NCBI GenBank assembly: GCA_028710885.1
Contig: JAQTTG010000003.1
Location: 1 to 64,000 of the forward strand
Direction: 5' to 3'
DNA: 64,000 nt
Source of the DNA: Sulfuricurvum sp.
GTDB taxonomy: Bacteria; Campylobacterota; Campylobacteria; Campylobacterales; Sulfurimonadaceae
Positions within the stretch are counted from its first letter, which is position 1; each line of letters starts with the position of its first letter. Made by a program: the position numbers and the translations under genes. The notes below the pieces were generated by a model. The model was not told where the DNA came from. It made no database searches and saw only the letters and a list, made by a program, of their open reading frames with translations. Positions 1 through 64,000 of this stretch are shown here, one piece after another.

Positions 1-95
1 AAACGCCCGGTCCCATTCCGAACCCGGAAGCTAAGACCCTCATCGCTCATAATACTGCATCTTTCAGGTGTGGGAACGTAGGTCGCCGCCTGGCT
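1..95 (+). rRNA. rrf: 5S ribosomal RNA, 3' part
   Basis: The first 95 bases read as a bacterial 5S rRNA lacking roughly its first 20 bases. The conserved loop segment CCCATTCCGAACCCGGAAG is at about 11-29, and the 3' end GTAGGTCGCCGCCTGGCT would pair with the missing 5' end. This implies that the end of an rRNA operon lies just before the window. No clear terminator hairpin follows. The exact 3' end is uncertain by a few bases. Confidence 0.85.
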
Positions 96-499
96 CTCAG
101 ATTTCTTTCTTCTTTAATAATCAATCATAAAAAACTTCTTACAACACAAATTATTTTTAGTAGCTATCCTCTGACTTATTAATAAATAATGCATCACAAA
201 AATGTCACGTTAAATGTTACTTTATTACACACTATCACAATCTTGTTATTTTATTTTATCCTTTATAACGGGAATTAATTCTCTATTATATGACTATATA
301 TTGCGTTATTAGGCAAATTTGACGTTTAATATAGTCTAATGTTTTTAAATAAAGCGTCGTATTATATATATGATTAGTATTATAAGAAAAATGTATATCG
401 TAATAAAAACATGTTAAGTTTCAATTAATTTTATCACCCCTATAATAGTGCTGTTAACGGATCGTTTACCGATTCGAATTACTTGACTTAGGAGAGTTA
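96..499. other. AT-rich intergenic region between 5S rRNA and porin gene
   Basis: About 400 bases without a convincing coding frame and very AT-rich. Apart from a TATAAT box at 441-446 ahead of the porin gene, I see only scattered T-runs and short AT palindromes. It may hold further promoters for the strongly expressed porin, but no specific operator can be supported. Confidence 0.6.
441..446 (+). promoter_or_regulatory. Candidate -10 box of the porin gene
   Basis: A perfect TATAAT lies 54 bases before the porin start codon. The upstream region is AT-rich without a clear TTGACA, which is common in Campylobacterota, where the -35 box is weakly conserved. It predicts a 5' leader of about 45 bases. 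Confidence 0.5.
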
Positions 500-1744
500 A
501 TGAAACGTTCAATCAAAATCGCGGTAGCTGCTGCAATCGCTTTAAGCTCAACTGCTGCATTCGCAACAAACGGTGACCATTTAATTGGAATGGGTGCAAA
601 ATCTCGTGGTATGGGTGGTATCGGTATTGGTATGAGTCACGGAGCTGAAACGGCACTTTCTAATCCTGCCTTGATTACATCAGTTGCTGGCACTGAAATT
701 TCATTTGGCGGAACAGTATTTATGCCAAAAGTAAAAAATAATTTGAATATCGGAATGTCTGATTCAGATAGCACTGCTGATCTTTCTGTTATACCAGAAG
801 TTGCTATTGCTCAAAAAGCTTCTGATAACTTTTGGTGGGGAATTGGTATGTATGGAGTAGCCGGTATGGGTACTGATTATGCAAATAAATCGCAAAATTT
901 CAACATGCAAACTAACTTGCAATTAATGCAATTTGCAATTCCTTTAGCGTATAAAGCGGATGGCTTAAGCGTAGGTATTTCTCCTGTATTGCAATATGGG
1001 TCATTGGATATAACGTATAATGGGGCATTAGATGCAACAAATACGCCGGCTGCTGCTGTTGTACCTATATCAACTGGTAAAGGTGTAGCGCAAGACTTTG
1101 GCCTTGGCTATAATTTAGGCCTAGCATATGAAGTAAGTGATATTACAGTTGGTGCTTCATACAAATCTGCTATTGATATGGTTTATAGAAATCAACTTAC
1201 AAGTGCATTAGCTCCATTTCATAGTTTTGGTCTTTTAACAAATATTACAACTGACAACTTAGAGCAGCCAGCTGAAATTGGTGTTGGTACCTCATATAAA
1301 ATGGGTGGAAATACTTTTGCTATTGATTATAAGCAAATTAAATGGGCAAGTGCAAAAGGGTATAAAGATTTTGGCTGGCAAGATCAAAATGTATTGATCT
1401 TGGGTTACCAATATGCACAAGACAATTGGGCTTTGCGTGCCGGTTACAATCATGCAAAAAATCCAGTTAAAGAGCAAAATGGTGTTACTTCCGCTGACGG
1501 CGCAGCATTAAATATGTTTAATTTGTTAGGTTTTCCTGCAACAGTACAAACTCATTATACAGCAGGTGGAACTTATGCTTTCAGTAAAATGACTTCTGTT
1601 GACTTGGCATATATGTATGCACCACAAGTTACTGATACTTACAGTATGGCAGCATTTGCTGGATTCGGTCCTGCTAATCCAACTTCTGTTACGACAAAGC
1701 ATAGTCAATCAAGTGCAAGTTTTCAACTAAACTTCAAATTCTAA
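500..1744 (+). CDS. OmpP1/FadL family outer membrane transport protein
   Basis: A 414-residue outer membrane beta-barrel of the OmpP1/FadL/TodX family, whose members take up hydrophobic molecules. There is a Sec signal peptide (about residues 1-22, ending AAFA). The mature start TNGDHLIGMGAKSRGMGG resembles the FadL N-terminal plug, followed by SHGAETALSNPA. The chain ends in phenylalanine (NFKF), as barrels do. A good Shine-Dalgarno (AGGAGAG) lies 6 bases before the ATG. The gene is monocistronic, bounded by a hairpin terminator. In a sulfur oxidiser the substrate could be a hydrophobic compound such as an alkane, a fatty acid or S8; the sequence does not decide. Confidence 0.85.
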   Translation: MKRSIKIAVAAAIALSSTAAFATNGDHLIGMGAKSRGMGGIGIGMSHGAETALSNPALITSVAGTEISFGGTVFMPKVKNNLNIGMSDSDSTADLSVIPEVAIAQKASDNFWWGIGMYGVAGMGTDYANKSQNFNMQTNLQLMQFAIPLAYKADGLSVGISPVLQYGSLDITYNGALDATNTPAAAVVPISTGKGVAQDFGLGYNLGLAYEVSDITVGASYKSAIDMVYRNQLTSALAPFHSFGLLTNITTDNLEQPAEIGVGTSYKMGGNTFAIDYKQIKWASAKGYKDFGWQDQNVLILGYQYAQDNWALRAGYNHAKNPVKEQNGVTSADGAALNMFNLLGFPATVQTHYTAGGTYAFSKMTSVDLAYMYAPQVTDTYSMAAFAGFGPANPTSVTTKHSQSSASFQLNFKF

Positions 1745-1803
1745 TAAATCCGTCTTTTCTCTCCCATCGGGAGAGATTCACAATCCATTCACCTTTTCAA
1801 GCA

Positions 1804-1846
1804 ATAATAAGATACCAAGATGATTGGGATGTTATTATCGTTTTTT
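1804..1846 (+). terminator. Rho-independent terminator after porin gene
   Basis: ATAATAA (1804-1810) pairs with TTATTAT (1832-1838). An inner stem, CCAA (1815-1818) with TTGG (1824-1827), closes a GATGA loop, and a run of six T follows at 1841-1846. A second, shorter hairpin (CTCTCCC-ATC-GGGAGAG, 1759-1775) sits just after the stop codon but lacks a T-run. Confidence 0.75.
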
Positions 1847-1919
1847 GATGTCTTTGTGATACAATATACTTTAACGAGAACGTATTACGGCTCAAGGCGA
1901 TTACACAGAGGAGATTCAT

Positions 1920-2930
1920 ATGTTTAACAGATTAATAATTGGGGCAGCAGCATTATCGTTGGCTGCAACGATGGCATTTGGTGCCCAAGGGGCAAAGTTT
2001 TATGTTGGTGAAGGCGATAAATCAAAAGAATTTATGAGCTTGGTTAATGACAAAATCAGTACGATTGGATTTGTATTATCTGATCCGCATGAGCGCATTA
2101 ATGATGCGTACAAAACAAAATGGGGCACTGAATTTAAAACAGTAAAAGGGGCGCAAGAGAAGCATCCTGATTTCGATCCTACGTTTAAAGAAACATTGGA
2201 TAATTTAGGCTTTTTCTCAATCACAAATGACTCTGTTGTTGGACCATTGTTGATGAAAGAACCGGCATTAGGTGGATTTTCACCGTTTAATTTGCATATT
2301 TATAAAAAAATGGGTGAAGATAAAACCTATGTAGGACATGTTGACCCTGAAACAATGCTCAATATTGTTGGTGTTAAAGATGCAGACGTACGTGCTAAAT
2401 TTGTAGCATCTTTTGTCCCGTTGGATAAAATGGTCGGGCAAGAGATCGGATCAAAAACTCAAACGGTTGATTACAAAGCACTTCCTGCTAAACCAATGAT
2501 GACGTTTGAAGTTCCTTTCGAGCGCGGCGCAAGTTTAGATGCATTTATCAGTGATTTTCAAGGTAAATTTGAAGCGGCATTTGAAGCTCACAAATATATC
2601 ATTGCAGGATACAAAGATATTAAAGGTTCTATGACTGATAACAATATTGAATTTGGCCGTTACGATGCATATTGGGTCTATTCGCTCTGTCATTTCCGTT
2701 TCTCAGAAGGAATTTTTAATCATGGTCGCCCTGATGCCGGAGCATTTGCACCGTGTTCAATGTATATGTATGTTGAAAAAGGTTCGAACAAACTTATGAT
2801 CGGTATGCCTCGTTTGGAAAACTGGATTGCTGTTATGGGGATCAATGATCCTAAAATGGTTGATTCGATTCATGCATTGGATAAAGAAATTACAGGTATT
2901 ATGACCGGCTTGGGAGCAAAAGAACTATGA
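1920..2930 (+). CDS. Secreted DUF302-like protein
   Basis: A 336-residue exported protein with a signal peptide (residues 1-22, ending AFGA). The C-terminal half contains a PC-containing strand motif (GAFAPCSMYMYVEKG, about residues 273-287) followed by PRLENWIAVMGI. This resembles DUF302-type domains, and the N-terminal half may be a divergent second copy. The DUF302 function is unknown. Shine-Dalgarno AGAGGAG precedes the ATG. The stop overlaps the next start by 4 bases (ATGA), so the two are translated together. No TM segment follows the signal peptide, so it is probably periplasmic. The family call is moderate. Confidence 0.65.
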   Translation: MFNRLIIGAAALSLAATMAFGAQGAKFYVGEGDKSKEFMSLVNDKISTIGFVLSDPHERINDAYKTKWGTEFKTVKGAQEKHPDFDPTFKETLDNLGFFSITNDSVVGPLLMKEPALGGFSPFNLHIYKKMGEDKTYVGHVDPETMLNIVGVKDADVRAKFVASFVPLDKMVGQEIGSKTQTVDYKALPAKPMMTFEVPFERGASLDAFISDFQGKFEAAFEAHKYIIAGYKDIKGSMTDNNIEFGRYDAYWVYSLCHFRFSEGIFNHGRPDAGAFAPCSMYMYVEKGSNKLMIGMPRLENWIAVMGINDPKMVDSIHALDKEITGIMTGLGAKEL

Positions 2931-3760
2931 AAAAAATCTATACGATTATTATGAGTGCATTCGTAATCGCATTTTGCGGATGTGCCGGTACAACTCCTGC
3001 AGCAGAAGCTGGCGTAAAAATTGAAAAAGTTGTTTCAACGTATAAAATTGGCGCTTATAGCGATGTTGAGAGTACTAAATCTAAACTTTCATCTGTTGGA
3101 TTTGAAGTAGTCGGCACATATAAAAGCGATGCTGGGACAACTGTTTTATTTACTAATGCTCAAATGAAAGCAGCAGCAAATAAACCATCGCGTGGATTTG
3201 CAGCAGTTGGACGTCTTTTGGTGGATGATGAGCATAAGCAAATCAGTATTGCTAACCCTGTCTATTTTGGAAAAGCATTTATGCAAAAAGAGTATAGTCA
3301 TGCAACATCTGCAGCTGAATTGTCATCTCTAGAAAAAGCATTTGGACCTCTTAAAGATTCTGAGGATAAATGGGAATTTGCAGGTTTAGCGGATTATCAT
3401 TTCATGATGAGTATGCCGTATTATGCAGATATGGATGTAGTAGGAACAGGTTCAACTTCTGATCTCGTTGCAAAAGCAAAAGCAGCTAAAGGGACGACAG
3501 CTGTCGTTCAAGTGGGTGCAGACAGCTATGTTGCATTTGTAGAACTTGATAAGCGTACTAGTGGATTTGTGAAAAAAATCGGTTCTCAAAACGGAGAGAT
3601 TTTGCCGTATGCTGTTTTGATTGAAAATGGTGAAGCAAAAGCGTTGAATGCTAAGTATTTTATTGCTATTAGCTACCCACTTCTTACTATGACAGAATTT
3701 ATGGGGATAGCAACTGTACCAGATGCAATCACTAAAGGTCTTCAAAAAATCTTTAAATAA
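2927..3760 (+). CDS. Putative lipoprotein, partner of the DUF302-like protein
   Basis: A 277-residue protein starting with a lipoprotein-type signal; the lipobox-like AFCGC places the lipidated cysteine at about residue 19. No domain is recognised with certainty. A segment near the start (KLSSVGFEVVGTYKSD) is reminiscent of the DUF302 fold, so it may be a divergent paralogue of its neighbour. It overlaps the preceding gene by ATGA, indicating an obligate pair, and it is followed by a strong two-way terminator. The role may be a membrane-anchored periplasmic partner; the substrate is unknown. Confidence 0.65.
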   Translation: MKKIYTIIMSAFVIAFCGCAGTTPAAEAGVKIEKVVSTYKIGAYSDVESTKSKLSSVGFEVVGTYKSDAGTTVLFTNAQMKAAANKPSRGFAAVGRLLVDDEHKQISIANPVYFGKAFMQKEYSHATSAAELSSLEKAFGPLKDSEDKWEFAGLADYHFMMSMPYYADMDVVGTGSTSDLVAKAKAAKGTTAVVQVGADSYVAFVELDKRTSGFVKKIGSQNGEILPYAVLIENGEAKALNAKYFIAISYPLLTMTEFMGIATVPDAITKGLQKIFK

Positions 3761-3766
3761 GCAAGT

Positions 3767-3797
3767 AAGTAAGTTTCCATTAGCTGGAAACTTACTT
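3767..3797. terminator. Bidirectional terminator between convergent genes
   Basis: AAGTAAGTTTCC (3767-3778) pairs perfectly over 12 bp with GGAAACTTACTT (3786-3797) around a 7-base loop. It sits between the lipoprotein gene and the convergent mrp gene, so it can serve both strands, although the flanking T-runs are short. Confidence 0.75.
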
Positions 3798-3800
3798 TAC

Positions 3801-4841
3801 TTATAGTCTAAACTTTACTGCTTTTAACATGTTTTCTACAATCTCACGATAATAACTTTTTAATGTATCATTGCCTAAAACAACTGGAGGCTCACCGTTA
3901 TCGGATCCTTCTCGGATGTCCATATTTAAGGGAATTTGCCCTAGCAACGGTATGTTATAGCGCTCGGCTAAACGTGCTCCGCCACCATTTCCAAAAATAT
4001 CGTAGCGAGTACCGGTATCTGGAGCTACGAAATAGCTCATATTTTCCACGAGTCCCGCCATTGGGACATGAATGTCTTGGAACATACGTATGGAGCGACT
4101 AACATCATCGCTGGCTACCAACTGAGGAGTAGTTACGATAACCCCTGCTGTGATAGGAAGCTCTTGTGCCATCGTGAGTTGGATATCTCCGGTTCCCGGA
4201 GGCATATCGATGACCATGAAATCTAACTCGCCCCATGCGACATCTTCTAAAAATTGTATTAGTGCTGAAACTGCTACAGATGAGCGCCATACCAAAGGTG
4301 TATCTGAAGTTGGTGTTGTGAGGGCAACGCTCATAATTTTGAGTCCGTAGTTTTCACATGGAACAATTTTATTATCGTCATTCCAGCTGATTTTTTCTAA
4401 ATCCGTATTGGTTAATCGAGGTACATTTGGACCATATACATCGGCATCTAAGATACCAACTTTATACCCTTTTTGTGCCAAGGCAATTGCAAGATTAACG
4501 CTGACAGTACTTTTCCCCACTCCACCTTTACCACTTGTGATTGCGATAACATTTTTGGCATATGGAGCACGATTATTAGGTGTAGCACTATTTCCATAAT
4601 TAGTATCTTTTTGAGCGAGCACTTTTTTTGTGATATGTAAAGAGGTAAATGATTGTGAAAAAGCTGTTTCGATTGCTGTTTTGACACTTAGATATGAATC
4701 GTCGCTAACGGTAAGTAGTTCAATTGTAGCGCTTTCATTGCTTACTTTTACGTCCGATATCAGTTTTAATTCGCCAAGTGTTCTGCTAAGTCCAGGATAG
4801 CTAAGGTTATTAAGTGCGAGTTGTAACTCTTTAGTGTTCAT
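3801..4841 (-). CDS. mrp: Mrp/NBP35 family iron-sulfur cluster carrier ATPase
   Basis: A P-loop ATPase of the Mrp/ApbC/NBP35 family, which binds and transfers Fe-S clusters in the cytoplasm. An N-terminal MIP18/DUF59-like domain (residues 1-75, TKELQLALNNLSYPGLSRTLGELKLI) is followed by the deviant Walker A GKGGVGKSTVSVN at about residue 105. Further motifs are DADVYGPNVPRL, the Walker B-like DFMVIDMPPGTGD and GLVENMSYF. I place the start at the internal ATG (MNTKELQ), because GAGGG lies 7 bases before it and upstream in-frame codons overlap the previous gene. The family CxxC is not obvious. The length of 346 residues is typical. It is the last gene of a three-gene operon. Confidence 0.92.
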   Translation of the reverse strand: MNTKELQLALNNLSYPGLSRTLGELKLISDVKVSNESATIELLTVSDDSYLSVKTAIETAFSQSFTSLHITKKVLAQKDTNYGNSATPNNRAPYAKNVIAITSGKGGVGKSTVSVNLAIALAQKGYKVGILDADVYGPNVPRLTNTDLEKISWNDDNKIVPCENYGLKIMSVALTTPTSDTPLVWRSSVAVSALIQFLEDVAWGELDFMVIDMPPGTGDIQLTMAQELPITAGVIVTTPQLVASDDVSRSIRMFQDIHVPMAGLVENMSYFVAPDTGTRYDIFGNGGGARLAERYNIPLLGQIPLNMDIREGSDNGEPPVVLGNDTLKSYYREIVENMLKAVKFRL

Positions 4842-5205
4842 ATGGATTCCCTCTAATTTCTCGTGCCAATAACGCTTTTGTACCGTTGGCTTTTTGCGCA
4901 AGTTTGGCTAAAGGTGTACGTGCATTAGGATATTCTAGGCTTAGTCGATGATAAGCGTTTATTCTATCATCAATAAGATGATGAAGTGATGCAATAACGC
5001 CATTGATAGTACCAATTTTTTCCGATTCATTTAATAAATCTTTAATAAGCATTTCACGTGAATGCATTTGTAATTCTAAACCATTAGAATTACCTATATT
5101 GATAAAATCAGATGCGCTTAGGTAAAGGCCTGAGAAAAAAGTGTTTAAAAAATGATTTTCAAGAGCTAAAAATTTACTGCGTTCATCTTGGTGGGAGTAT
5201 TTCAT
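4831..5205 (-). CDS. Conserved hypothetical protein, 124 residues
   Basis: I do not recognise this protein. It has 124 residues, mostly predicted helical, with no signal peptide, no TM segment and no cysteine. It lies between the repeat protein and mrp, overlapping the former by ATGA and the latter by 11 bases, so the three genes are translationally coupled. The context suggests a small cytoplasmic accessory in Fe-S assembly or repair, which is inference only. Confidence 0.65.
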   Translation of the reverse strand: MKYSHQDERSKFLALENHFLNTFFSGLYLSASDFINIGNSNGLELQMHSREMLIKDLLNESEKIGTINGVIASLHHLIDDRINAYHRLSLEYPNARTPLAKLAQKANGTKALLAREIRGNPYEH

Positions 5206-5807
5206 GCACGTTCTCCTAGATTCGCTTTCGCTGCTTTAGTAACATCAACATCATTGTCATCAAGGAGACGCTCAATGATCTCTTTAGGGGCAGCACGGTT
5301 TTCTGCAAGGCGCATGCGAACCATTTTATCGCTGTCATCAGCAAGAATTTTTAAGAGTTTTACGGGTGTATTTGGGTTACCGGATAGCCCATCACGAACG
5401 ATTTTTTCGTCATTAAAAAATTTTTCCAAAACATCCGATGGTGTAGCAGGATTGGTTGCTACGAGTGCTCTTACTAAGTTGATGGAGTCATTTGCCAAAT
5501 GCCGTAAAACTTCAACCGGGGTATGAGGATTTTTAGCTACTGCCCATCTGGCACCCATGTCAATTGGATTTTGAGAAATATCGATCAATAAGGAAACCAT
5601 AATAGGACTATATTCTTTGTCCCGTTCATATACCGAAGTTCGTAAGGAGAGGTTCATAGCAACCTGACCTACAATTTCTTTGTGATTTTTGTATGCGTTG
5701 TATATAGATTCAACTTCTTCAATAGGAAGAGCTTTATCTTCGAGTAATTCGATAAGTTTTGCCGTATCTGACATGTTGATAGCAGTTTGGGTGGTCTCTA
5801 TACTCAT
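5202..5807 (-). CDS. Leucine-rich repeat variant (LRV)/HEAT-like repeat protein
   Basis: A 201-residue cytoplasmic helical-repeat protein. From about residue 80 it shows four or five copies of a ~24-residue unit of the form NPxTPxxVLxxLAxDxxxxVRxxLAxN (AKNPHTPVEVLRHLAND, ATNPATPSDVLEKFFND, SGNPNTPVKLLKILADD, AENRAAPKEIIERLLDD). This matches the leucine-rich repeat variant family. Classical LRV proteins of nitrogen fixers carry an N-terminal 4Fe-4S cluster; this one has no cysteine motif. It is the first gene of the operon with the 124-residue protein and Mrp. The repeats probably form a protein-binding scaffold. Confidence 0.8.
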   Translation of the reverse strand: MSIETTQTAINMSDTAKLIELLEDKALPIEEVESIYNAYKNHKEIVGQVAMNLSLRTSVYERDKEYSPIMVSLLIDISQNPIDMGARWAVAKNPHTPVEVLRHLANDSINLVRALVATNPATPSDVLEKFFNDEKIVRDGLSGNPNTPVKLLKILADDSDKMVRMRLAENRAAPKEIIERLLDDNDVDVTKAAKANLGERA

Positions 5808-5951
5808 GAGGTGTCCCTTTTGTGATAAAAATATTCGTCATACTATCAAAAAGTGATTAAATAATCAGTATTAGTTATAGAGTATAAGGATAAAAACAGA
5901 CTAGGTTTTATAAGAAAACGTAAAACAACACACACTAATTACATATTTAAA

Positions 5952-5975
5952 AATTGTGATAATTATGTAACAATT
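5952..5975. promoter_or_regulatory. Inverted repeat, possible Crp/Fnr-type operator
   Basis: AATTGT (5952-5957) and ACAATT (5970-5975) form a perfect dyad, and the core fits TTGTTA-N8-TCACAA on the minus strand (5/6 half-site match). It lies in the divergent region between the LRV operon and the rhodanese/molybdoenzyme operon, about 58 bases upstream of the latter's -10 box. A Crp/Fnr-family activator is a reasonable guess, but the regulator is unknown. Confidence 0.4.
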
Positions 5976-6032
5976 TGTAATACTCATGTGACGGAATAAA
6001 AAGAATTTAACAGTTATTAAGAGACTCGCCCA

Positions 6033-6038
6033 TATAAT
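6033..6038 (+). promoter_or_regulatory. Candidate -10 box of rhodanese/molybdoenzyme operon
   Basis: TATAAT, 64 bases before the rhodanese start codon. There is no good -35 match upstream, consistent with either weak -35 conservation in this group or activator dependence through the dyad at 5952-5975. Confidence 0.5.
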
Positions 6039-6102
6039 AGGAACGGTTATTCCGTAAATTTACGCACATACGATTGTGCACATTATAAAAAAAGGAGCAC
6101 GG

Positions 6103-7224
6103 ATGAACAGATGGTTAAAATCGCTCTGTGTGGTTGCATCATTATCGGCGTCATCAGTGATGGGGGCCGATGGGTATGCGAATAAGGATATCCTTATTTC
6201 AGCTGACGATGCAGTCAAGCTGATCGGCAACCCAAAAGTGATGTTTGTTTCAGGTGACAATGAGGATGTTTACAAACTCGGTCATATCAAAGGGTCTGTA
6301 GAGATGTTCGCGCATCATTTACATGAATCAGATATCACAGGGGAAATGGAGTGCGCTCCATTGTATCGTTGTATCCCTGATGCCGAACATTATATTGGCA
6401 GTAAAGGTATTACTAACGATATGACTATCATTGCGTATGATGACTTTAAAGGTCCAAATGCAACAGGTGTATATTCATTCTTTAAAAGTTATGGGCATAA
6501 AAATGTCAAAGTACTCAATGGTGGACGCGCAGCTATCATGGCAGTTGATCCGGCACAAAAAGAGTATGATGGATTGAATTCACAACTTAAAGAGATTAAA
6601 AAAGCACAAAAAGCTGACAAAGAAACTTTGAAAAAAGATGCTAATGCAGATAAAGCGGCATTAGGGGCTTCAATTTCTAAAGCAGATGCTGATATCAAAG
6701 ATCTTCAAACAAAAATGAATGATGTTGAAAAACGTCTTCTTGTTGTAAAAGGTGAAGAAGAAGATGCAGTTAAGACATATAAAATTGATCCTAAAAAAAT
6801 TGATTATTCTGCAATCGCCGGTAAAGAAGAAGTTAAGCATGCGATGGAAGATATCCTTAAAAATGGTAAAAATTCAAAATATGTAATTATTGATTCACGT
6901 GCTATAGCTGAAATTATCGGTGAGCGTAAAATGGATAATGTTGCACGTGGTGGACATATCCCTGGTGCAACTTTCATTGAATGGAATCGCGTTTCAGATA
7001 CTGATAATAAACTTTCATTCAAAAGTGCAGATGAAATCAAAAAAGTATACGATTCTTATGGGGTAACACCTGATAAAACTATCTACGCATATTGTCAAGT
7101 TGGAGCAGGTCGCGGTTCTGAAAATATTACGGCGCTTCAGCTTCTAGGTTACAAAAATGTCAAAGTCTTCACAGGAAGCTGGGATGTTTGGGGTAACGAT
7201 ATGAACTTACCGATTAAAAGATAA
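6103..7224 (+). CDS. Periplasmic double-rhodanese sulfurtransferase with coiled-coil linker
   Basis: A 373-residue exported sulfurtransferase (signal peptide 1-22, ending VMGA). The start is set by AAGGAG 5 bases before ATG. Rhodanese domain I (about 28-150) contains GHIKGSVEM, but its active-site loop reads YDDFKGPNA with no cysteine, so it is probably catalytically inactive. A charged, lysine/alanine-rich coiled coil of about 70 residues follows (about 155-225), which is unusual for the family. Domain II (about 240-373) has RGGHIPGATFIEW and the loop YCQVGAGRGSE, giving a catalytic cysteine that could carry persulfide. It is the first gene of the molybdoenzyme operon, 9 bases before the alpha subunit. 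It may load or receive sulfane sulfur for that enzyme, which is inference. Confidence 0.88.
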   Translation: MNRWLKSLCVVASLSASSVMGADGYANKDILISADDAVKLIGNPKVMFVSGDNEDVYKLGHIKGSVEMFAHHLHESDITGEMECAPLYRCIPDAEHYIGSKGITNDMTIIAYDDFKGPNATGVYSFFKSYGHKNVKVLNGGRAAIMAVDPAQKEYDGLNSQLKEIKKAQKADKETLKKDANADKAALGASISKADADIKDLQTKMNDVEKRLLVVKGEEEDAVKTYKIDPKKIDYSAIAGKEEVKHAMEDILKNGKNSKYVIIDSRAIAEIIGERKMDNVARGGHIPGATFIEWNRVSDTDNKLSFKSADEIKKVYDSYGVTPDKTIYAYCQVGAGRGSENITALQLLGYKNVKVFTGSWDVWGNDMNLPIKR

Positions 7225-7233
7225 GGCAGAATT

Positions 7234-10137
7234 ATGACAAAAGTAATGAATAATAACCGCCGCAATTTTCTGAAAGTATCAGGAATGACGGCAGCATTGG
7301 TGGCATCACAAGGTTCACTTTTTGCTAAAACAAATGTAATGTCAGTTGAAAACGGTAAAGATAATTATCCAAACACCAACTACAGTGAAGATATGTATCG
7401 TAATGAGTTCTCTTTTACTTATGGAAAAAAAGAAGAACACGGGTTTGCTTATCACTGTGTAAACTGTCAAGGTAACTGTGCATGGGAAGTTTGGTCTCAC
7501 AATGGTGTTGTTACACGTGAGAACCAATCGGCTCGTTATCCGGTTATCAATGCAAAAATCCCGGACTTTAATCCGCGCGGATGTAATAAAGGGGTTCAGC
7601 ATTCACAGGTAATGTATCAAAAAGACCGTATCCTTTATCCGATGCAACGTGTTGGTGAGCGTGGAGAAGGTAAATGGAAACGTATTAGTTGGGATGAAGC
7701 GGCTGAAGTCGTATGTCAACAAATATTCGATTGTATGACTGATCCTGAACGTGGACCGGATAAATTGATGGTGCATGCTGGTACGGGTCTTTTGACTGAA
7801 GGACGTCGTGCTGCGCCATTACGTTTCTCAACTCAACTTGGTGCAATCCGTATTTACCCATCATCATATCTTGGGGATATGTTTTCGGGTGCTGCGATTG
7901 CGTATGGCGAGGGTAACGTTGGTTGTACATGGGATTTTATGTATAACGTTGACACTGCGGTTATGTGGGGTGGAAATCCGTCGGTTTCACGTATTCCGGA
8001 TGCTCACTTCGTATGGGAAGGGAAATATAATGGTGCAAAAATCATTGTTATTACCCCAGAATTCAATGCAACTGCTAAATCAGCTGATCTATGGATCCCA
8101 GTAAAAGCTGGCTCTGACAATATTCTTGCTATGAGTGTCATTAATGTTATTTTGAATGAAAAACTTTATAAACCTCAATTTATGGAAACATTTACAGATC
8201 TTCCATTTTTAGTAGATGTAGAAACACAAAAAATGATTCGCCGTTCCGATATGGAACATGCAGCGAATGAAGAAGATCATCATAAATTTGAAGAGCAATT
8301 TTACTCCATGAACAAAGTAACTGGTAAAGTAGCTTTGATGCCAGGTAGTGAAGGAAGTTCAATTAAATCACTTCGTCTTGATGAGCAAGGTATTGAACCA
8401 GAGCTTGAGGGAACATGGACCATTACCGATGTAAACGGTAAAAAAATTACTGTCACAACAGTCTTTGAAATGCTAAAAAAATCAGCAGCTAAATTTGCTC
8501 CAGAAGCAACCAAAGAGATTACGGGTGTTCATCCTGATACTGTTCGTCAATTAGCACGTGACATTGCATTGCCTAAAGTTGTTGAAATCACCACAGGATT
8601 CTCGTTAAATAAATATTTTAATGGTGTTATGTCTATTTGGAATATCGCATCTATCTGTGGATTGACTGGGCGCATGGGGCCATATGGCGGATTGAATACT
8701 GAAAATGAGTTTACCCTTTCAGGACTCGGTGCTCTTTCTGGTTTCAGCGGCAAATACAATGCTCGTTTCGGTTCAGGTTTCGTAGGTGAATTCGTATTTG
8801 GCGATGGGATGAAAACTTTTGATCAGTATTTTAGTGATGAAGATGTAAAACGTGCTCAAAACGGAATGTCTAAAAAAGAGTACATGGCAGTAGTATCTGA
8901 AATGCTCGGTCATGGTAAAGACAATAAAGAGAATTTGGATTCTAAGCATGGGAATCAAAATAAACCATGGTGGCAACCAGACTGTGCATTGATTATTGCT
9001 GACTCAAAATTTCGTCGTAATAAAGGCAGTGAATACCGTAAAGCATTCTTGGCTAAAACGAAATTTTTTGGATATGTCGATTACCGTATGTCTGAAGCGG
9101 CACAATTTGCGGACATCTTGCTTCCGGCAAAATCACACTATGAGGTGTATGACCTCCGTACTTCTCCGGGTTATCACCGTTTCACCAACTTGGCACAGCC
9201 AGTTGCTGATCTTAAAAACATCGGTGAAGCGATGGATGAATGGTCAATGTTTACATTCTTGGCTAAAAAAATGGAAGAGCTTGCTAATCGACCACAAAAT
9301 ATCGATAAAGCAAAAGTAAAAGATCATCCTAAATATGCAAAACCTGGGTTCCATGACTTGACTATCTTTCACAAAGAATTTACGAACACAGATGCTGAGT
9401 CTGAAGGTGCCGGTGAAGTTTATCTCGGTACTGATAAAATGGCAGTTCAAGCGGCATTAGAAAAATGTGAGCAATATGAGCCATGGACAATGGAAAAAAT
9501 GTACAAAGTGGGCGGATTCTTGCTTATCAATGAAAAAGCGGCAAAATCTTCACCGTTGTATTCTGACCGTCCATACAGTTCTATGGAGTTCAATCTCTAT
9601 AAATTTGAGCGTCTTGACACATTATCGGGACGTCAAACATTTTATGTTGACCATGATATGTATATCAAACTGGGTGCTGCAACCAATACAGGTATGGAAG
9701 GGATTCGTCCAAAATCGAAAGATTATCCATATGTATTCATGACTCCGCATGCGCGTTGGTCAATTCACTCGAACTATAAAACATCTCGTACCCTTCTACG
9801 TCTTCAACGTGGTCAACCTGCTATTCAGGTTAATCGTGTAGTTGCAGAAGCTAAAGGGATTAAAGATGGAGATACTATTCGTATTTTCAATGCTTTAGGC
9901 GAATTTTTTGCAATGGCGAAACTCTCTTCTTCTGCACCGGCTGATGGCTTGGTAATGGAACATGGATGGGAACCGTTTATGTATAAAATGAACAAAGGGC
10001 ACAATGAAGTTGTTCCAACATCATTGAATCTACTTGAAATGGCTGATGGATGGGGGCACTTGAAATTTGGTGGCCTTTGGGACGGTAACCAGTACGCATA
10101 TGATGGCGCCGTGAACTACGAAAAAGCAAACGTGTAA
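7234..10137 (+). CDS. Type II DMSO-reductase family molybdoenzyme, catalytic alpha subunit
   Basis: A 967-residue molybdenum bis-MGD oxidoreductase, exported folded by Tat (NNRRNFLKVSGM near the N-terminus). It belongs to the type II branch (nitrate, selenate, chlorate, DMS and ethylbenzene enzymes). The FS0 cluster motif is H-x3-C-x3-C ... PRGCNKG, as in NarG, with the first ligand histidine (YHCVNCQGNC). Asp215 in SSYLGDM is the likely Mo ligand. Length and order match SerA, DdhA and EbdA. An extra cysteine follows the ligand histidine. The substrate cannot be read from sequence. A rhodanese partner and a sulfur-oxidiser host suggest polysulfide, thiosulfate or a related compound, but oxyanions or hydrocarbons are possible. 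Confidence 0.9.
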   Translation: MTKVMNNNRRNFLKVSGMTAALVASQGSLFAKTNVMSVENGKDNYPNTNYSEDMYRNEFSFTYGKKEEHGFAYHCVNCQGNCAWEVWSHNGVVTRENQSARYPVINAKIPDFNPRGCNKGVQHSQVMYQKDRILYPMQRVGERGEGKWKRISWDEAAEVVCQQIFDCMTDPERGPDKLMVHAGTGLLTEGRRAAPLRFSTQLGAIRIYPSSYLGDMFSGAAIAYGEGNVGCTWDFMYNVDTAVMWGGNPSVSRIPDAHFVWEGKYNGAKIIVITPEFNATAKSADLWIPVKAGSDNILAMSVINVILNEKLYKPQFMETFTDLPFLVDVETQKMIRRSDMEHAANEEDHHKFEEQFYSMNKVTGKVALMPGSEGSSIKSLRLDEQGIEPELEGTWTITDVNGKKITVTTVFEMLKKSAAKFAPEATKEITGVHPDTVRQLARDIALPKVVEITTGFSLNKYFNGVMSIWNIASICGLTGRMGPYGGLNTENEFTLSGLGALSGFSGKYNARFGSGFVGEFVFGDGMKTFDQYFSDEDVKRAQNGMSKKEYMAVVSEMLGHGKDNKENLDSKHGNQNKPWWQPDCALIIADSKFRRNKGSEYRKAFLAKTKFFGYVDYRMSEAAQFADILLPAKSHYEVYDLRTSPGYHRFTNLAQPVADLKNIGEAMDEWSMFTFLAKKMEELANRPQNIDKAKVKDHPKYAKPGFHDLTIFHKEFTNTDAESEGAGEVYLGTDKMAVQAALEKCEQYEPWTMEKMYKVGGFLLINEKAAKSSPLYSDRPYSSMEFNLYKFERLDTLSGRQTFYVDHDMYIKLGAATNTGMEGIRPKSKDYPYVFMTPHARWSIHSNYKTSRTLLRLQRGQPAIQVNRVVAEAKGIKDGDTIRIFNALGEFFAMAKLSSSAPADGLVMEHGWEPFMYKMNKGHNEVVPTSLNLLEMADGWGHLKFGGLWDGNQYAYDGAVNYEKANV

Positions 10138-10146
10138 GGGGTATAG

Positions 10147-11232
10147 ATGTCTAAAAGACAATTAGCAATGGTAATGGACCTGAACAAATGTATCGGGTGC
10201 CAAACATGTACCGTAGCATGTAAAACGCAATGGACGAACCGTAATGGTCGTGAGTATATGTACTGGAATAACGTTGAGACGTATCCAGGTACAGGTTATC
10301 CTAAAAATTGGATGGAACTTGGCGGCGGATTTGATGCTGCCGGCGATCTCCAACCGGGTGTGATCCCTAATCTTGAAGCTGATTATGGGGTACCTTGGGA
10401 TTATAACTATGAGTCTTTGATGGGTGGAGCAAGTTTCCGTCCAAATGTTGAGCCAACTTGGGGACCTAACTGGGATGAAGACCAAGGTGCTGGAGCATTC
10501 CCTCAAGACAACTATTTCTTTTACTTGCCACGTATTTGTAATCACTGTACAAATCCGGGCTGTTTGAGTGCGTGTCCACGTGATGCGATCTTTAAACGTG
10601 AAGAAGACGGTGTTGTTTTGGTTGACTTGGATCGTTGTCAAGGGTACCGCTATTGTATCGCGGGATGTCCTTACAAAAAAATCTATTTCAACCCGAAAAT
10701 CTCTAAATCAGAGAAATGTATCCTTTGTTTCCCACGTATTGAGCAAGGATTACCGCCTGCATGTGCGCAACAATGTGTCGGACGTATCCGTTTCGTAGGG
10801 TTCTTGGATGATGAAGATTCACAAGTGTATAAATTGGTTCATAAATATAAAGTAGCGTTAGGTCTTCGTTCTGATTATGGTACTCAACCAAACGTTTACT
10901 ATATACCTCCGACCGAATCTCCTGCTAAATTTGATGCAGAAGGTAAAATTATCGAAGGTTCAACGCGTCTTCCAATCGAAGAACTTGAAAAATTGTTTGG
11001 TCCTGCGGTTCATGATTCAATTGCAACATTGAAAGCTGAGATGAAAAAACGTAAAGAGACCGGTGTAAGTGAATTGTTGGATTTATTGATTGCATATCAA
11101 CACTCTGATATGTTCCGTCTTGACAATAATTACTATCAACAAGTAGCGAAAGAGAACAAACGCAATCCATTGGCACCAGTCGATACGCGTTATGTAGCTG
11201 GTAAATTTACAAAAGCTGGAGGGCACATCTAA
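10147..11232 (+). CDS. Type II molybdoenzyme beta subunit, four Fe-S clusters
   Basis: A 361-residue electron-transfer subunit of the NarH/DdhB/EbdB type. Four cysteine groups are visible: CIGCQTCTVACKTQW near residue 15, CNHCTNPGCLSACPRDA near 138, CQGYRYCIAGCPYKK near 165 and CILCFPRIEQGLPPACAQQC near 190. In the third group a tyrosine replaces one cysteine, as in DMS and ethylbenzene dehydrogenase (tryptophan in NarH), which gives a 3Fe-4S cluster. There is no signal peptide; it should be carried across the membrane with the alpha subunit. It starts 9 bases after alpha and overlaps the gamma start (TAATG). Confidence 0.92.
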   Translation: MSKRQLAMVMDLNKCIGCQTCTVACKTQWTNRNGREYMYWNNVETYPGTGYPKNWMELGGGFDAAGDLQPGVIPNLEADYGVPWDYNYESLMGGASFRPNVEPTWGPNWDEDQGAGAFPQDNYFFYLPRICNHCTNPGCLSACPRDAIFKREEDGVVLVDLDRCQGYRYCIAGCPYKKIYFNPKISKSEKCILCFPRIEQGLPPACAQQCVGRIRFVGFLDDEDSQVYKLVHKYKVALGLRSDYGTQPNVYYIPPTESPAKFDAEGKIIEGSTRLPIEELEKLFGPAVHDSIATLKAEMKKRKETGVSELLDLLIAYQHSDMFRLDNNYYQQVAKENKRNPLAPVDTRYVAGKFTKAGGHI

Positions 11233-12434
11233 TGAAAAAGATTCTTACTTCTATTCTTTCATTGGGACTTGCTTGTTCTGCTGCTTTGGCAGCAGATGCA
11301 CCAGTAAATGCACTCAAGGTAACAGATAGTCTTGATGGTATTACAGCTGATTCTGCTTTGTGGTCAAAAGCAAAATTTTCAGAGGTGACCCTTTATCCAC
11401 AAACAGCTCTTAAAATGAATGATAAAAAAGCTAATGATATGAATGCGGCTGATAAAGCTAAAAAAGCTGAAGTTGCTGCTTTGTATGATGGTAAAAATAT
11501 TGCATTAATGGTTAAATGGGCTGATGGAACCAAAAACATTCAGGGTTCTTATTCTTCTGATACCTACAGTGACGGTTTCGCGGTACAGTTTGCAGGTACT
11601 ACTAAAAAAGCTGAGCCGCTTCCATATATTGGGATGGGTTCTGAAGGTCGTCCAGTTATAGTACATCTTCAAAAAGCTACGGCAAGTGTATATGAGCCAA
11701 ATGGAAATAAAGATGTTGAAACACAAGTAAATCGCAATCAAACTAATTTGTTTGGTCAAGAATTGAAAGATTACGATGCTAAAGTGGCTTCTTTGGCAAA
11801 AACTGATTATGAACGTGTTTTTACAGCGCAAGGGTTCCGTTCTTTGACTGAAATCAAAGACGGTTCTGCTAAATCGTCTGCAAGTATGACATATGGGACA
11901 AACGGTTGGAGCGGAACACTTAGTCGCCCTCTTAATGATGATTACATAAAAAGTAACGGAACCGTACCTGTCGCAATTGCAGTATGGGATGGTTCTAAAA
12001 ATGGACGTGATGGTTTGAAAAACCTCTCTTCATGGGTTGCTGTGAATCTTGAGGGGATGAAGCCTGATGCTAAGCGTTTGGGTGAAATCACTGAAGTATC
12101 CAAAGGAGATGCGGCAAAAGGTAAAGAAGCATTAGCAACAAATGGTTGTAATGGTTGTCACCAAATAACCGCAGAAGATCCTGCAAGCGTCATGGCCCCT
12201 TCATTGAAAAATGTTGGTGGATATTCAACTGTTGCGTATCTTCGTGAGTCAATCTTAAAACCTTCTGCGGTTGTTGTACCAGGTTATAATCGTAATGCGC
12301 ACAGTAATACACCTTGGTATACAATTGAAAAAGGTAAACGCATTTCTGCGATGACTGATTACAGTTTTCTGGATAAAAAGACGGTAGAAGATATCGTTGC
12401 GTACCTCAAAACTCTCAAAGCGGAGGTAGAATAA
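11232..12434 (+). CDS. Molybdoenzyme gamma subunit fused to cytochrome c domain
   Basis: A 400-residue periplasmic heme protein (Sec signal 1-20, ending LAA). Residues 25-280 resemble the heme b gamma subunits of ethylbenzene and DMS dehydrogenases (EB_dh family), with typical strands such as NIALMVKWADGTKN and GWSGTLSRPLNDD. Residues 290-400 form a class I cytochrome c with CNGCH near residue 310 and a possible distal methionine in ISAMTDYSF near 375. Known gamma subunits of this family normally lack this second domain. The fusion suggests that electrons pass alpha-beta-heme b-heme c and then to a soluble or membrane cytochrome. The stop overlaps the next start (TAATG). Confidence 0.85.
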   Translation: MKKILTSILSLGLACSAALAADAPVNALKVTDSLDGITADSALWSKAKFSEVTLYPQTALKMNDKKANDMNAADKAKKAEVAALYDGKNIALMVKWADGTKNIQGSYSSDTYSDGFAVQFAGTTKKAEPLPYIGMGSEGRPVIVHLQKATASVYEPNGNKDVETQVNRNQTNLFGQELKDYDAKVASLAKTDYERVFTAQGFRSLTEIKDGSAKSSASMTYGTNGWSGTLSRPLNDDYIKSNGTVPVAIAVWDGSKNGRDGLKNLSSWVAVNLEGMKPDAKRLGEITEVSKGDAAKGKEALATNGCNGCHQITAEDPASVMAPSLKNVGGYSTVAYLRESILKPSAVVVPGYNRNAHSNTPWYTIEKGKRISAMTDYSFLDKKTVEDIVAYLKTLKAEVE

Positions 12435-12838
12435 TGAAAAAAGTAGCAATACTATGTGCTGCACTCGTTTTCAGCGCTTTTGCAGCTGAACCGGAAGGGC
12501 AAGAGTTTGAAGGTCTTTTAACAACGCCTGGATGTGCTGCAGAAGGTGCATTTGCTGATTGTTATTTGGAAAATTATAGCTGTGGTTCAGATGGATGTTT
12601 TAAAAAATCTGAAGCAGGCTCAATGAAAAAAGTGCCTTTAGCTTTATTCCAACAAAACACAGGGAAAGTGTATGTTGTGGATACGGCTAAGTTGAAAGTA
12701 TCAGAGCTTGGTGAAGGAATGAATAAAAATGGTGTCGTTATTGTTGGTGTACTCGATGAAGCGACCAATACTATTCACGCAACAGAGTTTAAAGCTCCAC
12801 CACCACCGAAAAAGTCATTTTTTAAAGGGTGTTTATAG
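12434..12838 (+). CDS. Small secreted protein of the molybdoenzyme operon
   Basis: A 134-residue exported protein (signal peptide 1-17, ending AFA) that I do not recognise. The mature part has four cysteines in TPGCAAEGAFADCYLENYSCGSDGCF and one near the C-terminus (KGCL), plus a short proline stretch (APPPPKK). It is translationally coupled to the gamma subunit and is the last gene before a hairpin, so it probably belongs to the complex or its assembly. Disulfides or a metal site are possible. Confidence 0.7.
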   Translation: MKKVAILCAALVFSAFAAEPEGQEFEGLLTTPGCAAEGAFADCYLENYSCGSDGCFKKSEAGSMKKVPLALFQQNTGKVYVVDTAKLKVSELGEGMNKNGVVIVGVLDEATNTIHATEFKAPPPPKKSFFKGCL

Positions 12839-12845
12839 CACCAAT

Positions 12846-12866
12846 CTAGCCCCTGTTCGGGGTTAG
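12846..12866 (+). terminator. Hairpin after structural molybdoenzyme genes
   Basis: CTAGCCCC (12846-12853) pairs with GGGGTTAG (12859-12866) around TGTTC, followed by a T-rich stretch (TTATTTT at 12871-12877). It can end or attenuate transcription before the chaperone gene 70 bases on, lowering TorD and ferredoxin relative to the structural subunits. Confidence 0.65.
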
Positions 12867-12937
12867 CTAATTATTTTAACTTTGCTGTCTCAAAGTCCTC
12901 ATATGACACAATCCCGTACTCTTTTTAGGAACTGTTT

Positions 12938-13507
12938 ATGAATAATGAATACCGTCTATATATTTATGCATTTTTATCGCGCGTAATGAGTGATATCCCT
13001 GACCGTCGTTTTATCCATGATCTCAAAAATAATGATGCATTATTAGAGATTATTGGTGAAGAGACACAATGTTGGGCCAATGATAATGATGTTGAGGTAT
13101 TGTATGATGCATTAAATATTGATTACAGTTCAATGTTTATTCTTAATACACAGCCAGTGGAATCGTTTGTTTTAGATGCTAAAAATGAAACACTTGTAGG
13201 TTTGCAAAACCCTGTTATGGCATTTTATTTTACACACGGTTTTGAAGTGAATATGGATCAAACTCAGATTATGGCTCCAGACCATCTCTCGATTGAGTTT
13301 GCATTTATGCAAACGTTAATTTATCGTAATGAAATTAAGCCTCAGTCTGAATTTTTAGAACAGCATCTAATCCCATGGGTAATCCCTTACATGATGGGAA
13401 TGAAGAGCATGGCTGATACCCCATTTTATCGAGATATTTGTGATTTTATCGTAGAGTTTTTAAGTGCTGATTATGAATATTTATCACAAGGCGGGATAAA
13501 TGGGTAA
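12938..13507 (+). CDS. TorD/DmsD-family molybdoenzyme chaperone
   Basis: A 189-residue all-helical cytoplasmic protein resembling the TorD/NarJ/DmsD chaperones. These bind the Tat signal or apo-form of molybdoenzymes and help insert the cofactor before export. The first third (YRLYIYAFLSRVMSDIPDRRF) and the region MAPDHLSIEFAFMQTL, the family's PDHI/L-x2-EL-like element, support this. The length is typical. It follows the structural genes behind a hairpin and overlaps the polyferredoxin gene by 8 bases. Confidence 0.82.
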   Translation: MNNEYRLYIYAFLSRVMSDIPDRRFIHDLKNNDALLEIIGEETQCWANDNDVEVLYDALNIDYSSMFILNTQPVESFVLDAKNETLVGLQNPVMAFYFTHGFEVNMDQTQIMAPDHLSIEFAFMQTLIYRNEIKPQSEFLEQHLIPWVIPYMMGMKSMADTPFYRDICDFIVEFLSADYEYLSQGGING

Positions 13508-14582
13508 TATTAATTTTATTCAAAAAAGCAATCTTTTTAGTTATACCGCAACACGATGTTTACGAAATGAGTATTATCATAATGATTGCAATATTTGCAT
13601 CGATTTATGCCCAAAGGGGGCTTTTCATATCGTTCGTAATAAGCTTACATTGTTTGAAAATGAGTGCGTAGGGTGTGCAGGATGTATCGGAAGTTGTCCT
13701 ACGGAAGCATTAGAGATCGAAAGCTTTGATCCAAATGGATTTTCGGCTGCATATCAGCATCAGAATGAAGTAACGCTTTCTTGTAAAACTTCTACTCCTT
13801 GTTTGGGAATATTTGATGTTGAACATTATATTGTTATGACATTGCGAGGAGATAAAAGTGTCGAATGTGATTTAAGTCATTGTGCAGGATGCGTTTTAAA
13901 TGAAACAGGCACTCTATATGGCTCAATTCGTGAAAAGATAGACGGAGCAAACCTTTTTTTAGAACAAATTGGGAGTGAACATCGAATTAAAACTATTGAA
14001 ATTAAAGAGGAAGAGAATGAGCGTAGAGCACTTTTTCGTAAAGGTTTTGATAGGGTAAAAGAATCGATTGCCAAAGAAGAAACGAACCTTTCAATGACAA
14101 CGGCACATCATAAATTGCCCGATATGAAAATGCCACTTAAGCGGGTATTGCTCAAAAATTCACTCAAAGAATGGACATCTCGATTAACTCAAACGACATT
14201 TGAAACATCTACTTCGTTGTTTTTTAATAAACAAATAGACTTTAAAAGTTGTACAAATTGTGGAGAATGCACTCAGTTTTGTCCAACAGATGCACTTTTC
14301 CCAACATCAGATAAACAAGGGATCTTTTTTGCGCAAGGTAAATGTATTGGATGCGGTATCTGCGAAGATATATGCAAACCAAACGCCATTACTGCCAAAG
14401 AAGGGTATGATTTAATAAGTATTGCATTTGATCGGGCAGAGCAAATGGTTCACTACGAGATGGTAACGTGTCATGAGTGCCGCTGTCCGTATCCGTATAA
14501 AGGTGGCGATCCGATTTGTGATCGTTGTTCCAGCTTCACAACACAGTTTTCAAATATGTTCACGATGGCGAAAGATTTGTAA
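13500..14582 (+). CDS. Cytoplasmic polyferredoxin with four 4Fe-4S motifs
   Basis: A 360-residue iron-sulfur protein without signal peptide. Cysteine groups: DCNICIDLCPKGA (about 32), CVGCAGCIGSCPTEA (about 59), CTNCGECTQFCPTDA (about 250) and CIGCGICEDICKPNA (about 283). A C-terminal knuckle CHECRCPYPYKGGDPICDRC (about 323-342) looks zinc- or rubredoxin-like. Between the ferredoxin pairs lies a region with further cysteines (CKTSTPC, CDLSHCAGC) that may bind another cluster. Its overlap with the TorD gene suggests a role in maturation of, or electron supply to, the molybdoenzyme. Confidence 0.82.
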   Translation: MGNINFIQKSNLFSYTATRCLRNEYYHNDCNICIDLCPKGAFHIVRNKLTLFENECVGCAGCIGSCPTEALEIESFDPNGFSAAYQHQNEVTLSCKTSTPCLGIFDVEHYIVMTLRGDKSVECDLSHCAGCVLNETGTLYGSIREKIDGANLFLEQIGSEHRIKTIEIKEEENERRALFRKGFDRVKESIAKEETNLSMTTAHHKLPDMKMPLKRVLLKNSLKEWTSRLTQTTFETSTSLFFNKQIDFKSCTNCGECTQFCPTDALFPTSDKQGIFFAQGKCIGCGICEDICKPNAITAKEGYDLISIAFDRAEQMVHYEMVTCHECRCPYPYKGGDPICDRCSSFTTQFSNMFTMAKDL

Positions 14583-14600
14583 GCTACTTTTGTTATATAG

Positions 14601-14660
14601 GCCACCCGAACAAAGTCCGGCTGGCTACGCTAACGCTGAGTTTGCTTCAGCAGTAGGCTC
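14601..14660. repeat. Two adjacent imperfect palindromes between convergent genes
   Basis: GCCACCCGAAC (14601-14611) pairs with GTCCGGCTGGC (14615-14625) at 9 of 11 positions. Immediately after, GCTGA (14635-14639) pairs with TCAGC (14647-14651). The GC-rich double hairpin contrasts with the AT-rich surroundings and lies between convergent genes, so it may be a terminator pair or a copy of a dispersed REP-like element. No second copy was seen in this window. Confidence 0.45.
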
Positions 14661-14661
14661 A

Positions 14662-15711
14662 TTATTTTTTGTCCATTGCCTCTTTTGCACCTTTGATTGC
14701 CCCTTGCATAGTCGATTTTGCGACACTCCATGCACGTGTACCCATTGCTTTTGCTTCTTGAGCCGATTTTGACTTGAGCAATTTATTACCGCGTTCTGTA
14801 ACCCCTTTTTTGATTTTTGCAAGCCGGGTTCTAAGCAACTCGACAGTTTCTTTGGAGAGGTGTTTTAGCTCATCTGAATTCGAAGAGATCTCATTGTTGA
14901 TTGTTTGAAGTTGAGAAATTAAAACCGGATCATTATGTGCAAGCAAACCGTGTATGATCTGCGTATAGAGGGTTTCAACATTATCAAGTTCAACTTCAAT
15001 CGTTTTGTATTCATCTCGGTAAAGAGCTTTTACCTCTTCTGGAACATACAGAAGATATTGACGAAATTTTTCGATCGAACGTATCAATGCGCTATGGATA
15101 CCGCGTAATGTTCCACGCAGAATAGTATCAGCTTGATTTGGAGTGGCCTCCGCGATATTGAGCGCATTTTGGAGGATGCTGGCAAGTATGCGGCGAATAC
15201 GAGTAGCGTTTAGAATATTAGCATTAAGGGCTGTGAATGTAATCTCTTTAATGATTTCTTCGAGAGTTTCTTCAGTATCAGAACCTTTTTCAAGCGTTGT
15301 AATGATGGCACTTTCGGTAATCTCTTCGAGAATTTCTAGTAGATCAATCGATTGGAGTTTTACCTGATGAAGTTTTTCTAATGTTTCATCGTTGCCGGAC
15401 AAATGTTTTTCCAACGCATTGTAGAGGTTATATTTGAGATGTTGCAACTCTTCGCTTTTGCGGGCGATTTGTCGCTCAATCCGCTCTTTTTGTGCTATTA
15501 AGTCTTCAAGTTCTCCATAAAGGGTATGGCCCTCTTCCTCAATCATAGCACCGGTAAAAATACGAAGCTCTTGTTGTGAGAGGGCATGAGGAGAGGTCGC
15601 CCATTCAGTTGAAAGTGCGTCGATCATAGTGGATACTTTTACTTCAATTTCATTGCCTGTAATAGTGTTATAGCGACTTTTAATGTCACGTTTAAACGTT
15701 TCGAGATTCAT
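14662..15711 (-). CDS. Unknown cytoplasmic coiled-coil protein
   Basis: A 349-residue protein, almost entirely helical and rich in Glu, Lys and Leu, with long heptad-like stretches such as LEDLIAQKERIERQIARKSEELQHLKYN. The C-terminus turns alanine/lysine-rich (AIKGAKEAMDKK), like an amphipathic or DNA-associated tail. There is no signal peptide, TM segment or cysteine. I do not recognise the family. It starts 11 bases after the DUF493 gene, probably in the moaC transcript. Confidence 0.7.
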   Translation of the reverse strand: MNLETFKRDIKSRYNTITGNEIEVKVSTMIDALSTEWATSPHALSQQELRIFTGAMIEEEGHTLYGELEDLIAQKERIERQIARKSEELQHLKYNLYNALEKHLSGNDETLEKLHQVKLQSIDLLEILEEITESAIITTLEKGSDTEETLEEIIKEITFTALNANILNATRIRRILASILQNALNIAEATPNQADTILRGTLRGIHSALIRSIEKFRQYLLYVPEEVKALYRDEYKTIEVELDNVETLYTQIIHGLLAHNDPVLISQLQTINNEISSNSDELKHLSKETVELLRTRLAKIKKGVTERGNKLLKSKSAQEAKAMGTRAWSVAKSTMQGAIKGAKEAMDKK

Positions 15712-15722
15712 AATGAGTTCCT

Positions 15723-15992
15723 TTATAAGACCATCTTGATGTGAGGGTGTGATTTAAGTGTTTCGAAAAAATAAGTTCTTTCGTCTTCATTATGGACTAA
15801 TAATTCTAAGTTCATGCTGATGTATTTTCCACCCTTGCTTGTATTTGAGGGATTAAGTGAATAGGGGCGTTCCATAAATATTTCCATTGCCGCAATTTCT
15901 ATCCCTGCACGTTCGTAGGCAACAACTTTATAACACCAGTTACATGGGTATTCAAGCTCAAGCTTTTGAGTTATTTCGTTGATAATCTCCAC
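15723..15992 (-). CDS. DUF493 (YbeD-like) small protein
   Basis: An 89-residue cytoplasmic protein of the DUF493/YbeD type, an ACT-like fold of unknown role. It contains [14 protein letters not shown] and ends [36 protein letters not shown], a typical family end. I choose a GTG start at 15992 because AGGAGGG lies 4 bases before it and the coding frame upstream overlaps moaC without family likeness. This gives a 35-base overlap with the end of moaC in another frame. Conserved cysteines (CNWC) are unusual for the family. Confidence 0.78.
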
Positions 15993-16443
15993 TTTTCCCT
16001 CCTGATTTTGTTTCGAGTTGAATTGGCCCGATGACCATCGATTTGTCAATCGCTTTGAGCATATCGTAGATGGTGAGAAGTCCGATGCTTGTTCCGGTGA
16101 GAGCTTCCATCTCAACTCCGGTTTGACCACTGAGCTTTGCTGTGACGATAAGTTTAAAGCCCGGAAGCGAGGGGAGTTCCTCAATATCACAATGTACTCC
16201 ACTGAGGTTCAGCGGGTGACACATGGGGATGAGGTCAGATGTTTTTTTTGTCCCCATAATTGCTGCGATGACCGCTGTTTGTAGAACGGGCCCTTTTTTA
16301 GCAGTTTGGTTCACTACAGCATTGAATGCATCAGGGCTCATTGTAATGAGTCCACTAGCAATGGCGACACGAGAGGTGGTGTTTTTATCTGAAACATCGA
16401 CCATTTTTGGACGGTCTCGTTCATCTAAATGTGTTATATGCAT
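15958..16443 (-). CDS. moaC: Cyclic pyranopterin monophosphate synthase MoaC
   Basis: A 161-residue enzyme of molybdenum-cofactor synthesis that, with MoaA, converts GTP to cyclic pyranopterin monophosphate. Diagnostic motifs are present: ARREVVF-like region VASGLITMS, the [30 protein letters not shown] block, [20 protein letters not shown](L)KAIDK and GGKSG at the end. The length is typical. A TATAAT box lies upstream on the minus strand. It overlaps the following gene by 35 bases. It probably supplies the cofactor needed by the molybdoenzyme at 7.2 kb. Confidence 0.96.
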
Positions 16444-16471
16444 TTTTATTCTTTTAAATAGTCTTTTGCTT

Positions 16472-16477
16472 ATTATA
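16472..16477 (-). promoter_or_regulatory. Candidate -10 box of moaC
   Basis: TATAAT on the minus strand, 29 bases before the moaC ATG, with T-rich DNA between. No convincing -35 box. Confidence 0.4.
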
Positions 16478-16560
16478 GCTAAGAGTAGTAAATTGAGTAT
16501 TGATTAAAAAATAATCATAGTTAAGATAAAAATTGGGCTATAGTTTTGTCATGAGATTTC

Positions 16561-16660
16561 GGTGATGCTGAGGGTAGCATGTAAGTCCAAAATCCTCATA
16601 CCTCCTTCAAAGCATAGGATTGCCATATATTTGCTCGAAAGCAAACTGCAATCCTTTTTT
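16561..16660 (+). ncRNA. Possible structured leader RNA ending in a terminator
   Basis: A terminator-like element is clear: AGGATTGC (16616-16623) pairs with GCAATCCT (16648-16655), with an inner TTTGC/GCAAA stem, followed by six T (16655-16660), 35 bases before the PDC-sensor start. Upstream, GGT and TGAGG (16561-16573) can pair with CCTCA and ACC (16594-16602). AATCCT at 16591-16596 could instead pair with AGGATT of the terminator. This mutually exclusive pairing is what a riboswitch or attenuator would show. No known riboswitch class is recognised. Confidence 0.45.
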
Positions 16661-16694
16661 AATACAAATGAAAATCAAAAGGGGAAAAATAACA

Positions 16695-17576
16695 ATGCAA
16701 GATCTAGTACGAAGCTATACTGCTAATGCCCCATTAATACAAAAATTTATTCTAACTACATTGGGAAATGTAAGCCTTAAATCATTGAATGTTCAGCTGG
16801 TTGAGAGACTGTATAAAACATTTCCGAGCTTAGAACTGCTGTATAAATGCGATGAGGGGTTTGTTCAAAACTCGCCCAATATTTATATCAATCACGAGGA
16901 GATTCATCATATCGGGGTAGATCGCGTATATTTAGTGGATGAAGTTGCGATTCAAAAAGGGTATTATATTAGTGAACCTTACATCTCTACTGCTACACGT
17001 CATTTATGCATTACGGTTGTGTATGCGGTAGGGGATGGATATCTTTTTTTTGATTTTCGGCTTCGTAAATTACTTGAACGGTTTGATCTGATTGAAAAAA
17101 ATAATCTTTTTAAATATATGAACCGATCATCGTATGCGATTATCGGAGGCGGGTTGCTTTTTTTCGGGATATTTGTAGTGCTGTACGGATTTTATACCTT
17201 TGCAGGCTATTTACTTGCGGAAGAACCTCTTAATATCGATGCGGTATTTAAACCGATTATCGCCTTGACACTGGGTTTAGCTGTATATGATCTCGGTAAA
17301 ACGATCTTTGAACAGGAAGTCTTGCCACGGACGCAGCATGTGAGCGAGGCATTTAATGCCAAAACATTACTTAATTTTTCAGTTTCTATTATCATCGCAT
17401 TATTGATTGAAGCATTATTGGTTGTTTTTAAAATCTCTATCCATAATTACAAAGATTTGCCGTATGCTTCGACGTTGATCGCGGCATTGGCATTTTTATT
17501 ATTAGTCTTTGCTGTGTTTATTTATTTGGTTCGCAAAAGCGAGAAAGAGCCTCTTGATACTCGTGGGGATGGTTGA
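16695..17576 (+). CDS. PDC-sensor-like membrane protein
   Basis: A 293-residue protein. Residues 1-140 resemble a PDC (Cache-like) sensor domain, with the characteristic DEVAIQKGYYISEPYISTATRHLCITVVYAV. About four TM helices follow (near 145-168, 180-205, 215-240 and 255-280). No output domain is present, so it may sense a small ligand and act through a partner. I start at ATG 16695, after AAAGGGG, because the longer frame would run through the terminator hairpin. The 3' end overlaps mobA by 59 bases on the opposite strand. Confidence 0.72.
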   Translation: MQDLVRSYTANAPLIQKFILTTLGNVSLKSLNVQLVERLYKTFPSLELLYKCDEGFVQNSPNIYINHEEIHHIGVDRVYLVDEVAIQKGYYISEPYISTATRHLCITVVYAVGDGYLFFDFRLRKLLERFDLIEKNNLFKYMNRSSYAIIGGGLLFFGIFVVLYGFYTFAGYLLAEEPLNIDAVFKPIIALTLGLAVYDLGKTIFEQEVLPRTQHVSEAFNAKTLLNFSVSIIIALLIEALLVVFKISIHNYKDLPYASTLIAALAFLLLVFAVFIYLVRKSEKEPLDTRGDG

Positions 17577-18102
17577 GATTAGCAAACGCTTCTTCGTCGG
17601 AAAAATCGACGTAGCGAGTTTGGCGTGAACTAAGCAGTTTACCCAAACGGTGATCCCCCTCTCGGAGCATTCGTTCAAATTCTCCCAAAAGAGATCGGTG
17701 GTAAATGCCACAGAGGGGGTGAGTCCCTTCTGTGGTTTGAGCTATTACTGCATCCACATCATCACTATCTGCTTCAATCAATCGTGTAAACTCTCTCTCC
17801 CCAATAAATGGCGTATCGACGCTGAGTACCATGATGCGATCATTTTCCAACGCACGAAACATACTGACGAATCCTGCAGTCGGCGCATAATCGACCTCTG
17901 AGGGATCGAGGATGAAAGGGGCGCTGAAATCAAATTTGTCGGCAGTTTTGGTGGAGATAGCGACATGCTCAAAGAGTTTAGAGAGGCGGTCGTATTGAAA
18001 TTCGGCAAGGGAAGAAAACCCTCCAAACGGGAGAAGCGATTTGTCCTGTCCCATCCGAGAACTTTTCCCCCCTGCGAAGAGGACACAAGAGAGAGGAAAC
18101 AT
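17518..18102 (-). CDS. mobA: Molybdenum cofactor guanylyltransferase MobA
   Basis: A 194-residue nucleotidyltransferase that attaches GMP to molybdopterin, making the MGD form used by DMSO-reductase-family enzymes. The N-terminal signature LFAGGKSSRMGQDKSLLPFGG is followed by the metal-binding DTPFI segment and THPLCGIYHRSL. The length is typical. It overlaps the upstream gene's stop (TAATG) and converges with the PDC-sensor gene. It fits a genome relying on bis-MGD enzymes such as the one at 7.2 kb. Confidence 0.93.
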   Translation of the reverse strand: MFPLSCVLFAGGKSSRMGQDKSLLPFGGFSSLAEFQYDRLSKLFEHVAISTKTADKFDFSAPFILDPSEVDYAPTAGFVSMFRALENDRIMVLSVDTPFIGEREFTRLIEADSDDVDAVIAQTTEGTHPLCGIYHRSLLGEFERMLREGDHRLGKLLSSRQTRYVDFSDEEAFANLNHPHEYQEALSRFCEPNK

Positions 18103-18569
18103 TATTGAGCGAATGCTGCTGCGAGAATTTTATCCATACTTGGTTTCGCACCAGCTTGAAGATATTCGAGTACTAATGGGGAAAATTTATCGATCATACC
18201 AACATCCATACCTAGAACACTAAATTGAGAAGCGACTGTGCCTGTAGAGAGTAAACCTGCAGGTGCGGCAGCAAGAAGTGTTTTTGCTTGTGGAACTTGT
18301 TTTGTTAGAGCGGTGAAATCGGATGGTTTCATGTTTGCTTTTGCATCATTGATGATTGCTGCAGTTCCACCGACTGCTTGTGTCGGAGTGACACCGAGGG
18401 TTGTCGTTAGGTTACTAATAAGCGGATTAGAAACGAGTTTTGCATCCACAATCGGGGTAAGCGCTTGAGTCACCGGAGCAGCAGCTTGCATAGCTGATGC
18501 AAAATCAAATGCACTCGCATTTTGTAAAGTACCGAATAAAAGTAAAGAAGTGAGACAGACAGAGCGCAT
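18102..18569 (-). CDS. Secreted DUF2780-like protein
   Basis: A 155-residue exported protein (signal peptide 1-20, ending ASA), rich in Ala, Val and Thr. The layout NLTTTLGVTPTQAVGGTAAIINDAKANMKPSDFTALTKQVPQ ... VLEYLQAG resembles the DUF2780 (VcgC/VcgE) family of unknown function. No cysteines after the signal peptide. It is probably periplasmic or surface-exposed and shares a transcript with mobA by TAATG overlap, without an obvious functional link. Confidence 0.75.
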   Translation of the reverse strand: MRSVCLTSLLLFGTLQNASAFDFASAMQAAAPVTQALTPIVDAKLVSNPLISNLTTTLGVTPTQAVGGTAAIINDAKANMKPSDFTALTKQVPQAKTLLAAAPAGLLSTGTVASQFSVLGMDVGMIDKFSPLVLEYLQAGAKPSMDKILAAAFAQ

Positions 18570-18766
18570 AGGTAATCCTCAATAGGTGTATTTTAAAGTA
18601 TAGCAAATCAAAAATAGAATCATTATTATTTTTTGATTTAAAACTATTTTACTTTAAGAAAGTGTGTGAAAAGTAGTAATAAACAAATGTAGATGTTGAT
18701 TATTTATAACAGAAATAGCTAATGTCAGTAGATATAAGTAAATCTAGTGGACAGTTCCATTATTAG

Positions 18767-20041
18767 CTAAATGCCAATAATGGTTGCCGGATCAGTGATA
18801 TATCCCGTAATCGCTGAAGCGGCAGCGACGGCAGAGTTTGCCAAATAGACTTTCGATGAGCGTGAACCCATGCGACCGACGAAGTTACGATTGGTGGTTG
18901 CAACTGCCACTTCATTATCTCCTAAAATCCCCATGTATCCGCCCAAACACGCGCCGCAGGTCGGGTTGGAGACAACTCCGCCTGCATCGATGATGATATC
19001 CATATAGCCGAGTTTTGTCGCTTCACGTGCTATACGTTGTGTCCCCGGTGTGACGATGAGGCGAACATCGGGATGGACGCGCTTGCCTGCAAGGATTTCA
19101 GCGGCGATTTTGAGATCACTCAAGCGGCCGTTGGTGCAGCTGCCGATGAACGCTTGATCCACTTTGATTTTATCACTCACCGCTTGGCTGAGGCTGTGAC
19201 CGTTGGATGGCAAGAATGGATAAGCGATAACCGGTTCAAGATTGGCGACATCAATTTCGAGAACTTGTACATAGGTCGCGTCCTCATCGGAGTAATGAAT
19301 TTTCGGTTCGCGTGCGAGAGGTTTATCCGCCAAAAACTCTGCCGTGATTTCATCATATGCTACGATACCGCTTTTCGCTCCCGCTTCGATTGCCATATTG
19401 CACATTGAAAATCGATCATCCATCGTGAGGTAAGGGATGGTGCTTCCGACGAATTCGAGTGTACGGTAAAGAGCACCATCTACTCCGATCATGCGGATCA
19501 CTTCGAGGATGACGTCTTTACCAGTTGTGTATTTACCCGGTTTTCCGCTAAGGACGACTTTGATCGATTCAGGGACCTTGAACCAGTTGCCTCCGGTGAC
19601 CATTGCAAATGCGAGGTCGGTCGATCCCATCCCCGTAGAGAATGCGCCGAGTGCACCGTGAGTACAGGTATGTGAATCGGCACCGATGATAACGTCACCC
19701 GGAACAACCAACCCTTTTTCAGGGAGTAACGCATGTTCAATCCCCATGTCTTTTTCATCAAAAAAGTTTTTCATCGCGTGTTTTTTGGCAAAATCACGAC
19801 TTATGCGAGCTTGGTTTGCGGATGCGATATCTTTTGCAGGGATAAAGTGATCGAGGACGATTGAAAAGCCATCGGGATTCGCGAGCGCAGTGGCGCCTGA
19901 ATCTTCGAATGCTTTGATCGAAATCGGGGTGGTGATGTCGTTACCGATGACCATGTCGATAGGAGAACGGACGATTTCACCCGCATATACAGGATGCCCG
20001 ACATGCTCGGAGAATATTTTTTCTGTAATGGTTTGGCGCAT
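18767..20041 (-). CDS. leuC: 3-isopropylmalate dehydratase large subunit
   Basis: A 424-residue aconitase-family enzyme that isomerises 2- and 3-isopropylmalate in leucine synthesis. 4Fe-4S ligand cysteines appear in GSCTNGR (about 300) and NPTCGACLGG (about 360). GADSHTCTHGALGAFSTGMGSTD and VTPGTQRIAREA are further signatures. The length fits the shorter, archaeal/HACN-type LeuC subfamily. The small subunit leuD is not adjacent in this window. The gene appears monocistronic. Confidence 0.94.
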   Translation of the reverse strand: MRQTITEKIFSEHVGHPVYAGEIVRSPIDMVIGNDITTPISIKAFEDSGATALANPDGFSIVLDHFIPAKDIASANQARISRDFAKKHAMKNFFDEKDMGIEHALLPEKGLVVPGDVIIGADSHTCTHGALGAFSTGMGSTDLAFAMVTGGNWFKVPESIKVVLSGKPGKYTTGKDVILEVIRMIGVDGALYRTLEFVGSTIPYLTMDDRFSMCNMAIEAGAKSGIVAYDEITAEFLADKPLAREPKIHYSDEDATYVQVLEIDVANLEPVIAYPFLPSNGHSLSQAVSDKIKVDQAFIGSCTNGRLSDLKIAAEILAGKRVHPDVRLIVTPGTQRIAREATKLGYMDIIIDAGGVVSNPTCGACLGGYMGILGDNEVAVATTNRNFVGRMGSRSSKVYLANSAVAAASAITGYITDPATIIGI

Positions 20042-20094
20042 AAAATTACCTTTATAAGGGTCTAAATAATAGCGCGATTATACCATATAGACTC

Positions 20095-20601
20095 TTAGCG
20101 TTTCGGGATTAGTTTGATACTTTTTGGTCCACACGATTTACTTTTATCACTATCACACCCTTTTTTTCCGCCATCGCACATCTTAGGGGTATTGATGAAC
20201 TTCATATGATGTTGGTACATTCCGAGAAAGATGGGGAACTGTTTTTTTTGTTCATCGTTGAGGATTAGATAAATCGTATCAAACAAATCGATTTGTGCTT
20301 TGAGCATTTTTGCATCTGGAGAGTTGAGTGCATAGGTACCTGGGCTGAAATGACCCCCGTCAAACGCTTCAGTAGGGATAGTAGGCTCGAAAGAGCGGAC
20401 ATCTTTTTTGTACATATGTATGGCAGTCCGGATATCAGAATTGTCTTCGAGCTGCATTTGCTCAAGGGCATAGGAAATCGGCTCCAAGAGGGGAATCTGA
20501 GGATTTTGATTGCATCCTCCATTTCCGCATGCACTGGAGGGATTGCCACACGCGAAAGCAGCAGCACTAAAGAGGCTCAAAGCGAAAAGTAGAGGTTTCA
20601 T
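20095..20601 (-). CDS. Cysteine-rich periplasmic protein, Spy/CpxP-like
   Basis: A 168-residue exported protein (signal 1-17, ending AFA). The mature start is cysteine-rich (CGNPSSACGNGGC), and the end has CDGGKKGCDSDKSKSC, suggesting metal binding at both ends. The helical middle contains LNDEQKKQF, similar to the LTxxQ motif of Spy/CpxP proteins, and histidines (MYQHHMKF). A role in periplasmic metal sensing or protection is plausible given the adjacent TonB genes. It may be separately transcribed. Confidence 0.6.
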   Translation of the reverse strand: MKPLLFALSLFSAAAFACGNPSSACGNGGCNQNPQIPLLEPISYALEQMQLEDNSDIRTAIHMYKKDVRSFEPTIPTEAFDGGHFSPGTYALNSPDAKMLKAQIDLFDTIYLILNDEQKKQFPIFLGMYQHHMKFINTPKMCDGGKKGCDSDKSKSCGPKSIKLIPKR

Positions 20602-20690
20602 CGGAAACTCCTTTGTTAAAGTAGGATAATGATACCTCTGTATTTTATAAGAAAATATAAATTATCAAAGATAGTTTTTGTAGTTAACAT

Positions 20691-21404
20691 CTAACCGTTT
20701 TTGAGTTCAAAATTGAGAATCAAATTGATTTCCATCGGGAATGAATCAGCTATGTTTTTTGGAATATCGATTCCGGATGCAGTCGAAATAGCTGCTTTCA
20801 CTGCATTATGAAAAATATTTTCTCCGTTGAGTATGTTGATTGAGCTGATGGATCCGTTATCATTTAGGGTAAAACGAACCGCTACTTCTCCTTCCATTCC
20901 TCGTCGACGGGCTGCTGGAGGGTAGCGGAGATTGTTTTGGATGCTTGAGCGTAGAGAGGCTAAAAAGTGACGCTTTTCCGATGCGGTATCTGGTTTTGGT
21001 TCAGCTTTTGGAGCGGCTATCGGAGCGACAGAGACAGCCTGAACGGGTGAAGTGATCGCTGTTACTACGGGAGCAGGAGTTGCTGCTTGGAGTGCAGGTG
21101 TGATCGGTGTAGCTACAGGAATCGGCATCGGAGCAGGGGTGATTGATGTTTTGGGAATAGGTTTAGCCTGTTGGATTGGGGTCGGTGTGCTCTTTGTGAG
21201 CGGTTGTTGCTGGGTGGGTGCTATTGGCTGAGGCAACTGCACAGTGAGAGGGTGCTCTGTCGGTTGAAATGACATAATTTTAAACGGTATCCGCGTTACG
21301 GGAATGGGGTGATTCATTTGGGTGAGAACCCAAAAAGCCATCGACCCCATAAGAGCATGAAAGGCGAGTGAGAGGGCAAATGATTTGCGTGCTGGTGTTA
21401 TCAT
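20691..21404 (-). CDS. tonB: TonB energy-transducing protein
   Basis: A 237-residue TonB: one N-terminal TM helix (about 12-30, LSLAFHALMGSMAFWVLTQM), a long Pro/Ala/Thr-rich periplasmic stretch and a C-terminal TonB domain (about 145-237) with YPPAARRRGMEGEVAVRFTLNDNGSI. It links the ExbB/ExbD motor to outer membrane receptors. I choose the ATG at 21404, which overlaps the upstream stop as ATGA; the earlier ATG has no spacing to its Shine-Dalgarno. ExbB and ExbD lie 7 kb away in the divergent operon. Confidence 0.9.
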   Translation of the reverse strand: MITPARKSFALSLAFHALMGSMAFWVLTQMNHPIPVTRIPFKIMSFQPTEHPLTVQLPQPIAPTQQQPLTKSTPTPIQQAKPIPKTSITPAPMPIPVATPITPALQAATPAPVVTAITSPVQAVSVAPIAAPKAEPKPDTASEKRHFLASLRSSIQNNLRYPPAARRRGMEGEVAVRFTLNDNGSISSINILNGENIFHNAVKAAISTASGIDIPKNIADSFPMEINLILNFELKNG

Positions 21405-22051
21405 AGGTGTATCCATCCTTTAAAAATTGCTATCCCTACCCCTGCTAGGAGGATGGGGGCGGCGTGTTGGAGAACATTTCGATAATGGGAGAGGTGAATC
21501 AAACTCTCTTTGAGTATTTGCGTGAGAACAACCGAGAAAAAGAGAAACCACAACAGTGTTGCTCCAAGCCCGAATACGGCTCCATAGGCAAGTGACCAAA
21601 GAAGCGAATGCGAAGTAGCACTCAGTGTCATCATGGTGACGACAGGGGCGCAGATCGACATGGATAGGAGTGCACCTGTGATAAAGAGGGCGATGTTTCC
21701 TTGTGGGGTTTGCGGAGAGGTTGTGCAGCACGACGAAGAGGCTTTGAGTGAAAACCAGAGTCGTCCTGCGAGGATGAGGGTGATACTCCCCAACAGATAC
21801 CCCATTAACTCGGTATCGCTGATAAATGATTTGACCATACTCGCCCCCAAATAGGCGATAAGCGAGAGTGTCATGTAGCCACTGATACGCCCTAAACTAA
21901 TCGGCAGTAATACGCGAAGGCTTTGCTCACGTGTCGCACTGTTCGCCAAAAGAATAGGTGACAACAGCGGCATACAGGTGAGCATACACGCGGTTGCCCC
22001 ATACGAGAGGGCGACCAGAAAGAGCGATATTAACGCAAAGGAATCAGACAT
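21401..22051 (-). CDS. CcdA/TauE-like six-TM membrane protein
   Basis: A 216-residue inner membrane protein with about six TM helices. Cysteines sit in the first helix (TACMLTCMPLLSP) and in the fourth (SICAPVV), an arrangement like the CcdA/DsbD thiol-transfer proteins. General databases might place it in the TauE/SafE or UreH-like group. A short cytoplasmic loop has paired cysteines (SSCCTT), possibly metal-binding. It is the first gene of the tonB unit, divergent from the receptor operon across the four-half-site palindrome. It may be a permease or a reductant exporter. Confidence 0.65.
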   Translation of the reverse strand: MSDSFALISLFLVALSYGATACMLTCMPLLSPILLANSATREQSLRVLLPISLGRISGYMTLSLIAYLGASMVKSFISDTELMGYLLGSITLILAGRLWFSLKASSSCCTTSPQTPQGNIALFITGALLSMSICAPVVTMMTLSATSHSLLWSLAYGAVFGLGATLLWFLFFSVVLTQILKESLIHLSHYRNVLQHAAPILLAGVGIAIFKGWIHL

Positions 22052-22096
22052 GTAGACTCTTCTATTTTCATTTCTAAATTAGAATTATGAAGGATA

Positions 22097-22148
22097 AGTG
22101 TTACATTAGTGTTAATTTTATTTTTTAATTTAACACTAATGTAACACT
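22097..22148. promoter_or_regulatory. NikR-like operator: perfect 19-bp inverted repeat, four half-sites
   Basis: The left arm 22097-22115 (AGTGTTACATTAGTGTTAA) and right arm 22130-22148 are exact inverted complements separated by a 14-base AT spacer. Each arm carries two direct GTGTTA copies 5 bases apart. The inner pair fits GTGTTA(A)-N14-(T)TAACAC. The NikR motif reported for deltaproteobacteria is GTGTTAC-N13/14-GTAACAC. The site sits between the divergent tonB unit and the receptor operon, close enough to control both. Nickel control is inferred from the motif only. Confidence 0.7.
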
Positions 22149-22189
22149 GTTTTGAAACAATGCTGGCAATCAATCTTTAAGGAAGTTGA

Positions 22190-24469
22190 ATGAATAGTAT
22201 TAAATTATCTATTACAGCAGTATTAGCACTGTATGGATCGATGGCAACCGCTGAAGTGGTTGATTTGGGAGATGTGTCGATAAGTGCATCCAAGATCGAA
22301 CAATCAACACTGGAAGCTCCGGTAAATGTTACAGTTCTGACTGCAGATTCAATGGCGAAAACAAATACGCTGAGAATAGGGGATGCTTTAAATGCTAAAG
22401 TCCCTGGACTCTATATCCGAGGAGGTGCATTGGGTAATTCTAGACCGGGAGCGACTATGTCGATTTCTATGCGTGGGCAAGGAGGCGTATTAACTAAATC
22501 TGCAATATTGGTAGATGGGATGAATATGGCGGATGCGTATTCAGGTCAAGTGAACTGGTCAATGATCACGATGGATGATGTGGATCGTGTCGAAGTCGTA
22601 CCGGGGGTTGGATCTTCTTTGTATGGTAGTAATGCGATGGGTGGCGTTATTAGTATCACGACCAAATCACCGACCAAGGAAGAGATGTCGTTTAATATCG
22701 GAAAAGGATATGGTGATGCAGCGGGAGATCATGCGAGTGCGTTGTACCGCAATAAATTTAAAAATGGTTTGGGTGTTGTATTCGGGGTTTCTGAAAATTA
22801 TCGTGAAGGATATATCGCTGAGTATGTGACCAAAACGCCTACAGGAACACCTGCCGGTGGTGCCGTCGTTGTTAATGGGGCGACTCAAACCACTACAACA
22901 GCCGGAGCGACTACCTATATCGTAGGAGATAAAGGGACGAATGCTTCTATGGAGAAAAATATTCATGCCAAACTGTATTATGATCTTTCACCAACATCAA
23001 CGGTAAATGCCGGTTTTGCGTATTCTGATTCAGAGAGTTTGAATCGCGGCTATAACAGCTATTTGACCGATACGAGTGGAAATCCAATATTAATAGGAAC
23101 TACGGCGACAAGTCTCAATCTGAATGGTCAAGCAACTACGATTAAGGAGCAAGATTTTGCAGGTTCTATTCCAATGGGGAATACGGCATTGCGATATTTT
23201 GCAGGATACGATGGAAAAATCGGAGAGAGTAAGTTGAGCCTCAATTTTGGAAAAATAGATCGTGAGTATTGGAGCTCTGCTATCGGGGCAACGGCAACTC
23301 TTACCTCAGGTGCGGGAACCATGAATACGTCACCTAATAGTACAACCAATGCTTCGGCGCAACTAACCACCCCGATTGGTGATAGCCATTTATTGATTAC
23401 TGGGGTTGCGACGGAAGTTGGACGTCTTCATCAGAAAAAATATGCTGTTTCAAATTGGACGGATATGGATACCAAAACAGCGGAACTGGATCGTATCGAT
23501 GCAAGAAGTATGACTAACTCGCTATTTCTACAAGATCAAATCGTTGTGAATGATGATCTATTACTGTATGTAGGCGGACGGTATGATATGTGGAAAGCCG
23601 GAGGCGTTGGGGTGGTGACGACAGGCTCTGTTCCTGGGACATTTAATTATGATGATCGCAGTGAATCGGCATTTAGCCCAAAAGTTGCCGCCGTTTATAT
23701 GCTCAACAATCGAACATCAATCAAAAGTTCGATTGGGACAGGATTTCGTGCACCGACAAATTATTATCTCTTTGCAAACCCTACATTTTCAGGTAATGCC
23801 GCACCCAACGGAAAGATGATCTACTCGAATCCAAATTTAAAACCTGAAAAAGCAAAAGCGTTTGATCTTGGGGTGGAGTATCACTTTGTTGACGGGGGAA
23901 AAGCAATGGCTACCTGTTTTGCCACTAAAACTACGGATCTAATTTATCAGAAAATCACTAAAGTACCTCAATATACTGATCCGATTATCAATAAAGTAGT
24001 TGATTATATTGCACAGCAGGAAAATACCGGGGAAGCATTGGCAAAGGGAATTGAACTCTCAGGAGAGTATCCGTTAGCAGATTGGCTATCAGTAATGGGG
24101 AGCTATTCATATACCGATTCAAAGATTACGAAAGACAACACTAATACAGGAATGGTAGGAAAACGGGTCACTAATGTTCCAAAAGATATGGTGACATTGG
24201 CTTTTATGGCTGAAAGAGGGGATTGGTCGGGCGTATTGTCAGGACGACATATTGGAGAAGTGTATAGTAATAATGATAATTCCGATGTTGTAAAAGGGGT
24301 ATGGACGGGTTATAGCAAGTACACGGTGATTGATTTGAAAACCAATTATCAGATCAATAAAAATTTTATAGCAAGCCTAATGGTTGATAACCTGTTTGAT
24401 AAAGAATACTATGAGTATTACCGTATGCCGGGGCGTGGAGTTACGATTAATCTATCGGCGAATTTTTAA
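22190..24469 (+). CDS. TonB-dependent outer membrane receptor
   Basis: A 759-residue TonB-dependent receptor. Signal peptide 1-21; TonB-box-like VVDLGDVSISAS; plug domain about 40-155 (RIGDALNAKVPGLYIRGG, ILVDGMNMADAYSG, DRVEVVPGVGSSLYGSNAMGGVISI); then a 22-strand barrel ending in phenylalanine (SANF). The layout resembles receptors for metal chelates and vitamin B12. It is the first gene of a nine-gene operon behind the NikR-like operator, so a nickel chelate is the favoured cargo; siderophores or cobalamin are alternatives. Confidence 0.93.
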   Translation: MNSIKLSITAVLALYGSMATAEVVDLGDVSISASKIEQSTLEAPVNVTVLTADSMAKTNTLRIGDALNAKVPGLYIRGGALGNSRPGATMSISMRGQGGVLTKSAILVDGMNMADAYSGQVNWSMITMDDVDRVEVVPGVGSSLYGSNAMGGVISITTKSPTKEEMSFNIGKGYGDAAGDHASALYRNKFKNGLGVVFGVSENYREGYIAEYVTKTPTGTPAGGAVVVNGATQTTTTAGATTYIVGDKGTNASMEKNIHAKLYYDLSPTSTVNAGFAYSDSESLNRGYNSYLTDTSGNPILIGTTATSLNLNGQATTIKEQDFAGSIPMGNTALRYFAGYDGKIGESKLSLNFGKIDREYWSSAIGATATLTSGAGTMNTSPNSTTNASAQLTTPIGDSHLLITGVATEVGRLHQKKYAVSNWTDMDTKTAELDRIDARSMTNSLFLQDQIVVNDDLLLYVGGRYDMWKAGGVGVVTTGSVPGTFNYDDRSESAFSPKVAAVYMLNNRTSIKSSIGTGFRAPTNYYLFANPTFSGNAAPNGKMIYSNPNLKPEKAKAFDLGVEYHFVDGGKAMATCFATKTTDLIYQKITKVPQYTDPIINKVVDYIAQQENTGEALAKGIELSGEYPLADWLSVMGSYSYTDSKITKDNTNTGMVGKRVTNVPKDMVTLAFMAERGDWSGVLSGRHIGEVYSNNDNSDVVKGVWTGYSKYTVIDLKTNYQINKNFIASLMVDNLFDKEYYEYYRMPGRGVTINLSANF

Positions 24470-24471
24470 CC

Positions 24472-25431
24472 ATGAAAGAGGGGTTATCAAAAGTATTGTT
24501 AGTCATGGCGATGGTAATTATGCATGGGGCATTGCCGATTTTTGCGGACGATTTTTTATGGATCGATGAATCCAAGAAAAAATCGTGTTGCAAAGGTGCG
24601 GATAAAGAGTCGGGAAGTAAAGAGTTTGTTATTAAAATAGGGAGTTTGGAGGAGAGTACAAAAGTTCGCGATTTAAACAATACCATTGTTTATATTCGCG
24701 ATATGGATCATGTTGTCACTGAGCTCAATGTGAGCGGTGGGAAAATCTCATTTACCCCTGAGCATAAAGGGGGATATCGTCTCTATGCTGAGCAAAATGA
24801 GGTTCAAAACGGTGTTTTACAAGTCCATCTCTCCTCGGTGAGAATCCACAATAAAGAGGGAAATATCTCTCAATCTCTCCTTAAAGAAATTCGTGGAAAA
24901 ACAAACGATTCCCATTACGATAATGTGCCTCTCGTTCAGCTTCCTTTTGAGTTGATTATGGAGCGACCGATTCGACGTCATCACATTAACTGTTGTCTCT
25001 ATTCAGGAGATATTGCCCCTTTTAAACTGTACTACAAAGGGAAAGAGCAAAAAAACATCCCATTACGGGTAAGTATGGAAAGCGGATGGAATGCTACGAT
25101 AAAGCCTGATGAAGAGGGGATGGTCTCGTTTGAAATTCCGCGTAGTACGTATGCAACAACCGAAAAAGAGAAAAAACATTCCGAAAAAATGATTGTCGAA
25201 GCATCGTACGATGTGAACGAATCGGGAGTTTATAAGGGAGAATCGTATCAGAGTATTCATTATGTGATGACATTACCGCTTTCGTTTGGTGCGTCACCAC
25301 TCGAATACGAATCAAAAGTACTAGGATTTGCGACCGCTATCGGCGTTATGTTGGTCTTTTCGCTGGGGCTTTACTATAACCGACGCAAAAAACGTAAAAC
25401 GCCCAAGGAGATCTATTTTGACGAAGAATAA
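24472..25431 (+). CDS. Secreted, membrane-anchored protein of the uptake operon
   Basis: A 319-residue protein with a signal peptide (1-25, ending IFA), a large periplasmic part and a C-terminal TM anchor (about 283-303) followed by a basic tail (RRKKRK). Beta-rich segments (GGKISFTPEHKGGYRLYAEQ, PDEEGMVSFEIP) resemble DUF4198/NikM-like domains seen beside nickel and cobalt transporters, but the match is weak. Metal-ligand candidates are KKKSCCKG, RRHHINCCLY. It lies 2 bases after the receptor gene. It may receive metal or chelate in the periplasm. Confidence 0.6.
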   Translation: MKEGLSKVLLVMAMVIMHGALPIFADDFLWIDESKKKSCCKGADKESGSKEFVIKIGSLEESTKVRDLNNTIVYIRDMDHVVTELNVSGGKISFTPEHKGGYRLYAEQNEVQNGVLQVHLSSVRIHNKEGNISQSLLKEIRGKTNDSHYDNVPLVQLPFELIMERPIRRHHINCCLYSGDIAPFKLYYKGKEQKNIPLRVSMESGWNATIKPDEEGMVSFEIPRSTYATTEKEKKHSEKMIVEASYDVNESGVYKGESYQSIHYVMTLPLSFGASPLEYESKVLGFATAIGVMLVFSLGLYYNRRKKRKTPKEIYFDEE

Positions 25432-26431
25432 ATTCTCCTTGCGCCGCGCCGTGAATAATATGAATTTGGTGCGGTTTCGGTTTTGGTTTCAGATCGTTGC
25501 GTTTGCTCTCATCGTTTACGGCGGATATATCGGGCTTGATTTAGGGAATAAATTACCAACTTTTGCGTGTGTATTTAACGGAGAAGGGACGGGTGGAAAA
25601 TGTTATGTTGGAGAGCTTCAGCATGATTTGAAACACCCTTTGGAAGGATTTATAGGATTTGCAGGTTATGCATTTTTGATCTCACTCGGGATGTTTGCGG
25701 TGTGGTTTTGGGCGTTGAACAAAGGGTGGTGCGGTTTTGTTTGTCCACTGGGGACAATGCAAGACTGGCTTACGATGGCGCGGGAAAAAAGCAGAATTCG
25801 TTTTAGCGAGTATTCATGGGCGAACCGTAAAAAGATCAAGAGTATCAAATACATCCTCCTCATTTTATTGTTGCTGTTGCCTGTGATGATTGCGAACTCG
25901 GTGTTTGGACTCCCGAAACTTCCTAACGGTCTTTCGATGCCGTTTTGCGATATTTGTCCCGGACGGATGATGATTCCGGCATTTACGGGGCATTTCAACC
26001 AGTTTTATATCGATTTTTCCTCGAAAACTGATTTGGTGATGACGACATTGGGGATGATTATAACGGGGCTATTTTTAGTGGGATCGTTTATCAAAAAGCG
26101 ATTTTTTTGCTATTTTTGCCCGATGGCGGCATTGCAGTACGTTTTTTCCAAACCGGCATTGCTGAAACTTTACAAAGACGGGGATAAATGTACCCGTTGC
26201 GGGGATTGTTACCGCGCGTGCGATATGGATATCCTCGAAATCGCTGATGATGTGAAAACGAAAAATATGGTAACCGAAGATTGTACTCTGTGTCTTAAAT
26301 GCATCGCGGCGTGTCCTGAAGAGGGGTGCTTGGAAGCCAATTTTATGGGAGCAACTATTTTTGAATCGACCAAAGAGGGGTTTGTCCTTCGAATGGCGAT
26401 GGATCAGCATAAGGAGTCACATGCACACTGA
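25418..26431 (+). CDS. NapH-like membrane ferredoxin
   Basis: A 337-residue inner membrane iron-sulfur protein of the NapH/NosR-C type, with about five TM helices. Cytoplasmic motifs: CGFVCPLGTMQDW (about 104), CDICPGRMM (about 178), CYFCPMAALQYV (about 234), CTRCGDCYRACDMDI (about 260) and CTLCLKCIAACPEEGC (about 290). A TTG start at 25418 is chosen for its GGAG 7 bases upstream, overlapping the previous gene by 14 bases; ATG 25460 is the alternative. It could pass electrons from the quinol pool to the adjacent double-cubane ATPase system. Confidence 0.85.
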   Translation: MTKNKFSLRRAVNNMNLVRFRFWFQIVAFALIVYGGYIGLDLGNKLPTFACVFNGEGTGGKCYVGELQHDLKHPLEGFIGFAGYAFLISLGMFAVWFWALNKGWCGFVCPLGTMQDWLTMAREKSRIRFSEYSWANRKKIKSIKYILLILLLLLPVMIANSVFGLPKLPNGLSMPFCDICPGRMMIPAFTGHFNQFYIDFSSKTDLVMTTLGMIITGLFLVGSFIKKRFFCYFCPMAALQYVFSKPALLKLYKDGDKCTRCGDCYRACDMDILEIADDVKTKNMVTEDCTLCLKCIAACPEEGCLEANFMGATIFESTKEGFVLRMAMDQHKESHAH

Positions 26432-27692
26432 ACATACGATTGAATCGCCGCATGAGCGGCAAAACCGTCACAAAGCGATGGAGGCGATCCATGTGATTAA
26501 TGCACTCAAAGAGGATTTCAAATCACCGATCAAAAGCATGGAGTATTTTTACACTCTTTTTGAGCGAGTGTATTGCAATCATGAGCCTTTGCATGAGGGA
26601 AAAAGTAAGATTGGGACGATGTGTATTCAAATCCCCTCTGAAATCATCTATGCATTGGATGGAGTGCCGATACGACTGTGTAACGGGTTTTATACCGATG
26701 ATGAGATCGGGGGTGATTTGATGCCTCAAAAATCGTGTCCGCTGGTCAAGGCGACGGTGGGATTGTTCGCCTCGGATAATTTCTCGGATAAACCGGACAT
26801 CACCTTTTCTCCGACGACGTGCGATCAAAAAACCAAAGCGGGTGCGATTATCGAGAGTTTCGGTCACACCATCATCGATGTAGGATTTCCCCGAACCAAA
26901 GAGAGTGAGGCGAGCCGAGCGTATTGGCGTGAAAGTGTCAAAGGTTTCGCGGTAGAACTCTCAAAATTTCAGGGTAAAAAGCTCACTCGGACTAATTTGG
27001 AGAATTCCATTAAAAAAGTGGGGTATGCCCAATCGCTCTATCACAAGCTCACCGAATTTCGAAAACATCAAGCGGTTCCGATTTTGGGTGTCGATATGTT
27101 TTTGGTTACCAATGCGTTCTTTTTTGACAAAATAGACGATTGGATACGAGCGGTTGAAAATCTGGTTGCTGAGTTGGAACAACGAAGTAGCGAAGGGGTA
27201 CATGTCGCCGGAAAAGCTAGCCCGCGTATCGTCTATACGGGTTCACCACCGATTTTCCCGAACTATAAAATCCCTCTTATTATTGAGCAGAGTGATGCAA
27301 TTATTGTTGCTGATGAGACGTGCAGCTCGAATCGGATGTTTAATGATATGGTCGCAGTGGATGAGTGGAATCTTTATGACATGATCGATTCGATTTCGGA
27401 TAAATATCTCAAAGCGTGTACGTGCCCGATATTCACCCAAAATGATGATCGGATTCGCCGAATTATCCAACTGGTGCGCAGTTACAGTGGTGATGGAGTA
27501 ATTTATCAAGCCTTTGCGGGGTGTCAAGTATATGAGATGGAACAGCGTAGTGTGTTAGCGGCGATGGAGAGGGAGGGGATTCCGATCCTCTACATCGAAA
27601 GCGATTACAGCCCCTCACAGCAAGGACAGCTCACGACACGGGTGGAAGCATTTGTCGAGTCATTAAAAAATCGAAAGAGAATGAAAAAATGA
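26421..27692 (+). CDS. Double-cubane cluster protein (HgdB/YjiM-like)
   Basis: A 423-residue member of the 2-hydroxyacyl-CoA dehydratase D-component/double-cubane cluster protein family (E. coli YjiM type). Cysteines along the chain fit cluster ligands: GTMCIQIP, QKSCPLVKA, TTCDQKTKAG, DETCSSNRMF, CTCPIFTQND and FAGCQVYEME. Family members accept low-potential electrons from an ATP-driven activator, here encoded directly downstream (ATGA overlap). I start at ATG 26421, after AAGGAG. A single component, rather than the alpha/beta pair of true dehydratases, favours the double-cubane type. The substrate is unknown. Confidence 0.85.
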   Translation: MHTEHTIESPHERQNRHKAMEAIHVINALKEDFKSPIKSMEYFYTLFERVYCNHEPLHEGKSKIGTMCIQIPSEIIYALDGVPIRLCNGFYTDDEIGGDLMPQKSCPLVKATVGLFASDNFSDKPDITFSPTTCDQKTKAGAIIESFGHTIIDVGFPRTKESEASRAYWRESVKGFAVELSKFQGKKLTRTNLENSIKKVGYAQSLYHKLTEFRKHQAVPILGVDMFLVTNAFFFDKIDDWIRAVENLVAELEQRSSEGVHVAGKASPRIVYTGSPPIFPNYKIPLIIEQSDAIIVADETCSSNRMFNDMVAVDEWNLYDMIDSISDKYLKACTCPIFTQNDDRIRRIIQLVRSYSGDGVIYQAFAGCQVYEMEQRSVLAAMEREGIPILYIESDYSPSQQGQLTTRVEAFVESLKNRKRMKK

Positions 27693-28495
27693 ATTATTTT
27701 GTAGGGATCGATATCGGCTCTACCGCGATTAAAATCAGTGTCGCGGATGAGAATAAAAATTTAGTAGGGCATAAAATCAGCGCAAGCGGGAGTATGTTTT
27801 ACAAATACGCTCAAGAGGCACTCAGTGATTTATTACGTGAGTTGGGGATTGATGAAAAAGAGGTGGTCTATACGGTAGCTACAGGATATGGGCGTAAACT
27901 CTTTAAAGAGGCGGATGAAAACATTAGTGAGATTACCGCCAATGCTATCGGTGCACAGCAAGCCGCCAAAGAGCACGGTAATATTAAAACCATTATCAAT
28001 ATCGGCGGACAAGATAGCAAAGCGATTTCACTCGATGCTGAGGGGAATGTGGTTAATTTCGCGATGAATGATCGGTGTGCAGCGGGAACGGGAAAATTTT
28101 TGGATGTTGTAGCGATGAATCTGGAGATAGGGGTGGATGAGTTGAGTGATTATCATTTTAAATCCAAAGGGACACCGCTCTCAATCAGCAGTACATGTGC
28201 CGTGTTCGCTGAGTCTGAGATCATCGGATTGCTAGGGAACAACCACAGTGTCGAGGACATCGTATCGGGAGTTCACTACTCCATCGCCAAACGGATTGTA
28301 AAGCTAGTCAAACGGGTAGGGGTAAAAGAGAATGTTTATTTTGACGGTGGTCCTGCCCTGAATGATGGATTGGTGAATGCTATCGAAAATGAGTTGGGAC
28401 ACAAAATATTTGTACCCGATTATCCACAAATCACGACATCCTACGGTGCGGCGGTGTTAGCATGTGACGCTTTTAATAGCGAATCTGTGAATTAA
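27689..28495 (+). CDS. ATP-dependent activator of the double-cubane protein (HgdC/YjiL-like)
   Basis: A 268-residue ASKHA-fold ATPase of the BadF/BadG/BcrA/HgdC family. It shows the phosphate-1 motif GIDIGSTAIKISV, ATGYGRKLF, NIGGQDSKAI, the cluster loop NDRCAAGTGKFLDV and the second cysteine in STCAVFAESEIIGLL. The two cysteines would bridge one 4Fe-4S cluster across a homodimer. Such proteins use ATP to push single electrons into their partner. It is coupled to the upstream double-cubane gene. Confidence 0.92.
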   Translation: MNYFVGIDIGSTAIKISVADENKNLVGHKISASGSMFYKYAQEALSDLLRELGIDEKEVVYTVATGYGRKLFKEADENISEITANAIGAQQAAKEHGNIKTIINIGGQDSKAISLDAEGNVVNFAMNDRCAAGTGKFLDVVAMNLEIGVDELSDYHFKSKGTPLSISSTCAVFAESEIIGLLGNNHSVEDIVSGVHYSIAKRIVKLVKRVGVKENVYFDGGPALNDGLVNAIENELGHKIFVPDYPQITTSYGAAVLACDAFNSESVN

Positions 28496-28510
28496 AAAAA
28501 GGAGAAGTAG

Positions 28511-28963
28511 ATGGACAATAGCAGTATGTTGGAACTTGCGCATAGTGGGATTGATTACGGAATTATCGGGGTTTTAGTATTGATGAGTGTTGTCTCTTTA
28601 TGGCTTTTTATTGAGCGTATAATGGCGTATAGCTCAATTCGAATCGAGGATTATGTAACCAAAGAAGAGTTTGAACTTGATTTGGGAAATCATGTTTCTG
28701 CTATCGCGACAATTGGTTCAAATGCTCCATATGTTGGATTACTCGGTACTGTTTTAGGAATTATGATTACGTTTTACAGTCTCGGAGATGTTGGTGCGGT
28801 TGATCCGAAAAAAATTATGACGGGGTTAGCATTAGCACTCAAAGCCACCGCAATGGGACTCGTCGTGGCAATCCCATCCATCGTGTTTTATAATATTTTG
28901 CTTCGTAAAATGGAACGTCATTTAGCCGTATGGGACATTAATGCCCATAAAAATAGAGGGTAG
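28511..28963 (+). CDS. exbB: ExbB/TolQ family motor protein
   Basis: A 150-residue inner membrane protein with three TM helices and the ExbB/TolQ core IATIGSNAPYVGLLGTVLGIMITF and LALKATAMGLVVAIPSIVFYN. With ExbD it converts proton motive force into TonB movement. It is the short form common in Campylobacterota. AAAGGAG precedes the ATG. Confidence 0.93.
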   Translation: MDNSSMLELAHSGIDYGIIGVLVLMSVVSLWLFIERIMAYSSIRIEDYVTKEEFELDLGNHVSAIATIGSNAPYVGLLGTVLGIMITFYSLGDVGAVDPKKIMTGLALALKATAMGLVVAIPSIVFYNILLRKMERHLAVWDINAHKNRG

Positions 28964-28967
28964 TTTT

Positions 28968-29357
28968 ATGAGAATGAAACGGGTCGATACGATTAACGTT
29001 ATTCCGTTCATCGATATTATGTTGGTTCTTTTGGTGATGGTTCTTACCACTGCAACCTTTATCCGAACAGGATTGATTCCGGTAGATTTGCCCGATGCAA
29101 AAGGGAGCGCAACTGAGCATAAGCCCAGTGAGCTGAAGCTAACAATCCAAAAAGACGGAACATTGATGCTGGGTGAAGAAAAAGCACCCATCTCACTATC
29201 CGAATTTGAACAGCGGGTTGTTGCCGGAGGCAAAGAGATGACAGTGGTTCTTTATAGTGACAAAGATGCCGCATTTCAAAACTTCGTTGGGGTGATGGAT
29301 GTTCTCAAACGTCTAGGGCATGAGCAACTTTACATCGTGACCGACAAACAAAAATAA
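28968..29357 (+). CDS. exbD: ExbD/TolR family motor protein
   Basis: A 129-residue protein with one N-terminal TM helix containing the proton-carrying aspartate (NVIPFIDIMLVLLVM) and a periplasmic domain. I start at ATG 28968, 4 bases after the exbB stop and after GAGGG; a longer frame would overlap exbB. It forms the motor with ExbB for the TonB at 20.7 kb. Confidence 0.93.
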   Translation: MRMKRVDTINVIPFIDIMLVLLVMVLTTATFIRTGLIPVDLPDAKGSATEHKPSELKLTIQKDGTLMLGEEKAPISLSEFEQRVVAGGKEMTVVLYSDKDAAFQNFVGVMDVLKRLGHEQLYIVTDKQK

Positions 29358-29369
29358 AGAGGAGTTTTT

Positions 29370-31457
29370 TTGAAACATCAATCATATCTACACTATTTAC
29401 TGATAAGCGGTGCGTTATTATCAAACGTGTGCGCGCAAGAGATTGTCACATTGGATAAAATTCAAATAGCACAGACGTACACTGCCATCGATGAGCGACG
29501 GGATAACTCTATCGCCAAACGGATCATTAACGGTGAGGAGTTAACGCAATACGGAGATACCAATGCGTTGGAAATTTTGCGCCGAACCCCTGGGGTAACG
29601 ATCCCAAACGGTAAAGGACCTGCTGCCGCACCGGGTAAAGGGTATACGGTTGTGATGATCGACGGTGAGGAGACATCGACCGGAACGAGTAGACGGGTCA
29701 GCCCATTGGAGCAAATTTCTCCTGATATGATCGAGCGAATAGAGGTAATGACAAATGGAGCTGCAGAACATACTGCTGAATCAATGGGGGGCATTGTCAA
29801 TATTGTTATGAAAAAACCAAAAGTCGATGGGAGAATATCTGCAAAAGTGATTATCGGTGCTTATGGGAAAGATTTAAGCAAAACAGCATATGTTCAAAAA
29901 GAAGGGAAAGTCGATTTATTATCATATTTGGTTAATCTTACAACATCGGAGAATGTAAAAGAAGATCGTACTGATATCGTTATTGATAAAATAGGAACAG
30001 GTTCTAATGAAGAACGGTACGAGTTGAGTAAAAATCGTTCTGCAGGAATACGGAGTAAATTGATATACACTGCTTCTTCACGATTAAAAATTCTTTATGA
30101 TGGTTCTTTGACACTTAACCATGACAGCACATATATAGATTCAAATACATATTTTAATGGGGCAACTCCCTTAAGCTACTATCACAGCGTAGATGATGCT
30201 ACTAATACTATGCTTTGGTCGGCATTGGGGGCTGAACATCGGTTAGGAGATGATATTTTTGAATGGAAAGTAAAAATTCATTCATTTGAAGAAAATGGCG
30301 ATTTAGATTCTACGTCCTCTGCTACATCAACCACCCGAAAAGATCACGATCATATTTTGAGTCGTTTTTACGGATTTCAGGGGGATTACTCTATGTTGCG
30401 GGAGGATCATTTTATCAAGAGTGGATTTGAACTTAAAAGAGGCGATCAAATTGATGAAGTTAAACGATTTATGAATGGAGTTGATGTCACTTTAGCAACT
30501 GATAATGTACGGATGAGAGAAGATAAACTCTCTTTCTATACGCAAGATGAATTTACTTTTAATGATCGGATTGTTATTACTCCAGGTTTACGGTATGAAG
30601 CCCTCTCTCGTGATTATGGTACTACATCATCATTAGATTATTTTGCTCCATCGCTACATACACTTTTCCATATCACTCCAGAAGACAATCTGAGAGCAAG
30701 TGTTGCGAAAACTATTCGTCTGCCTCGTTTAAGTCAGCTATCATCAAGTACAAAAAGTACTTTGGGAGAAAATGATATTCATCGTCCAGATGTGACTGGA
30801 AACCCTAACTTAATAGAAGAAAAAGCATTTAGCTATGAACTTCGGTATGAACACTTTTTTGCAGATAAAGGGGTTGGAAGTATTGGTAGCTTTTATCGAG
30901 ATATAACGGATAAAATTGAAGATATTGTCCAATATGATACTCTAAAAAATAGATATATCAAAAAACCTGAAAATGTAGGAAAAGGGTCGCTTTGGGGGGT
31001 GGAATTGGAATTTAAAAAATCACTCAAAGAATATATAGATGGGATGGGTATTTTTGCTAATGCAACATTGCAAAACTCATTGTTAATCAATGACCTTACT
31101 GGAGTTAAGCGAGAGATTCTTCAAACGCCAAAGTATATTTATAATATCGGACTAGATCATACTCTTAAATCTTCTGAGGTTACGTATGGTGCTGCGTATC
31201 GTTATGTTGGAGGGTATGATAATCCGGTAGAGTATTCGATTGCTCAGAGTCAAAAAGGGTACGGCACCCTTGACCTTTATGCCAATAAACGGATCAATAA
31301 AATGTTTAAATTGCAGTTTAATGTGAAAAATATCACCGCTTCTACGGTAGAAACAACTTCACGTTTGTACGATCTAGGGGGCGCAATCACTCAAACTCAA
31401 GTGGATAAAGAACATACAAAACCACAGGTACTTTTATCAATAGAGGGGAAATGGTAA
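29370..31457 (+). CDS. Second TonB-dependent receptor
   Basis: A 695-residue TonB-dependent receptor, beginning at TTG after GGAG. Signal peptide 1-22 (NVCA); plug about 40-150 with NALEILRRTPGVTI, VVMIDGEETSTG and GAAEHTAESMGGIVNIVMKKP; barrel ending in tryptophan (SIEGKW). It differs clearly from the first receptor (about 65 residues shorter, little local likeness outside the plug), so the operon may import two forms of the cargo. It is the last gene of the operon. Confidence 0.9.
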   Translation: MKHQSYLHYLLISGALLSNVCAQEIVTLDKIQIAQTYTAIDERRDNSIAKRIINGEELTQYGDTNALEILRRTPGVTIPNGKGPAAAPGKGYTVVMIDGEETSTGTSRRVSPLEQISPDMIERIEVMTNGAAEHTAESMGGIVNIVMKKPKVDGRISAKVIIGAYGKDLSKTAYVQKEGKVDLLSYLVNLTTSENVKEDRTDIVIDKIGTGSNEERYELSKNRSAGIRSKLIYTASSRLKILYDGSLTLNHDSTYIDSNTYFNGATPLSYYHSVDDATNTMLWSALGAEHRLGDDIFEWKVKIHSFEENGDLDSTSSATSTTRKDHDHILSRFYGFQGDYSMLREDHFIKSGFELKRGDQIDEVKRFMNGVDVTLATDNVRMREDKLSFYTQDEFTFNDRIVITPGLRYEALSRDYGTTSSLDYFAPSLHTLFHITPEDNLRASVAKTIRLPRLSQLSSSTKSTLGENDIHRPDVTGNPNLIEEKAFSYELRYEHFFADKGVGSIGSFYRDITDKIEDIVQYDTLKNRYIKKPENVGKGSLWGVELEFKKSLKEYIDGMGIFANATLQNSLLINDLTGVKREILQTPKYIYNIGLDHTLKSSEVTYGAAYRYVGGYDNPVEYSIAQSQKGYGTLDLYANKRINKMFKLQFNVKNITASTVETTSRLYDLGGAITQTQVDKEHTKPQVLLSIEGKW

Positions 31458-31461
31458 TTTC

Positions 31462-32349
31462 CTAATATAACACGATATTCTCCAATCGGCATGAATCCAA
31501 CTGTTTTGCATCCGTTAGGGTGATAATACTTGTTATCGTGAGCAGTGTGATGAGGATGATGGCGATCATAATTCCTCTGCTTTTCCCCCCTGCTTGTAAA
31601 ACAGAGCGTTTATCGTGATGAATTAATGACGTAATCGGCGATTTGGCAAATGTTTTTTCGCATGCACTTTCGCATAATCCGCATTGGATACATCGGATGT
31701 CAAAGCCCTCGCGTATATCGAGTGCGGGAATCGGGCAGATTTTCACACAACCGCCACAATCAGTGCAATGGTTTTCAGGGTCTTCAAAGGCATACGTTAA
31801 TCGATCTTCGATAGGGAGAATCGCGCATATCGCACCATAAGGGCAGAGATAGGCACAGTACCACCCCTGAACCATAAATACTTCCGCAATCATCAAAAGA
31901 GATAAAAAAATCACCAACCACCCTGCAAAAGTGAGCTGTCGCAATGCATTGATGAGTTCGGGGGCTGAAATGCCATACGCAATCACAGAAAAAGCGAGGG
32001 TAAAAGAGAGGAGACCCAAAAGGATAAAGCCTAATAATTTAGATAAAAATGAATTTTTTCTCCCTGAAACACGAGAGAGGATATGGGCAAAAAAAGTATT
32101 AGGGCAGAGTGTTCCGCAATAAAAGCGTGAGAGGGTAAGGGCAATTATGATGGCAACACTGATTCCTAATAATGCGATAAGGGCAATAAGTGCATAGGTT
32201 CCTATTTCGTGAGCAAATCCAAGAACTTCGAGACGATCATGAGAAAAATTAAAAAGGAGAAGATGGTAATTGCCTATTGTTATCCATGGGAGAGCGATAA
32301 AAGGGATCAGGAGGGCTAAAAAAGTTTTGTTATCGGATAGAAACCGCAT
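31462..32349 (-). CDS. Polyferredoxin membrane protein (NapH/CcoG-like)
   Basis: A 295-residue inner membrane protein with five or six TM helices and cytoplasmic Fe-S motifs CGTLCPNTFF (about 84), CAYLCPYGAICAI (about 166), CTDCGGCVKICPIPA (about 196) and CIQCGLCESACEKTF (about 220). The start at 32349 follows AAAGGGG and overlaps the thioredoxin stop by one base (TGATG). The family moves electrons between quinols and periplasmic or cytoplasmic acceptors. It lies in the same direction as the cytochrome genes upstream. Confidence 0.85.
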   Translation of the reverse strand: MRFLSDNKTFLALLIPFIALPWITIGNYHLLLFNFSHDRLEVLGFAHEIGTYALIALIALLGISVAIIIALTLSRFYCGTLCPNTFFAHILSRVSGRKNSFLSKLLGFILLGLLSFTLAFSVIAYGISAPELINALRQLTFAGWLVIFLSLLMIAEVFMVQGWYCAYLCPYGAICAILPIEDRLTYAFEDPENHCTDCGGCVKICPIPALDIREGFDIRCIQCGLCESACEKTFAKSPITSLIHHDKRSVLQAGGKSRGIMIAIILITLLTITSIITLTDAKQLDSCRLENIVLY

Positions 32350-32831
32350 CACATCCCCTTTCGATTCATTTTCCATGTGTCGATTCTTTGGTTTGCAGGG
32401 AGGGTGCCGTTTTCTAGTCGCCCCTCTTCGAGCCGCTTAATCAATGCTGTTAAAATTGTTTTATCGGGAATAGACTGAAAACGTTTCACCACAGTACCGC
32501 TTTGATCAGCGATAAGGATATAAGGGATATTTTCGGTTAGTCCAAACGTTTTACCTTTCTGCAGTGCAGGAGAATTATCAACATTGACGGCGGTGATAAG
32601 AATTTTTGGATGCGTTTTTTTGATTTCATTCATTAAAACGCGTGCACGCGTGCACGGTGGACACCATGAGGTGTAAAAAACGACGATGGAGATTGTATTT
32701 GGTTTATAAAATTGGGTGTTTTTGAGTGATAGCGGGGCACTAAAAATAATGGTAGTAATGAGCATCATCCAAATGACCCTCATAGGAGAGCCGAATATGC
32801 GTTGAATCTTTAAGGAGGTCGTTCGCTTCAT
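32349..32831 (-). CDS. Thioredoxin-like membrane-anchored protein
   Basis: A 160-residue protein with an N-terminal TM anchor (about 18-34) and a periplasmic thioredoxin fold with the active site WCPPC (about residue 56) and the cis-proline NIPYILIAD. It probably reduces or oxidises periplasmic thiols, for instance apocytochrome CxxCH motifs of the two neighbouring cytochrome proteins. It is coupled to the polyferredoxin gene. Confidence 0.85.
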   Translation of the reverse strand: MKRTTSLKIQRIFGSPMRVIWMMLITTIIFSAPLSLKNTQFYKPNTISIVVFYTSWCPPCTRARVLMNEIKKTHPKILITAVNVDNSPALQKGKTFGLTENIPYILIADQSGTVVKRFQSIPDKTILTALIKRLEEGRLENGTLPANQRIDTWKMNRKGM

Positions 32832-32869
32832 ATGGGCTCTCTTATTAGGATGTTGGATGCCAAAGGGAA

Positions 32870-32891
32870 AAATCCCTTTGGAAGTCGGCTA
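32870..32891. terminator. Hairpin between cytochrome and thioredoxin genes
   Basis: CCAAAGGG (32870-32877) pairs perfectly with CCCTTTGG (32884-32891) around AAAAAT. The right arm includes the last base(s) of the 440-residue protein's stop codon. No T-run follows on the minus strand, so it may attenuate rather than stop transcription, or protect the mRNA 3' end. Confidence 0.45.
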
Positions 32892-34211
32892 TTTTTGCTT
32901 CAACACCCATTCGATGAGTGTTTTAGCCTCTTCATCCGTAACGGTTTGCGGAGGCATCGGAGTTTCACCCCATTTGCCCGTACTACCGTTTTTGATGGAG
33001 GCGATGAGAATATCAGCGCTTTCACCTTTGGCGGCAACATCTTTGTACGCCGGACCTACAAGCTTAGTATCAACACTATGACATGCCAAACACCCTTTGG
33101 AATCGGCGAGTGAAACCGCCGGATCGAGAACGACAGCCGGAGCATTTTTCATCTCCTCTTTGTGTGCTTTGTACTCGGTGATAACGTCACTCATGTATTT
33201 TTCCGTTGCTTCGGCTTGTAATTGCAGAGGTTCCGCAAAACTCACCACACGGATACCGTGACGCGCCGTTGCCATCAAGGCTACCGCCACAACCATCAGT
33301 ACCATTGCTTTAGTTGCATCGGATAGGGAGAACTCTTCTTTCGTAAACCGTTTAAGGAGGAAGAAAAAGAGGATCAACAATACCGCTGATGCTGCGAATG
33401 GCAAGAATACAAACGGCGTATGGATATACGCTTCGCTGATGCGTGGACTGAAGGCGAAAAATACGAGTGGCAAGACGGCGATGTTGACAGGCGCTGCCCA
33501 CATAAACCATTTTTTACCCTGATCGATCGCCAAACGTCCTGCTTCAGCGTCTTCTCCACCCGCTTTTACCCATTTGACTCCCAGATAGATCATTACGATC
33601 CCCGTGAACGCAAATGCAGTGAGGAAGAAGTTGATAAGGCGGAAGAATGTCAACGGAGTCAACATAATGTCCCAAATATTTTTGACCGAAGCAAACAATT
33701 CCGGTTGCAGATAGAGGTTAGACATCGACATAAACACCGGAGGCAACGTATAGAACGTCAATACCGCAACCAAGCCGATAGCGATGTGAAAACCTTTGTG
33801 GTTATGCAATGAATGCCAGCTGAATTTGTACGCATACGAGAGCAAGAACGCGAAGATGTTCCCGTAAATGATGTGCAAAATATGCGGAGAAACTTTGAGA
33901 ATCGCCGTATAGAAAAATCCGGTATAGAGTACCGAGATAACGAGCAACGGAGCGACCCCCCACAATGCCCCCATATTCTCACTGATGGTGGTTGGATTGG
34001 TCATTTTGTACGCCAATAAATCGTCTGTTTTGGACTTTTTAAAGACACCCGTAATGTTATAGAGAACCGATGCGGTAGAGGCACCGATTAGGGTATAGAT
34101 AAATGCGATATGCACAACAAAAACGATAATCCCGAGGGTATCGAAAAACCAGCCGGGGAGTCCCATCGTCGGTACAACGAGGGGGATGTCAAAAGGGAGT
34201 TTCCAGTTCAT
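32889..34211 (-). CDS. CydA-like membrane protein with C-terminal cytochrome c
   Basis: A 440-residue membrane protein with about nine TM helices, distantly like subunits of cytochrome bd-type oxidases, and a periplasmic class I cytochrome c domain (about 365-440, KGCLACHSVDTKLVGPAY with a distal methionine in PMPPQTV). Histidines in the first helices (VVHIAFIY, WHSLHNHKGFH) could bind heme b. It overlaps the preceding gene by one base (TAATG). The pair is probably a heterodimer linking the quinol pool or periplasmic cytochromes to an acceptor. Oxygen reduction is not proven. Confidence 0.78.
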   Translation of the reverse strand: MNWKLPFDIPLVVPTMGLPGWFFDTLGIIVFVVHIAFIYTLIGASTASVLYNITGVFKKSKTDDLLAYKMTNPTTISENMGALWGVAPLLVISVLYTGFFYTAILKVSPHILHIIYGNIFAFLLSYAYKFSWHSLHNHKGFHIAIGLVAVLTFYTLPPVFMSMSNLYLQPELFASVKNIWDIMLTPLTFFRLINFFLTAFAFTGIVMIYLGVKWVKAGGEDAEAGRLAIDQGKKWFMWAAPVNIAVLPLVFFAFSPRISEAYIHTPFVFLPFAASAVLLILFFFLLKRFTKEEFSLSDATKAMVLMVVAVALMATARHGIRVVSFAEPLQLQAEATEKYMSDVITEYKAHKEEMKNAPAVVLDPAVSLADSKGCLACHSVDTKLVGPAYKDVAAKGESADILIASIKNGSTGKWGETPMPPQTVTDEEAKTLIEWVLKQK

Positions 34212-35605
34212 TATTTGATCTCTCCTCTTTTATTAAGTGATGCGATATAGGCGGCAAGTGCGTCTTTCTCGGCTTCTGTTCCGGTAAATGGAGGCATATA
34301 CGGCGTTCCACCACCCGGTAGGTTGTTGATTCGGTTACGGATAGCCTCTTCACTCCACCCTTTGGTTAGGAATTTAAGACCGTTGATCCCGTTTTCGGTG
34401 TGACAGGCGCGACACTCGATTTGAGCGATGGTATGTCCCACGTCGATGAGGTTTGATTTGTCCTCTTTGAGCACTTTTTTATCTTCATCAACGAAGACAG
34501 CGTGTTTGAGGATACCGACCTTATTGAGATACGGTACATCGGTGACACGGATACCGTTCGCATACATGTAGTTGTAGATCAAGAACGGTTTGCGGATAAA
34601 CTCACGGGTACGCTCTTCATATCCCCAAAAGAGCATGAACGCGGCAACCATCAATGTTGCGGCGATGTAAGGCATCCGTTTCGGAGAGAAATAAGCGATA
34701 ATCGTGGTGAGGACGACGGTACCGCCGATCGCACTGATGATGGTGTACATCAACTCCATTTTATCGGCAAATGCTCTTGTCATCATCGCCGTTGGGATCA
34801 TTGCACGCGCCGCTTCGGGGATTTGCAAGAGATAAAAATACCCTAGCGCCGCACCGATCGGAACCGTAATGAGCATGATCTTTGCGAAAAATCGGATCAT
34901 GCGTTCTTTGGTTTCACGGATTTTTGCATCTGAGCTGAAACTGGTGATGAGCCATGTCCACATGATTGCCAATGCAGCGGCAAATGCGATAGAGCTGAAC
35001 GTTCTAAATGCGAGTCCCGGTATCCATGTTGGATTAAATAGAGCATTGTTGTAGTTGACGACTCCTGGATACACCTCAGGATCAATCCACGGTTGACCAT
35101 CGAAGTTCGGAGTGAGCATGAATCCCAAAATCGCAGTGATGATAAGCATCGTTACCCATGAAGAGAGGGCGTAATAGATACCGAATTTAACCGATTTAGT
35201 ACGTCCCTCAGCACTTTCAGCCTTAGGTTTCCAAGACATAAACCAGAAAAGGAGTAAGATAACCTCGAAGTTGAAGACAATCCATTCGATAAACCATTTC
35301 CAAAAGAAAACGCGGATGAGTCCACCGATGGCGTTAGGGCTGATGATGTTAGCGTGAATCCACATCCCGATTCCGGTGAGGGCACCGACAGAGGTAGTGA
35401 TGATAAAAAAGACCATGAGGAGACGATAGACGGTTTCATACCCCGCCAAATCATTTTTTTTGTTGGTCCACCATGCGGCGAGAGCGAGTACCACAGATCC
35501 TCCGACGGCACCGCCGTGAGAGACGAATACGTGGATGATCGCATTAATTGCCATGAGCATTCTTAGCCCAATCGTGGGCATTTCGAATATGGGAAAATCG
35601 AACAT
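34211..35605 (-). CDS. CydA-like membrane protein with C-terminal cytochrome c
   Basis: A 464-residue membrane protein, paralogous in layout to its downstream neighbour: about nine TM helices and a C-terminal cytochrome c domain (ECRACHTENG about residue 397; distal methionine in TPYMPPFTG). The first helix carries HVFVSHGGAVGG, resembling the heme-ligand helix of CydA, and there is a WKWFIEWIVFNFEVILLLFW helix. The classical quinol Q-loop is not evident. It is the first gene of the operon, with a TATAAT box upstream. It may be a cytochrome-c-linked quinol dehydrogenase or an unusual bd-like oxidase. Confidence 0.78.
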   Translation of the reverse strand: MFDFPIFEMPTIGLRMLMAINAIIHVFVSHGGAVGGSVVLALAAWWTNKKNDLAGYETVYRLLMVFFIITTSVGALTGIGMWIHANIISPNAIGGLIRVFFWKWFIEWIVFNFEVILLLFWFMSWKPKAESAEGRTKSVKFGIYYALSSWVTMLIITAILGFMLTPNFDGQPWIDPEVYPGVVNYNNALFNPTWIPGLAFRTFSSIAFAAALAIMWTWLITSFSSDAKIRETKERMIRFFAKIMLITVPIGAALGYFYLLQIPEAARAMIPTAMMTRAFADKMELMYTIISAIGGTVVLTTIIAYFSPKRMPYIAATLMVAAFMLFWGYEERTREFIRKPFLIYNYMYANGIRVTDVPYLNKVGILKHAVFVDEDKKVLKEDKSNLIDVGHTIAQIECRACHTENGINGLKFLTKGWSEEAIRNRINNLPGGGTPYMPPFTGTEAEKDALAAYIASLNKRGEIK

Positions 35606-35624
35606 ATATATCCTTTTAAATTAG

Positions 35625-35630
35625 ATTATA
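35625..35630 (-). promoter_or_regulatory. Candidate -10 box of CydA-like operon
   Basis: TATAAT on the minus strand, about 20 bases before the first start codon. A hairpin, CCGCTCGCC (35701-35709) with GGCGGGCGG (35729-35737), lies 70-110 bases further upstream. It is unusually GC-rich for the region and could be a regulatory or REP-like element. Confidence 0.45.
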
Positions 35631-35855
35631 TGCACGGCAACGTCGGAGAAACAGCGCAAAAAAACGCTATAATGTAGACGTTGCTATGCAATACGTTTTT
35701 CCGCTCGCCTGCGAGGTCCAATTCATTTGGCGGGCGGATCGTTGGTTTGTTTCTTCGACGTTTCTTCCTCCTTTATACTCCTGAAGTATTTTCTGAGAAC
35801 ATGATTATGGATTGTTATTGTTAATTTTGTGTTAAGTAGTAAAAATAAGAATATA

Positions 35856-36293
35856 TTAAATATTTGATGTGATAAGGCACTTTTTCATTGTATCTTTCCA
35901 ATCGATTGAAAAGTTTTTGAGAATCACTTTAGACTCATGAGGGATAGTACAGTCGGAACAATCGTGATGGAGTGAGCTTTCGTGATGAAATACTTTGCCT
36001 AGCGGTGCATTTATAGCACAATGGCTGTATACAGTGATTTTTTCTATATTAGGAAGGGCATTGTCGTCGAAGCGAAAATGGGGACATGCACACCAGTAAC
36101 AGTTAAGATGAGGAATGTCATGGCATTTGGTTTTAGTTGTGTAGAGGAGACAAAAATCGCTCTCATAGTACACCATGTTGTCAAACTCAAAATACTCCAC
36201 AATTTGTTCGGGAGTTAGCTTTTCTGCGCTTAATCGGTTAACGATAGCACGATGTTTTTTAGTATGAATCTGGAACCAATCGGTATATGTCAT
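35856..36293 (-). CDS. Cysteine-rich small domain protein
   Basis: A 145-residue cytoplasmic protein with a cluster of cysteines and histidines: KCHDIPHLNCYWCACPHFRF (about 57-76), SHCAINAP (about 91) and HHDCSDCTIPHES (about 108). This resembles the 'cysteine-rich small domain' family, probably zinc- or Fe-S-binding, sometimes found near cobalamin genes. No clear partner nearby; it is divergent from the ArsC-like gene by 35 bases. Confidence 0.7.
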   Translation of the reverse strand: MTYTDWFQIHTKKHRAIVNRLSAEKLTPEQIVEYFEFDNMVYYESDFCLLYTTKTKCHDIPHLNCYWCACPHFRFDDNALPNIEKITVYSHCAINAPLGKVFHHESSLHHDCSDCTIPHESKVILKNFSIDWKDTMKKCLITSNI

Positions 36294-36328
36294 AAGTGTA
36301 TAATAGCAAAAAAATTTGGAGATGTCTT

Positions 36329-36670
36329 ATGATAATCTGGCACAACCCTAAATGTTCAAAATCGCGTGAAGCGCTCAAGCTTCTCGAAGAGAAAGGGGGA
36401 TTGTTTGAAGTATTTAAATATCTCGATATCCCACCTTCTCGTGAAGAGATCGAAACATTGTTGAAAAAACTGGGAGTATCGGCGCGTGAGCTGATGCGAA
36501 CAAAAGAAGATTTGTATAAAGAATTAGGATTGGCAAAAATAGAGGATGAATCAGCCCTTATTGATGCATTGACAGAGAATCCAAAGTTGATAGAGAGACC
36601 GATTTTAATCGAAAAAAACCGTGCCATCATTGGACGTCCAGTCGAAAAAGTGATTGATTTTTTGAACTAA
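36329..36670 (+). CDS. ArsC-family arsenate reductase-like protein
   Basis: A 113-residue thioredoxin-fold protein of the glutaredoxin-dependent ArsC/YfgD family. The active-site segment [16 protein letters not shown] gives the catalytic cysteine at residue 9, and [14 protein letters not shown] carries the conserved RP near the C-terminus. I start at ATG 36329, after GGAGATG. There is no arsenic operon around it, so it may reduce other substrates. It overlaps the convergent chemotaxis gene by 4 bases. Confidence 0.88.
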
Positions 36671-38325
36671 GTCCTAAATTTTTGGAGCTTGTGATTGAGT
36701 TCGGTGGTATTTTCTCCAATACCGTTTGCAACATTAGTGATGGAGCTAATACTATCTGTGTTTGAGCATGCGATGACATTAATTGAATCGATTTTGGATG
36801 AGATTAGATCCATTCCTGCCCTGATATTTGTAAGTCCCTCTGTGGATTTATGAACACTGTGTGTGGCAATCCCCATCAAAGATGAAGATGTTTTAATCAT
36901 GATTTGAACGGCATTCGAATTTTTAGATACGATGAGGATTGCATTCGCAGATTTATCCATTTTTTGGCTTGTATTAGTGATTGCGTCTACGATAGTACGA
37001 ATAGTATTATTAATTTGCGAGAGGCTCTCTTGCGTCCTTTCTGCCAATTTACGTACTTCATCAGCGACAACTGCAAATCCTCGTCCATGCTCGCCAGCTC
37101 GCGCTGCCTCAATGGCTGCATTGAGAGCCAGAAGATTAGTTTGATCAGCAATGTCGCCGATAATATCCAAAACGCCTTTCACCTCTTGTGCTCGAGAGGA
37201 GAGCTCTTTTAAATCTTCTGAGAGTGTTTGTTGTGTTTGGGCAACGTTTTGTATATCGGTATTCATTTGAGTAATTTGACCGCTGGCTTCAAAAAGATGC
37301 GCAGATGCTTCCTCAATTTTGACATTCGTGTCGTCTGATGCAGAGGAGGTATTCTGCACAATCTCTTGAAGAGTGACAATTTGAATGTGAGTCTGAGATA
37401 TGTCTGAAGCACTTGTTTCTAGGCGTTCTTTGATGACGCTGCATACGTTGTTTAGCTCTTGAGCAGAAGAAATACTGTTATAGGAAGAAGATTTCATTCC
37501 ATTAACCATTTTTTGGAGCTCATCCATTGAATCATTCATGTCTTGTGCCGCGATTGCGAGTTCATCTTCTCCTGTTGCTTGGATGCGCTCAAGCAAATCA
37601 CCGGATCGAAGGTGTTGTGTCATCTTGGTTAAATTTGCGATATTTTTGAGTAAATATTTGGTGATATAGTGTAACACTATATGGACGAGCACCATCCCTA
37701 ACGGAAATGTTATTGCGATGAGGAGGAGTGTTTTTTTGAATTCTGTTTGAGCAGCAAAATAAAGCTCATTGGCATTGGTTATTTGGAGTTCAATAAGTTC
37801 ATCAAGTTGTTCATCGGCTGGTGTAAGGCTAAAAGGGAAATCACTCGAGACCAGATCGTGGATGCTCATAATGTCTTTATCTGCAATCGCTTTTTCTAAA
37901 AGGGTGATAGAGCGTTCTGCTCGGTTTAAAATCTTTTTTGCTTCAGGTAAAGATTGTGACTCTTTTTTGGTTATAGAACCTTTCGTGTACGCATTCCATT
38001 TTATTTTAAAGGTATGATGGGCAGCCTCTACGGTTGTTGCAGCCCTATCAAAATCACCCACTCCTTCGGATAAATCGGTAGCTGTTTTGAGTATATCTTT
38101 GTCGATTGCACTTTTACAAGAGCGAAGATTTTGCAATGGTTGAAGGCTTTGAGTGTGAATCGTATTTAGGGAGGTATTTGATAAAAACATTCCGATGATA
38201 CCGATGACAAGTGTAATAAAAGCAAAAAACTGTGCCATCACAACAATCATAGTGATCTTTTGCCGTAAGGATAATCGTTCAAATAGAGAGGATGATTTTC
38301 GGGAAACCATAAATAGCCTTTGCAA
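36667..38325 (-). CDS. Methyl-accepting chemotaxis protein
   Basis: A 552-residue receptor. TM1 is about 20-45, a four-helix-bundle periplasmic domain (about 46-190) has no recognisable ligand motif, TM2 is about 200-220, HAMP follows to about 275, and the signalling domain contains the conserved tip [30 protein letters not shown] (split here: ...[13 protein letters not shown]...). The ligand is unknown. It lacks a CheR/CheB-binding pentapeptide at the C-terminus (ends LQKFRT). Confidence 0.93.
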
Positions 38326-38378
38326 AAAAGTGCAAAAGTGTAAGAGGTTATGGTTACGATAAGGAAACGTAAATCTTT

Positions 38379-38837
38379 TTAATAAATTTTTCGATCATTT
38401 TTCTCGATCCATTGGATAAATAAGTCTTTATTTTTTTCAAGATTAAGGGGACGAAGATCGATTATGGTCTCAGGATTTTGTATTTGATTGTAAAAGTTGG
38501 CATCGTCAAATCCTCCGGCAGCGGCATCGAGTTTGGTTGCTCCATAATAGACGATCGGTATTCTAGCCCATAAAATTGCCCCCATACACATAGGGCAGGG
38601 ATAACAGGTAGTATAGAGAGTGCAGTCGGAAAGATCAAACCGTCCCAATACAGCAGAAGCGAACCGGATAGCATTCATTTCGGCATGAGCGGTAGGATCA
38701 TTTGTTTTTAGGACCTCATTATGTGCTTTTGAGATGATTTTATTATCGCAAACGATTAGTGCACCAAAGGGTCCTCCCTCATTGTTTTGCATTCCTAAAA
38801 GTGCCTCATTGTAGGCGATTTGCATGTGTTGATTCAT
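38379..38837 (-). CDS. Nucleoside/guanine deaminase
   Basis: A 152-residue zinc-dependent deaminase of the cytidine-deaminase superfamily. Zinc ligands and the catalytic glutamate are in HAEMNAI (about 52) and PCPMCMGA (about 81). The C-terminal part ([23 protein letters not shown]) is closer to the guanine deaminase (GuaD) type than to tRNA adenosine deaminase TadA. It lies 5 bases before the end of the peptidase gene, in the same direction. Confidence 0.85.
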
Positions 38838-38842
38838 AGTAT

Positions 38843-39613
38843 TTATTGATTTGTTTTTTCGTTACAGGATGGGGTTAACAGCTCCGGACGGTATTCAAAA
38901 TGCATGGTATCGTAGTGGTACCAGCGTCCTCCCCAGATAAAACCATGTTTTTCAAAAATACGGACAATCGATAGTGGCATGGTATTTTTATATCCGATAT
39001 GGGCCGTTTCGCTCGGAGCTTCATCTTTCCAGTATTGTGTTTTGGTAGGGGCTAGATCAATAGCGATCCCGAAACTGTGCATAGAGAGACGGTTTGTGTC
39101 TTGAATGACACGGAAACAATACGTATCAGCTCCTTCTGCCCAAATACGTTCACTTTTTGGAAGGTGGGCAATCTCTTGTCCTATGGCATAAAGTTTTTTA
39201 TCCACACCGTCGATACGAGTAAAAAGGATTTTTTTACTCCCTTTCAGGGTAGGCCAAATGACGGGAACTAGATTAGCTTCGATGGACTTTTGATCTTTTC
39301 CATAGATTGCCTGAAAAAAAGGTTGGTAGCGTAATCGTCCGGGATCAAATAGATAAGGAGGTGGAGATTCATAGCCTCCTGCGTCATATTTTTGTGAGAG
39401 TTGACCCGCTAAATCGGTATTGTTGATTTTATCTTCCCATGAAACCTTAGGCGTCGTAGTATGATAGGGAAGTTTTGTACCGTCTTTGAGTACCAAAGTT
39501 GTTTCATCAGCAGATAAAACTAGGTTTGGATAAGCTTGTAAATAGCACTCAGGATTACCATAAGAGAATGTATAAAAGAGCATTAAAGCTGCTGGAATGG
39601 TGAAAAAACGCAT
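38843..39613 (-). CDS. M15-family D-alanyl-D-alanine carboxypeptidase-like protein
   Basis: A 256-residue exported protein. I start at ATG 39613 because AGGAGG lies 6 bases upstream; it then begins with a signal peptide (MRFFTIPAALMLFYTFSYG). The zinc-site residues of the VanY/M15 fold are visible in SMHSFGIAIDLAPTKTQYW (H and D) and WYHYDTMHFEYRPEL (H). The role is cell-wall peptide trimming. It is cotranscribed with the deaminase. Confidence 0.85.
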   Translation of the reverse strand: MRFFTIPAALMLFYTFSYGNPECYLQAYPNLVLSADETTLVLKDGTKLPYHTTTPKVSWEDKINNTDLAGQLSQKYDAGGYESPPPYLFDPGRLRYQPFFQAIYGKDQKSIEANLVPVIWPTLKGSKKILFTRIDGVDKKLYAIGQEIAHLPKSERIWAEGADTYCFRVIQDTNRLSMHSFGIAIDLAPTKTQYWKDEAPSETAHIGYKNTMPLSIVRIFEKHGFIWGGRWYHYDTMHFEYRPELLTPSCNEKTNQ

Positions 39614-39726
39614 TTGACCTCCTGATGTTACTGATATTTTAGCGAATGATAGGTGAAATGTCTGTTTCACAATCGGTTCACATATACGTGGTATGATACA
39701 GTTAATCAAAAAAATAGGAGACTCCT

Positions 39727-40101
39727 ATGAAAACATTAAAATCAATCTCTATAGCGCTTAGTGCAATCATGCTGTTATCTGTTTCGGCTTACGCGGAACA
39801 CGGAATGGAACGTGGAGGTGGAGGATATGGTCATGGTGATTACAATCGTGGAGGCGGTGGATATTATGCGCCTCGACATGTTGAAATGTCCCGATATAAT
39901 CATGGTAATTGGATTATTCCCTTGATGGTAGGTGGGGCATTAGGATATGCTCTTTCTGAACCGCGAAGAGAATCAGTAACCTATATACAGAGTGTTCCGG
40001 CTCCGGTTGTTTACCAAACGCAACAACCTGTTTATCAAGAGCAGTGGATTTATTTTAGCGATTGTGATTGTCAGCGTAAAGTCTTGGTTCCTGTCAGATA
40101 G
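39727..40101 (+). CDS. Small Gly/Tyr-rich exported protein
   Basis: A 124-residue exported protein (signal peptide 1-23, ending AYA). After the signal comes a Gly/Tyr/His-rich segment (ERGGGGYGHGDYNRGGGGYY), then a short hydrophobic stretch (IIPLMVGGALGYALSEP) and a tail with CDCQRK. It looks like small outer-membrane or surface proteins with a glycine-zipper-like helix. No function recognised. It overlaps the convergent GGDEF gene by 31 bases. Confidence 0.7.
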   Translation: MKTLKSISIALSAIMLLSVSAYAEHGMERGGGGYGHGDYNRGGGGYYAPRHVEMSRYNHGNWIIPLMVGGALGYALSEPRRESVTYIQSVPAPVVYQTQQPVYQEQWIYFSDCDCQRKVLVPVR

Positions 40102-41387
40102 TTTTTTTCTTTTTTAACAACATACATTGCGGTATCGGCAGCTTTGATCAGTGTTTCACTATCCGTGGCATTGTCGGGATAAAGTGCCATACCAATGCTT
40201 GCTCGCGCATGAAGTGTTGTTTCTTCATCGATATATATTGGCTCGCTGATAGCCATTTGGATAGCATGGAAAATACTTTGTAGGTGTTCTTTGCTTTTTA
40301 TGTCTTCAATAACAACGATAAACTCATCACCTCCAAAGCGACAAACCATATCCGTATTGCGTAAACAAGAGTGAAGATTTTTAGCGACATCTTTGAGCAG
40401 TTTATCTCCTGCTTCATGACCATATTTATCGTTTACTAGTTTAAAATCGTTTAGATCGATAAAGAAGAGGGCTATCTTTTGTCCATTTCGTTGAGAACGT
40501 TTTATCGCTTGTGTCAGCCGATCATTCATGGTATAGCGATTAACGGCACCCGTTAATGGATCATGCTGAGAACGATGAGTCAGAGCATCGACATGAGAAG
40601 CAATTTGTGAGATATCATGCAAATTGGCAACATAGCTCACTAAGCGGCTACGGTGGTAGATCGCTGTGATCGTGACACTCAGCGTTTTTTCATTTAATCC
40701 AGAAGGTTTGTTGAGTATTCCTCTCCATGTGTTATCTGCGTCAAATTGGGAGATAATCGTATTGAAAACTGAGTGCTCTTTAAAGAGGTAATTTGCGATG
40801 TGATTACCGTAAAATTGTGTTTGATCGTTGAGCGCGAGAGCGAAGAAGCTTCGGTTTGCAAATTCGATTATCCCTTTTTCATCGGTATAAAAGATAGCAT
40901 CACCGGCACTTTCGAGTGCAGTAGAGCGTTTGTTTAGATCGTTTAATGTTTTTTGAGAAATGGTAATATCTTGGGCAATGCATAATATTTCCCCTTTTTT
41001 CGGATCCAAAAGCCGGTTGCGCCATTCACAAAATATCTCTTTTTCATGCTTGGTGACGTTAAAGTTTTTAGAGAAGCTAATCCCCTCTTTGGATGCTTTT
41101 TGTAAAACAGAAATTACGTGGGATTGATCAAATGCCGGTACGATAAATTCGGTAATCTCTTTGCCTGACGCTTCTTCACTTTTCCAGCCAAAAATGGATT
41201 CAGCGGTTTGATTCCATTCAATAATTTTATAGTTTTTATCGATTACGATCAGGGCAACAGGCGAGTCGTTGAAAAATTTATGGTATCGTTTTTGATTTTG
41301 GACAAGTTGTCGATTGAGGAAAATAGAGTGAGCAATCCATAATGCTAAAACGAGGATAAGGGCTGGGATTGCTAAATAGAGTTCCAT
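40071..41387 (-). CDS. PAS-GGDEF diguanylate cyclase
   Basis: A 438-residue protein: one N-terminal TM helix (1-20), PAS domain about 35-140 (FFNDSPVALIVIDKNYKIIEWN), a second PAS-like region about 150-260, and a GGDEF domain about 265-438. The active site CRFGGDEFIVV is intact, with an RxxD inhibition site (RNTD) 5 residues before it. It should make c-di-GMP under control of a signal bound by the PAS domains. Confidence 0.92.
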   Translation of the reverse strand: MELYLAIPALILVLALWIAHSIFLNRQLVQNQKRYHKFFNDSPVALIVIDKNYKIIEWNQTAESIFGWKSEEASGKEITEFIVPAFDQSHVISVLQKASKEGISFSKNFNVTKHEKEIFCEWRNRLLDPKKGEILCIAQDITISQKTLNDLNKRSTALESAGDAIFYTDEKGIIEFANRSFFALALNDQTQFYGNHIANYLFKEHSVFNTIISQFDADNTWRGILNKPSGLNEKTLSVTITAIYHRSRLVSYVANLHDISQIASHVDALTHRSQHDPLTGAVNRYTMNDRLTQAIKRSQRNGQKIALFFIDLNDFKLVNDKYGHEAGDKLLKDVAKNLHSCLRNTDMVCRFGGDEFIVVIEDIKSKEHLQSIFHAIQMAISEPIYIDEETTLHARASIGMALYPDNATDSETLIKAADTAMYVVKKEKNYLTGTKTLR

Positions 41388-41581
41388 TAGATTAAGTACA
41401 TAGAGCTATTAAATGTATAGTCGAAGATAACAATGTTACCGATAAACGGGTCACAATGCGTTCTTAATGTCATGGGAATTTTAAACTGTCCTATAATAAT
41501 TTGTCCCATTGTATTACGTTATTTATAATTTTATTATTAAATTTTTGTAATATTTATTTTTATATGAAATCTTATATAGTG

Positions 41582-41587
41582 TATAAT
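41582..41587 (+). promoter_or_regulatory. Candidate -10 box of the CBS-GGDEF operon
   Basis: TATAAT 27 bases before the start codon at 41614, in a strongly AT-rich divergent region, followed by the Shine-Dalgarno GGAGGG. Confidence 0.45.
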
Positions 41588-41613
41588 AATTACATACAAA
41601 GGAGGGTGTAGGT

Positions 41614-42951
41614 ATGTTTTTTCCGACACTTGGGCTGATCGCAACCACAAATGTTATTTCTGTTGATATTCATCACTCTATTCAAGACGCATTGAATAAA
41701 ATGCATCAACATAATCATCGCAGCATCGTAGTGGTTAACGGAATAGTGCACTATATCATTACTACTAAAGATATTATCAAGCTAAAGCTCGATGGAGTGG
41801 CATTTTCAACACCTTTGTCTCAGATTCCTTTGCATACATTACCGATGATTGATAAAGAGAGCAATATTATTAATGCTCTGAACCTTACCAATGATATGGA
41901 TGAATATATTTGTGTTTGTAATGAAGACAAAAGCATGTATGGATTGGTTACAAACAGCGATATTGTTGCGAGTGTTGACCCGCAAGTGATTTTGGACTCC
42001 TTGCAAATTGCCACTATTTTTGATAAAAAATATGGATATAAAAGTTTTCACTCTGATGTTTCTATGAAAGAGGTTCTTTTATATATGAAAGATTCTTGCA
42101 GTGATTGTGTCATTATCCAAGAAGATGCTTTTGCAAAGGGAATTATTACTGCCAAAGATATTTTAAAGTTTATCGGTGCTGATATCGATGAAAACATGAA
42201 GGCATCTGATGTTATGTCTTTTCCTGTTGAGACACTGAGTGCAAAAGCCTCGATCAGTGACGGGTTGGAATATTTACGGAGCCGTCATTTTAAACGGATT
42301 GTTGTCACGAATGATGATGGTCATGTTTTGGGTATTGTGACACAGCAGGAGTTGATTTCACGCACGTATCTAAAATGGTCGCAATTGATGCAGGATCATT
42401 TTCGCCAGTTTGAAGAGATAACTCAAATTCTTCAGCAAAAAAATCAGCATTTGACGCAATTAGCGACGATAGATACCCTCACCGAAGTACATAATCGACA
42501 TATGTTTGCGGAACTATTTGCAAAAGAACTTTCGGTTTTAAAACGACACAGCACAAAACTGGCATTGGCAATGATTGATTTGGACCATTTTAAACGGGTT
42601 AATGATACGCACGGTCATAACATCGGAGATGTTGTTTTGAAACGGTTCGCGGCATTGATCTCCTCTTCGGTACGGGAAGCGGATTTGTTTGCAAGATGGG
42701 GAGGGGAAGAGTTTGTGTTGTTGCTCCGAAATGCAAATTGTAATGAAGCTTATGGTGTAGGCGAAAAAATCCGCAGCCTCTTGGCTCAGGAAACGTTTGA
42801 TGATGTCGGAAATGTCACTTGTAGTATTGGTATAACCGAAATATCTCCCGAAGATACACTCCAAAGTGCTATAGAGCGAGCTGATAATGCTATGTATGCT
42901 GCCAAAGAGGGTGGTAGGAATTGTACGAAAGCATGTGAGACAAGAGGGTGA
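41614..42951 (+). CDS. CBS-domain diguanylate cyclase
   Basis: A 445-residue cytoplasmic protein with about four CBS motifs (two Bateman modules, about residues 1-255) and a GGDEF domain (about 285-445). CBS motifs include IQDALNKMHQHNHRSIVVV and ISDGLEYLRSRHFKRIVVTND. The cyclase site is ARWGGEEFVLLL (active GGEEF) with the inhibition site READ before it. CBS pairs bind adenine nucleotides, so c-di-GMP synthesis may answer to energy charge. It is cotranscribed with the next protein, which has a related N-terminus. Confidence 0.9.
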   Translation: MFFPTLGLIATTNVISVDIHHSIQDALNKMHQHNHRSIVVVNGIVHYIITTKDIIKLKLDGVAFSTPLSQIPLHTLPMIDKESNIINALNLTNDMDEYICVCNEDKSMYGLVTNSDIVASVDPQVILDSLQIATIFDKKYGYKSFHSDVSMKEVLLYMKDSCSDCVIIQEDAFAKGIITAKDILKFIGADIDENMKASDVMSFPVETLSAKASISDGLEYLRSRHFKRIVVTNDDGHVLGIVTQQELISRTYLKWSQLMQDHFRQFEEITQILQQKNQHLTQLATIDTLTEVHNRHMFAELFAKELSVLKRHSTKLALAMIDLDHFKRVNDTHGHNIGDVVLKRFAALISSSVREADLFARWGGEEFVLLLRNANCNEAYGVGEKIRSLLAQETFDDVGNVTCSIGITEISPEDTLQSAIERADNAMYAAKEGGRNCTKACETRG

Positions 42952-42956
42952 AGTTT

Positions 42957-45872
42957 ATGACATTGCAATCGATATTATCAGCACAAGTACTTACCCTATC
43001 GGTAGATCAGAGTGTCGTAGATGGATTAAAAATGATGGCAGAGCGTGCAATCAGTTCGGTCATTATTGTGGAGGACAAACGTCCAGTCGGCATTTTTACG
43101 GAACATGATGCTTTGCGTATTGTTGCAGAGGGGATAGATACTCGCACTCTTTTAGTGGAGGTGATGACACCGGATCCTTTTTGTGTCAATCACTCTTTTT
43201 TGTTGCATGATGCTTATGCGGTAATGGAGGATAAAGGATATCGGCACCTCGTAGTTGTAGATGATGATGGGTTTTACGTTGGGGTTGTAAGTGAGGGTGA
43301 TTTTATCCGTCACATCGGATTTGAGCAAATCAGTAAATTTAAAGTTGTTTCCGAAGCGATGAGCAGTTCTCCGTTAATCGTTCGTCCGGATACCTCAATC
43401 ATCGAAGCAGCCGCATCTATGCGCGAGCGTAAATGTGATTATGGAATAGTCCTCGAGGGTGCACATCCGATAGGTTTGATTACTGAGCGTGATATTGCAC
43501 AAAGGTGTATGTTAGAGCTGGAAGTTGTTCGTGATACTACTGTTTCGCAGCTTTTACATCGAGATTTTAGAATCATTTCAAAAGATATTCCGCTGCAAGA
43601 AGCCGCAGCATTAATGGAACAACATGGTATCCATCAGCTGGTAGTCGTTGATCATTCAGGGGATTTGGTTGGATTATTGAGTCGACATGATGTATTGCAT
43701 GCGATACATGGAGCTTATTTTGAGTTTTTGATTCGGGTTATCGATCAAAAAAATGATGTGATTAGTAAGATTGCAGAGCGGAAAAAACAGCTGCGTAATG
43801 AAAAGATCGCCAGTGAAAAAAATGCGCTAAAATTTCAAAAACTTTTTGAAGCGCTTCCTGATGGGGTGTTGATGATCGATTCTGTTACAATGATGGCAGT
43901 AGAGTACAATCGCATTGTGTATGAGCGCTTAGGATATACACAAGAAGAGTTTGCACAGCTGAGCATCATAGATTACGATGCAGTGGAATCTCTCGCAGAA
44001 ACTCGTCGCCGTGTCGAAGCGATTTCACGATATGGGCATGACAGTTTTGAGACTGTGCATAAAACTAAAACGGGTGAATTAATCAATGTGTGGGTGAGTG
44101 TTGTCGCGATTGAACTCTCAAATCATTCTTATATGATTGCGGTTTATCGAGATATTACGGAACAAAAACGGACAGAACAACATTTGCGTGATCGGCAAAC
44201 AGAACTGGAAAATCAGAGTGCTTTTTTACGAACTCTTTTGGATAATATACCGGATTTGGTGTTTTCCAAAGATTTGGACGGAACGTATTTAGCGTGTAAT
44301 ACGACCTTTGAACGATTTTTTGGTGCTAAAGAATCGGAGATTGTCGGTAAAAGCGATTTTGATTTTGTGGATGAAGAGCTAGCAAAATTTTTTCGTGATA
44401 ATGACAAAGCTGCTATTCAAATTGGAAAGCCGCGTAACAATGAAGAGTTTCTCAGCTTTGCCGATAAAAGTCATGCAGGACTATTTGAGGTAACCAAAGT
44501 GCCGATGAGGGATAGCGGTGGAAGTGTGATCGGATTACTCGGAATTGCACGGGACATAGCTGAGCGTAAATTGTATGAAGAGCGATTAGAGACATTGGCA
44601 AATTATGACCCGCTTACGGGGCTGGCAAATCGTGCCTTATTGCTATCACATTTACAAAATTCGATTGATCAGGCAAAACGACACAAAACAACGCTCGCTC
44701 TGTTGATGTTTGACTTGGACCGTTTTAAAGATATCAATGACAGTTATGGGCATGACGCAGGGGATGAATTGCTCAAGCTGGTTTCGACACGATTTTCGAT
44801 GAGACTCAGAGAAGGTGATCTTATCAGCCGATTGGGGGGAGATGAATTCGCCGTTGTGATGGAAAATCTCACTCGATCTGAAGATGCGGGGCGTTTGGCA
44901 GAAGAGATTATCTCTACATTGGGGAGTGAATACAAACTTTCAAATGGGGCATTGATCCATATCGGAGTGAGTGCAGGAATCGTATTGTTTCCTGATAACA
45001 GCGAAAATACACTCGGTTTGTTGCAACATGCAGATGCCGCACTGTATAAAGCCAAAGCAGAAGGTCGCGGGACGTATCGATATTATACTGATGAGTTGAC
45101 CGATTCTGCTCGTTATCGTATTGAGTGTGAGACAAATCTGCGTCGGGCTATTGTAAACAAAGAATTTGAAGTTTATTATCAGCCGCAGGTTCATATGGGG
45201 ACAGGTCGAATTGTCGGAGCAGAAGCATTGGTCCGGTGGAATCATCCTGTTCGCGGTATTGTTTCTCCGGTAGAATTTATTTCTATTGCCGAGGAGACAG
45301 GTTTGATCGGCGATATCGGTGAATGGGTTTTAAATGAAACCTGCAGACAAGGGAAAAACTGGATAGACAACGGACATCGTTTGACTTTGGCGGTAAATCT
45401 CTCTGCTCATCAGATCCGTCATCAGAATATACCGATGATGGTTGAAAAGGCTCTGAAAGACAGTGGATATCATGCAGATCGTTTGGAACTTGAACTCACC
45501 GAGAGTGCGTTGATGCAGCGGGAAGAAGAGAGTGTCGCGATGCTTCATGCATTAAGAGCAATGGGCATTCGGCTCGCAATCGATGATTTTGGCACCGGCT
45601 ATTCGTCGTTATCATATTTGAAACGCTTTCCGATTGATGTGCTAAAAATTGACAAGAGCTTTGTGGATGATATCCCTTATGAGGCAGATGATATGGCGAT
45701 TGTTACTGCGATTATAGCTATGGCACAAGCATTAGGGTTTCAGGTGTTAGCAGAGGGGACAGAGCGGATTGAGCAGATCGAGTTTCTGAAAGAAAAAGGG
45801 TGCACTTTATATCAAGGCTATTATAAAAGCTGCCCTCTTCCTGCCGAAGAGTTTGAAAAACTCCTCGTATAA
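42957..45872 (+). CDS. CBS-PAS-GGDEF-EAL bifunctional c-di-GMP protein
   Basis: A 971-residue cytoplasmic protein: four CBS motifs (about 1-265), two PAS domains (about 290-400 and 420-540), GGDEF (about 545-705, SRLGGDEFAVV with RxxD site REGD) and EAL (about 725-971, GAEALVRWNHP, ELTESALM, AIDDFGTGYSSLSYL, LAEGTE). Both catalytic motifs look intact, so it may make and break c-di-GMP. ATG 42957 is preferred over the GTG at 42948 because of the spacing to AGAGGG. Confidence 0.92.
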   Translation: MTLQSILSAQVLTLSVDQSVVDGLKMMAERAISSVIIVEDKRPVGIFTEHDALRIVAEGIDTRTLLVEVMTPDPFCVNHSFLLHDAYAVMEDKGYRHLVVVDDDGFYVGVVSEGDFIRHIGFEQISKFKVVSEAMSSSPLIVRPDTSIIEAAASMRERKCDYGIVLEGAHPIGLITERDIAQRCMLELEVVRDTTVSQLLHRDFRIISKDIPLQEAAALMEQHGIHQLVVVDHSGDLVGLLSRHDVLHAIHGAYFEFLIRVIDQKNDVISKIAERKKQLRNEKIASEKNALKFQKLFEALPDGVLMIDSVTMMAVEYNRIVYERLGYTQEEFAQLSIIDYDAVESLAETRRRVEAISRYGHDSFETVHKTKTGELINVWVSVVAIELSNHSYMIAVYRDITEQKRTEQHLRDRQTELENQSAFLRTLLDNIPDLVFSKDLDGTYLACNTTFERFFGAKESEIVGKSDFDFVDEELAKFFRDNDKAAIQIGKPRNNEEFLSFADKSHAGLFEVTKVPMRDSGGSVIGLLGIARDIAERKLYEERLETLANYDPLTGLANRALLLSHLQNSIDQAKRHKTTLALLMFDLDRFKDINDSYGHDAGDELLKLVSTRFSMRLREGDLISRLGGDEFAVVMENLTRSEDAGRLAEEIISTLGSEYKLSNGALIHIGVSAGIVLFPDNSENTLGLLQHADAALYKAKAEGRGTYRYYTDELTDSARYRIECETNLRRAIVNKEFEVYYQPQVHMGTGRIVGAEALVRWNHPVRGIVSPVEFISIAEETGLIGDIGEWVLNETCRQGKNWIDNGHRLTLAVNLSAHQIRHQNIPMMVEKALKDSGYHADRLELELTESALMQREEESVAMLHALRAMGIRLAIDDFGTGYSSLSYLKRFPIDVLKIDKSFVDDIPYEADDMAIVTAIIAMAQALGFQVLAEGTERIEQIEFLKEKGCTLYQGYYKSCPLPAEEFEKLLV

Positions 45873-45874
45873 AA

Positions 45875-46171
45875 TTATTTCAAAGTTTCGACGTAACTCG
45901 AAACTGCTTTGAGGTCTTCGTCACTCAATGGTGCGAGAGATGCTTGCATAAGCGCTTTTTGCTCGCCACCGTAGGTTCCGTTTTTGTATCCGGTCAGCTT
46001 TGTCAAAACATCTTTGCTTTGAGCAATTACTTTCCCTGAAACAGCGGATTCTTTTCCGGTATCTCCATGACATTCAACACACGTTTTTCCATATACTTTC
46101 ATCCCTAAATCCGCTCCTTGGACAGAGGAAAGAATAAGCAGCAGGCTCAATACAATTTTCTTCATCGTCAA
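45875..46171 (-). CDS. Small class I cytochrome c
   Basis: A 98-residue periplasmic cytochrome c with a signal peptide (1-19, ending VQGA), heme site CVECH (about 36-40) and a distal methionine candidate in LMQASLAPLSD near residue 75. It resembles cytochrome c553-type carriers that link periplasmic dehydrogenases to terminal oxidases in Campylobacterota. Confidence 0.93.
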   Translation of the reverse strand: MTMKKIVLSLLLILSSVQGADLGMKVYGKTCVECHGDTGKESAVSGKVIAQSKDVLTKLTGYKNGTYGGEQKALMQASLAPLSDEDLKAVSSYVETLK

Positions 46172-46212
46172 CTCCTTTTTTTAATTGTAGCACAAATCAT
46201 TGAGTCACATGT

Positions 46213-46983
46213 TTAACGGATGAATTGGATAATTCCCATGACAATCTCGATAAGGATTAAAACGATGATAATCCACTCCAAAAATTCACTTTTTTTGTGA
46301 TTGATGAGGTCCATTACGAGCATGACGTCTTCTTTAATCTGTGCGAGTTTAGAGAGGGCAATTTCGTGGCGATCATAAAGTTCTAGAATAAATGCAAGGC
46401 GATTATACAGAGCTTCTGCCTCTGCATTATCCCAAAGAATATTGGGTTTATCTAGTAACAGGAGATTACTCACCATATCATGGCGGGTGAGAGCTAGCTG
46501 TTTGGCAAACTGCATTAAATGACTTCGGCGTGTGATAGAAAAGGTGTGGATTGATTCGACAATTTTACGGCTTTTAGCAAAGAGGGTATCAAGCTTTTGT
46601 TCGTATCGTTCCAACCCGACACTTTGGGAGATTGCGAGGGCTATAATGTTGAGATTGAGGATCGATACTTCGCGTAAGAAAATTGCTTCATTGGTGATAT
46701 TAAATACTTCGGAAAGTTCAGGGTTTATATGAATGGGATAATCTTGCGTAATCATGTCACCCTCATCTTTTAGCATAATCCCCAAAGCAGAGAGGGCATG
46801 TAGAATAATTTTTTTTTCGTCTGCAATGAGCGAGAGAACTCCAAATGGGGAGAGGACGACATGGAGCACTTCATTGTTCCCATAATAGCCATTTTCCACC
46901 CCTTTACTCATTTGCATATCCAGTGAATATTCAATAGACGATTTCGTTAGAGGTCGGTCTAGATTGAGGGATAGCAGGTTCAT
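46213..46983 (-). CDS. RMD1/YagE (DUF155) family protein
   Basis: A 256-residue protein with a C-terminal TM helix (about 235-255, FLEWIIIVLILIEIVMGIIQF). The core NEVLHVVLSPFGVLSLIADEKKI and RHDMVSNLLLLDKPNILWDNAEAEALYNRL match the RMD1/YagE family, whose members are membrane-anchored proteins of unknown activity (mitochondrial homologues affect translation or organelle shape). Confidence 0.82.
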   Translation of the reverse strand: MNLLSLNLDRPLTKSSIEYSLDMQMSKGVENGYYGNNEVLHVVLSPFGVLSLIADEKKIILHALSALGIMLKDEGDMITQDYPIHINPELSEVFNITNEAIFLREVSILNLNIIALAISQSVGLERYEQKLDTLFAKSRKIVESIHTFSITRRSHLMQFAKQLALTRHDMVSNLLLLDKPNILWDNAEAEALYNRLAFILELYDRHEIALSKLAQIKEDVMLVMDLINHKKSEFLEWIIIVLILIEIVMGIIQFIR

Positions 46984-47050
46984 AATGGACTCCTTTAACC
47001 GAAGATTTGCTTGATTTATTGTATCATCTCTTCATTACAGTGAGGTGATA

Positions 47051-48439
47051 ATGCAAAAGAAAATAGTGATTATATTGATGGGATTGGGATTAAACTGGAG
47101 TTCTCTATCGGCGGATGTATCAGAAATGATTTTTTATCCTGAAGCTGATTTTTCAGAAGGTATCCTCCACTTTAACTATCAAGGCGATAAAAATAAAAAT
47201 TATGGATTTATGTTTGAAAGAGGATTCGATCCTGAGCGCATTTTATATGTTCGTCCCGCAGAGCATGTTGTTGAAAAAACAAAAGATGGGATGACGAAAC
47301 TTACTTTTGCCAATACAGATCGATATTCGTATCTTGAGAGAGCTTTTAAAGATGATTTTATTGTTTCGGATATGAACGGTATTGTCAAAATTCTTCTGAG
47401 TGGTGGAGATTGTAAAGGGAGCGCTGATTGTGTGACAGCCGAAAATCTTCTTACGGTTAATGTTCCAAAAGGGTATGTCGTTCGGAAATACCGGGGTCTG
47501 GATCAAGACCTAAAAGAGCTCAAAAATCCACAATGGCAACAAAAAGGGAATACCTATACTCTGATTGCACATAATGTAAAAGGGGCTTGTATCATGATGG
47601 AGCTTGAAAAACTCAAGCCGGGTCAAATACAAACTCCATTGGCTATAGTTAATCCTGCAGCTGCACCTGTTTTAAAAGCCCCCTTGCAAAAACCGCTTGA
47701 GACTAAAATTGCTGTGTTAACGCCTCCACTCCAAAAACCAGTTGAATCTAAAGTTGCTGTGGCTAATCCTTCAGTTGAAAAACCGATTGAACCTAAAATA
47801 GCCCCTTTAGCTGAAAAGCCTATAGCAAATAATTTATTGAAGCCGGCTCTTCCGGTTGAAAAACGGATGGAGCCTAACGTTCTTGACTTAGATTTTTCGT
47901 CAGAGAAACCGACGGTGACTACCGCTGTTGTTGTATCTCCTGTTGAAAAATCTGTTGACAAGCAGGCGGTACCAAAAGTTTCTGTTCTAACACCTTCTGT
48001 AGAAAAACCTGTTGTGCAACCTGTCGTCATTGCTACGGTAAAACCGATTAGCGAAGAGGTAAGTGCAACACCATCAGTACCTGCTCCGTATTTTAGAAAT
48101 TTTCAACTTTTTAGTAATCGAGTTGTAGCTTTGAATGATGCTGGAAAAGAGAGATTAAGCGAGTGGGCAAAACAATTTTTATCGGGCAAATACTCTTCTG
48201 TGACAATTAACGCATATACGGATAATATCCCTCCTCAACGGCTTAAAAATCTCTATGCTACCAATGAAATTCTCTCTGAAGCCAGAGGAAAATGTGTAGC
48301 AGAATATTTGGTATCTCAGGGGATTGCTTCTAGTGTGATAACCGTTGTCGGACGTGGTGATGCTAATCCAGTTGCTTCTAATGATGATGATGAGGGTCGT
48401 TCAAAAAATAGACGGGTTGAGTTTACATTGCAACGGTAG
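47051..48439 (+). CDS. OmpA-family protein with Pro/Val-rich linker
   Basis: A 462-residue secreted protein. Signal peptide 1-20 (LSA), an N-terminal globular domain (about 22-185) with the disulfide-like pair CKGSADC, then a low-complexity linker (about 190-340) of repeated 'EKPxxxKVAV(L)xPxVEKP' units, and a C-terminal OmpA peptidoglycan-binding domain (about 355-462) with NEILSEARGKCVAEYLVSQGI and GDANPVASNDDDEGRSKNRRVEF. ATG 47051 is preferred to the GTG 6 bases earlier. It anchors something to the cell wall. Confidence 0.85.
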   Translation: MQKKIVIILMGLGLNWSSLSADVSEMIFYPEADFSEGILHFNYQGDKNKNYGFMFERGFDPERILYVRPAEHVVEKTKDGMTKLTFANTDRYSYLERAFKDDFIVSDMNGIVKILLSGGDCKGSADCVTAENLLTVNVPKGYVVRKYRGLDQDLKELKNPQWQQKGNTYTLIAHNVKGACIMMELEKLKPGQIQTPLAIVNPAAAPVLKAPLQKPLETKIAVLTPPLQKPVESKVAVANPSVEKPIEPKIAPLAEKPIANNLLKPALPVEKRMEPNVLDLDFSSEKPTVTTAVVVSPVEKSVDKQAVPKVSVLTPSVEKPVVQPVVIATVKPISEEVSATPSVPAPYFRNFQLFSNRVVALNDAGKERLSEWAKQFLSGKYSSVTINAYTDNIPPQRLKNLYATNEILSEARGKCVAEYLVSQGIASSVITVVGRGDANPVASNDDDEGRSKNRRVEFTLQR

Positions 48440-48463
48440 CAAGCTTTTTTTAAGGCTTGCTAC
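48436..48463. terminator. Hairpin covering both stop codons of convergent genes
   Basis: GTAGCAAGC (48436-48444) pairs perfectly with GCTTGCTAC (48455-48463) around a T-rich loop. The left arm holds the OmpA-family stop codon (TAG) and the right arm holds the stop of the minus-strand gene, so one hairpin may end both transcripts. There is no external T-run. Confidence 0.5.
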
Positions 48464-49341
48464 ATCTGCTCATATAGATCAAATAGATCGATTCCATCTG
48501 GTAGACGAGGTTTTCCATCACGGAAAGAACGGGTGTGGGCAATAAGGCGCTTGAAATGTTTGCGTAGATGAATGGCATCGGGAACATTTGGACGAAACCA
48601 GTCTCCTTTGGCACTAAAGAGCCAATCGATCACTGATTTGACATCGAGTATGGTGTAGCCACCGGTATCAATAAGAAGTTTGATTTGTGCCGCCCAGCTC
48701 ATCACATCAAAAGGTTCTTCGAATTGTGGATCGATAGAGGAGAGATGGCGGATAAAATACTGTGCCATCTCAAACTCTTCAGTAGATGGTTTGCTTTCAT
48801 TTAGTGCGAGTTGTGAAGCAATGGGGATCGAATTGGTAGAAATTTCTTTACGAGCCCATCGTTCAAATTCAGCACACCAATCAAATGAACGATTATTTTT
48901 GGATCTTTGGTAGAGGTTAAAATCGTCAAAAAGATCACGTCTTAGCCCTTCCCGATCACATAGCTCGAAGGCAAAAACATGTAACGCTTCGAATGCATCA
49001 TTGGTGAGATTGAGATAATAGTTGCTATCGCTGTACTGAGATTCACCAAGAGAGAGCATCGCAGTCATGGAGGTCTCGATAGGGGCAAAGGTATAATAAA
49101 TCATTACCCCCTGTGCCGTTTTCCGGCGAATCATTTTAAGGAGCCCTTTTTTTACCAGTAAATCAAGCGCTTCAACTACCTCTTTAGGGTTGTGACGAAG
49201 AGTTTGTGCCAAAGTAGAGGCATCAATATCGCGTGGTTTATCTCCCCATTGTTGCGTATAGTGTGCAATGAGAGGGATAAGGGCACGTTCTAGGATGCTG
49301 AGATCTTCGCGGGAGATCAAAGAGGCAGGAATAGTAATCAT
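48460..49341 (-). CDS. Winged-helix-like protein of unknown role
   Basis: A 293-residue cytoplasmic protein. The first 100 residues look like a winged helix (DASTLAQTLRHNPKEVVEALDLLVKKGLLKMI with a following wing). The C-terminal region (WAAQIKLLIDTGGYTILDVKSVIDWLFSAKGDWFRPNVPDAIHLRKHFKRLIAH) is reminiscent of the DnaD-like or replisome-organiser tails of phage and plasmid replication proteins. It is coupled by ATGA to the 201-residue gene. No function assigned. Confidence 0.62.
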   Translation of the reverse strand: MITIPASLISREDLSILERALIPLIAHYTQQWGDKPRDIDASTLAQTLRHNPKEVVEALDLLVKKGLLKMIRRKTAQGVMIYYTFAPIETSMTAMLSLGESQYSDSNYYLNLTNDAFEALHVFAFELCDREGLRRDLFDDFNLYQRSKNNRSFDWCAEFERWARKEISTNSIPIASQLALNESKPSTEEFEMAQYFIRHLSSIDPQFEEPFDVMSWAAQIKLLIDTGGYTILDVKSVIDWLFSAKGDWFRPNVPDAIHLRKHFKRLIAHTRSFRDGKPRLPDGIDLFDLYEQM

Positions 49342-49943
49342 GAACGTTTAATACTTTGGAGAAGTTTTGCTTTTATCGGAGCGGATAACGATGTTTCATT
49401 TTCTCGATTTCGACGGAGAATTTCATTGCGGTATTCGTGAATTACTCGCATTTCAAAGAGAGCTCGATCTAAAGAGACATAGTCGTATATCCATGGTTTT
49501 GTTAGAACCTTTACAACATTGATATCGGTTTCATCCAACAAAGGTTTGTCGTTACCGACTTGTTTGATTGAGGTAAATCGGATTTGTTCAAATCGTTCAA
49601 GGGCACTTTTTTCTCCATCACGAATCAAACTTATTTCACGGCGGATGTCGTACATCAGTCGATAAAGTTTTTCGGTACGTTCTGTTGCTTCTCGATCGAT
49701 AGGTGTGAGAATTTCACTTTCAAATTCGGAGGCGATTAACGCGATTTTTTCAAATCCACTTTTAAATGGCATTGCACGTGAGGAGAGTCGGCGAAAAAAT
49801 TCACGATATTGCGAAGGATAAATGGTTCGTACCAGATCTGCGACATGCGCACGGAGGTTAATATCCTCTTCAATCTTAAAATACTCCATCAGCGAAGTGA
49901 CGAATTGGGTGCGGATTTGCTCTTCGGTCGGTCTATTTTGCAT
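49338..49943 (-). CDS. Unknown protein, partner of the winged-helix gene
   Basis: A 201-residue, highly charged helical protein (start MQNRPTEEQIRTQFVTSL) that I do not recognise. No cysteines, signal peptide or TM helix. Coupled by 4 bases to the winged-helix gene; together they form a two-gene unit divergent from the 380-residue nuclease-like gene by 76 bases. The three may be functionally connected. Confidence 0.6.
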   Translation of the reverse strand: MQNRPTEEQIRTQFVTSLMEYFKIEEDINLRAHVADLVRTIYPSQYREFFRRLSSRAMPFKSGFEKIALIASEFESEILTPIDREATERTEKLYRLMYDIRREISLIRDGEKSALERFEQIRFTSIKQVGNDKPLLDETDINVVKVLTKPWIYDYVSLDRALFEMRVIHEYRNEILRRNRENETSLSAPIKAKLLQSIKRS

Positions 49944-50019
49944 GAATATAGTATATCATGATGATCTTTAGAGTAGTGTTAGAACAAAAATAAGGTAAAA
50001 TAATGACGGGTATTTATTT

Positions 50020-51162
50020 ATGGTACCTAATCCCCCAAAAGAGGCTCCCATCCTAATACTCGATCATACCGTTATCCCTGAGGGTGATGCAGAACTCGGC
50101 GATAACCTTTTATATTATGACTATAACATCGATCATCTTTTGTCGCTTGAAGCCAAAGGTTTGACAATGGAAGATGAGGGGTATATTAGCGCATTTCGTT
50201 CTTTTGAAGGGGAAGTGTATGAAAACTACATTTATGAAAAACTTCTCCGTTATGCTGCTAATGAACCGGAAATCAAAAGCTTTATTATCAAAGGCCCTCA
50301 TAAGCACCGTACCCGTGCTCAAAGTGATGCATTGTCGGTTAGCTGGAAGGGTCAAATTATTTATCGTGCTCGTCATAAAGAGATTGGAGAATTTGACGGT
50401 CTTTTATTTACCGACAAGGAACTTTATTTTGTAGAAATGACCCTCGTTAAATCGGTAAGTAATCTCAAAAAACGTCTTCGTAAAAAACGGGCATTGCTTG
50501 AAGTTCTTTTCCCTCGTTATAACGTTAAAGCGCTTTTGGTTTTAAATGAGGGGGCAACCGGAACATCTGATCTTCCTTCGTATGCTTCTGTATGGTTGAC
50601 AAAACCTTACAGCGCACGCCATATTCTTGATCGACTCAGTTCTAAATCTCCACGTGAACCGATGATACGGATTGAGAGCTCCAAAATTGCTCATGCCGAA
50701 GATTTAAAAATTGCTGCATTTAAATATTACAGCACTTTAACATGGATGCTTCGCTCCCTCCGTACAAAAAGTCCGATTGATGTAGAATTTTTTCGACGTG
50801 GCGCGACCCAGCGTTATCATGATATTTACACGAAAGTGTATGTTGGATATGTTAGTATGGAAGATTTCTATCAAATTGCTCCTGATTTGAAGTTTGAGGG
50901 TAGCAATGCTACACGTGCAGTAGTTGCCATCGAAAAGGATCATAGCGGCGGTTATTTTCTTACCTATTTTCTTCGTCACGGAGGAAAAAAATTGGACAAT
51001 GTAACTATTAGCGGCGGATTGAGTAAGGTAGTCAAAAAAGATCCGTTCGGTATCACATTAACAGAGATGAATCATTTGGACAAAGTCATGGATACAAATT
51101 TTCTTTTGAGTCTCTCACAACATAACGAATTATTAAAACTTATAGCAGCAATGACCCATTAA
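50020..51162 (+). CDS. Possible PD-(D/E)XK nuclease-fold protein
   Basis: A 380-residue cytoplasmic protein. The middle part (about 115-190) has the order helix, IGEFDGLLF, then LYFVEMTLVKS, then helix, resembling the acidic-strand, E-x-K strand arrangement of PD-(D/E)XK nucleases. The terminal motif reads EMT...K, not ExK, so catalysis is uncertain. It has many basic residues. No Shine-Dalgarno of note. Divergent from the two-gene unit at 48.5-49.9 kb. Unrecognised family; the fold is inferred from motifs alone. Confidence 0.6.
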   Translation: MVPNPPKEAPILILDHTVIPEGDAELGDNLLYYDYNIDHLLSLEAKGLTMEDEGYISAFRSFEGEVYENYIYEKLLRYAANEPEIKSFIIKGPHKHRTRAQSDALSVSWKGQIIYRARHKEIGEFDGLLFTDKELYFVEMTLVKSVSNLKKRLRKKRALLEVLFPRYNVKALLVLNEGATGTSDLPSYASVWLTKPYSARHILDRLSSKSPREPMIRIESSKIAHAEDLKIAAFKYYSTLTWMLRSLRTKSPIDVEFFRRGATQRYHDIYTKVYVGYVSMEDFYQIAPDLKFEGSNATRAVVAIEKDHSGGYFLTYFLRHGGKKLDNVTISGGLSKVVKKDPFGITLTEMNHLDKVMDTNFLLSLSQHNELLKLIAAMTH

Positions 51163-51295
51163 GATTAGGTCAAGATACATGTCATTAGACTAAAAATTCA
51201 TCAAAAATTCATAATAAACCCATAGTATTCGCGAAAAAAATAACCCATTTACACTTGATAGGGTACACTTTGTAATGTGAATAAAAAGGGTTTTT

Positions 51296-51760
51296 ATGAA
51301 AAAATTGATTGTTTTATTACTGTTATTGATACCACTTGGGTTAAATGCAGCTCCCTATAAAGTAGGGCAATCGGTTCCACCGTTGGAGCTAAAAGATCAG
51401 TTTGGAAAAATGCACGTTATGAAAGTAATGCCGCATATTTTGATTATGGCATTTGAAAAAGGGACAGGGGCTAAAGTTAATGAATTCCTCGCTTCGCAGG
51501 ATAAGGGATATCTGAATCTACATAAAGCAGCTTTTGTTGCGGATATCAGTGGTATGCCGAGTTTTATTACTACTACGTTTGCTATTCCTAAAATGCAGAA
51601 ATACCCGCATACGGTTTTATTAATTTATGATGAAGAATTTGGACTCAAATTCCCAGGGCAAGAAGAAAAAATCACTATTATGAAATTTAGTGGTAATTTT
51701 ATTCAGTCAATTGATTATGTAAGTAGTTCTGATGATGTTAAAAAGGCAATTGAACAGTGA
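51296..51760 (+). CDS. Cysteine-less periplasmic thioredoxin-fold protein
   Basis: A 154-residue exported protein (signal peptide 1-18, ending LNA). The start YKVGQSVPPLELKDQFGKMH is that of TlpA/peroxiredoxin-type folds, and later elements (NKVNEFLASQD-like, YPHTVLLIYDEEFGLKFPG) follow. No cysteine is present in the mature chain, so it cannot be a thiol redox enzyme and may be a chaperone or binding protein. It is the first gene of a coupled six-gene operon (GTGA overlap with the permease). Confidence 0.72.
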   Translation: MKKLIVLLLLLIPLGLNAAPYKVGQSVPPLELKDQFGKMHVMKVMPHILIMAFEKGTGAKVNEFLASQDKGYLNLHKAAFVADISGMPSFITTTFAIPKMQKYPHTVLLIYDEEFGLKFPGQEEKITIMKFSGNFIQSIDYVSSSDDVKKAIEQ

Positions 51761-52836
51761 TTACACCTCTAAAAGCACTTCGAAAAAACCGGTTTAAAAC
51801 GGTGCTGATCTTTATCAGCATGAGTGTTTCAATTTGTGCAATTTTTCTTATTAGTGCTATATCTGGAGGGGTAGTGGGCATGTTTAGTTCGATGCTCAAG
51901 ACTGATGGAGATATTATTGTTACCCAAAAAGGGATTGCCGATACCTTCTTCAGTGATATTAACGCTACTTTGGTTAAGCCGATTTCACATATGGAAGGGG
52001 TTAAGGAAGTCTCAGCTTTGATTTTGGGGGCAGCTCCTGTTGATGCACTTCCTATCGTTGGAATATATGGTGTGAGTGAAGGGAGATTTAAAAGCTATCA
52101 CTTGACACATGGACATTACCCCTCGAGAGGAGAAGTCCTTCTGGGGTCTAAGATTGATGATACATTAAAACATCCATCGAGTATCATTCTTTCCAAAAAA
52201 ACATTTCATGTAAGCGGTGTTTTTAAAAGTCGTATAGGGTTTGAAGATGGTGGAGTAGTGATGGGACTTTCTGATGGAGGGGAGCTATTTCATAAAAGCG
52301 CGTCAATTATTCTCATTAGCTTAAATGATCTTAGTAAAAGCGATAGTGTTAAAGATCAGGTACAAATGCTCAGTGCGGATTTAGAGGCCAAAACAACAGA
52401 CAGTTTTATCGATTCTTATAACCAGTTTAAAATCATTAAAACCAGTTCTGATGTGATTGGTGCGATGGCCTTTTTGATGGGAATTTTGGGAATTGTCAGC
52501 ATGATGAGCATGGTAGTGAATGATCGAAAGGGAGAGTTTGGAATTATGCGCTCCATTGGACTTTCATCGCGGGTGATCATTTTAAAACTTCTGAGTGAAA
52601 CACTGATAGTAGCCGTAGTTGCATTTTTTGTTGCATGGGGGATAAGTGAGGGTGTCTTGGAATTAATTGAACATGCGGATAAATTTCAAGGTTATATTAA
52701 TGGAGAAATTACAACAGTACTTTTGATAAAAGTCTTTATGGTATCGGTTGTAATGGCACTATTTGGTACATTTATGCCGGCACTTTATGCTTCCCGTATT
52801 GATCCGATGAGTTTGATCCAAAAGGACCGAGCATGA
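51757..52836 (+). CDS. MacB/FtsX-type ABC permease
   Basis: A 359-residue membrane protein with one N-terminal TM helix (about 15-38), a periplasmic MacB-PCD-like domain (about 40-225) and three C-terminal TM helices (about 230-260, 280-305 and 325-350), the FtsX/MacB/LolC layout. The loop after the third helix contains the coupling-helix-like NDRKGEFGIMRSIGLSSRVI. GTG start, overlapping the previous stop. Type VII ABC systems of this shape do mechanical work on periplasmic proteins or lipids; they do not import. Confidence 0.9.
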   Translation: MITPLKALRKNRFKTVLIFISMSVSICAIFLISAISGGVVGMFSSMLKTDGDIIVTQKGIADTFFSDINATLVKPISHMEGVKEVSALILGAAPVDALPIVGIYGVSEGRFKSYHLTHGHYPSRGEVLLGSKIDDTLKHPSSIILSKKTFHVSGVFKSRIGFEDGGVVMGLSDGGELFHKSASIILISLNDLSKSDSVKDQVQMLSADLEAKTTDSFIDSYNQFKIIKTSSDVIGAMAFLMGILGIVSMMSMVVNDRKGEFGIMRSIGLSSRVIILKLLSETLIVAVVAFFVAWGISEGVLELIEHADKFQGYINGEITTVLLIKVFMVSVVMALFGTFMPALYASRIDPMSLIQKDRA

Positions 52837-53474
52837 AGATTATTGCAAAAGGGTTGGAGCATTATTACGCACACGAACATGTCTTACGTGGAATTGATTT
52901 GAATATTGAGCCAGGGAGTTTTACAGCGATTGTTGGGGAGAGCGGGAGTGGTAAGACTACTTTGCTTTCTATTCTTTCCACCTTGCTTCAACCCTCATCT
53001 GGGGAAGTCTTGTATGATGCAAAACTTCTTGCACAATGGGGAAATATTGATTTATTTCGACGTCGTCATATAGGATTTGTATTTCAATTTCATTATCTGA
53101 TTTCGTATCTGACATTGCGTGAGAATATTGCTTTGGCATCTTTGGGAGAATTTCAAGGAGAGATTGATCCGTTAATGGAGCGTTTGGGGATAGATCGTTT
53201 GGGCAGACGTTACAGTGATGAAGTATCCGGTGGAGAACGACAGCGTGCTGCTATCGCCCGATCTCTTATTAATCATCCATCGATTGTATTTGCGGATGAA
53301 CCGACAGGTAATCTGGATACCAAGAACGCTTTGGGTGTTTATGAACTTTTCGCGGAATTTTCACGCCAAAATACAACCTTTGTCGTAGCTTCTCACGACA
53401 AAAAAATTACTGAGTTTGCTGACACAATCATCGAAATGGAGGATGGCATTGTTAAAAACATTTTTACACGATGA
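52833..53474 (+). CDS. ABC transporter ATPase, MacB/LolD type
   Basis: A 213-residue ATPase. Walker A GESGSGKTTLLS (about 36), signature VSGGERQRAAIARSL (about 131), Walker B IVFADEPTGNLDT (about 151) and the switch histidine in ASHDKK (about 188). It is the LolD/MacB subfamily that pairs with FtsX-type permeases. ATGA overlap with the permease. Its 3' end overlaps the next gene. Confidence 0.95.
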   Translation: MKIIAKGLEHYYAHEHVLRGIDLNIEPGSFTAIVGESGSGKTTLLSILSTLLQPSSGEVLYDAKLLAQWGNIDLFRRRHIGFVFQFHYLISYLTLRENIALASLGEFQGEIDPLMERLGIDRLGRRYSDEVSGGERQRAAIARSLINHPSIVFADEPTGNLDTKNALGVYELFAEFSRQNTTFVVASHDKKITEFADTIIEMEDGIVKNIFTR

Positions 53475-54993
53475 ACTTCCGCTTGCGCTAGTTTGGCTTA
53501 TTTTAGGGCTAAGTGCTGGATTTATCTATTCAATTGAGATATTAGGGGTGGATGGGTCTATGACACTGTTTTCTCCTGAGCGTGCACGATCACTCCATAT
53601 TTCATTAATGTTGTATGGTTTTTTCCCTCTGTTTCTCTCATTATTGCCGTTTGCATTGTTTGAAAAAGAAGGGGTGTTATCTGCAAATGCAATGGGACAT
53701 TTGCGTCGCTATTTTGTGATTTGGAATCTTTTTTTATTGTTTATGACTATGGCTATTTTATTTGGGAATATTCGAGGATTACCATTCTATGATTTCCCTT
53801 ATCAGCTTAATTTTCTCCTTGCTTTTAGCGGTGTTTTTTATTTATTTGCCCTCTTAGATGCATTACGTCGCTATGAAAAACGCCCCCTTTGGGTTAATGT
53901 ATCGTTAGTTAGCGTTATTGTAGCTCCTATTGCACTGATCGTTTTGATGAATCCTCAATATGGTCAGGTAGAAAAAACACTGGTTGGCCCTCATGGTGAT
54001 AATACCCTTGGTATGAGCTTTGCATTGCTTCCGTTGTATTATTTATTAATAAAACTAACAGCGAGAGAGCATTTTGTTCCACGATGGCACAGTTTATGGA
54101 TTATACCTCTTACTGGATATATCGTCTCATTAGGGATTAGGAATTTTATCCATCCTCTCATGTACAATGAAGAGTGGTTTTTTCAGTATCTTACACTTCT
54201 TTATCTCCCTCTTTTATGGCGATGGTGGAGAGACAGTGGTTTAAAATTTAAACATAGCCCCTATCTCTTTTTTTCGATTATGGCTTTTGTGTTTGTCGAT
54301 GTAGAAGGCAATTTGCTTTTTATTCCTCAGATACGTGAATTGATTCACCGAAATGATTTGGTTGTTGGTCATGCGCATATCGCGATGGGGATAGCTGTCG
54401 CTTTTATGGCTTTGAGCATTGTTCACCGCTTTCTCCCTGGTCTTGTAACCCGTGCCTGTGCTATAGGATGGACTGTATTGGTTGCCCTGATGGCTGTTGC
54501 TTTGAGTGTTGTTGGTATGATTGAAGCGGGATGGATAAATGGAAATATGCAGCTATTTTTCGGTGCACGATCTGTATTCGGATTTATTTTGATCCTGATG
54601 GTTGGACAAATTTTGTTACGACGAGTCAAACCACGTCATGTTAATTTGGTTGAGTGGTATCACTGGATTGGCTTTATGAGCGATGCGGGAGGTGGATTGA
54701 TGCTACTTATAGCTGGAGGATGGATTTTTCCTCTTCTTGGGTGGCATTTTAGTGGAAATTATGAGTATGTTGTATTTGCTTTTATGATTGGAACGGGGAT
54801 GGTCCATTGGGCTGGGCTTCAGGGGAGTGCTGAGCGCTTCGCTTCTTTAAGTTCCACAATACGTGTAATAGTAGCATCAGTTTTTGCTGCATTATACATG
54901 GCAGGTACGATGGATATGATCGCTTTGTTGGTTGCTTTTTATGATAGTGTATTCGCGATGATTTATTGGTTATATTTGCGGGGTAAAGTGTGA
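53449..54993 (+). CDS. CcoN-like heme-copper oxidase relative
   Basis: A 514-residue integral membrane protein with 12 or more TM helices, like cbb3 oxidase subunit I (CcoN). The low-spin heme ligand helix II reads RSLHISLMLYGFF (CcoN RPLHTNAVIF), and helix X reads VVGHAHIAMGIAVAF (CcoN GHVHSGALGW) with both histidines. The CuB-binding helices are altered: helix VI is GPHGDNTLGMSF where CcoN has GHNAVGFF, and helix VII is RNFIHPLMY where CcoN has PHHLHY. It probably keeps two heme b but has no CuB. A TTG start at 53449 has GGAGG 6 bases before it; ATG 53443 is possible. Confidence 0.78.
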   Translation: MLKTFLHDELPLALVWLILGLSAGFIYSIEILGVDGSMTLFSPERARSLHISLMLYGFFPLFLSLLPFALFEKEGVLSANAMGHLRRYFVIWNLFLLFMTMAILFGNIRGLPFYDFPYQLNFLLAFSGVFYLFALLDALRRYEKRPLWVNVSLVSVIVAPIALIVLMNPQYGQVEKTLVGPHGDNTLGMSFALLPLYYLLIKLTAREHFVPRWHSLWIIPLTGYIVSLGIRNFIHPLMYNEEWFFQYLTLLYLPLLWRWWRDSGLKFKHSPYLFFSIMAFVFVDVEGNLLFIPQIRELIHRNDLVVGHAHIAMGIAVAFMALSIVHRFLPGLVTRACAIGWTVLVALMAVALSVVGMIEAGWINGNMQLFFGARSVFGFILILMVGQILLRRVKPRHVNLVEWYHWIGFMSDAGGGLMLLIAGGWIFPLLGWHFSGNYEYVVFAFMIGTGMVHWAGLQGSAERFASLSSTIRVIVASVFAALYMAGTMDMIALLVAFYDSVFAMIYWLYLRGKV

Positions 54994-55946
54994 ATCTTCT
55001 CGTTATAGTGCTCGCTTCTCAGCTATTATATTATTTGCTTATAGCACAAACTGGTGTTGTAGGGGCATTTGATTCGCATATTCATGATTTATTTACTCTT
55101 CCTATCGGCGGTATTTTGGGAAGTTTATTGAGTGCGTATTGGCGTCATCATGGAATCCGAATGGAGCTTTGTTTTTTATTTGGAATTCAGATGATGATTT
55201 CATGGTTTTATCCTAATTATTCATTGGGGATGTTGCTAGTATTGGGGTTTGTTGTCGGGTATACAACCCCTCTTTTACTTTATATCTTTAGATATCAAAG
55301 TAAGCGTCAACTTGCATTCGGTTTGGCTATTTCATATGCAATCGGTACTGCTTTGTATACCTATCCATTTCTCGAAAGAGGTACTATCGCAATAGTTCTT
55401 CCTCTAATTTCAGTAGCGGCATTACGTTTTTCTAACCTCAAATTTGCTGTTCCCGTTCAAGAGCATAAACCGTTTAATCTAGGGACAGTTGGAATTATGA
55501 TGCTTTGGATTTTTACTGATTCAGCCCTTTTCGAAACGCTTAGCCGATCAGATGGGATGGATATTTGGAGTCAAAATGCGGTAATTATTATTTCTTCACA
55601 TCTTTTGGGTGTCTATTTGGCTTATCGTTATGGAAAAGATTTACTTTCTCAAACAAAAGTGATTTGGATACTTTTTGTAATGAGTTATATTTTATATTGG
55701 CTACGAGAACCAATTTTACTTTCTGTTATCTATCCTATTGTCATTTCGTATTATAATGTTTTGCTATTTCAAGCGCTGATAAAAATCGGTGACATTAGGT
55801 GGATCGCATTGTCAATGGTCGGAGTCGGTTGGGTCGCTGCTTCCATGGCTAATGGCGTTGCTCTAGAACAGCAGTTGTGGGTTGCGGCGGCGGTTCTAGG
55901 TGTTTTTGGGATTCTGTATCCATTTTATTTTAGGAGAGTATCATGA
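54990..55946 (+). CDS. Unknown integral membrane protein, about 10 TM
   Basis: A 318-residue hydrophobic protein with about ten TM helices and short loops; the first loop contains GVVGAFDSHIHDLF, with a His pair that could bind heme or metal. I do not recognise it. GTG start overlapping the stop of the CcoN-like gene (GTGA), and its own stop overlaps the YceI start (ATGA). It is probably an obligate partner of the CcoN-like protein. Confidence 0.7.
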   Translation: MNLLVIVLASQLLYYLLIAQTGVVGAFDSHIHDLFTLPIGGILGSLLSAYWRHHGIRMELCFLFGIQMMISWFYPNYSLGMLLVLGFVVGYTTPLLLYIFRYQSKRQLAFGLAISYAIGTALYTYPFLERGTIAIVLPLISVAALRFSNLKFAVPVQEHKPFNLGTVGIMMLWIFTDSALFETLSRSDGMDIWSQNAVIIISSHLLGVYLAYRYGKDLLSQTKVIWILFVMSYILYWLREPILLSVIYPIVISYYNVLLFQALIKIGDIRWIALSMVGVGWVAASMANGVALEQQLWVAAAVLGVFGILYPFYFRRVS

Positions 55947-56473
55947 TGTTAAAGTTGAGTTTGGCGGCGGTTGCATTGACCGCTTCGGTTTATGCAGGTA
56001 ATTTGTCATTCGAGTCGGGTCTTATTAAAGCCCATACAGAAGTTTTTGGTGATAATACAATCGATCCGATGACTAAAAAAGCGACGTCGCATTTAAGTAT
56101 GGAAGCTAATCCTACTACTTTAAAAGGGACGATAGAGATATCGATGAATGATCTTTTCAGTGATAATAAAAAACGTGATGAACACATGCAAGAAGCGGTG
56201 GAATCATCTCTTTTCCCAAAAGCAGTCTTTGATGTTAAAGATGTTGTCGCTAAAAGTGGAAACAATTATGTACTTAAAGGGATGATGACACTTCATGGTG
56301 TTACAAAAGCGATGAGTTTTGACGGTAGCATTTCTGAAGAGGGAAATAATGTTCATATAAAAGCGGCAAGTAGTATGAAAATGACTGATTTTGGTATCAA
56401 ACCGATCAAAATGATGTTTTTGACAGTACGTGATCAAGTTGATTTGAATGTTGATGTTGTATTAAAACGATAA
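55943..56473 (+). CDS. YceI-family periplasmic protein
   Basis: A 176-residue exported lipocalin-like protein (signal 1-18, ending VYA) of the YceI family, which binds isoprenoid chains such as those of quinones. Family-type strands: LIKAHTEVFGDNTIDPMT, HMQEAVESSLFPKAVFDVKDV, LKGMMTLHGVTKAMSFDGSI and MKMTDFGIKP. It ends the six-gene operon; its link to the CcoN-like membrane protein suggests quinone or isoprenoid handling in a redox process. Confidence 0.92.
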   Translation: MMLKLSLAAVALTASVYAGNLSFESGLIKAHTEVFGDNTIDPMTKKATSHLSMEANPTTLKGTIEISMNDLFSDNKKRDEHMQEAVESSLFPKAVFDVKDVVAKSGNNYVLKGMMTLHGVTKAMSFDGSISEEGNNVHIKAASSMKMTDFGIKPIKMMFLTVRDQVDLNVDVVLKR

Positions 56474-56476
56474 TGT

Positions 56477-56502
56477 GAGAAGTACTAATCTTAGTACTTC
56501 TC
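56477..56502 (+). terminator. Hairpin after yceI-containing operon
   Basis: GAGAAGTACT (56477-56486) pairs perfectly with AGTACTTCTC (56493-56502) around AATCTT. A T-rich but interrupted stretch follows (GGCTACTTCTCTACTTCTT). Likely operon end. Confidence 0.6.
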
Positions 56503-56670
56503 GGCTACTTCTCTACTTCTTAACATACTATCCAAGACATAAGATTGCTACTTTTACGCTCATATTGCATTTTTATCAGTGTTTTAATGTTTACATAATC
56601 ATTTAGATAATAAACTATTCATAATTTTCCATAAATTTTGTGGTTTAATCTAAAGTAAAAGGTATATGGC

Positions 56671-59600
56671 ATGTTGAAAACAGTTGTGATCGGGAACAAA
56701 GTAGGTGGTGTGACGCAAACAGCTCATTTCATGGTTATGGGCGGTGATAGAATCGTTTTGGTTGATGCGGCTGGAAATTCACCTAAACACATAGCTACAA
56801 AGATTATTAATAAAGACCTTTATATTTATGAAGAGGGTTCTTCAGAGCCTTCAGCTATTTTAAATGATTACACAACGTTTCAACAATCAGTCCAAGTATC
56901 TGGCGTAGATGCTAGTGGTACGTATATTAACTATGCACAAACTGAATCAGGCATTATGGAATTGGGGGCAGCGCCAACAGTTGCAGCTGCTGCGGCAACT
57001 GAGACGGCTATTATCTCTTCTAATGCATTATGGGGATTGGCAATCTTGGCAGGTGCTGGAGGTATTGCGGCAGCTGCAGGTGGCGGTGGTGGCGGTGGCG
57101 ATTCAACTCCTGCTCCAGTGGTAACAAATCCTTTAGCTCCTACAGCGACTATTACCATGTCAGATACGCAATTGAATCAAGGACAAACGGCTACGGTTAC
57201 GATTGTGTTTTCAGAAGCTGTTAGTGGATTTAGTAACACCGATATATCCGCACCAAACGGGACATTGACGACTTTTACGAGTAGTGACAGTATAACGTGG
57301 ACTGCAACTTTTACTCCAAGCACCAGTACGACAGTCACAGCTAATACTATAACCCTTATTGCTGGTTCATATACTAGCACATCAGGAAGTGTAGCAGGCA
57401 ATGGTGCAACAAGTGCCAATTATATTGTTGATACCATAACTACTGCGACGGAAGTCACGGTAATTGTCAGCAATGATCAAGGTGGTGTAGCTGCAAACAT
57501 AGCCGGGACTAGCATACTGTATACTTTCACATTTAGTGATACGGTTACTGGATTTACTGCTGGTGACATAACGGTAGCACATGGAACGCCAGGAGTCTTT
57601 ACTCAAGTGTCCGGTTCTGTTTATACGTTGGCAGTTACTCCTACCGCTGGATATGAAGGAAATGTAACAGTAGATGTAGCTGCCGGAGTAGCGCAAAACA
57701 TTGCAGGGACTTTAAATTCAGCAGCATACACTTCAAACCAAGCTGCAGATATGCTTGCGCCAACAATAACTTCTGTTACATTAGCAGATCCAGCACTGAC
57801 AATAGGAGAAACGACAGCGGTTACGGTTGTATTTTCTGAAGCCGTAAAGAATTTTTCTAATGCTACTCTTGATCTAAGTGGAGCACAAGGGACGCTAAGT
57901 ACTTTGACAAGCTCAGATAATATCACATGGACGGGGCTATTTACCCCTTCTGCTCTTACTAGCGATGCATCCAATAAAATTCAAGTTTTAAATACCTATA
58001 CTGATATGGCGGGTAATGCAGGTACATTGGGGGTTAGTGCAAATTTTACAATTGACACACGCAGCAGTCCGACAGCCTCTCCAACATTTACATTTACAGA
58101 TGATGGTGTTAGTACTACCGATGGGATAACTCACACGAATGGACTTACCGTTTCAGGAATAACGGCAGGTAATACATGGGAATATAGTCTGAATGGAGGG
58201 TCGTCATGGACGAATGGTACAGGAACAACTTTTAATCTTGTTGAAAATCTTCAGTATAATCCGGGGCAAATTGAAGTACGTCAAACTGATTCGTTGGGCA
58301 ATGTCAGTAGCATTGTGACAAATGCTCAAGCGATTACTGTAGATACGATTCTTCCGACTGTTACAATCGTTGATGATGAACCGATGGTGACAGCTAATAT
58401 GGATGGTAAAAATACCGATGGCAGTATTCAGGCTAATGGAGGAGATATTCTCTATACATTTACATTTAGCGAAGCGATAAAAAACTTTTCTATAGATGAT
58501 ATTATGGTGACTATGCAAAAAACAGATGGAACTGTTGATGCCGCTTATACGGCAGCTAGCGATACTAATGGGCTAGTTTTTAAAACATTTGCAAAAGTGT
58601 CGGATACGGTCTATACGCTATCTGTTCATCCGCAAGCAGGATATGAAGGTGATATGAAGGTAAGCATCCTTCCAACAGCGGCTACAGATACAGCTGGTAA
58701 TAATATCGATAATACTAATCCCTCTGATCTAGGATCGATACAAGCTGTAGATATGAGAGCACCATTTCCTTCACCACTTTTACATGGGTCTCTTACCGTA
58801 AGTGCATATGATGTTACCCATCAGCGCCTTATTTTGAATTTTGATGAAACACTTGAACAAGTGAATCATACTGCTTTAGACTCAACTGGAGCACCTTTCG
58901 GTGTTATGATAAATGGTCAATCTGTGATAGTAAAAGCAGTTGGTGTATCAGATAATTCTGTTGGAATGGCTGATAATCAAGTATTTTTATATTTAGACCC
59001 AGTATTAAATGCTCGAGGTGAAAATTTTGATTGGATTAATGCAGGTATAACTGTTTCTTATACACATACGCCGGGTGATCTTACTACGGTGATACAAGAT
59101 TTGGCTGGGAATGATGCAACATCATTTAATGATTATGTTGTAGATACATTAGCTCCAGATGCTACAATAACAATGGCTGATACCTTTCTCTCATCCGGAG
59201 AGACGTCGAAAGTGACATTTGCATTTAGTGAAGCAGTAAATTTTTCAAATAGTGATTTGGATTTGACTCTAGCAAATGGAACAATGAGTACGTTATCAAG
59301 TGCAGATGGAGGTAAAACGTGGACAGGTGATTTTACCCCTACGATTAATACTACATCTTCTTCCAGCATCATTGGGCTAAATAATACATATACTGATATG
59401 TCAGGTAATCAGGGGATTGCAAATGGGGTAAACTATGCGATTGATACCCAAGCACCGATAATCAATATGGGTGCTACTACTGTTACACAGTTGACCCATG
59501 AAATGACATTTACTTTTAATGAAGCGCTGGATGCAGTTAATTTTGCCCCTGTGGGGATGTTTACTGCAACCGATGGTGTAACACAAGTTGTTGGCGATCC

Positions 59601-59808
59601 AAACCACAGTTTGGTTCATTTCGCTATACAAAGTGTCTCTATTAATGGCAATACTGCTACCGTAATGATTGATCCATCGATTCTTTCTACTGCAGGGACC
59701 ACATGGACACTTTCATATACAGATGCGCCAGGTAATGATACGCAAGCGTTGCAAGACCTTTATGGCAGTGATGTGAGCTCATTTACGTATAGTTACACTG
59801 TTATTTAA
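56671..59808 (+). CDS. Large Ig-like repeat protein with BapA-like N-terminus
   Basis: A 1045-residue protein. Residues 1-130 resemble the BapA/large-adhesin prefix (MLKTVVIGNKVGGVTQTAHFMV, then DRIVLVDAAGNSPKH and DLYIYEEGSSEPSAILNDYTTF), followed by an alanine stretch and a glycine run (AAAGGGGGGGDS). The remainder holds bacterial Ig-like units, including four with a TxSDxxLxxGxTxxVTxVFSEAVxxFSN consensus near 170, 380 and 845. There is no Sec signal peptide, so export by a type I system would be expected, but no secretion genes or C-terminal RTX signal are seen. The terminus ends mid-domain. Surface adhesion is the likely role. Confidence 0.75.
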   Translation: MLKTVVIGNKVGGVTQTAHFMVMGGDRIVLVDAAGNSPKHIATKIINKDLYIYEEGSSEPSAILNDYTTFQQSVQVSGVDASGTYINYAQTESGIMELGAAPTVAAAAATETAIISSNALWGLAILAGAGGIAAAAGGGGGGGDSTPAPVVTNPLAPTATITMSDTQLNQGQTATVTIVFSEAVSGFSNTDISAPNGTLTTFTSSDSITWTATFTPSTSTTVTANTITLIAGSYTSTSGSVAGNGATSANYIVDTITTATEVTVIVSNDQGGVAANIAGTSILYTFTFSDTVTGFTAGDITVAHGTPGVFTQVSGSVYTLAVTPTAGYEGNVTVDVAAGVAQNIAGTLNSAAYTSNQAADMLAPTITSVTLADPALTIGETTAVTVVFSEAVKNFSNATLDLSGAQGTLSTLTSSDNITWTGLFTPSALTSDASNKIQVLNTYTDMAGNAGTLGVSANFTIDTRSSPTASPTFTFTDDGVSTTDGITHTNGLTVSGITAGNTWEYSLNGGSSWTNGTGTTFNLVENLQYNPGQIEVRQTDSLGNVSSIVTNAQAITVDTILPTVTIVDDEPMVTANMDGKNTDGSIQANGGDILYTFTFSEAIKNFSIDDIMVTMQKTDGTVDAAYTAASDTNGLVFKTFAKVSDTVYTLSVHPQAGYEGDMKVSILPTAATDTAGNNIDNTNPSDLGSIQAVDMRAPFPSPLLHGSLTVSAYDVTHQRLILNFDETLEQVNHTALDSTGAPFGVMINGQSVIVKAVGVSDNSVGMADNQVFLYLDPVLNARGENFDWINAGITVSYTHTPGDLTTVIQDLAGNDATSFNDYVVDTLAPDATITMADTFLSSGETSKVTFAFSEAVNFSNSDLDLTLANGTMSTLSSADGGKTWTGDFTPTINTTSSSSIIGLNNTYTDMSGNQGIANGVNYAIDTQAPIINMGATTVTQLTHEMTFTFNEALDAVNFAPVGMFTATDGVTQVVGDPNHSLVHFAIQSVSINGNTATVMIDPSILSTAGTTWTLSYTDAPGNDTQALQDLYGSDVSSFTYSYTVI

Positions 59809-59817
59809 AATAAGTCT

Positions 59818-59843
59818 CCCCCTGAATGGGGGTGGAATTTTTT
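59818..59843 (+). terminator. Rho-independent terminator after the Ig-like protein gene
   Basis: CCCCC (59818-59822) pairs with GGGGG (59828-59832) around TGAAT, followed by TGGAA and a T-run (about 59838-59843). A classical GC stem with a T tail, placed 10 bases after the stop codon. Confidence 0.85.
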
Positions 59844-59894
59844 ATAATACATTTTAGAGTTCATTTACCTATGGTATGGAATAAAGAATAACTA

Positions 59895-60794
59895 TTAATC
59901 TTGTTCCGGAGGGAAACGATAGATTTCACCTATTATGAGTGTTTTTGCATGAAAGGGATAGTTTTGCTTTCTGAACAACTTTTCAAACCATTCAATCGGT
60001 TCAGTTAAAGACTCATCGGAGAGCTTAAAGGTTCCATAATGAATAGGAATAAGAGTTTTTACTTTTAAATTTTCTGCTGCCTTCAGTGCTTCAGCTGGAT
60101 TGATATGGAAGTGCTTCATTATCTCTTCGGGTCGGTAGGCTCCGATGGGTAAAAATGCTTCATCGATATTAAAATGGTTACTTATTTCCTGAAAATGTTC
60201 TCCATATGCAGTATCCCCGCTATGATAGATGGTATGTTTAGGATTTTGGATGACATATCCTCCCCATAGTGCTTTGTTCATATCAAAGTGGATACGATTA
60301 CTCCAATGTTTAGCTGGTACCAGCGTGATGAATAGCCCCTCTACCATCATTGATTCCCACCATTCTAATTCAAAGCACCGTTCGCGATCTATTTTCCCTT
60401 TTAGGTATCGCCAAAATCCAGCAGGTGCCACTATAATTGTTTGAGGATTTTGTTTGAGGAGAAACATTACTGAGGTCTTGTCGTAGTGATCATAGTGGGC
60501 ATGGGTGATGAGAATTACGTCAGCATACAATTTCTCTTTAGGGATAGGAAGTGGACTCTGGCGACGATACATGGGGATATTTCCCAATACAGGATCTATC
60601 GCTACTGTCGTTGTCCCGATTTTTAGCCAGAGGGTTGCATGTCCTAACCATAGTGCATATTCACTATCCGGAAGTATTTCTTGAGAGATAATAGGGAGAG
60701 ATTTGTGTTCTTGTTCGGATGTTTGAAATGATTTTGAAAATTGCCATTTCAGTATTGTTTTAAGAGATATTTTTGGAGAAGTATATTTTTGCAT
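59895..60794 (-). CDS. MBL-fold metal-dependent hydrolase (UlaG/NAPE-PLD-like)
   Basis: A 299-residue metallo-beta-lactamase-fold hydrolase. The metal site is THAHYDHYDKTS (about 101), with further ligands in AKHWSNR (about 163), YHSGDTAYG (about 196) and IPIHYGTFKLSDE (about 255). The ATLWLKIGTTTVAIDPVLG start is typical of the UlaG/RomA/NAPE-PLD branch. The substrate is unknown. It lies 5 bases after the CDGSH gene, in the same transcript. Confidence 0.88.
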   Translation of the reverse strand: MQKYTSPKISLKTILKWQFSKSFQTSEQEHKSLPIISQEILPDSEYALWLGHATLWLKIGTTTVAIDPVLGNIPMYRRQSPLPIPKEKLYADVILITHAHYDHYDKTSVMFLLKQNPQTIIVAPAGFWRYLKGKIDRERCFELEWWESMMVEGLFITLVPAKHWSNRIHFDMNKALWGGYVIQNPKHTIYHSGDTAYGEHFQEISNHFNIDEAFLPIGAYRPEEIMKHFHINPAEALKAAENLKVKTLIPIHYGTFKLSDESLTEPIEWFEKLFRKQNYPFHAKTLIIGEIYRFPPEQD

Positions 60795-60799
60795 TAAAT

Positions 60800-61030
60800 T
60801 TACTGTTGGTGCGAGCCATCACAAAATGGTTTTCTACCTGATCGTCCACATCTGCAAAGCCATTTATCAGTTTCCATTTCAACTGAGAACTTTATGGGTG
60901 TTTTTCCGGTTTCACGATGTTTTCCATCACAAAAAGGGAATTTATCTGAGAGGCCACACGTACAATAAGCATAAACGGTATTGGCTTCCAGTGATGCTTT
61001 AAACGGTTCATTAACAAATTTAGTTTCCAT
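60800..61030 (-). CDS. Tandem CDGSH-type iron-sulfur protein
   Basis: A 76-residue protein with two CDGSH-type motifs: CTCGLSDKFPFCDGKH (about 24) and CRCGRSGRKPFCDGSH (about 59). Each can hold a 2Fe-2S cluster with three Cys and one His. Tandem CDGSH proteins are small cytoplasmic redox or cluster-carrying proteins. It has no signal peptide and is followed by the MBL-fold gene. Confidence 0.92.
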   Translation of the reverse strand: METKFVNEPFKASLEANTVYAYCTCGLSDKFPFCDGKHRETGKTPIKFSVEMETDKWLCRCGRSGRKPFCDGSHQQ

Positions 61031-61129
61031 AATGGCGCTACCTTTTATAATTAGTCTATGATTATAACGTTTTAGCGCGTTAAAAGGGGCATGTGATTAT
61101 TATTATGTTTATGAGATAAAGGAAAGAGT

Positions 61130-62008
61130 GTGGAGCAGTTCGCTTTTATTATTGCTTTACTGGCAATTGGGATTTTACTGCAAAAAGCCGATGCTCCGGT
61201 TGATTTTGCCAAAAGTCTCAATTTTTTTGTTATCTACGTCTCTCTTCCTGCCACCGTACTGCTCCAAGTGCCGAAGATCCATTTCGATGCTTCCGCATTA
61301 GGGGTTATTCTCATTCCATGGCTGCTGTTGCCTATCGTAATCGCTCTTGTGATCCTTATGACCCGTAAACATCCTCCCCATGTACGTGCCGCACTGTTGC
61401 TTGTGATGCCGCTTGGGAATACATCGTTTGTCGGGATACCGATCATCCATACCCTTTTGGGTGAAGAGGCAATCCCTTATGTTTTGATGTACGACCAGTT
61501 TGGGACGTTTTTGATCCTCTCACTTTACGGTGCGGCAGTCATTGCACGTTATGAGACGGGGATATTTCATAAACGGCTGATTGTGAAAAAACTTCTCCTT
61601 TTTCCTCCGTTTGTATTTCTAATTTTTGCCCTATTGTTTGGACAGATGCCTAGCAGTGCACAGCCGTATCTTCCAACCCTCGCCTCGACGCTTGTCCCGT
61701 TGTCACTTATATCGGTAGGCTACTCAATGAAATTCGGCGGTGAGGTTGATTATGGATTATTTACCCAATCACTTATTTTAAAACTCATTCTAATGCCGCT
61801 TATCTCATTCGGAATTTTGGTTGCGATGGGGACAGAGCCGCTTGCCCTGAAAACGGCAGTTTTAGAGTCGGGAATGCCCTCGATGATCACTGCAGGAGCA
61901 TTGGCAATTGCGGCAGGATTTGCCCCCGCACTGAGTGCAGCATTGGTGGGATACGGGATTATTGTTTCGTTAGTGACGTTGCCGATAATATCTTATATGA
62001 TTAAATAG
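61130..62008 (+). CDS. AEC-family transporter
   Basis: A 292-residue inner membrane protein with about ten TM helices, GTG start after GGAAAG. Family-type features: the motif NTSFVGIPIIHTLLGEEAIPY in the first half and LSLISVGYSMKFG and ESGMPSMITAGALA(I)AAGFAPALSAALVGYG in the second. AEC carriers transport small anions such as malonate or malate. No metabolic partner is adjacent. Confidence 0.9.
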   Translation: MEQFAFIIALLAIGILLQKADAPVDFAKSLNFFVIYVSLPATVLLQVPKIHFDASALGVILIPWLLLPIVIALVILMTRKHPPHVRAALLLVMPLGNTSFVGIPIIHTLLGEEAIPYVLMYDQFGTFLILSLYGAAVIARYETGIFHKRLIVKKLLLFPPFVFLIFALLFGQMPSSAQPYLPTLASTLVPLSLISVGYSMKFGGEVDYGLFTQSLILKLILMPLISFGILVAMGTEPLALKTAVLESGMPSMITAGALAIAAGFAPALSAALVGYGIIVSLVTLPIISYMIK

Positions 62009-62140
62009 ATGTTTATGATGTAAACTTCACACACGCTTCCCAATGTATTCGATATAATTACAAGATTATTTTCCTCTCCCTCTGAATCAAATGTTGTGCT
62101 ATGAAAAAATATCCTGATAATGGCGAAAGATAGGTATAAC

Positions 62141-64000
62141 GTGCGTAAATCAATTTTTAAATTTATGTTTCTTTTTATAGGTGTTACGAGCATTTGTGGT
62201 ATGGCCAATGAATTACCAAATGCATGCAGTCGTGATCAAAATGATAATGAGTTCACCATACTAAGCTATCATGAAGTAGCAGATAAAAGTGAAACATTAG
62301 ATCCAAGCTATACGGTTACTCCAGCACATTTTAATGAGCAAATTCACTGGCTGATAAATAATGGGTACCATTTTGTCAGTATTGATGATATTCTGCGTTA
62401 TCGTAATAATGGAAAAGCATTGCCAGACAAAGCTGTTTTGATTACTTTTGATGACGGGTATCAATCTGTATATGAGCATGCTTATCCGGTTTTGAAAAAA
62501 TATAAGATTCCTACTGTTATAGCACTGGTCGGAAATTGGATGCGTGCCAAGGATAAAGTTGATTTTGATGGACATATGATTGATAGGGATAAATTTTTAA
62601 GCCAAGCAGAGATTAAAGAGATGGTCGATAGCGGTTTAGTGGAGATTGCTAGTCATAGTTGCTGTTTGCATAAAGGGATTCCCGGAAACCCTCAAGGTAA
62701 TATGGAATCTGCCGTGACAACTCGACAATGGCTTGGTGATAAAAAAGGGTATGAGGATGAAAAAACCTATCAGCAACGCGTTTACAATGACTTGTTAGAA
62801 AACAGTACTTTTTTGAAGCAGTACACAGGACAAAAGCCCCGTGTCATGGTATGGCCATATGGGCGTTATAATATCGAATCTCGTCGTATTGCTGAAAAGC
62901 TTGGGATGCCTATAGGGCTGACACTCGATGATGGAAGCAATACTCGTATTACCCCTTTATGGGGGTTGAGACGTGTATTGGTTGAAGGAAGAATGACGCT
63001 TCAAGAGTTAGACCGTAACATGTGGTCGCGAAATGCTAATTTAACTGATGATGATCGTACGACAAAAGCGGCACATATTGACTTGGATTATATTTATGAC
63101 CCGGATCCTGTTCAGCAGGAGAAAAATATCGGGCTATTACTAGAACGGATCAAAAAACTGGGTATTAATACGGTCTATCTACAGGCGTTTGCTGATCCTG
63201 ATGCAGATGGTGCGGCGGATTATGTTTATTTTCCAAATCGTAATATACCCATGCGTACTGATTTATTTAATCGGGTATCTTGGCAAATATCAAAATGTAC
63301 ACAAGTTAAACGTATTTATGCCTGGATGCCAATGTTGGCTTGGCATTTACCGCAAAACAATTCAGCTGCTAAAGATATGGTTGTGACACTGCAGGTTGAT
63401 CCAACACATCTTAATATGGGATATCATCGATTGTCCCCATTTTCTCCGAAAGCACGTAAAGTGATTCGACAAATTTATGAAGATTTGGCAAAATCATCCT
63501 ATATTGACGGTATATTATTTCATGATGATGTTACATTATCCGATTTTGAAGATGATAGTATCTCCGCACATAATCAATACAAAAAATGGGGATTGGCGCA
63601 AAATGTTACTCAAATTAGAGCAAATAAAGAGCAGTTTCAAAAATGGACTAAGCTCAAAACACGTTATTTGGATCAATTTGCATTGCAATTGGCTCAAATT
63701 GTAAGAGATGAACAGCCAGGATTGAAAACGGCACGTAATTTATACGCACAAGTTGCTTTGAATAAAAATTCTGAGGAGTGGTATGCGCAAAGCTTGGCAG
63801 ATTCAATTAAAAACTATGATTACACTGCCATTATGGCAATGCCGTATATGGAAGAAGCGAGTGATAGCGAACAATTTTTTAATCAAATCGTTAAACGTGT
63901 TAAAGAAGAAAAATGCGGCCTTGAACGTACGGTAATGGAGCTACAAACAGTGGATTGGAGAAAAAATAATGAGCCGCTTTCTTCCAATGAATTGAGCCAT
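62141..64000 (+). CDS. pgaB: Poly-beta-1,6-N-acetylglucosamine N-deacetylase PgaB, 3' end off window
   Basis: An uninterrupted frame running off the end of the window (at least 620 residues). The signal-peptide-like start is MRKSIFKFMFLFIGVTSI from a GTG at 62141; an ATG at 62120 is an alternative. The N-terminal half is a carbohydrate-esterase-4 deacetylase: SYHEVADKS, ITFDDGYQSVYEHAYPVLKKY, the H-x4-H segment SHSCCLHKG, WPYGRYN and DDGSNTR. From about residue 285 a GH153-like hydrolase domain begins (NIGLLLERIKKLGINTVYLQAF, HDDVTLSDFE). This matches PgaB, which trims the biofilm polysaccharide PNAG for export. The pgaA, C and D genes are expected nearby, outside the window. Confidence 0.9.
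   Translation, partial: MRKSIFKFMFLFIGVTSICGMANELPNACSRDQNDNEFTILSYHEVADKSETLDPSYTVTPAHFNEQIHWLINNGYHFVSIDDILRYRNNGKALPDKAVLITFDDGYQSVYEHAYPVLKKYKIPTVIALVGNWMRAKDKVDFDGHMIDRDKFLSQAEIKEMVDSGLVEIASHSCCLHKGIPGNPQGNMESAVTTRQWLGDKKGYEDEKTYQQRVYNDLLENSTFLKQYTGQKPRVMVWPYGRYNIESRRIAEKLGMPIGLTLDDGSNTRITPLWGLRRVLVEGRMTLQELDRNMWSRNANLTDDDRTTKAAHIDLDYIYDPDPVQQEKNIGLLLERIKKLGINTVYLQAFADPDADGAADYVYFPNRNIPMRTDLFNRVSWQISKCTQVKRIYAWMPMLAWHLPQNNSAAKDMVVTLQVDPTHLNMGYHRLSPFSPKARKVIRQIYEDLAKSSYIDGILFHDDVTLSDFEDDSISAHNQYKKWGLAQNVTQIRANKEQFQKWTKLKTRYLDQFALQLAQIVRDEQPGLKTARNLYAQVALNKNSEEWYAQSLADSIKNYDYTAIMAMPYMEEASDSEQFFNQIVKRVKEEKCGLERTVMELQTVDWRKNNEPLSSNELSH

Follow-up and report, generated by a model that had tools for sequence, protein, structure and literature searches.

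Gene content of the locus

The window, by which we mean the whole 64-kb stretch of Sulfuricurvum DNA that was analyzed (64,000 nucleotides), carries on its forward strand, at 22190-31457, eight abutting genes that form one operon, opening with one TonB-dependent receptor gene and closing with another. The steps between consecutive genes, in operon order, are 2 bp, 28 bp, an overlap, another overlap, 15 bp, a further overlap, and 12 bp, none wider than 28 bp; each of the eight genes that the first-pass annotation had assigned to a single continuous operon is found in its place, abutting or overlapping its neighbor. A divergent DsbD_2-TonB pair (20691-22051) is part of the same conserved set as the receptor/reductase operon, and an oxidase-type operon follows on the reverse strand.

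20691..21416, reverse strand: TonB (PF03544)
21401..22051, reverse strand: DsbD_2-type membrane protein (PF13386), CxxxC kept in helix 1
22190..24469, forward strand: TonB-dependent receptor 1 (PF00593/PF07715)
24472..25431, forward strand: secreted protein with C-terminal membrane anchor, DUF4198/Zcp fold (fold by structure)
25460..26431, forward strand: NapH-like membrane polyferredoxin (family score and cysteine alignment)
26421..27692, forward strand: HgdB-like double-cubane-type reductase (PF06050), ATG start at 26421 or 26478
27689..28495, forward strand: ATP-dependent activase, HgdC type (TIGR00241)
28511..28963, forward strand: ExbB2 (TIGR02805)
28941..29357, forward strand: ExbD2 (PF02472; TIGR02804, under its cutoff)
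29370..31457, forward strand: TonB-dependent receptor 2, TTG start
31462..32376, reverse strand: CcoG/FixG-like polyferredoxin, oxidase-type operon
32349..32831, reverse strand: thioredoxin-like protein, oxidase-type operon
32889..34211, reverse strand: second membrane subunit with C-terminal cytochrome c domain, oxidase-type operon
34211..35605, reverse strand: bd-oxidase-superfamily-like subunit with C-terminal cytochrome c domain (PDB 5doq, E 8e-9)

A 'CydA/CydB' label for 32889-35605 was softened to the wording above, there being no Pfam bd-oxidase match and a PDB match for the larger subunit only.

The reductase pair and its polyferredoxin partner

The product of 26421-27692 contains a full-length HGD-D domain (PF06050, 302 bits against a cutoff of 28.4). 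Seven of its cysteines, at least 93% conserved among 68 relatives, align with cysteines of PDB entries 6eno and 7yyl, which represent DCCP/DCCP-R of Carboxydothermus hydrogenoformans. Judged by sequence, the protein is a double-cubane-type reductase; because its 324 bits on the NCBIfam model double_cubane (NF040772) fall below the equivalog cutoff of 350, it is placed in a near subfamily and named DCCP-type, not DCCP. It is the only HGD-D protein that the source genome encodes, and a search of that genome found no second HGD-D subunit of the kind that completes heterodimeric 2-hydroxyacyl-CoA dehydratase or benzoyl-CoA reductase. The adjoining activase (27689-28495) scores 231 bits on TIGR00241, cutoff 125, with its cluster cysteines C130 and C170 conserved across 70 sequences. 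Homology to the Carboxydothermus pair is near full length (phmmer E ~1e-64), and in both systems the activase gene adjoins the reductase gene; unlike that pair, the reductase here belongs to a TonB operon and has a NapH-like protein beside it. We know of no NapH-like partner for DCCP.

The NapH-like protein (25460-26431) scores 68 bits on TIGR02163, under the cutoff of 213. As in the polyferredoxins NapH, NosH, and CcoG, there are two cytoplasmic cysteine pairs and two [4Fe-4S] motifs common with E. coli NapH, which has all 12 of the cluster cysteines, on the cytoplasmic side. The protein departs from those polyferredoxins in having a double-cubane-type reductase as partner, with no NapG, and in four extra invariant cysteines, C37, C48, C163, and C166, that are missing from E. 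coli NapH and are predicted, along with invariant H55, to be periplasmic, the sides being assigned from the order of hydrophobic segments since structure prediction was poor (pLDDT 55.5). NapH-like and reductase genes adjoin in 70 cases. The NapH-like gene duplicates along with the receptors, while the reductase remains single copy.

The anchored protein and the receptors

For the protein encoded at 24472-25431, no match to Pfam was found, and the best relative scanned reached 31.6 bits against the DUF4198 cutoff of 34. Its AlphaFold2 model (pLDDT 81.5) matches Zcp with Z 17.3 and rmsd 3.0-3.1 over about 200 residues, compared with Z 6.6 for the best unrelated structure; on this model, the protein is of the DUF4198/Zcp fold. 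Zcp has been solved with copper, cobalt, or zinc. In an alignment of the anchored protein (A1), the invariant columns are Gly, Trp, Tyr, and Ser, with no conserved His seen. Many relatives carry the protein as a fusion with a polyferredoxin membrane domain, some with a NosL domain as well.

Receptors differ widely between loci carrying this system. The nearest solved structures to receptor 1 are colicin I, enterobactin, and haem receptors, and its top family-model score, under cutoff, is to a haem receptor model. Receptor 2 is confined to Sulfuricurvum-type loci. The copper ligands of OprC are a CxxxM and an HxM motif (PMC8610252); this set is absent from both receptors in the window, receptor 1 having a single Cys and neither motif. 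OprC-type receptors with the complete ligand set do occur within four system loci (L021, L034, L036, and L043).

Conservation of the gene set

A survey collected 74 related loci from Campylobacterota and from Alpha-, Beta-, and Gammaproteobacteria, many of them from metagenome bins and not independent, of which 36 had enough flanking sequence for gene counts. Among these 36, the NapH-like protein and the DUF4198-fold periplasmic protein are present in all, the DsbD_2 membrane protein in 35, the activase in 34, and a TonB receptor in 33; the core of NapH-like protein, HgdB-like reductase, and activase lies beside TonB receptors in 33 of the 36. The tie between an HgdB/HgdC pair and TonB uptake, which the first-pass annotation had suggested looking for across Campylobacterota, therefore holds and extends to three classes of Proteobacteria, and restriction of the arrangement to the source genome, which would have told against it, is not what was found. 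Neither the conserved set nor the operon includes an inner-membrane importer. The gene set resides on a plasmid in Sulfurovum mangrovi, a cultured member of the Campylobacterota.

Neighboring genes vary. Copper chaperone genes, SCO1 (L056) and PCuAC (L073), occur near the system in Betaproteobacteria; in one gammaproteobacterium (L058) the system adjoins genes that read as a zinc-uptake operon; and in two Alphaproteobacteria (L053 and L055) it lies beside a CobN-type chelatase and PepSY_TM. The open-access literature that we searched yielded no paper on this gene combination, in keeping with the earlier impression that it is without described precedent, and the conserved set is apparently undescribed.

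A shared operator and a putative copper regulon

Upstream of the operons is an operator in the form of a direct repeat, TTAACA-N5-(T/G)TAACA, with an 11-bp step. Three copies lie in the window.

22098..22115, reverse strand: operator box TTAACACTAATGTAACAC, facing the DsbD_2-TonB operon
22130..22147, forward strand: operator box TTAACACTAATGTAACAC, facing the receptor/reductase operon
35819..35835, reverse strand: operator box TTAACACAAAATTAACA, upstream of the oxidase-type operon 31462-35605

The box upstream of the oxidase-type operon is an arrangement repeated in L150 and L134. A perfect box is found in the region upstream of the first gene in 26 of 36 related operons, versus 3 of 262 remote genes, and those three are orthologous response regulators. 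In the source genome, for which the regulon list comes from pattern searches only, the box also precedes an operon that encodes the same response regulator, its kinase, and ExbBD. Targets of the box include OprC-type copper receptors, NosL, a bd-like oxidase, ExbBD, and a DsbD_2/TauE gene that precedes cbb3 oxidase genes. A second regulon receptor in the source genome (L148) has ACPNHM and DHYM aligned with ACPNRM and DHIM of OprC, and thus both the CxxxM and HxM motifs. Targets of this kind, with cbb3- and bd-type oxidase genes alongside ExbBD, NosL, and OprC-type receptors, make a copper regulon well supported as read from sequence, and we propose that the putative two-component response regulator controls it. 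Ahead of the operons, nothing resembling a Fur box was conspicuous. A looser, palindromic pattern, run over 200 genomes, matched so often in AT-rich ones that it had no use.

Proposed mechanism and alternatives

We judge the chances about even that this is a copper-acquisition operon with reductive handling of an imported copper complex, a reading whose computed basis comprises the operon, the gene set, the shared operator, the copper content of the regulon, and the cluster-ligand and extra NapH cysteines. The receptor and TonB-ExbBD would bring a copper complex into the periplasm and hand it there to the membrane-anchored DUF4198-fold protein, NosL-fused in relatives. ATP spent by the activase in the cytoplasm would charge the double-cubane protein with electrons of very low potential, whose most probable route is through the NapH-like polyferredoxin and over the membrane, with aid from the DsbD_2 protein. 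Once in the periplasm, they would reduce either the copper complex or its ligand, and Cu(I) would be set free. What we infer is that these receptors carry copper, that reduction is what frees it, that electrons flow in the direction given, and that copper shortage induces the operon. Exit of electrons from the reductase to the periplasm is the direction favored by the periplasmic-side cysteines and by duplication of the NapH-like gene with receptors while the reductase stays single. Several points count against the copper reading: neither receptor in the window has the OprC ligand set and receptors of the system are so varied, Cu(II) seldom requires for its reduction to Cu(I) a potential as low as that of a double-cubane pair, conservation of Zcp-type metal ligands in the anchored protein is not apparent from alignment A1, one system locus adjoins the zinc-uptake-like operon, NosZ does not follow the distribution of the system, and a box ahead of an operon tells its regulation, not its substrate.

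The first-pass annotation had placed the super-reduction of imported cargo in the cytoplasm, with the NapH-like protein feeding the activase from the membrane and the metal left open. Activases do require an electron donor, the NapH-like gene is the reductase gene's regular neighbor, and reductase and activase belong to cytoplasmic families, yet the conserved set has no inner-membrane importer, quinols are too oxidizing to charge an activase unaided, and the NapH-like protein places its extra invariant cysteines on the predicted periplasmic face, while duplication affects its gene together with receptor genes but leaves the reductase gene single. A metal chelate survives as the most plausible class of cargo; the cytoplasmic site and the donor role are doubtful, and the proposal as a whole is unlikely. 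A copper role other than uptake, in which the pair would hold the assembly line of a cuproenzyme (oxidase or N2O reductase) or a copper site in the periplasm in reduced form, or would serve copper defense, could draw on the occurrence, within the regulon or the loci, of NosL domains and genes, RND genes, and cbb3-linked genes, and on the resemblance of the NapH-like protein to NosH/NapH electron-supply proteins. The near-constant presence of a receptor argues for import instead, and NosZ does not co-occur, so that this too seems improbable; supply of N2O reductase in particular was rejected, with NosZ in 15 of 34 carriers and 50 of 200 genomes of the phylum and absent from the source genome.

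Two other cargoes bear on the copper reading. The system's place beside a CobN-type chelatase and PepSY_TM could mean a metallo-tetrapyrrole, haem or a relative, demetallated reductively; HmuS, which de-chelates haem, belongs to one family with CobN (PMC12583661), and receptor 1 has its sub-cutoff best score on a haem receptor model. HmuS/CobN systems likewise combine TonB import to the periplasm with metal release there; unlike them, the window's operon has no CobN, which adjoins the system in the two alphaproteobacterial relatives only. With no B12 riboswitch in the window or in five loci tested, and a regulon that is copper-like, we consider a tetrapyrrole very unlikely. Nickel uptake under NikR at first looked convincing: the source genome has NikR, and the operator holds GTGTTAA-N14-TTAACAC, near the deltaproteobacterial NikR consensus GTGTTAC-N13/14-GTAACAC (PMC545781). 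It was dropped when carriers proved to keep the box without NikR, which occurs in just 4 of 34 carrier genomes and 1 of 9 ortholog-bearing genomes in the phylum sample, the box being in fact a direct repeat common to copper genes. The nickel ligand that the first-pass annotation offered as one example, with NikR missing from 30 of 34 carriers and the regulon pointing to copper, is thus scarcely credible.

Significance and relation to known copper systems

Double-cubane proteins can reach potentials near biology's limit, and their natural substrates are largely unknown. The gene set gives a double-cubane-type protein a genetic partner (a polyferredoxin with a predicted periplasmic face), a putative copper regulon, and a TonB uptake pathway, a first concrete lead to the role of such super-reductases that is testable in cultured Campylobacterota. 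We also propose that a large group of sulfur-oxidizing bacteria shares a copper regulon under two-component control, marked by a defined box. If electrons do run outward, this would be an unrecognized way to spend ATP on periplasmic reduction. More tentatively, the system may represent TonB-dependent metal acquisition of a new class: cytoplasmic ATP would send super-reduced electrons through the NapH-like polyferredoxin to the periplasm, stripping copper from very stable complexes. If true, an HgdC-type activase would for the first time be seen working toward the periplasm, and a double-cubane-type protein would gain a first physiological role.

Among ionic copper receptors, OprC and NosA resemble regulon members and the receptors in four system loci by the full CxxxM-HxM set, and differ from the receptors of the window's operon, which are not OprC-type. 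A parallel in design is the crtA-PepSY_TM operon of Bordetella pertussis; in that species CrtA, a copper receptor, has a reductase-like PepSY_TM protein as its partner, and copper limitation makes the bd oxidase necessary (PMC12914433). Both systems place a copper-linked TonB receptor beside a membrane redox protein, both are linked to respiratory oxidases including a copper-independent bd oxidase, and in both, some operons include genes for TonB-ExbBD or PCuAC/ScoI. Instead of PepSY_TM, the set described here has a polyferredoxin and an ATP-driven double-cubane pair as redox partner, and a two-component box takes the place of CruR. The logic that joins CrtA to a bd oxidase is also that of the window's three box-controlled units.

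A conserved gene set around a double-cubane-type reductase

Eight co-directional genes with intergenic gaps of no more than 28 bp and many overlaps were confirmed, bearing out the continuous operon described in the first-pass annotation. Because of this tight spacing, they are likely carried on one transcript. The system and its operator boxes occupy the following positions:

20691-22051, divergent DsbD_2-TonB pair
22098-22115 (-), operator box
22130-22147 (+), operator box
22190-31457 (+), operon encoding receptor 1, anchored protein, NapH-like protein, HGD-D reductase, activase, ExbB2, ExbD2 and receptor 2
35819-35835 (-), third operator box, upstream of the oxidase-type operon

Searches with the reductase as query, one genome per species, returned 74 loci, and gene content was counted, after iterative profile searches, in the 36 with at least 6.5 kb of upstream and 5 kb of downstream sequence. 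The combination that had rightly been flagged as unusual recurs: NapH and the anchored protein are found in 36 of 36 loci, DsbD_2 in 35, the activase in 34 and a TonB receptor in 33, with ExbB/D in 20 and TonB in 17. Adjacency was counted 70 times for NapH and reductase, 68 for reductase and activase, and 66 for anchored protein and NapH. The system is real and conserved, and apparently has no earlier description. Carriers include Sulfuricurvum, Sulfurimonas, Sulfurovum (in the cultured Sulfurovum mangrovi the system is plasmid-borne), Arcobacter and Hydrogenimonas and, at 51-55% identity, Gallionella, Thiobacillus, Dechloromonas, Rhodocyclaceae, Chromatiales and Alphaproteobacteria. Several loci (L006, L007, L010 and L050) have two to three copies of receptor, anchored protein and NapH, with reductase and activase single.

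Some loci have further neighbors. Locus L024 (11203-14283) and 24 others encode a divergent RND transporter, about 1027 residues long and scoring far under multidrug and heavy-metal efflux cutoffs alike, which in many loci adjoins the activase. Two Alphaproteobacteria have genes for a PepSY_TM protein and a chelatase of the CobN type beside the system (L053 and L055, co-directional in L055), and in one Gammaproteobacterium (L058, 13160-15400) apparent zinc-uptake genes (ZnuA-like, Zur-like, ABC ATPase) follow it immediately.

The double-cubane protein of Carboxydothermus, whose structure is solved (6eno, 7yyl), matches the HGD-D protein with E about 1e-64. Seven cysteines of the HGD-D protein, each at least 93% conserved among 68 relatives, align with cysteines of that structure. 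The score of the HGD-D protein to the NCBIfam double_cubane model, 324 bits, falls slightly below the cutoff of 350, and the protein is therefore named double-cubane-type. The activase is clear in its family identity and retains both cluster cysteines. A dehydratase or benzoyl-CoA reductase heterodimer is ruled out, since the genome encodes no second HGD-D protein.

The NapH-like protein (mean column identity 72% over 36 sequences) shares all 12 cluster cysteines with E. coli NapH, which lacks its four additional invariant cysteines, C37, C48, C163 and C166, and its H55. By the order of hydrophobic segments, the structure model being too weak for use, these five residues would lie opposite the clusters, on the periplasmic face, which suggests a redox or metal site there.

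In many relatives the anchored protein reaches 770-930 residues, with an N-terminal polyferredoxin membrane domain, a NosL domain in some, and a DUF4198-like part. The structure model of the window's anchored protein (pLDDT 81.5) scores Z 16.5-17.3 against Zcp, which has structures with zinc, cobalt and copper, and against a DUF4198 protein with bound nickel, while the closest unrelated structure reaches 6.6; the predicted Zcp/DUF4198 fold is by likeness alone no proof of metal binding.

An operator shared with a probable copper regulon

A long inverted repeat lies in the gap at 22051-22190; its inner part, GTGTTAA-N14-TTAACAC, resembles the published NikR consensus (PMC545781), and NikR is encoded in this genome. 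However, NikR occurs in just 4 of 34 carrier genomes, and in 1 of 9 ortholog-bearing genomes from a 200-genome sample of the phylum, while the motif persists in genomes without it. Control by NikR and nickel is accordingly rejected, and the nickel suggested at first pass was wrong. Alignment of upstream regions shows the actual operator unit to be a direct repeat, TTAACA-N5-(T/G)TAACA, spaced one helical turn and frequently preceding a -10-like TATTATACTT, a layout that would be expected for an OmpR/PhoB-type regulator. The two response-regulator boxes at 22098-22147 are inverted relative to each other and look like an operator for NikR, and automatic annotation of regulons could misread such pairs as NikR sites.

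A perfect box precedes 26 of the 36 operons, and six more match at 11 of 12 positions. Only 3 of 262 system-remote genes have one, all of a single response-regulator family; the Fisher value of 5e-26 overstates independence because the loci are related by descent, but the pattern is still clear. Orthologous regulators in nine system loci are 39-52% identical to the copy in this genome, versus 25-33% for other regulators. That copy shares an operon with its kinase and ExbBD, with a box at the start. In this operon (L149, 6901-11590), regulator and kinase genes stand between manB-pyrC-like housekeeping genes and exbBD; the box stands before the manB-like gene, so co-regulation with copper may extend to the housekeeping genes.

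Across 15 carrier genomes the 18-bp form of the box occurs 33 times, versus 8 for the reversed control pattern. It precedes genes for system TonB receptors, ExbB, bd-like oxidases, NosL and OprC-type receptors, and a TauE/DsbD_2 gene upstream of cbb3 oxidase genes. Within the family of this genome, sampled irrespective of reductase presence, 55 of 61 genomes have the box. Thirty of these sites were inspected: nine lie ahead of OprC-type receptors bearing (A/G)CPNRM-like motifs, five ahead of the TauE gene and three ahead of NosL, and single sites lie ahead of a bd-like oxidase, DsbD_2, TonB, ExbB and a system-type receptor. The copper site of OprC comprises C143, M147, H323 and M325 (PMC8610252). 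In the OprC-type receptor of this genome, both halves of the site line up with those of OprC (ACPNHM/ACPNRM and DHYM/DHIM), and OprC-type receptors within system loci L021, L034, L036 and L043 have the full ligand set. SCO1 (L056) and PCuAC (L073) are encoded close to the system in Betaproteobacteria. The larger subunit of the box-controlled oxidase-type operon resembles bd oxidase subunit I. The regulon is very probably one for copper.

Proposed mechanism

Bordetella pertussis pairs a copper receptor, CrtA, with a PepSY_TM redox protein, and its copper-free bd oxidase is essential under copper scarcity (PMC12914433). The window shares this logic, although its redox partner differs, and from the parallel we propose copper-complex import with periplasmic reduction. 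The analysis shows the gene set, the operator, what the regulon contains and the cysteine patterns, whereas in this scheme we infer the cargo, the site of reduction, the direction of electron flow and the sign of regulation: a copper complex would be imported to the periplasm and reduced there, by electrons that activase and reductase would generate at the expense of ATP and NapH would carry outward. Reduction of this strength would be understandable if Cu(II) is bound very tightly by its ligand, or if the ligand itself undergoes reduction. The chief weakness is twofold: the window's own receptors showed no copper ligand, and copper reduction seldom requires potentials this low. We give the full mechanism an even chance.

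Other features of the window

7234-12434, genes for a molybdopterin oxidoreductase similar to type II enzymes of the DMSO-reductase family, with a catalytic subunit of 967 aa, an iron-sulfur subunit with four clusters and a cytochrome c protein
12938, chaperone-like protein
13500, polyferredoxin
20095-20601, secreted 168-aa protein adjoining tonB
32889-35605, two membrane subunits of bd-oxidase-like type, both with a cytochrome c domain at the C terminus
35856-36293, cysteine-rich 145-aa protein, encoded upstream of and co-directional with the oxidase-type operon

The genes at 32889-35605 have no Pfam bd-oxidase match and may represent a branch of that superfamily linked to cytochrome c. The 168-aa protein, with no Pfam match and with Cys/Gly-rich ends (CGNPSSACGNGGC... 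and ...CDGGKKGCDSDKSKSCG), is a possible metal-binding protein.

Follow-up and report, generated by a model that had tools for sequence, protein, structure and literature searches.

A conserved Campylobacterota gene cluster with a MacB-type ABC transporter, a degenerate heme-copper-oxidase relative and a YceI protein, possibly for envelope lipid handling and repair

Organization of the gene cluster

ORF calls on the window, the whole stretch of 64,000 nucleotides from a Sulfuricurvum sp. analysed here, confirmed six tightly packed ORFs on the forward strand (51296-56473), termed A to F, with an associated hydrolase gene lying further downstream.

51296-51760, forward strand: gene A, an ORF of 154 residues with a signal-like N-terminus and an unassigned fold
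51757-52836, forward strand: gene B, a MacB/LolCE-type ABC permease with FtsX and MacB_PCD domains
52833-53474, forward strand: gene C, a LolD/FtsE/MacB-like ABC ATPase (PF00005)
53443-54993, forward strand: gene D, a CcoN/NorB-like protein of heme-copper-oxidase (HCO) fold, whose CuB site is degenerate and which has four further helices at the C-terminus
54990-55946, forward strand: gene E, a predicted compact 12-helix transporter of MFS fold
55943-56473, forward strand: gene F, a divergent YceI-family lipid-binding protein with a signal-like N-terminus
56671-59808: a repeat protein of 1045 residues, between the operon and the NAPE-PLD-like gene
59895-60794, reverse strand: the associated gene, a NAPE-PLD-like hydrolase of metallo-beta-lactamase fold, convergent to the operon

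All five junctions overlap, as a preliminary description had noted, four of them by 4 bases (A/B, GTGA, 51757-51760; B/C, ATGA, 52833-52836; D/E, GTGA, 54990-54993; E/F, ATGA, 55943-55946) and the C/D junction by 32 bases (53443-53474), given a start of D at ATG 53443, which its relatives favour over TTG 53416. These overlaps had been taken to imply a stoichiometric complex, which does not follow, as 4-base ATGA/GTGA overlaps are the commonest type in bacterial operons and carry no implication of stoichiometry. This candidate was dropped, E-F lying about 4 kb from A-B-C-D in another genome (G046, locus L147). A promoter and terminator scan against shuffled sequences gave 11 promoters versus 19.1 expected and six terminators versus 4.2, with nothing clearly above the shuffles.

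Domain analysis assigned B to the FtsX (PF02687, 1.3e-17) and MacB_PCD (PF12704, 1.3e-10) families and C to the ABC ATPases (PF00005, 1.9e-32), all above the Pfam cut-offs, and B matches MacB, LolF and LolE in the PDB. With an FtsX C-terminal domain, a MacB periplasmic core and an ABC ATPase, the pair bears out the earlier assignment to the MacB/FtsX (type VII) transporters. The best NCBIfam model for C is LolD, at 184.9 bits versus a cut-off of 307.75, and B stays below the LolC/E equivalog (57.2 bits versus 362.45).

The YceI label of F was likewise confirmed (PF04264, 7.3e-20), with 72.3 bits against a cut-off of 23.7. The genome of the window has four YceI genes besides F; three other copies score 151-156 bits compared to 71.8 for F, marking F as divergent. 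F weakly matches PDB entries 5ixh (E 0.23) and 5ixg (0.015), identified as BcnA and BcnB, respectively, in PMC9113575.

The AlphaFold model of E (pLDDT 94.6, pTM 0.91) folds along its full length as a 12-helix MFS protein, and this predicted model resembles MelB (PDB 7l16) with a Z score of 25.7 and an rmsd of 3.5 across 312 residues. E has no Pfam family and had been described as a 10-TM protein; with the MFS match, we dropped its treatment as an unplaceable membrane protein. Profile searches of Pfam, NCBIfam and the PDB placed gene A in no family, and its signal-like N-terminal stretch was read from the sequence. The protein of the window contains no Cys, and none is conserved in 16 relatives; A, for which a thioredoxin fold had been proposed, is thus not a redox thioredoxin, and this role was discarded for want of a CXXC or a peroxidatic Cys.

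Gene D, a relative of heme-copper oxidases

Structural comparison revealed the twelve-helix HCO fold in residues 1-399 of D, with Z scores of 27.4 to 3o0r_B and 26.8 to 3mk7_D over 379-383 residues, at a Pfam COX1 score of 20 bits, under the cut-off of 34.8. Four helices are added at the C-terminus, giving about 16 overall. We mapped the ligands by profile alignment to CcoN, the His residues of which we take to have their usual ligand roles. The low-spin heme His (helices II and X) and the high-spin heme His (helix X) are kept as H52, H310 and H312, and one of the three CuB/FeB ligands as H184; each of the four is present in 67 of 67 D proteins. The other two CuB/FeB ligands are lost; at the positions of the helix VII HH pair, D proteins mostly have G/H/E and P/E/S. 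With this loss of copper ligands and the gain of four helices, D is unlikely to be an O2 or NO reductase.

The CcoN-like label holds insofar as D is a heme-protein relative of CcoN, but it does not extend to a full CuB site. Nor does D stand as a working oxidase core. D is missing in two genomes that keep A-B-C-E-F (G072 and G089) and has eight internal stops in a third that keeps E (G468), so that electrons supplied by D are dispensable in some genomes. The six genes encode neither a cytochrome c or cupredoxin partner nor a quinone-site subunit.

Conservation and a phosphodiesterase partner

Of 397 evenly drawn Campylobacterota genomes, 60 carry both D and E and the remaining 337 carry neither, with no genome of this sample having just one of the two once weak partial D matches in G043 and G066 are set aside. 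With D as bait, 105 loci were confirmed and the neighbourhood was read in the best 80, 53 of them flanked by more than 1.5 kb of contig on either side. B and C are present in all 53, together with E in 52, F in 51 and A in 42. The adjacency is kept in Sulfuricurvum, Sulfurospirillum, Arcobacter-type genera, Sulfurimonas, Sulfurovum and Nitratifractor, in several orders: ABCDEF, BCDEFA, BCDEF and two single cases in the flanked loci, and EFBCD(A) and BCDAEF in others. Because D and E share the same 60 genomes and the cluster survives re-ordering, the gene set goes beyond chance. The homologues thus stay together in other genomes, as the preliminary description required, and form one conserved unit.

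The best 80 of the 105 loci are nearly all Campylobacterota by title, two bearing the uninformative titles “Proteobacteria bacterium” and “bacterium”; D may also occur outside the phylum. Plasmid carriage was considered and dropped, as D had no match in 72,556 plasmid records. The six genes and their neighbours in the window's cluster include no cytochrome b561; at a few loci of Arcobacter type, such as L151 and L133, an ORF that by eye resembles cytochrome b561 follows regulator genes.

The seventh partner is a metal phosphodiesterase, which is NAPE-PLD-like in some genera and LpxG/YaeI-like in others. Of 87 loci, 41 encode a calcineurin-like phosphoesterase no more than 6 kb away and 29 a NAPE-PLD-like hydrolase; none encodes both and 17 encode neither, which leaves 70 with one or the other. 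The phosphoesterase lies at a median distance of 5 bases, with 42 of 43 genes on the same strand. Four of the 17 loci with neither (L095, L098, L143 and L070) have at least 6 kb of DNA on both sides. The NAPE-PLD-like protein of the window carries the motif HAHYDH (residues 98-103), which fits the HxHxDH metal site, and shares 68% identity with the operon-adjacent homologue of L096, which matches human NAPE-PLD (PDB 4qn9) at an E-value of 2.5e-37. As NAPE-PLD-like genes also occur in members of the genus where D was not found (e.g., G020, G028 and G030) and, in G002 and G003, lie on a different contig from D, their link to the cluster is looser than that of the phosphoesterase.

Proposed function and comparison with known systems

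A MacB/LolCDE-type ABC transporter combined with a YceI lipid carrier points to the handling of a lipid or isoprenoid, and the phosphodiesterase partner strengthens the lipid reading. Most likely, the cluster encodes a membrane machine that handles damaged or redox-active membrane lipids; that it is a Campylobacterota envelope system for both lipid handling and lipid repair is a possibility we put forward tentatively. The earlier idea of a membrane redox machine for an isoprenoid or lipid thus survives in its cargo, but not in D as a working oxidase core. The YceI, MFS and MacB folds are each used for a wide range of ligands, and sequence does not give the substrate.

We propose that B2C2 would draw a hydrophobic molecule, which may be an oxidised phospholipid fragment, a fatty-acid amide or menaquinone, from the inner membrane and load it onto F, the carrier in the periplasm. 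D, a membrane protein with two hemes b that would have lost O2/NO reduction, could move electrons between the quinone pool and the cargo of F, a role like the one suggested for the cytochrome b561 LcoA beside the YceI lipocalin BcnA. The phosphodiesterase, NAPE-PLD-like or LpxG/YaeI-like, might strip modified head groups and so clear damaged phospholipid, the resulting small or lyso-lipid product being moved by E; A may be a periplasmic adaptor, which is a guess. PMC9113575 describes YceI proteins that bind isoprenoids or ubiquinone-8 and a limitation of lipid peroxidation by LcoA and BcnA, where electron supply from LcoA is itself a proposal. Erucamide is given as the ligand of H. pylori YceI in PMC3928532, and phosphatidylethanolamine (PE) modified by lipid-peroxidation aldehydes as a NAPE-PLD substrate in PMC12214272. 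Our literature search on YceI, NAPE-PLD and the host genera, with subscription papers largely outside it, found no description of the cluster and no paper on YceI together with heme-copper.

Alternatively, the cluster might serve envelope export of a lipid, glycolipid or surface molecule with YceI as carrier, D being a structural or regulatory relic free of redox function. B and C are clearly of MacB/LolCDE type, the best-known relatives of the phosphodiesterase partners act on lipids, and the genomes in which D is lost or broken would be accommodated. We nevertheless regard this as unlikely, as the invariance of the four remaining heme- and copper-site His and the presence of D with E in 60 of 60 genomes are hard to explain without a redox role. 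The cluster might instead traffic heme or metal: heme or copper would be carried by an HrtBA-like ABC transporter together with the MFS protein, and D would serve as a sink for heme or as a platform on which respiratory oxidases are assembled. Precedents are HrtBA, which exports heme and is of MacB type, and CcoA, the MFS protein that imports copper for cbb3 oxidase. From its ligands, D would be expected to bind heme, and a regulator pair after Arcobacter-type loci has heavy-metal models as best NCBIfam matches (cztR_silR_copR and cztS_silS_copS), both under cut-off. The idea is improbable all the same, for E conserves one His and no Cys or Met pair, the phosphodiesterase and YceI are left unexplained, and a COX1-family gene scores above cut-off in 141 of 150 relatives searched, compared to 41 with D.

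The same two-component genes, together with a heme site whose distal metal site is incomplete, would suit a membrane gas or redox sensor gating the ABC or MFS transporter. We give this little credence, since D has extra helices but no signalling domain, and regulators do not adjoin the cluster in the window or in the other Sulfuricurvum loci read. It is highly improbable that D acts in respiration as a reductase of NO or O2 which the other genes mature or protect, even though its fold is nearest to cNOR and CcoN and the heme ligands are kept. Only one of three CuB/FeB ligands remains, the cluster has no cytochrome c subunit, and cNOR-like and gNOR-like proteins are encoded separately in the D-carrying G083 and G093. 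In addition, among the genomes with D, 4 of 41 have a nosZ (TIGR04246) score above cut-off, against 33 of 109 among those without it, and no association was seen (Fisher p 0.01 towards avoidance overall and 0.72 outside the genus, values that ignore relatedness). A role in denitrification was also dropped, as nosZ does not go with D and the cNOR- and gNOR-like genes are separate.

We thus return to lipid handling and repair. In its fullest form, which we consider doubtful, an HCO stripped of its copper site and enlarged by four helices would have been recruited to donate quinone-linked electrons to a lipid carrier in the periplasm. Both would be part of a Campylobacterota machine of seven genes for repairing envelope lipids, with two unrelated metal phosphodiesterases taking each other's place. 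If true, a lineage of the HCO superfamily would have kept its hemes while most likely giving up gas chemistry, and sulfur-oxidising Campylobacterota of vents, sediments and aquifers would own a dedicated multi-gene system for lipid repair or trafficking. YceI proteins, the physiological role of which is debated, would also gain a set of partners that can be tested, as would the NAPE-PLD-like enzymes of bacteria.

Comparison with known systems revealed both shared and distinct features. Like CcoN of cbb3 oxidases and NorB of cNOR, D has the HCO fold, the His of both hemes and the first CuB/FeB His, but it lacks the helix VII His-His pair and a CcoO/CcoP or NorC partner and has four additional C-terminal helices. 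The gNOR (NorGH) of Sulfurimonas and Sulfurovum belongs to the same superfamily and comes from the same phylum; by eye, gNOR-like proteins, a class assigned from motifs, keep the helix VII HH and have Asp where D has the helix VI His, so that D does not fit the gNOR active-site features tabulated in PMC8756737. The partner hydrolase is a sequence relative of NAPE-PLD with the HxHxDH motif, but is bacterial and 299-304 residues long. As in LolCDE, which passes lipoproteins to LolA, an FtsX-type permease and a LolD-like ATPase accompany a carrier in the periplasm whose pocket is hydrophobic, whereas here a single permease gene replaces LolC and LolE, ATPase and permease score far under the Lol equivalog cut-offs, and the carrier is YceI instead of LolA. 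Compared to the BcnA-LcoA system for lipid-peroxidation detoxification in Burkholderia cenocepacia, an HCO-fold protein of about 16 helices replaces cytochrome b561, a MacB-type ABC transporter, an MFS protein and a phosphodiesterase are added, and no aldehyde reductase is seen in the cluster. Nevertheless, both encode a YceI carrier with a membrane di-heme b-type protein, and in both a lipid or quinone ligand is expected.

Conserved six-gene unit

Six open reading frames, A to F, are arranged on one strand of the window, followed by two further genes:

51296-51760 (+), A, small protein
51757-52836 (+), B, ABC permease
52833-53474 (+), C, ABC ATPase
53443-54993 (+), D, protein of the heme-copper oxidase fold
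54990-55946 (+), E, MFS-fold protein
55943-56473 (+), F, YceI protein
56671-59808, 1045-aa repeat-rich protein
59895-60794 (-), NAPE-PLD-like protein

Four of the five junctions between A and F are 4-base overlaps and one is a 32-base overlap, provided that the ATG at 53443 is the start of D. From the overlaps the preliminary description had deduced a stoichiometric complex; this deduction does not stand. B and C form a MacB/LolCDE-type ABC pair. F belongs to the YceI family but is divergent, scoring 71.8 bits where three further YceI proteins encoded in this genome score 151-156 bits. Protein A begins with a signal-like stretch, lacks cysteine and has no recognizable relative in Pfam, NCBIfam and PDB profile searches; a redox role as a thioredoxin is dropped, and its former designation as thioredoxin-fold is unsupported. 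The predicted model of E (pLDDT 94.6, pTM 0.91) adopts the whole MFS fold, with a Z of 25.7 and an RMSD of 3.5 over 312 residues against MelB; E matches no Pfam family.

Using D as bait, the gene was found in 41 of 150 relatives, and using E in 44, the three extra genomes being G072, G089 and G006. G072 and G089 possess A-B-C-E-F without D, the match to A in G089 being weak and partial (28 bits), and from G006 the search recovered E only as its C-terminal 95 residues. Among 397 genomes sampled evenly across Campylobacterota, D and E occur in the identical 60, counted after removal of two weak partial matches from 62 for D; in one genome (G468), D has eight internal stops and E is open. From the best 80 of 105 confirmed loci, collected with D as bait and thus containing D by construction, 53 were retained in which over 1.5 kb of contig flanks the gene chain at either end. 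In these, B and C are present in 53/53, E in 52/53, F in 51/53 and A in 42/53, indicating that the six-gene unit is real and its homologs are kept together, as proposed previously. The orders EFBCD(A) and BCDAEF occur among the 27 loci left out, and the variety of orders argues for a functional linkage of the genes beyond mere inheritance. None of the 72,556 plasmid records searched contains D. No description of the cluster was found in the literature searched; as far as these searches go, the unit is undescribed so far.

At locus L061 (genome G109; 7689-8633), E is interrupted by a transposase-like insertion. Second F-type YceI copies, lying between fragments of E and of the NAPE-PLD-like gene (G005:C2:366320-367147 and G008:C12:30425-31197), are remnants of a decayed second copy of the locus.

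Predicted fold and heme ligands of D

The predicted model of D (pLDDT 88.0, pTM 0.87) consists of a heme-copper oxidase fold (residues 1-399), with a Z of 27.4 to cNOR (3o0r) and 26.8 to CcoN (3mk7), and four added helices (402-512). D falls below the Pfam COX1 cut-off; the one COX1-family gene above it in the window genome is CcoN, located elsewhere. A COX1 gene of ~499-500 bits is present in five genus members where D was not found (G020, G028, G030, G031 and G033) and missing from most D-positive ones.

Profile alignment to CcoN of the same phylum gave an hhalign probability of only 8.6% (E 0.004), so the ligand mapping stands on motifs and fold match jointly. H52 is aligned with the helix II heme ligand, H184 with the first CuB ligand and H310/H312 with the HxH of helix X. 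All four histidines are invariant in 67/67 D sequences, as are H302, D186, N187, E244, D414, H455, R474 and D501. In the same sequences, conservation does not extend to the His-His pair of helix VII, and this tells against the oxidase core claimed earlier; position 237 is G in 29/67, H in 22/67 and E in 7/67, and position 238 is P in 20, E in 12, S in 10 and H in 5. Given the four invariant histidines and the unconserved pair, D is predicted from sequence to hold two hemes without a three-His copper site. H184 might then serve the former high-spin heme as its second axial ligand, yielding two bis-His hemes similar to those of cytochrome b561. As the heme-site surroundings are modeled with low confidence (residues 306-308 under 50), no geometry was drawn.

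D is unlikely to be an NO reductase, gNOR- and cNOR-like proteins being encoded separately in G083 and G093. A link to denitrification was rejected, as nosZ does not go with D among the 150 relatives (above cut-off in 4 of 41 D-positive and 33 of 109 D-negative genomes).

Hydrolases and other neighbors

Grouping of all ORFs within 6 kb of the cluster at 87 loci revealed a calcineurin-like phosphoesterase in 41 (median distance 5 bases) and a NAPE-PLD-like metallo-β-lactamase-fold enzyme in 29. The two hydrolases never occur together (0/87), and 17 loci, many truncated by contig ends, have neither. The phosphoesterase is closest to YaeI and LpxG, below cut-offs, and the metallo-β-lactamase-fold enzyme matches human NAPE-PLD at 2.5e-37. 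Among the 150 relatives, phosphoesterases of at least 196 bits are found only in the E-carrying genomes G063, G083, G072, G089, G109 and G139; lower-scoring homologs with longer frames, mostly 365-415 aa, are widespread.

The NAPE-PLD-like gene sits inside the operon at L117, L146, L120 and L063, with a spacing of 0-7 bases, and is convergent and adjoins F at most Sulfuricurvum loci; in the window, the repeat protein separates the two. It also occurs in genus members where D was not found, and on a different contig in G002 and G003, both of which count against a strict link.

At L076, a protein comparable to the repeat-rich one of the window, then an ABC-exporter-like ORF, lies beside F; our guess is that such a protein marks a type I secreted adhesin insertion. 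A ~410-aa secreted-looking protein without an NCBIfam or Pfam family lies directly 3' of F at four loci of one genus (L067, L068, L070 and L071; split in L068). At Arcobacter-type loci (L133 9186-13702, L130 4138-8777 and L151 3839-6680), the next genes are a response regulator and a kinase of the heavy-metal type, and then ORFs resembling, by eye, two c-type cytochromes, one small and one di-heme, and a cytochrome b561.

Comparison with known lipid-handling systems

LolCDE extracts lipoproteins from the membrane and passes them to a periplasmic carrier. The most economical reading is that the cluster would join LolCDE-type extraction, YceI carriage and NAPE-PLD-type hydrolysis. The membrane redox machine for a lipid, as previously proposed, survives in part, shorn of its oxidase core. 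The ligands carried by YceI proteins are isoprenoids or ubiquinone-8 (PMC9113575) or fatty amides (PMC3928532), and phosphatidylethanolamine (PE) damaged by lipid-peroxidation aldehydes is a NAPE-PLD substrate (PMC12214272). The YceI protein BcnA and the cytochrome b561 LcoA together restrict lipid peroxidation (PMC9113575), the authors proposing that LcoA re-reduces the quinone of BcnA. In the present cluster, D may play the role of LcoA.

Follow-up and report, generated by a model that had tools for sequence, protein, structure and literature searches.

A described parallel to the locus reported here is a linked gene pair of Burkholderia that encodes the cytochrome b561 LcoA and the YceI lipocalin BcnA, which act together against lipid peroxyl radicals and loss of which raises lipid peroxidation (PMC9113575). 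LcoA is proposed to re-reduce the quinone of BcnA, and isoprenoids or ubiquinone-8 are often seen bound in structures of YceI proteins (PMC9113575). At the Sulfuricurvum (Campylobacterota) locus a YceI lipocalin is likewise encoded with a probable di-heme membrane protein, its heme sites being assigned from residue conservation only. In contrast to LcoA–BcnA, this membrane partner is a COX1 relative, that is, a relative of the heme-copper oxidases (HCOs), rather than a b561, such that the likeness lies solely in how the two systems may work, and the module adds genes for an ABC pair, an MFS-fold protein and a small secreted protein. The ABC pair in turn resembles BceAB, LolCD and MacB, with an FtsX and MacB_PCD permease, a LolD-like ATPase and, near many copies, an OmpR-type two-component system, but differs from them in being obligately linked to the HCO relative and the MFS-fold protein. 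Type VII ABC transporters act on periplasmic or membrane-embedded substrates.

The window analysed (a stretch of 64,000 nucleotides) carries the gene for the HCO relative on the forward strand at positions 53449–54993. An earlier reading of this DNA from its letters alone (the sequence-only reading) had placed the gene within these limits, and had done so correctly: the frame opens with an in-frame TTG at 53449, is preceded by GGAGG at 53438–53442 and stays open to the stop at 54993. The start sits within the 3′ end of the upstream ATPase gene, with an overlap of 26 bases. The product of 514 residues, numbered here as in P0001 with residue 1 at 53458, comprises a 12-helix core and four extra C-terminal helices (residues 397–511; 54646–54990, forward strand), for which Pfam holds no family and in which His450 is invariant and position 402 is His or Asn.

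Profile searches link the protein to the oxidase superfamily. COX1 was the sole Pfam match at E values up to 1, with no match to the NnrS profile, and scored 20.6 bits (E 2.2e-4), which is below the curated cut-off of 34.8; no NCBIfam family was matched, and the single sequence as query found no direct sequence match among solved structures. This weak single-sequence score is what speaks for a non-heme membrane protein that merely resembles an oxidase, a reading we consider very improbable, since COX1 is matched by 44 of the 45 aligned family members (best E 1.2e-9), the fold match described below reaches a Z of 27 and the invariant residues are exactly those associated with heme. TIGR00780 (ccoN) is also matched, weakly, by 21 of the 45. 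With the family profile as query, CcoN of Pseudomonas stutzeri (3mk7) was the sole related match among solved structures, at a marginal E of 0.13; the alignment nevertheless ran from end to end across 343 columns and kept the heme motifs in register. Together with the ccoN matches, this supports CcoN as the nearest relative, in line with the CcoN-like protein proposed in the sequence-only reading.

An AlphaFold2 model of the HCO relative, built on a 45-row alignment, contains 16 long helices (pLDDT 83.6, pTM 0.83). Foldseek ranked cbb3 CcoN chains first (E 2e-6), and VIA-align gave Z-scores of 27.6 to NOR (4xyd) and 27.4 to CcoN (3mk7), with NOR and CcoN chains overall matching at Z 26.6–27.6 over ~380 residues. 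The match covers residues 1–395, corresponding to the 12-helix core of heme-copper oxidases and NO reductases, and the model thus strongly supports a subunit I fold of the heme-copper oxidase superfamily. Residues 169–181, where Asp181 sits, are poorly modelled (pLDDT <50), and the old copper pocket therefore cannot be inspected in the model.

The conservation of the ligand positions was counted in 65 relatives that are 42–82% identical, and set against CcoN, cNOR, qNOR, gNOR and aa3 proteins from within the phylum in a class alignment. His47 in helix II (codon 53596–53598, forward strand), at the position of the low-spin heme ligand, and the His305-Ala-His307 motif of helix X (54370–54378, forward strand), at the positions of the high-spin and low-spin heme ligands, are each invariant (65/65), as the earlier claim of retained heme ligands would have it. 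The helix II histidine aligns with that of CcoN, NOR and aa3, and the helix X HxH with that of all HCO classes. His297 and His450 are likewise invariant; Arg44 of helix II has at most one exception and, like His297, is common to CcoN and NOR. From this pattern, two heme sites are most likely kept.

The copper site presents the opposite picture, and the loss of its histidines that had been read from the single sequence extends to the whole family, so that the earlier proposal of an oxidase-superfamily protein lacking CuB stands. The position of the helix VI CuB histidine, GHN in CcoN, reads GDN in the HCO relative, and the substituting Asp181 (codon 53998–54000, forward strand) is found in 65/65 aligned relatives, so that the His-to-Asp change is fixed. 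Helix VII carries GHH in all other classes compared, whereas the HCO relatives have no conserved His pair at its end (Arg228–Pro233; 54139–54156, forward strand). The hhalign and MAFFT registers for this helix differ by ~4 residues, which decides which residues face the old copper site: in one, the HH positions are taken by the variable residue 227 and the invariant Arg228, the latter on the second His position, and in the other by residue 232 (33 His, 25 Gly) and residue 233 (Pro, Glu, Ser or Thr). Neither register yields a conserved His pair, and replacement of the metal by an Asp–Arg pair is conceivable from the alignment. With the three CuB/FeB histidines absent, we speak of a relative of the heme-copper oxidases rather than of a heme-copper oxidase. 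The heme motifs and the copper-histidine loss are fixed in the family and are not due to chance, and we are highly confident that the protein represents a CuB-less, probably di-heme branch of the superfamily. Loss of CuB with retention of the heme sites amounts to a natural experiment on the oxidase scaffold minus its catalytic metal.

Several polar residues are as conserved as the heme ligands or nearly so, with Asp181, Tyr236 and Glu239 present in 65/65 relatives and His179 in 64/65. Such conservation would also be expected if the HCO relative were still an enzyme, reducing NO or O2 at a site in which Asp181, His179, Glu239 and Tyr236 hold another non-heme metal, in the manner of an extreme NOR, and there is a precedent in the gNOR of the same family of bacteria, where Asp occupies the same helix VI position of an active NOR-type site. 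However, gNOR retains both helix VII histidines (SHH) and an adjoining gene for a cupredoxin-like subunit, neither of which is seen in the HCO-relative family, and an invariant Arg close to the helix VII site would make a cation there less favourable. In addition, the source genome already carries CcoN, and several of the module-bearing genomes carry cNOR or gNOR. A surviving enzymatic site is thus improbable, if less so than the non-heme reading above.

Comparison with the named classes further separates the family from each of them. CcoN, the closest by sequence profile, shares the 12-helix core, the helix II RxxH and, in helix X, the HxH with H(x)2D ahead of it, but the HCO relative lacks the CuB histidines, has four extra helices, forms a separate clade and is encoded beside ABC, MFS-fold and YceI genes rather than CcoO or CcoP. 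The best structural match, cNOR/NorB (4xyd), retains both the His and the Glu of helix VI together with the HH of helix VII, which the HCO relative does not. We also considered whether the protein might simply be gNOR, the unusual NO reductase with an active-site Asp reported from Sulfurimonas, Sulfurovum and Persephonella (PMC8756737), as both share the helix VI His-to-Asp change. Proteins of these genomes (L152–L155) that we named gNOR on account of their active-site Asp and of the genera listed in that report (PMC8756737) have Asp in place of the NOR Glu as well, score 160–174 bits to COX1 and fall in another clade, with the helix VII HH and a cupredoxin-like neighbour. They co-occur with the HCO-relative family in the same genomes, such as G047, G087 and G006. 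In a quick maximum-likelihood tree with long branches, which supports the separateness of the clade and not its sister group, the HCO-relative family stands on its own branch (SH-aLRT 100). The alignment, with no helix VII HH, and the tree rule out gNOR identity, to which we accord next to no probability. In a search confined to open-access literature we found no description of CuB-less oxidase relatives, which is weak evidence that none exists.

In the window, the gene lies in a run of overlapping genes on the forward strand. The run begins with a small secreted protein (51296–51760) that has no known domain and no CXXC, for which no family was found, and continues with a type VII ABC permease bearing MacB_PCD and FtsX domains (51757–52836) and the LolD-like ABC ATPase (52833–53474). 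The HCO relative is followed by a compact membrane protein of 318 residues (54990–55946) and a YceI family lipocalin (55943–56473; PF04264, 72 bits), the profile of which matches E. coli YceI (1y0g) at 5e-15. The 318-residue protein has no Pfam domain; its model (AF2, pLDDT 93.5) matches MFS transporters at Z 25 over ~310 residues, and it is accordingly predicted to have a 12-helix MFS fold.

To what extent this gene set is constant was surveyed at 39 loci, which belong to Sulfuricurvum, to other members of the Sulfurimonadaceae and to four more families. The permease and the MFS-fold gene accompany the HCO gene in 39/39, with the permease adjoining it in every case, and the small secreted protein is found beside 26/39. 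The ATPase was called in 36/39, its three misses being hidden by overlapping longer frames, and YceI also in 36/39, where the misses include one hidden by a longer frame and one in-frame fusion of the MFS-fold protein with YceI; one copy (L141) is without YceI. A metallophosphoesterase is present in 22/39 loci. The order of the genes varies, with the MFS-fold protein and YceI coming first in L140, L142 and L145, so that selection, rather than simple vertical inheritance of the order, maintains the set. Membership of the HCO relative in a fixed module with the ABC pair, the MFS-fold protein and YceI, which is new here, is very likely. The strict tie of the HCO gene to those for the lipocalin, the ABC pair and the orphan MFS-fold protein makes this a concrete, testable system, and offers a hypothesis on the function of genes likely to be listed in databases as (weak) cytochrome oxidase.

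Individual loci show variations on this arrangement. The MFS-fold protein and YceI share one open frame of 502 residues at L066:7622-9127, a possible fusion, and G201 has its MFS-fold gene broken into two parts. The HCO gene of L149 (G483; 5632–7173) is broken by frame changes and stops, and the rest of the module remains. Apparent fusions of the ATPase and HCO genes in L140 and L143 were rejected, as the long frames consist of out-of-frame open sequence and not of ATPase. L064 and L066 further carry, within or next to the module, a Porin_O_P-like gene and one for a small secreted product that is similar to a phosphate-binding protein. Upstream of the run in the window, a 380-residue protein without Pfam domain (50020–51162) is conserved in Sulfuricurvum; directly after the run, a 1045-residue protein with Big_12 (bacterial Ig-like) repeats (56671–59808) is absent from the loci of neighbouring species, and a metallo-beta-lactamase gene (Lactamase_B_2; 59895–60794) recurs beside the module in Sulfuricurvum and in f4 and f11 genomes.

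Full-length HCO relatives are encoded in 60 of 397 Campylobacterota genomes and the MFS-fold protein in the identical 60, the two lists having been compared by eye. Weak HCO matches in the remaining genomes cover the helix X region only and fit ordinary CcoN; two families with such weak matches only (f2 and f3, which we guess to be probably Helicobacteraceae and Campylobacteraceae) comprise genera without the module. Loss of CuB with both heme sites kept is fixed across at least five families of this one phylum. No HCO relatives were found on plasmid or viral contigs, and a scan of genome contigs with the single protein returned only close (>=61%) Campylobacterota relatives. YceI, in comparison, was detected in 17 of the 18 genomes examined for it, and the source genome has up to five copies; this rules it out as a module-specific gene and makes YceI linkage alone weak. 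COX1 matches of this type should not be counted as O2 or NO reductases in genome-based reconstructions of metabolism.

The sequence-only reading had left electron transfer, heme handling and sensing side by side as uses for the protein. The operon context favours electron transfer for the upkeep of envelope lipids or quinones over heme handling, and the constant gene company suggests that an old respiratory enzyme has found a second use, carrying electrons for the maintenance of the membrane. The simplest view is that electrons are handed to, or taken from, a lipid or quinone cargo. Overall, our best explanation, to which we give an even chance, is that the HCO relative acts as a copper-less di-heme electron-transfer protein serving the envelope module. 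As a di-heme b protein of the inner membrane dedicated to this module, it would shuttle electrons between the YceI cargo on one side and, on the other, the quinone pool or a donor in the periplasm. The lipocalin, encoded two genes downstream, would carry an isoprenoid or quinone, which the HCO relative would keep reduced; the MFS-fold protein and the type VII ABC pair may help to load, move or flip the lipid. This specific redox role towards YceI is less likely than not, and we are similarly tentative about an oxidase core that has lost its copper site and been taken over as the obligate di-heme redox subunit of a lipid-carrier machine composed of the ABC pair, the MFS-fold protein and YceI. 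That the protein binds heme, which way electrons flow, what YceI carries and the physiological (stress) role are all points that we infer. If true, the scheme would give free-living Campylobacterota a new kind of redox-maintenance system for the envelope, a counterpart of b561–YceI but independent of it. The two hemes of an HCO sit at similar depths in the membrane, unlike those of b561; thus, the HCO relative alone would not take electrons across the full membrane, unless the extra helices, with His450, hold another cofactor.

Regulatory genes bear on the remaining use. An OmpR-type two-component system adjoins many of the module copies, with a response regulator in 13/39 loci, and could switch the module on in these relatives; the Sulfuricurvum copies have no regulator pair alongside. 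Sulfurimonas-like genomes (L055, L056, L058, L059 and L061) encode, ~three genes from the module, an OmpR-type regulator and a histidine kinase whose N-terminal domain is of the ODP kind (di-iron, metallo-beta-lactamase type), a possible oxygen- or NO-sensing pair. Upstream of the run in the window, 84 bp before the first gene, lies an operator-like direct repeat with an 11-bp period, TTCATCAAAAATTCAT (51197–51212, forward strand). Direct repeats with an 11-bp period are of the kind bound by OmpR/PhoB-type regulators. TTCAT-N6-TTCAT occurs exactly in 25 of 36 module upstream regions compared with 0.17% of dinucleotide shuffles, as counted on the same sequences where it was first spotted and irrespective of the kinship of the genomes; its spread over several families makes chance unlikely. 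It is also seen upstream of the response-regulator gene in L136, L137 and L148 and of a separated MFS-fold–YceI unit in L064, and is missing from the Sulfurimonas-like group (L055 and others). No FNR or NssR boxes were found upstream of the module.

Such an arrangement would also suit a sensor, heme-based and responsive to redox state or gas, which gates the type VII ABC transporter or signals to the two-component system in a BceAB-like manner, given the tight coupling to the ABC pair (39/39 loci), the regulator adjoining many copies and the repeat shared with the regulator gene. Against this, Pfam profile searches detect no signalling domain on the HCO relative, the Sulfuricurvum copies stand without a regulator pair, and the one-to-one link with the MFS-fold transporter in 60 genomes suggests transport or enzymatic work. 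We therefore rate a sensor as unlikely, though somewhat less so than an enzyme, and retain electron transfer for the envelope module as the preferred reading. Across the genome, TTCAT-N6-TTCATA was counted at 10 sites, several of them inside genes, versus 2 for the reversed pattern. Further copies precede a lipoprotein gene at G000:C29:231417 (L167) and, at G000:C19:162721 (L160), a gene whose secreted product bears a CxxCH heme motif, both of which are possible members of the regulon.
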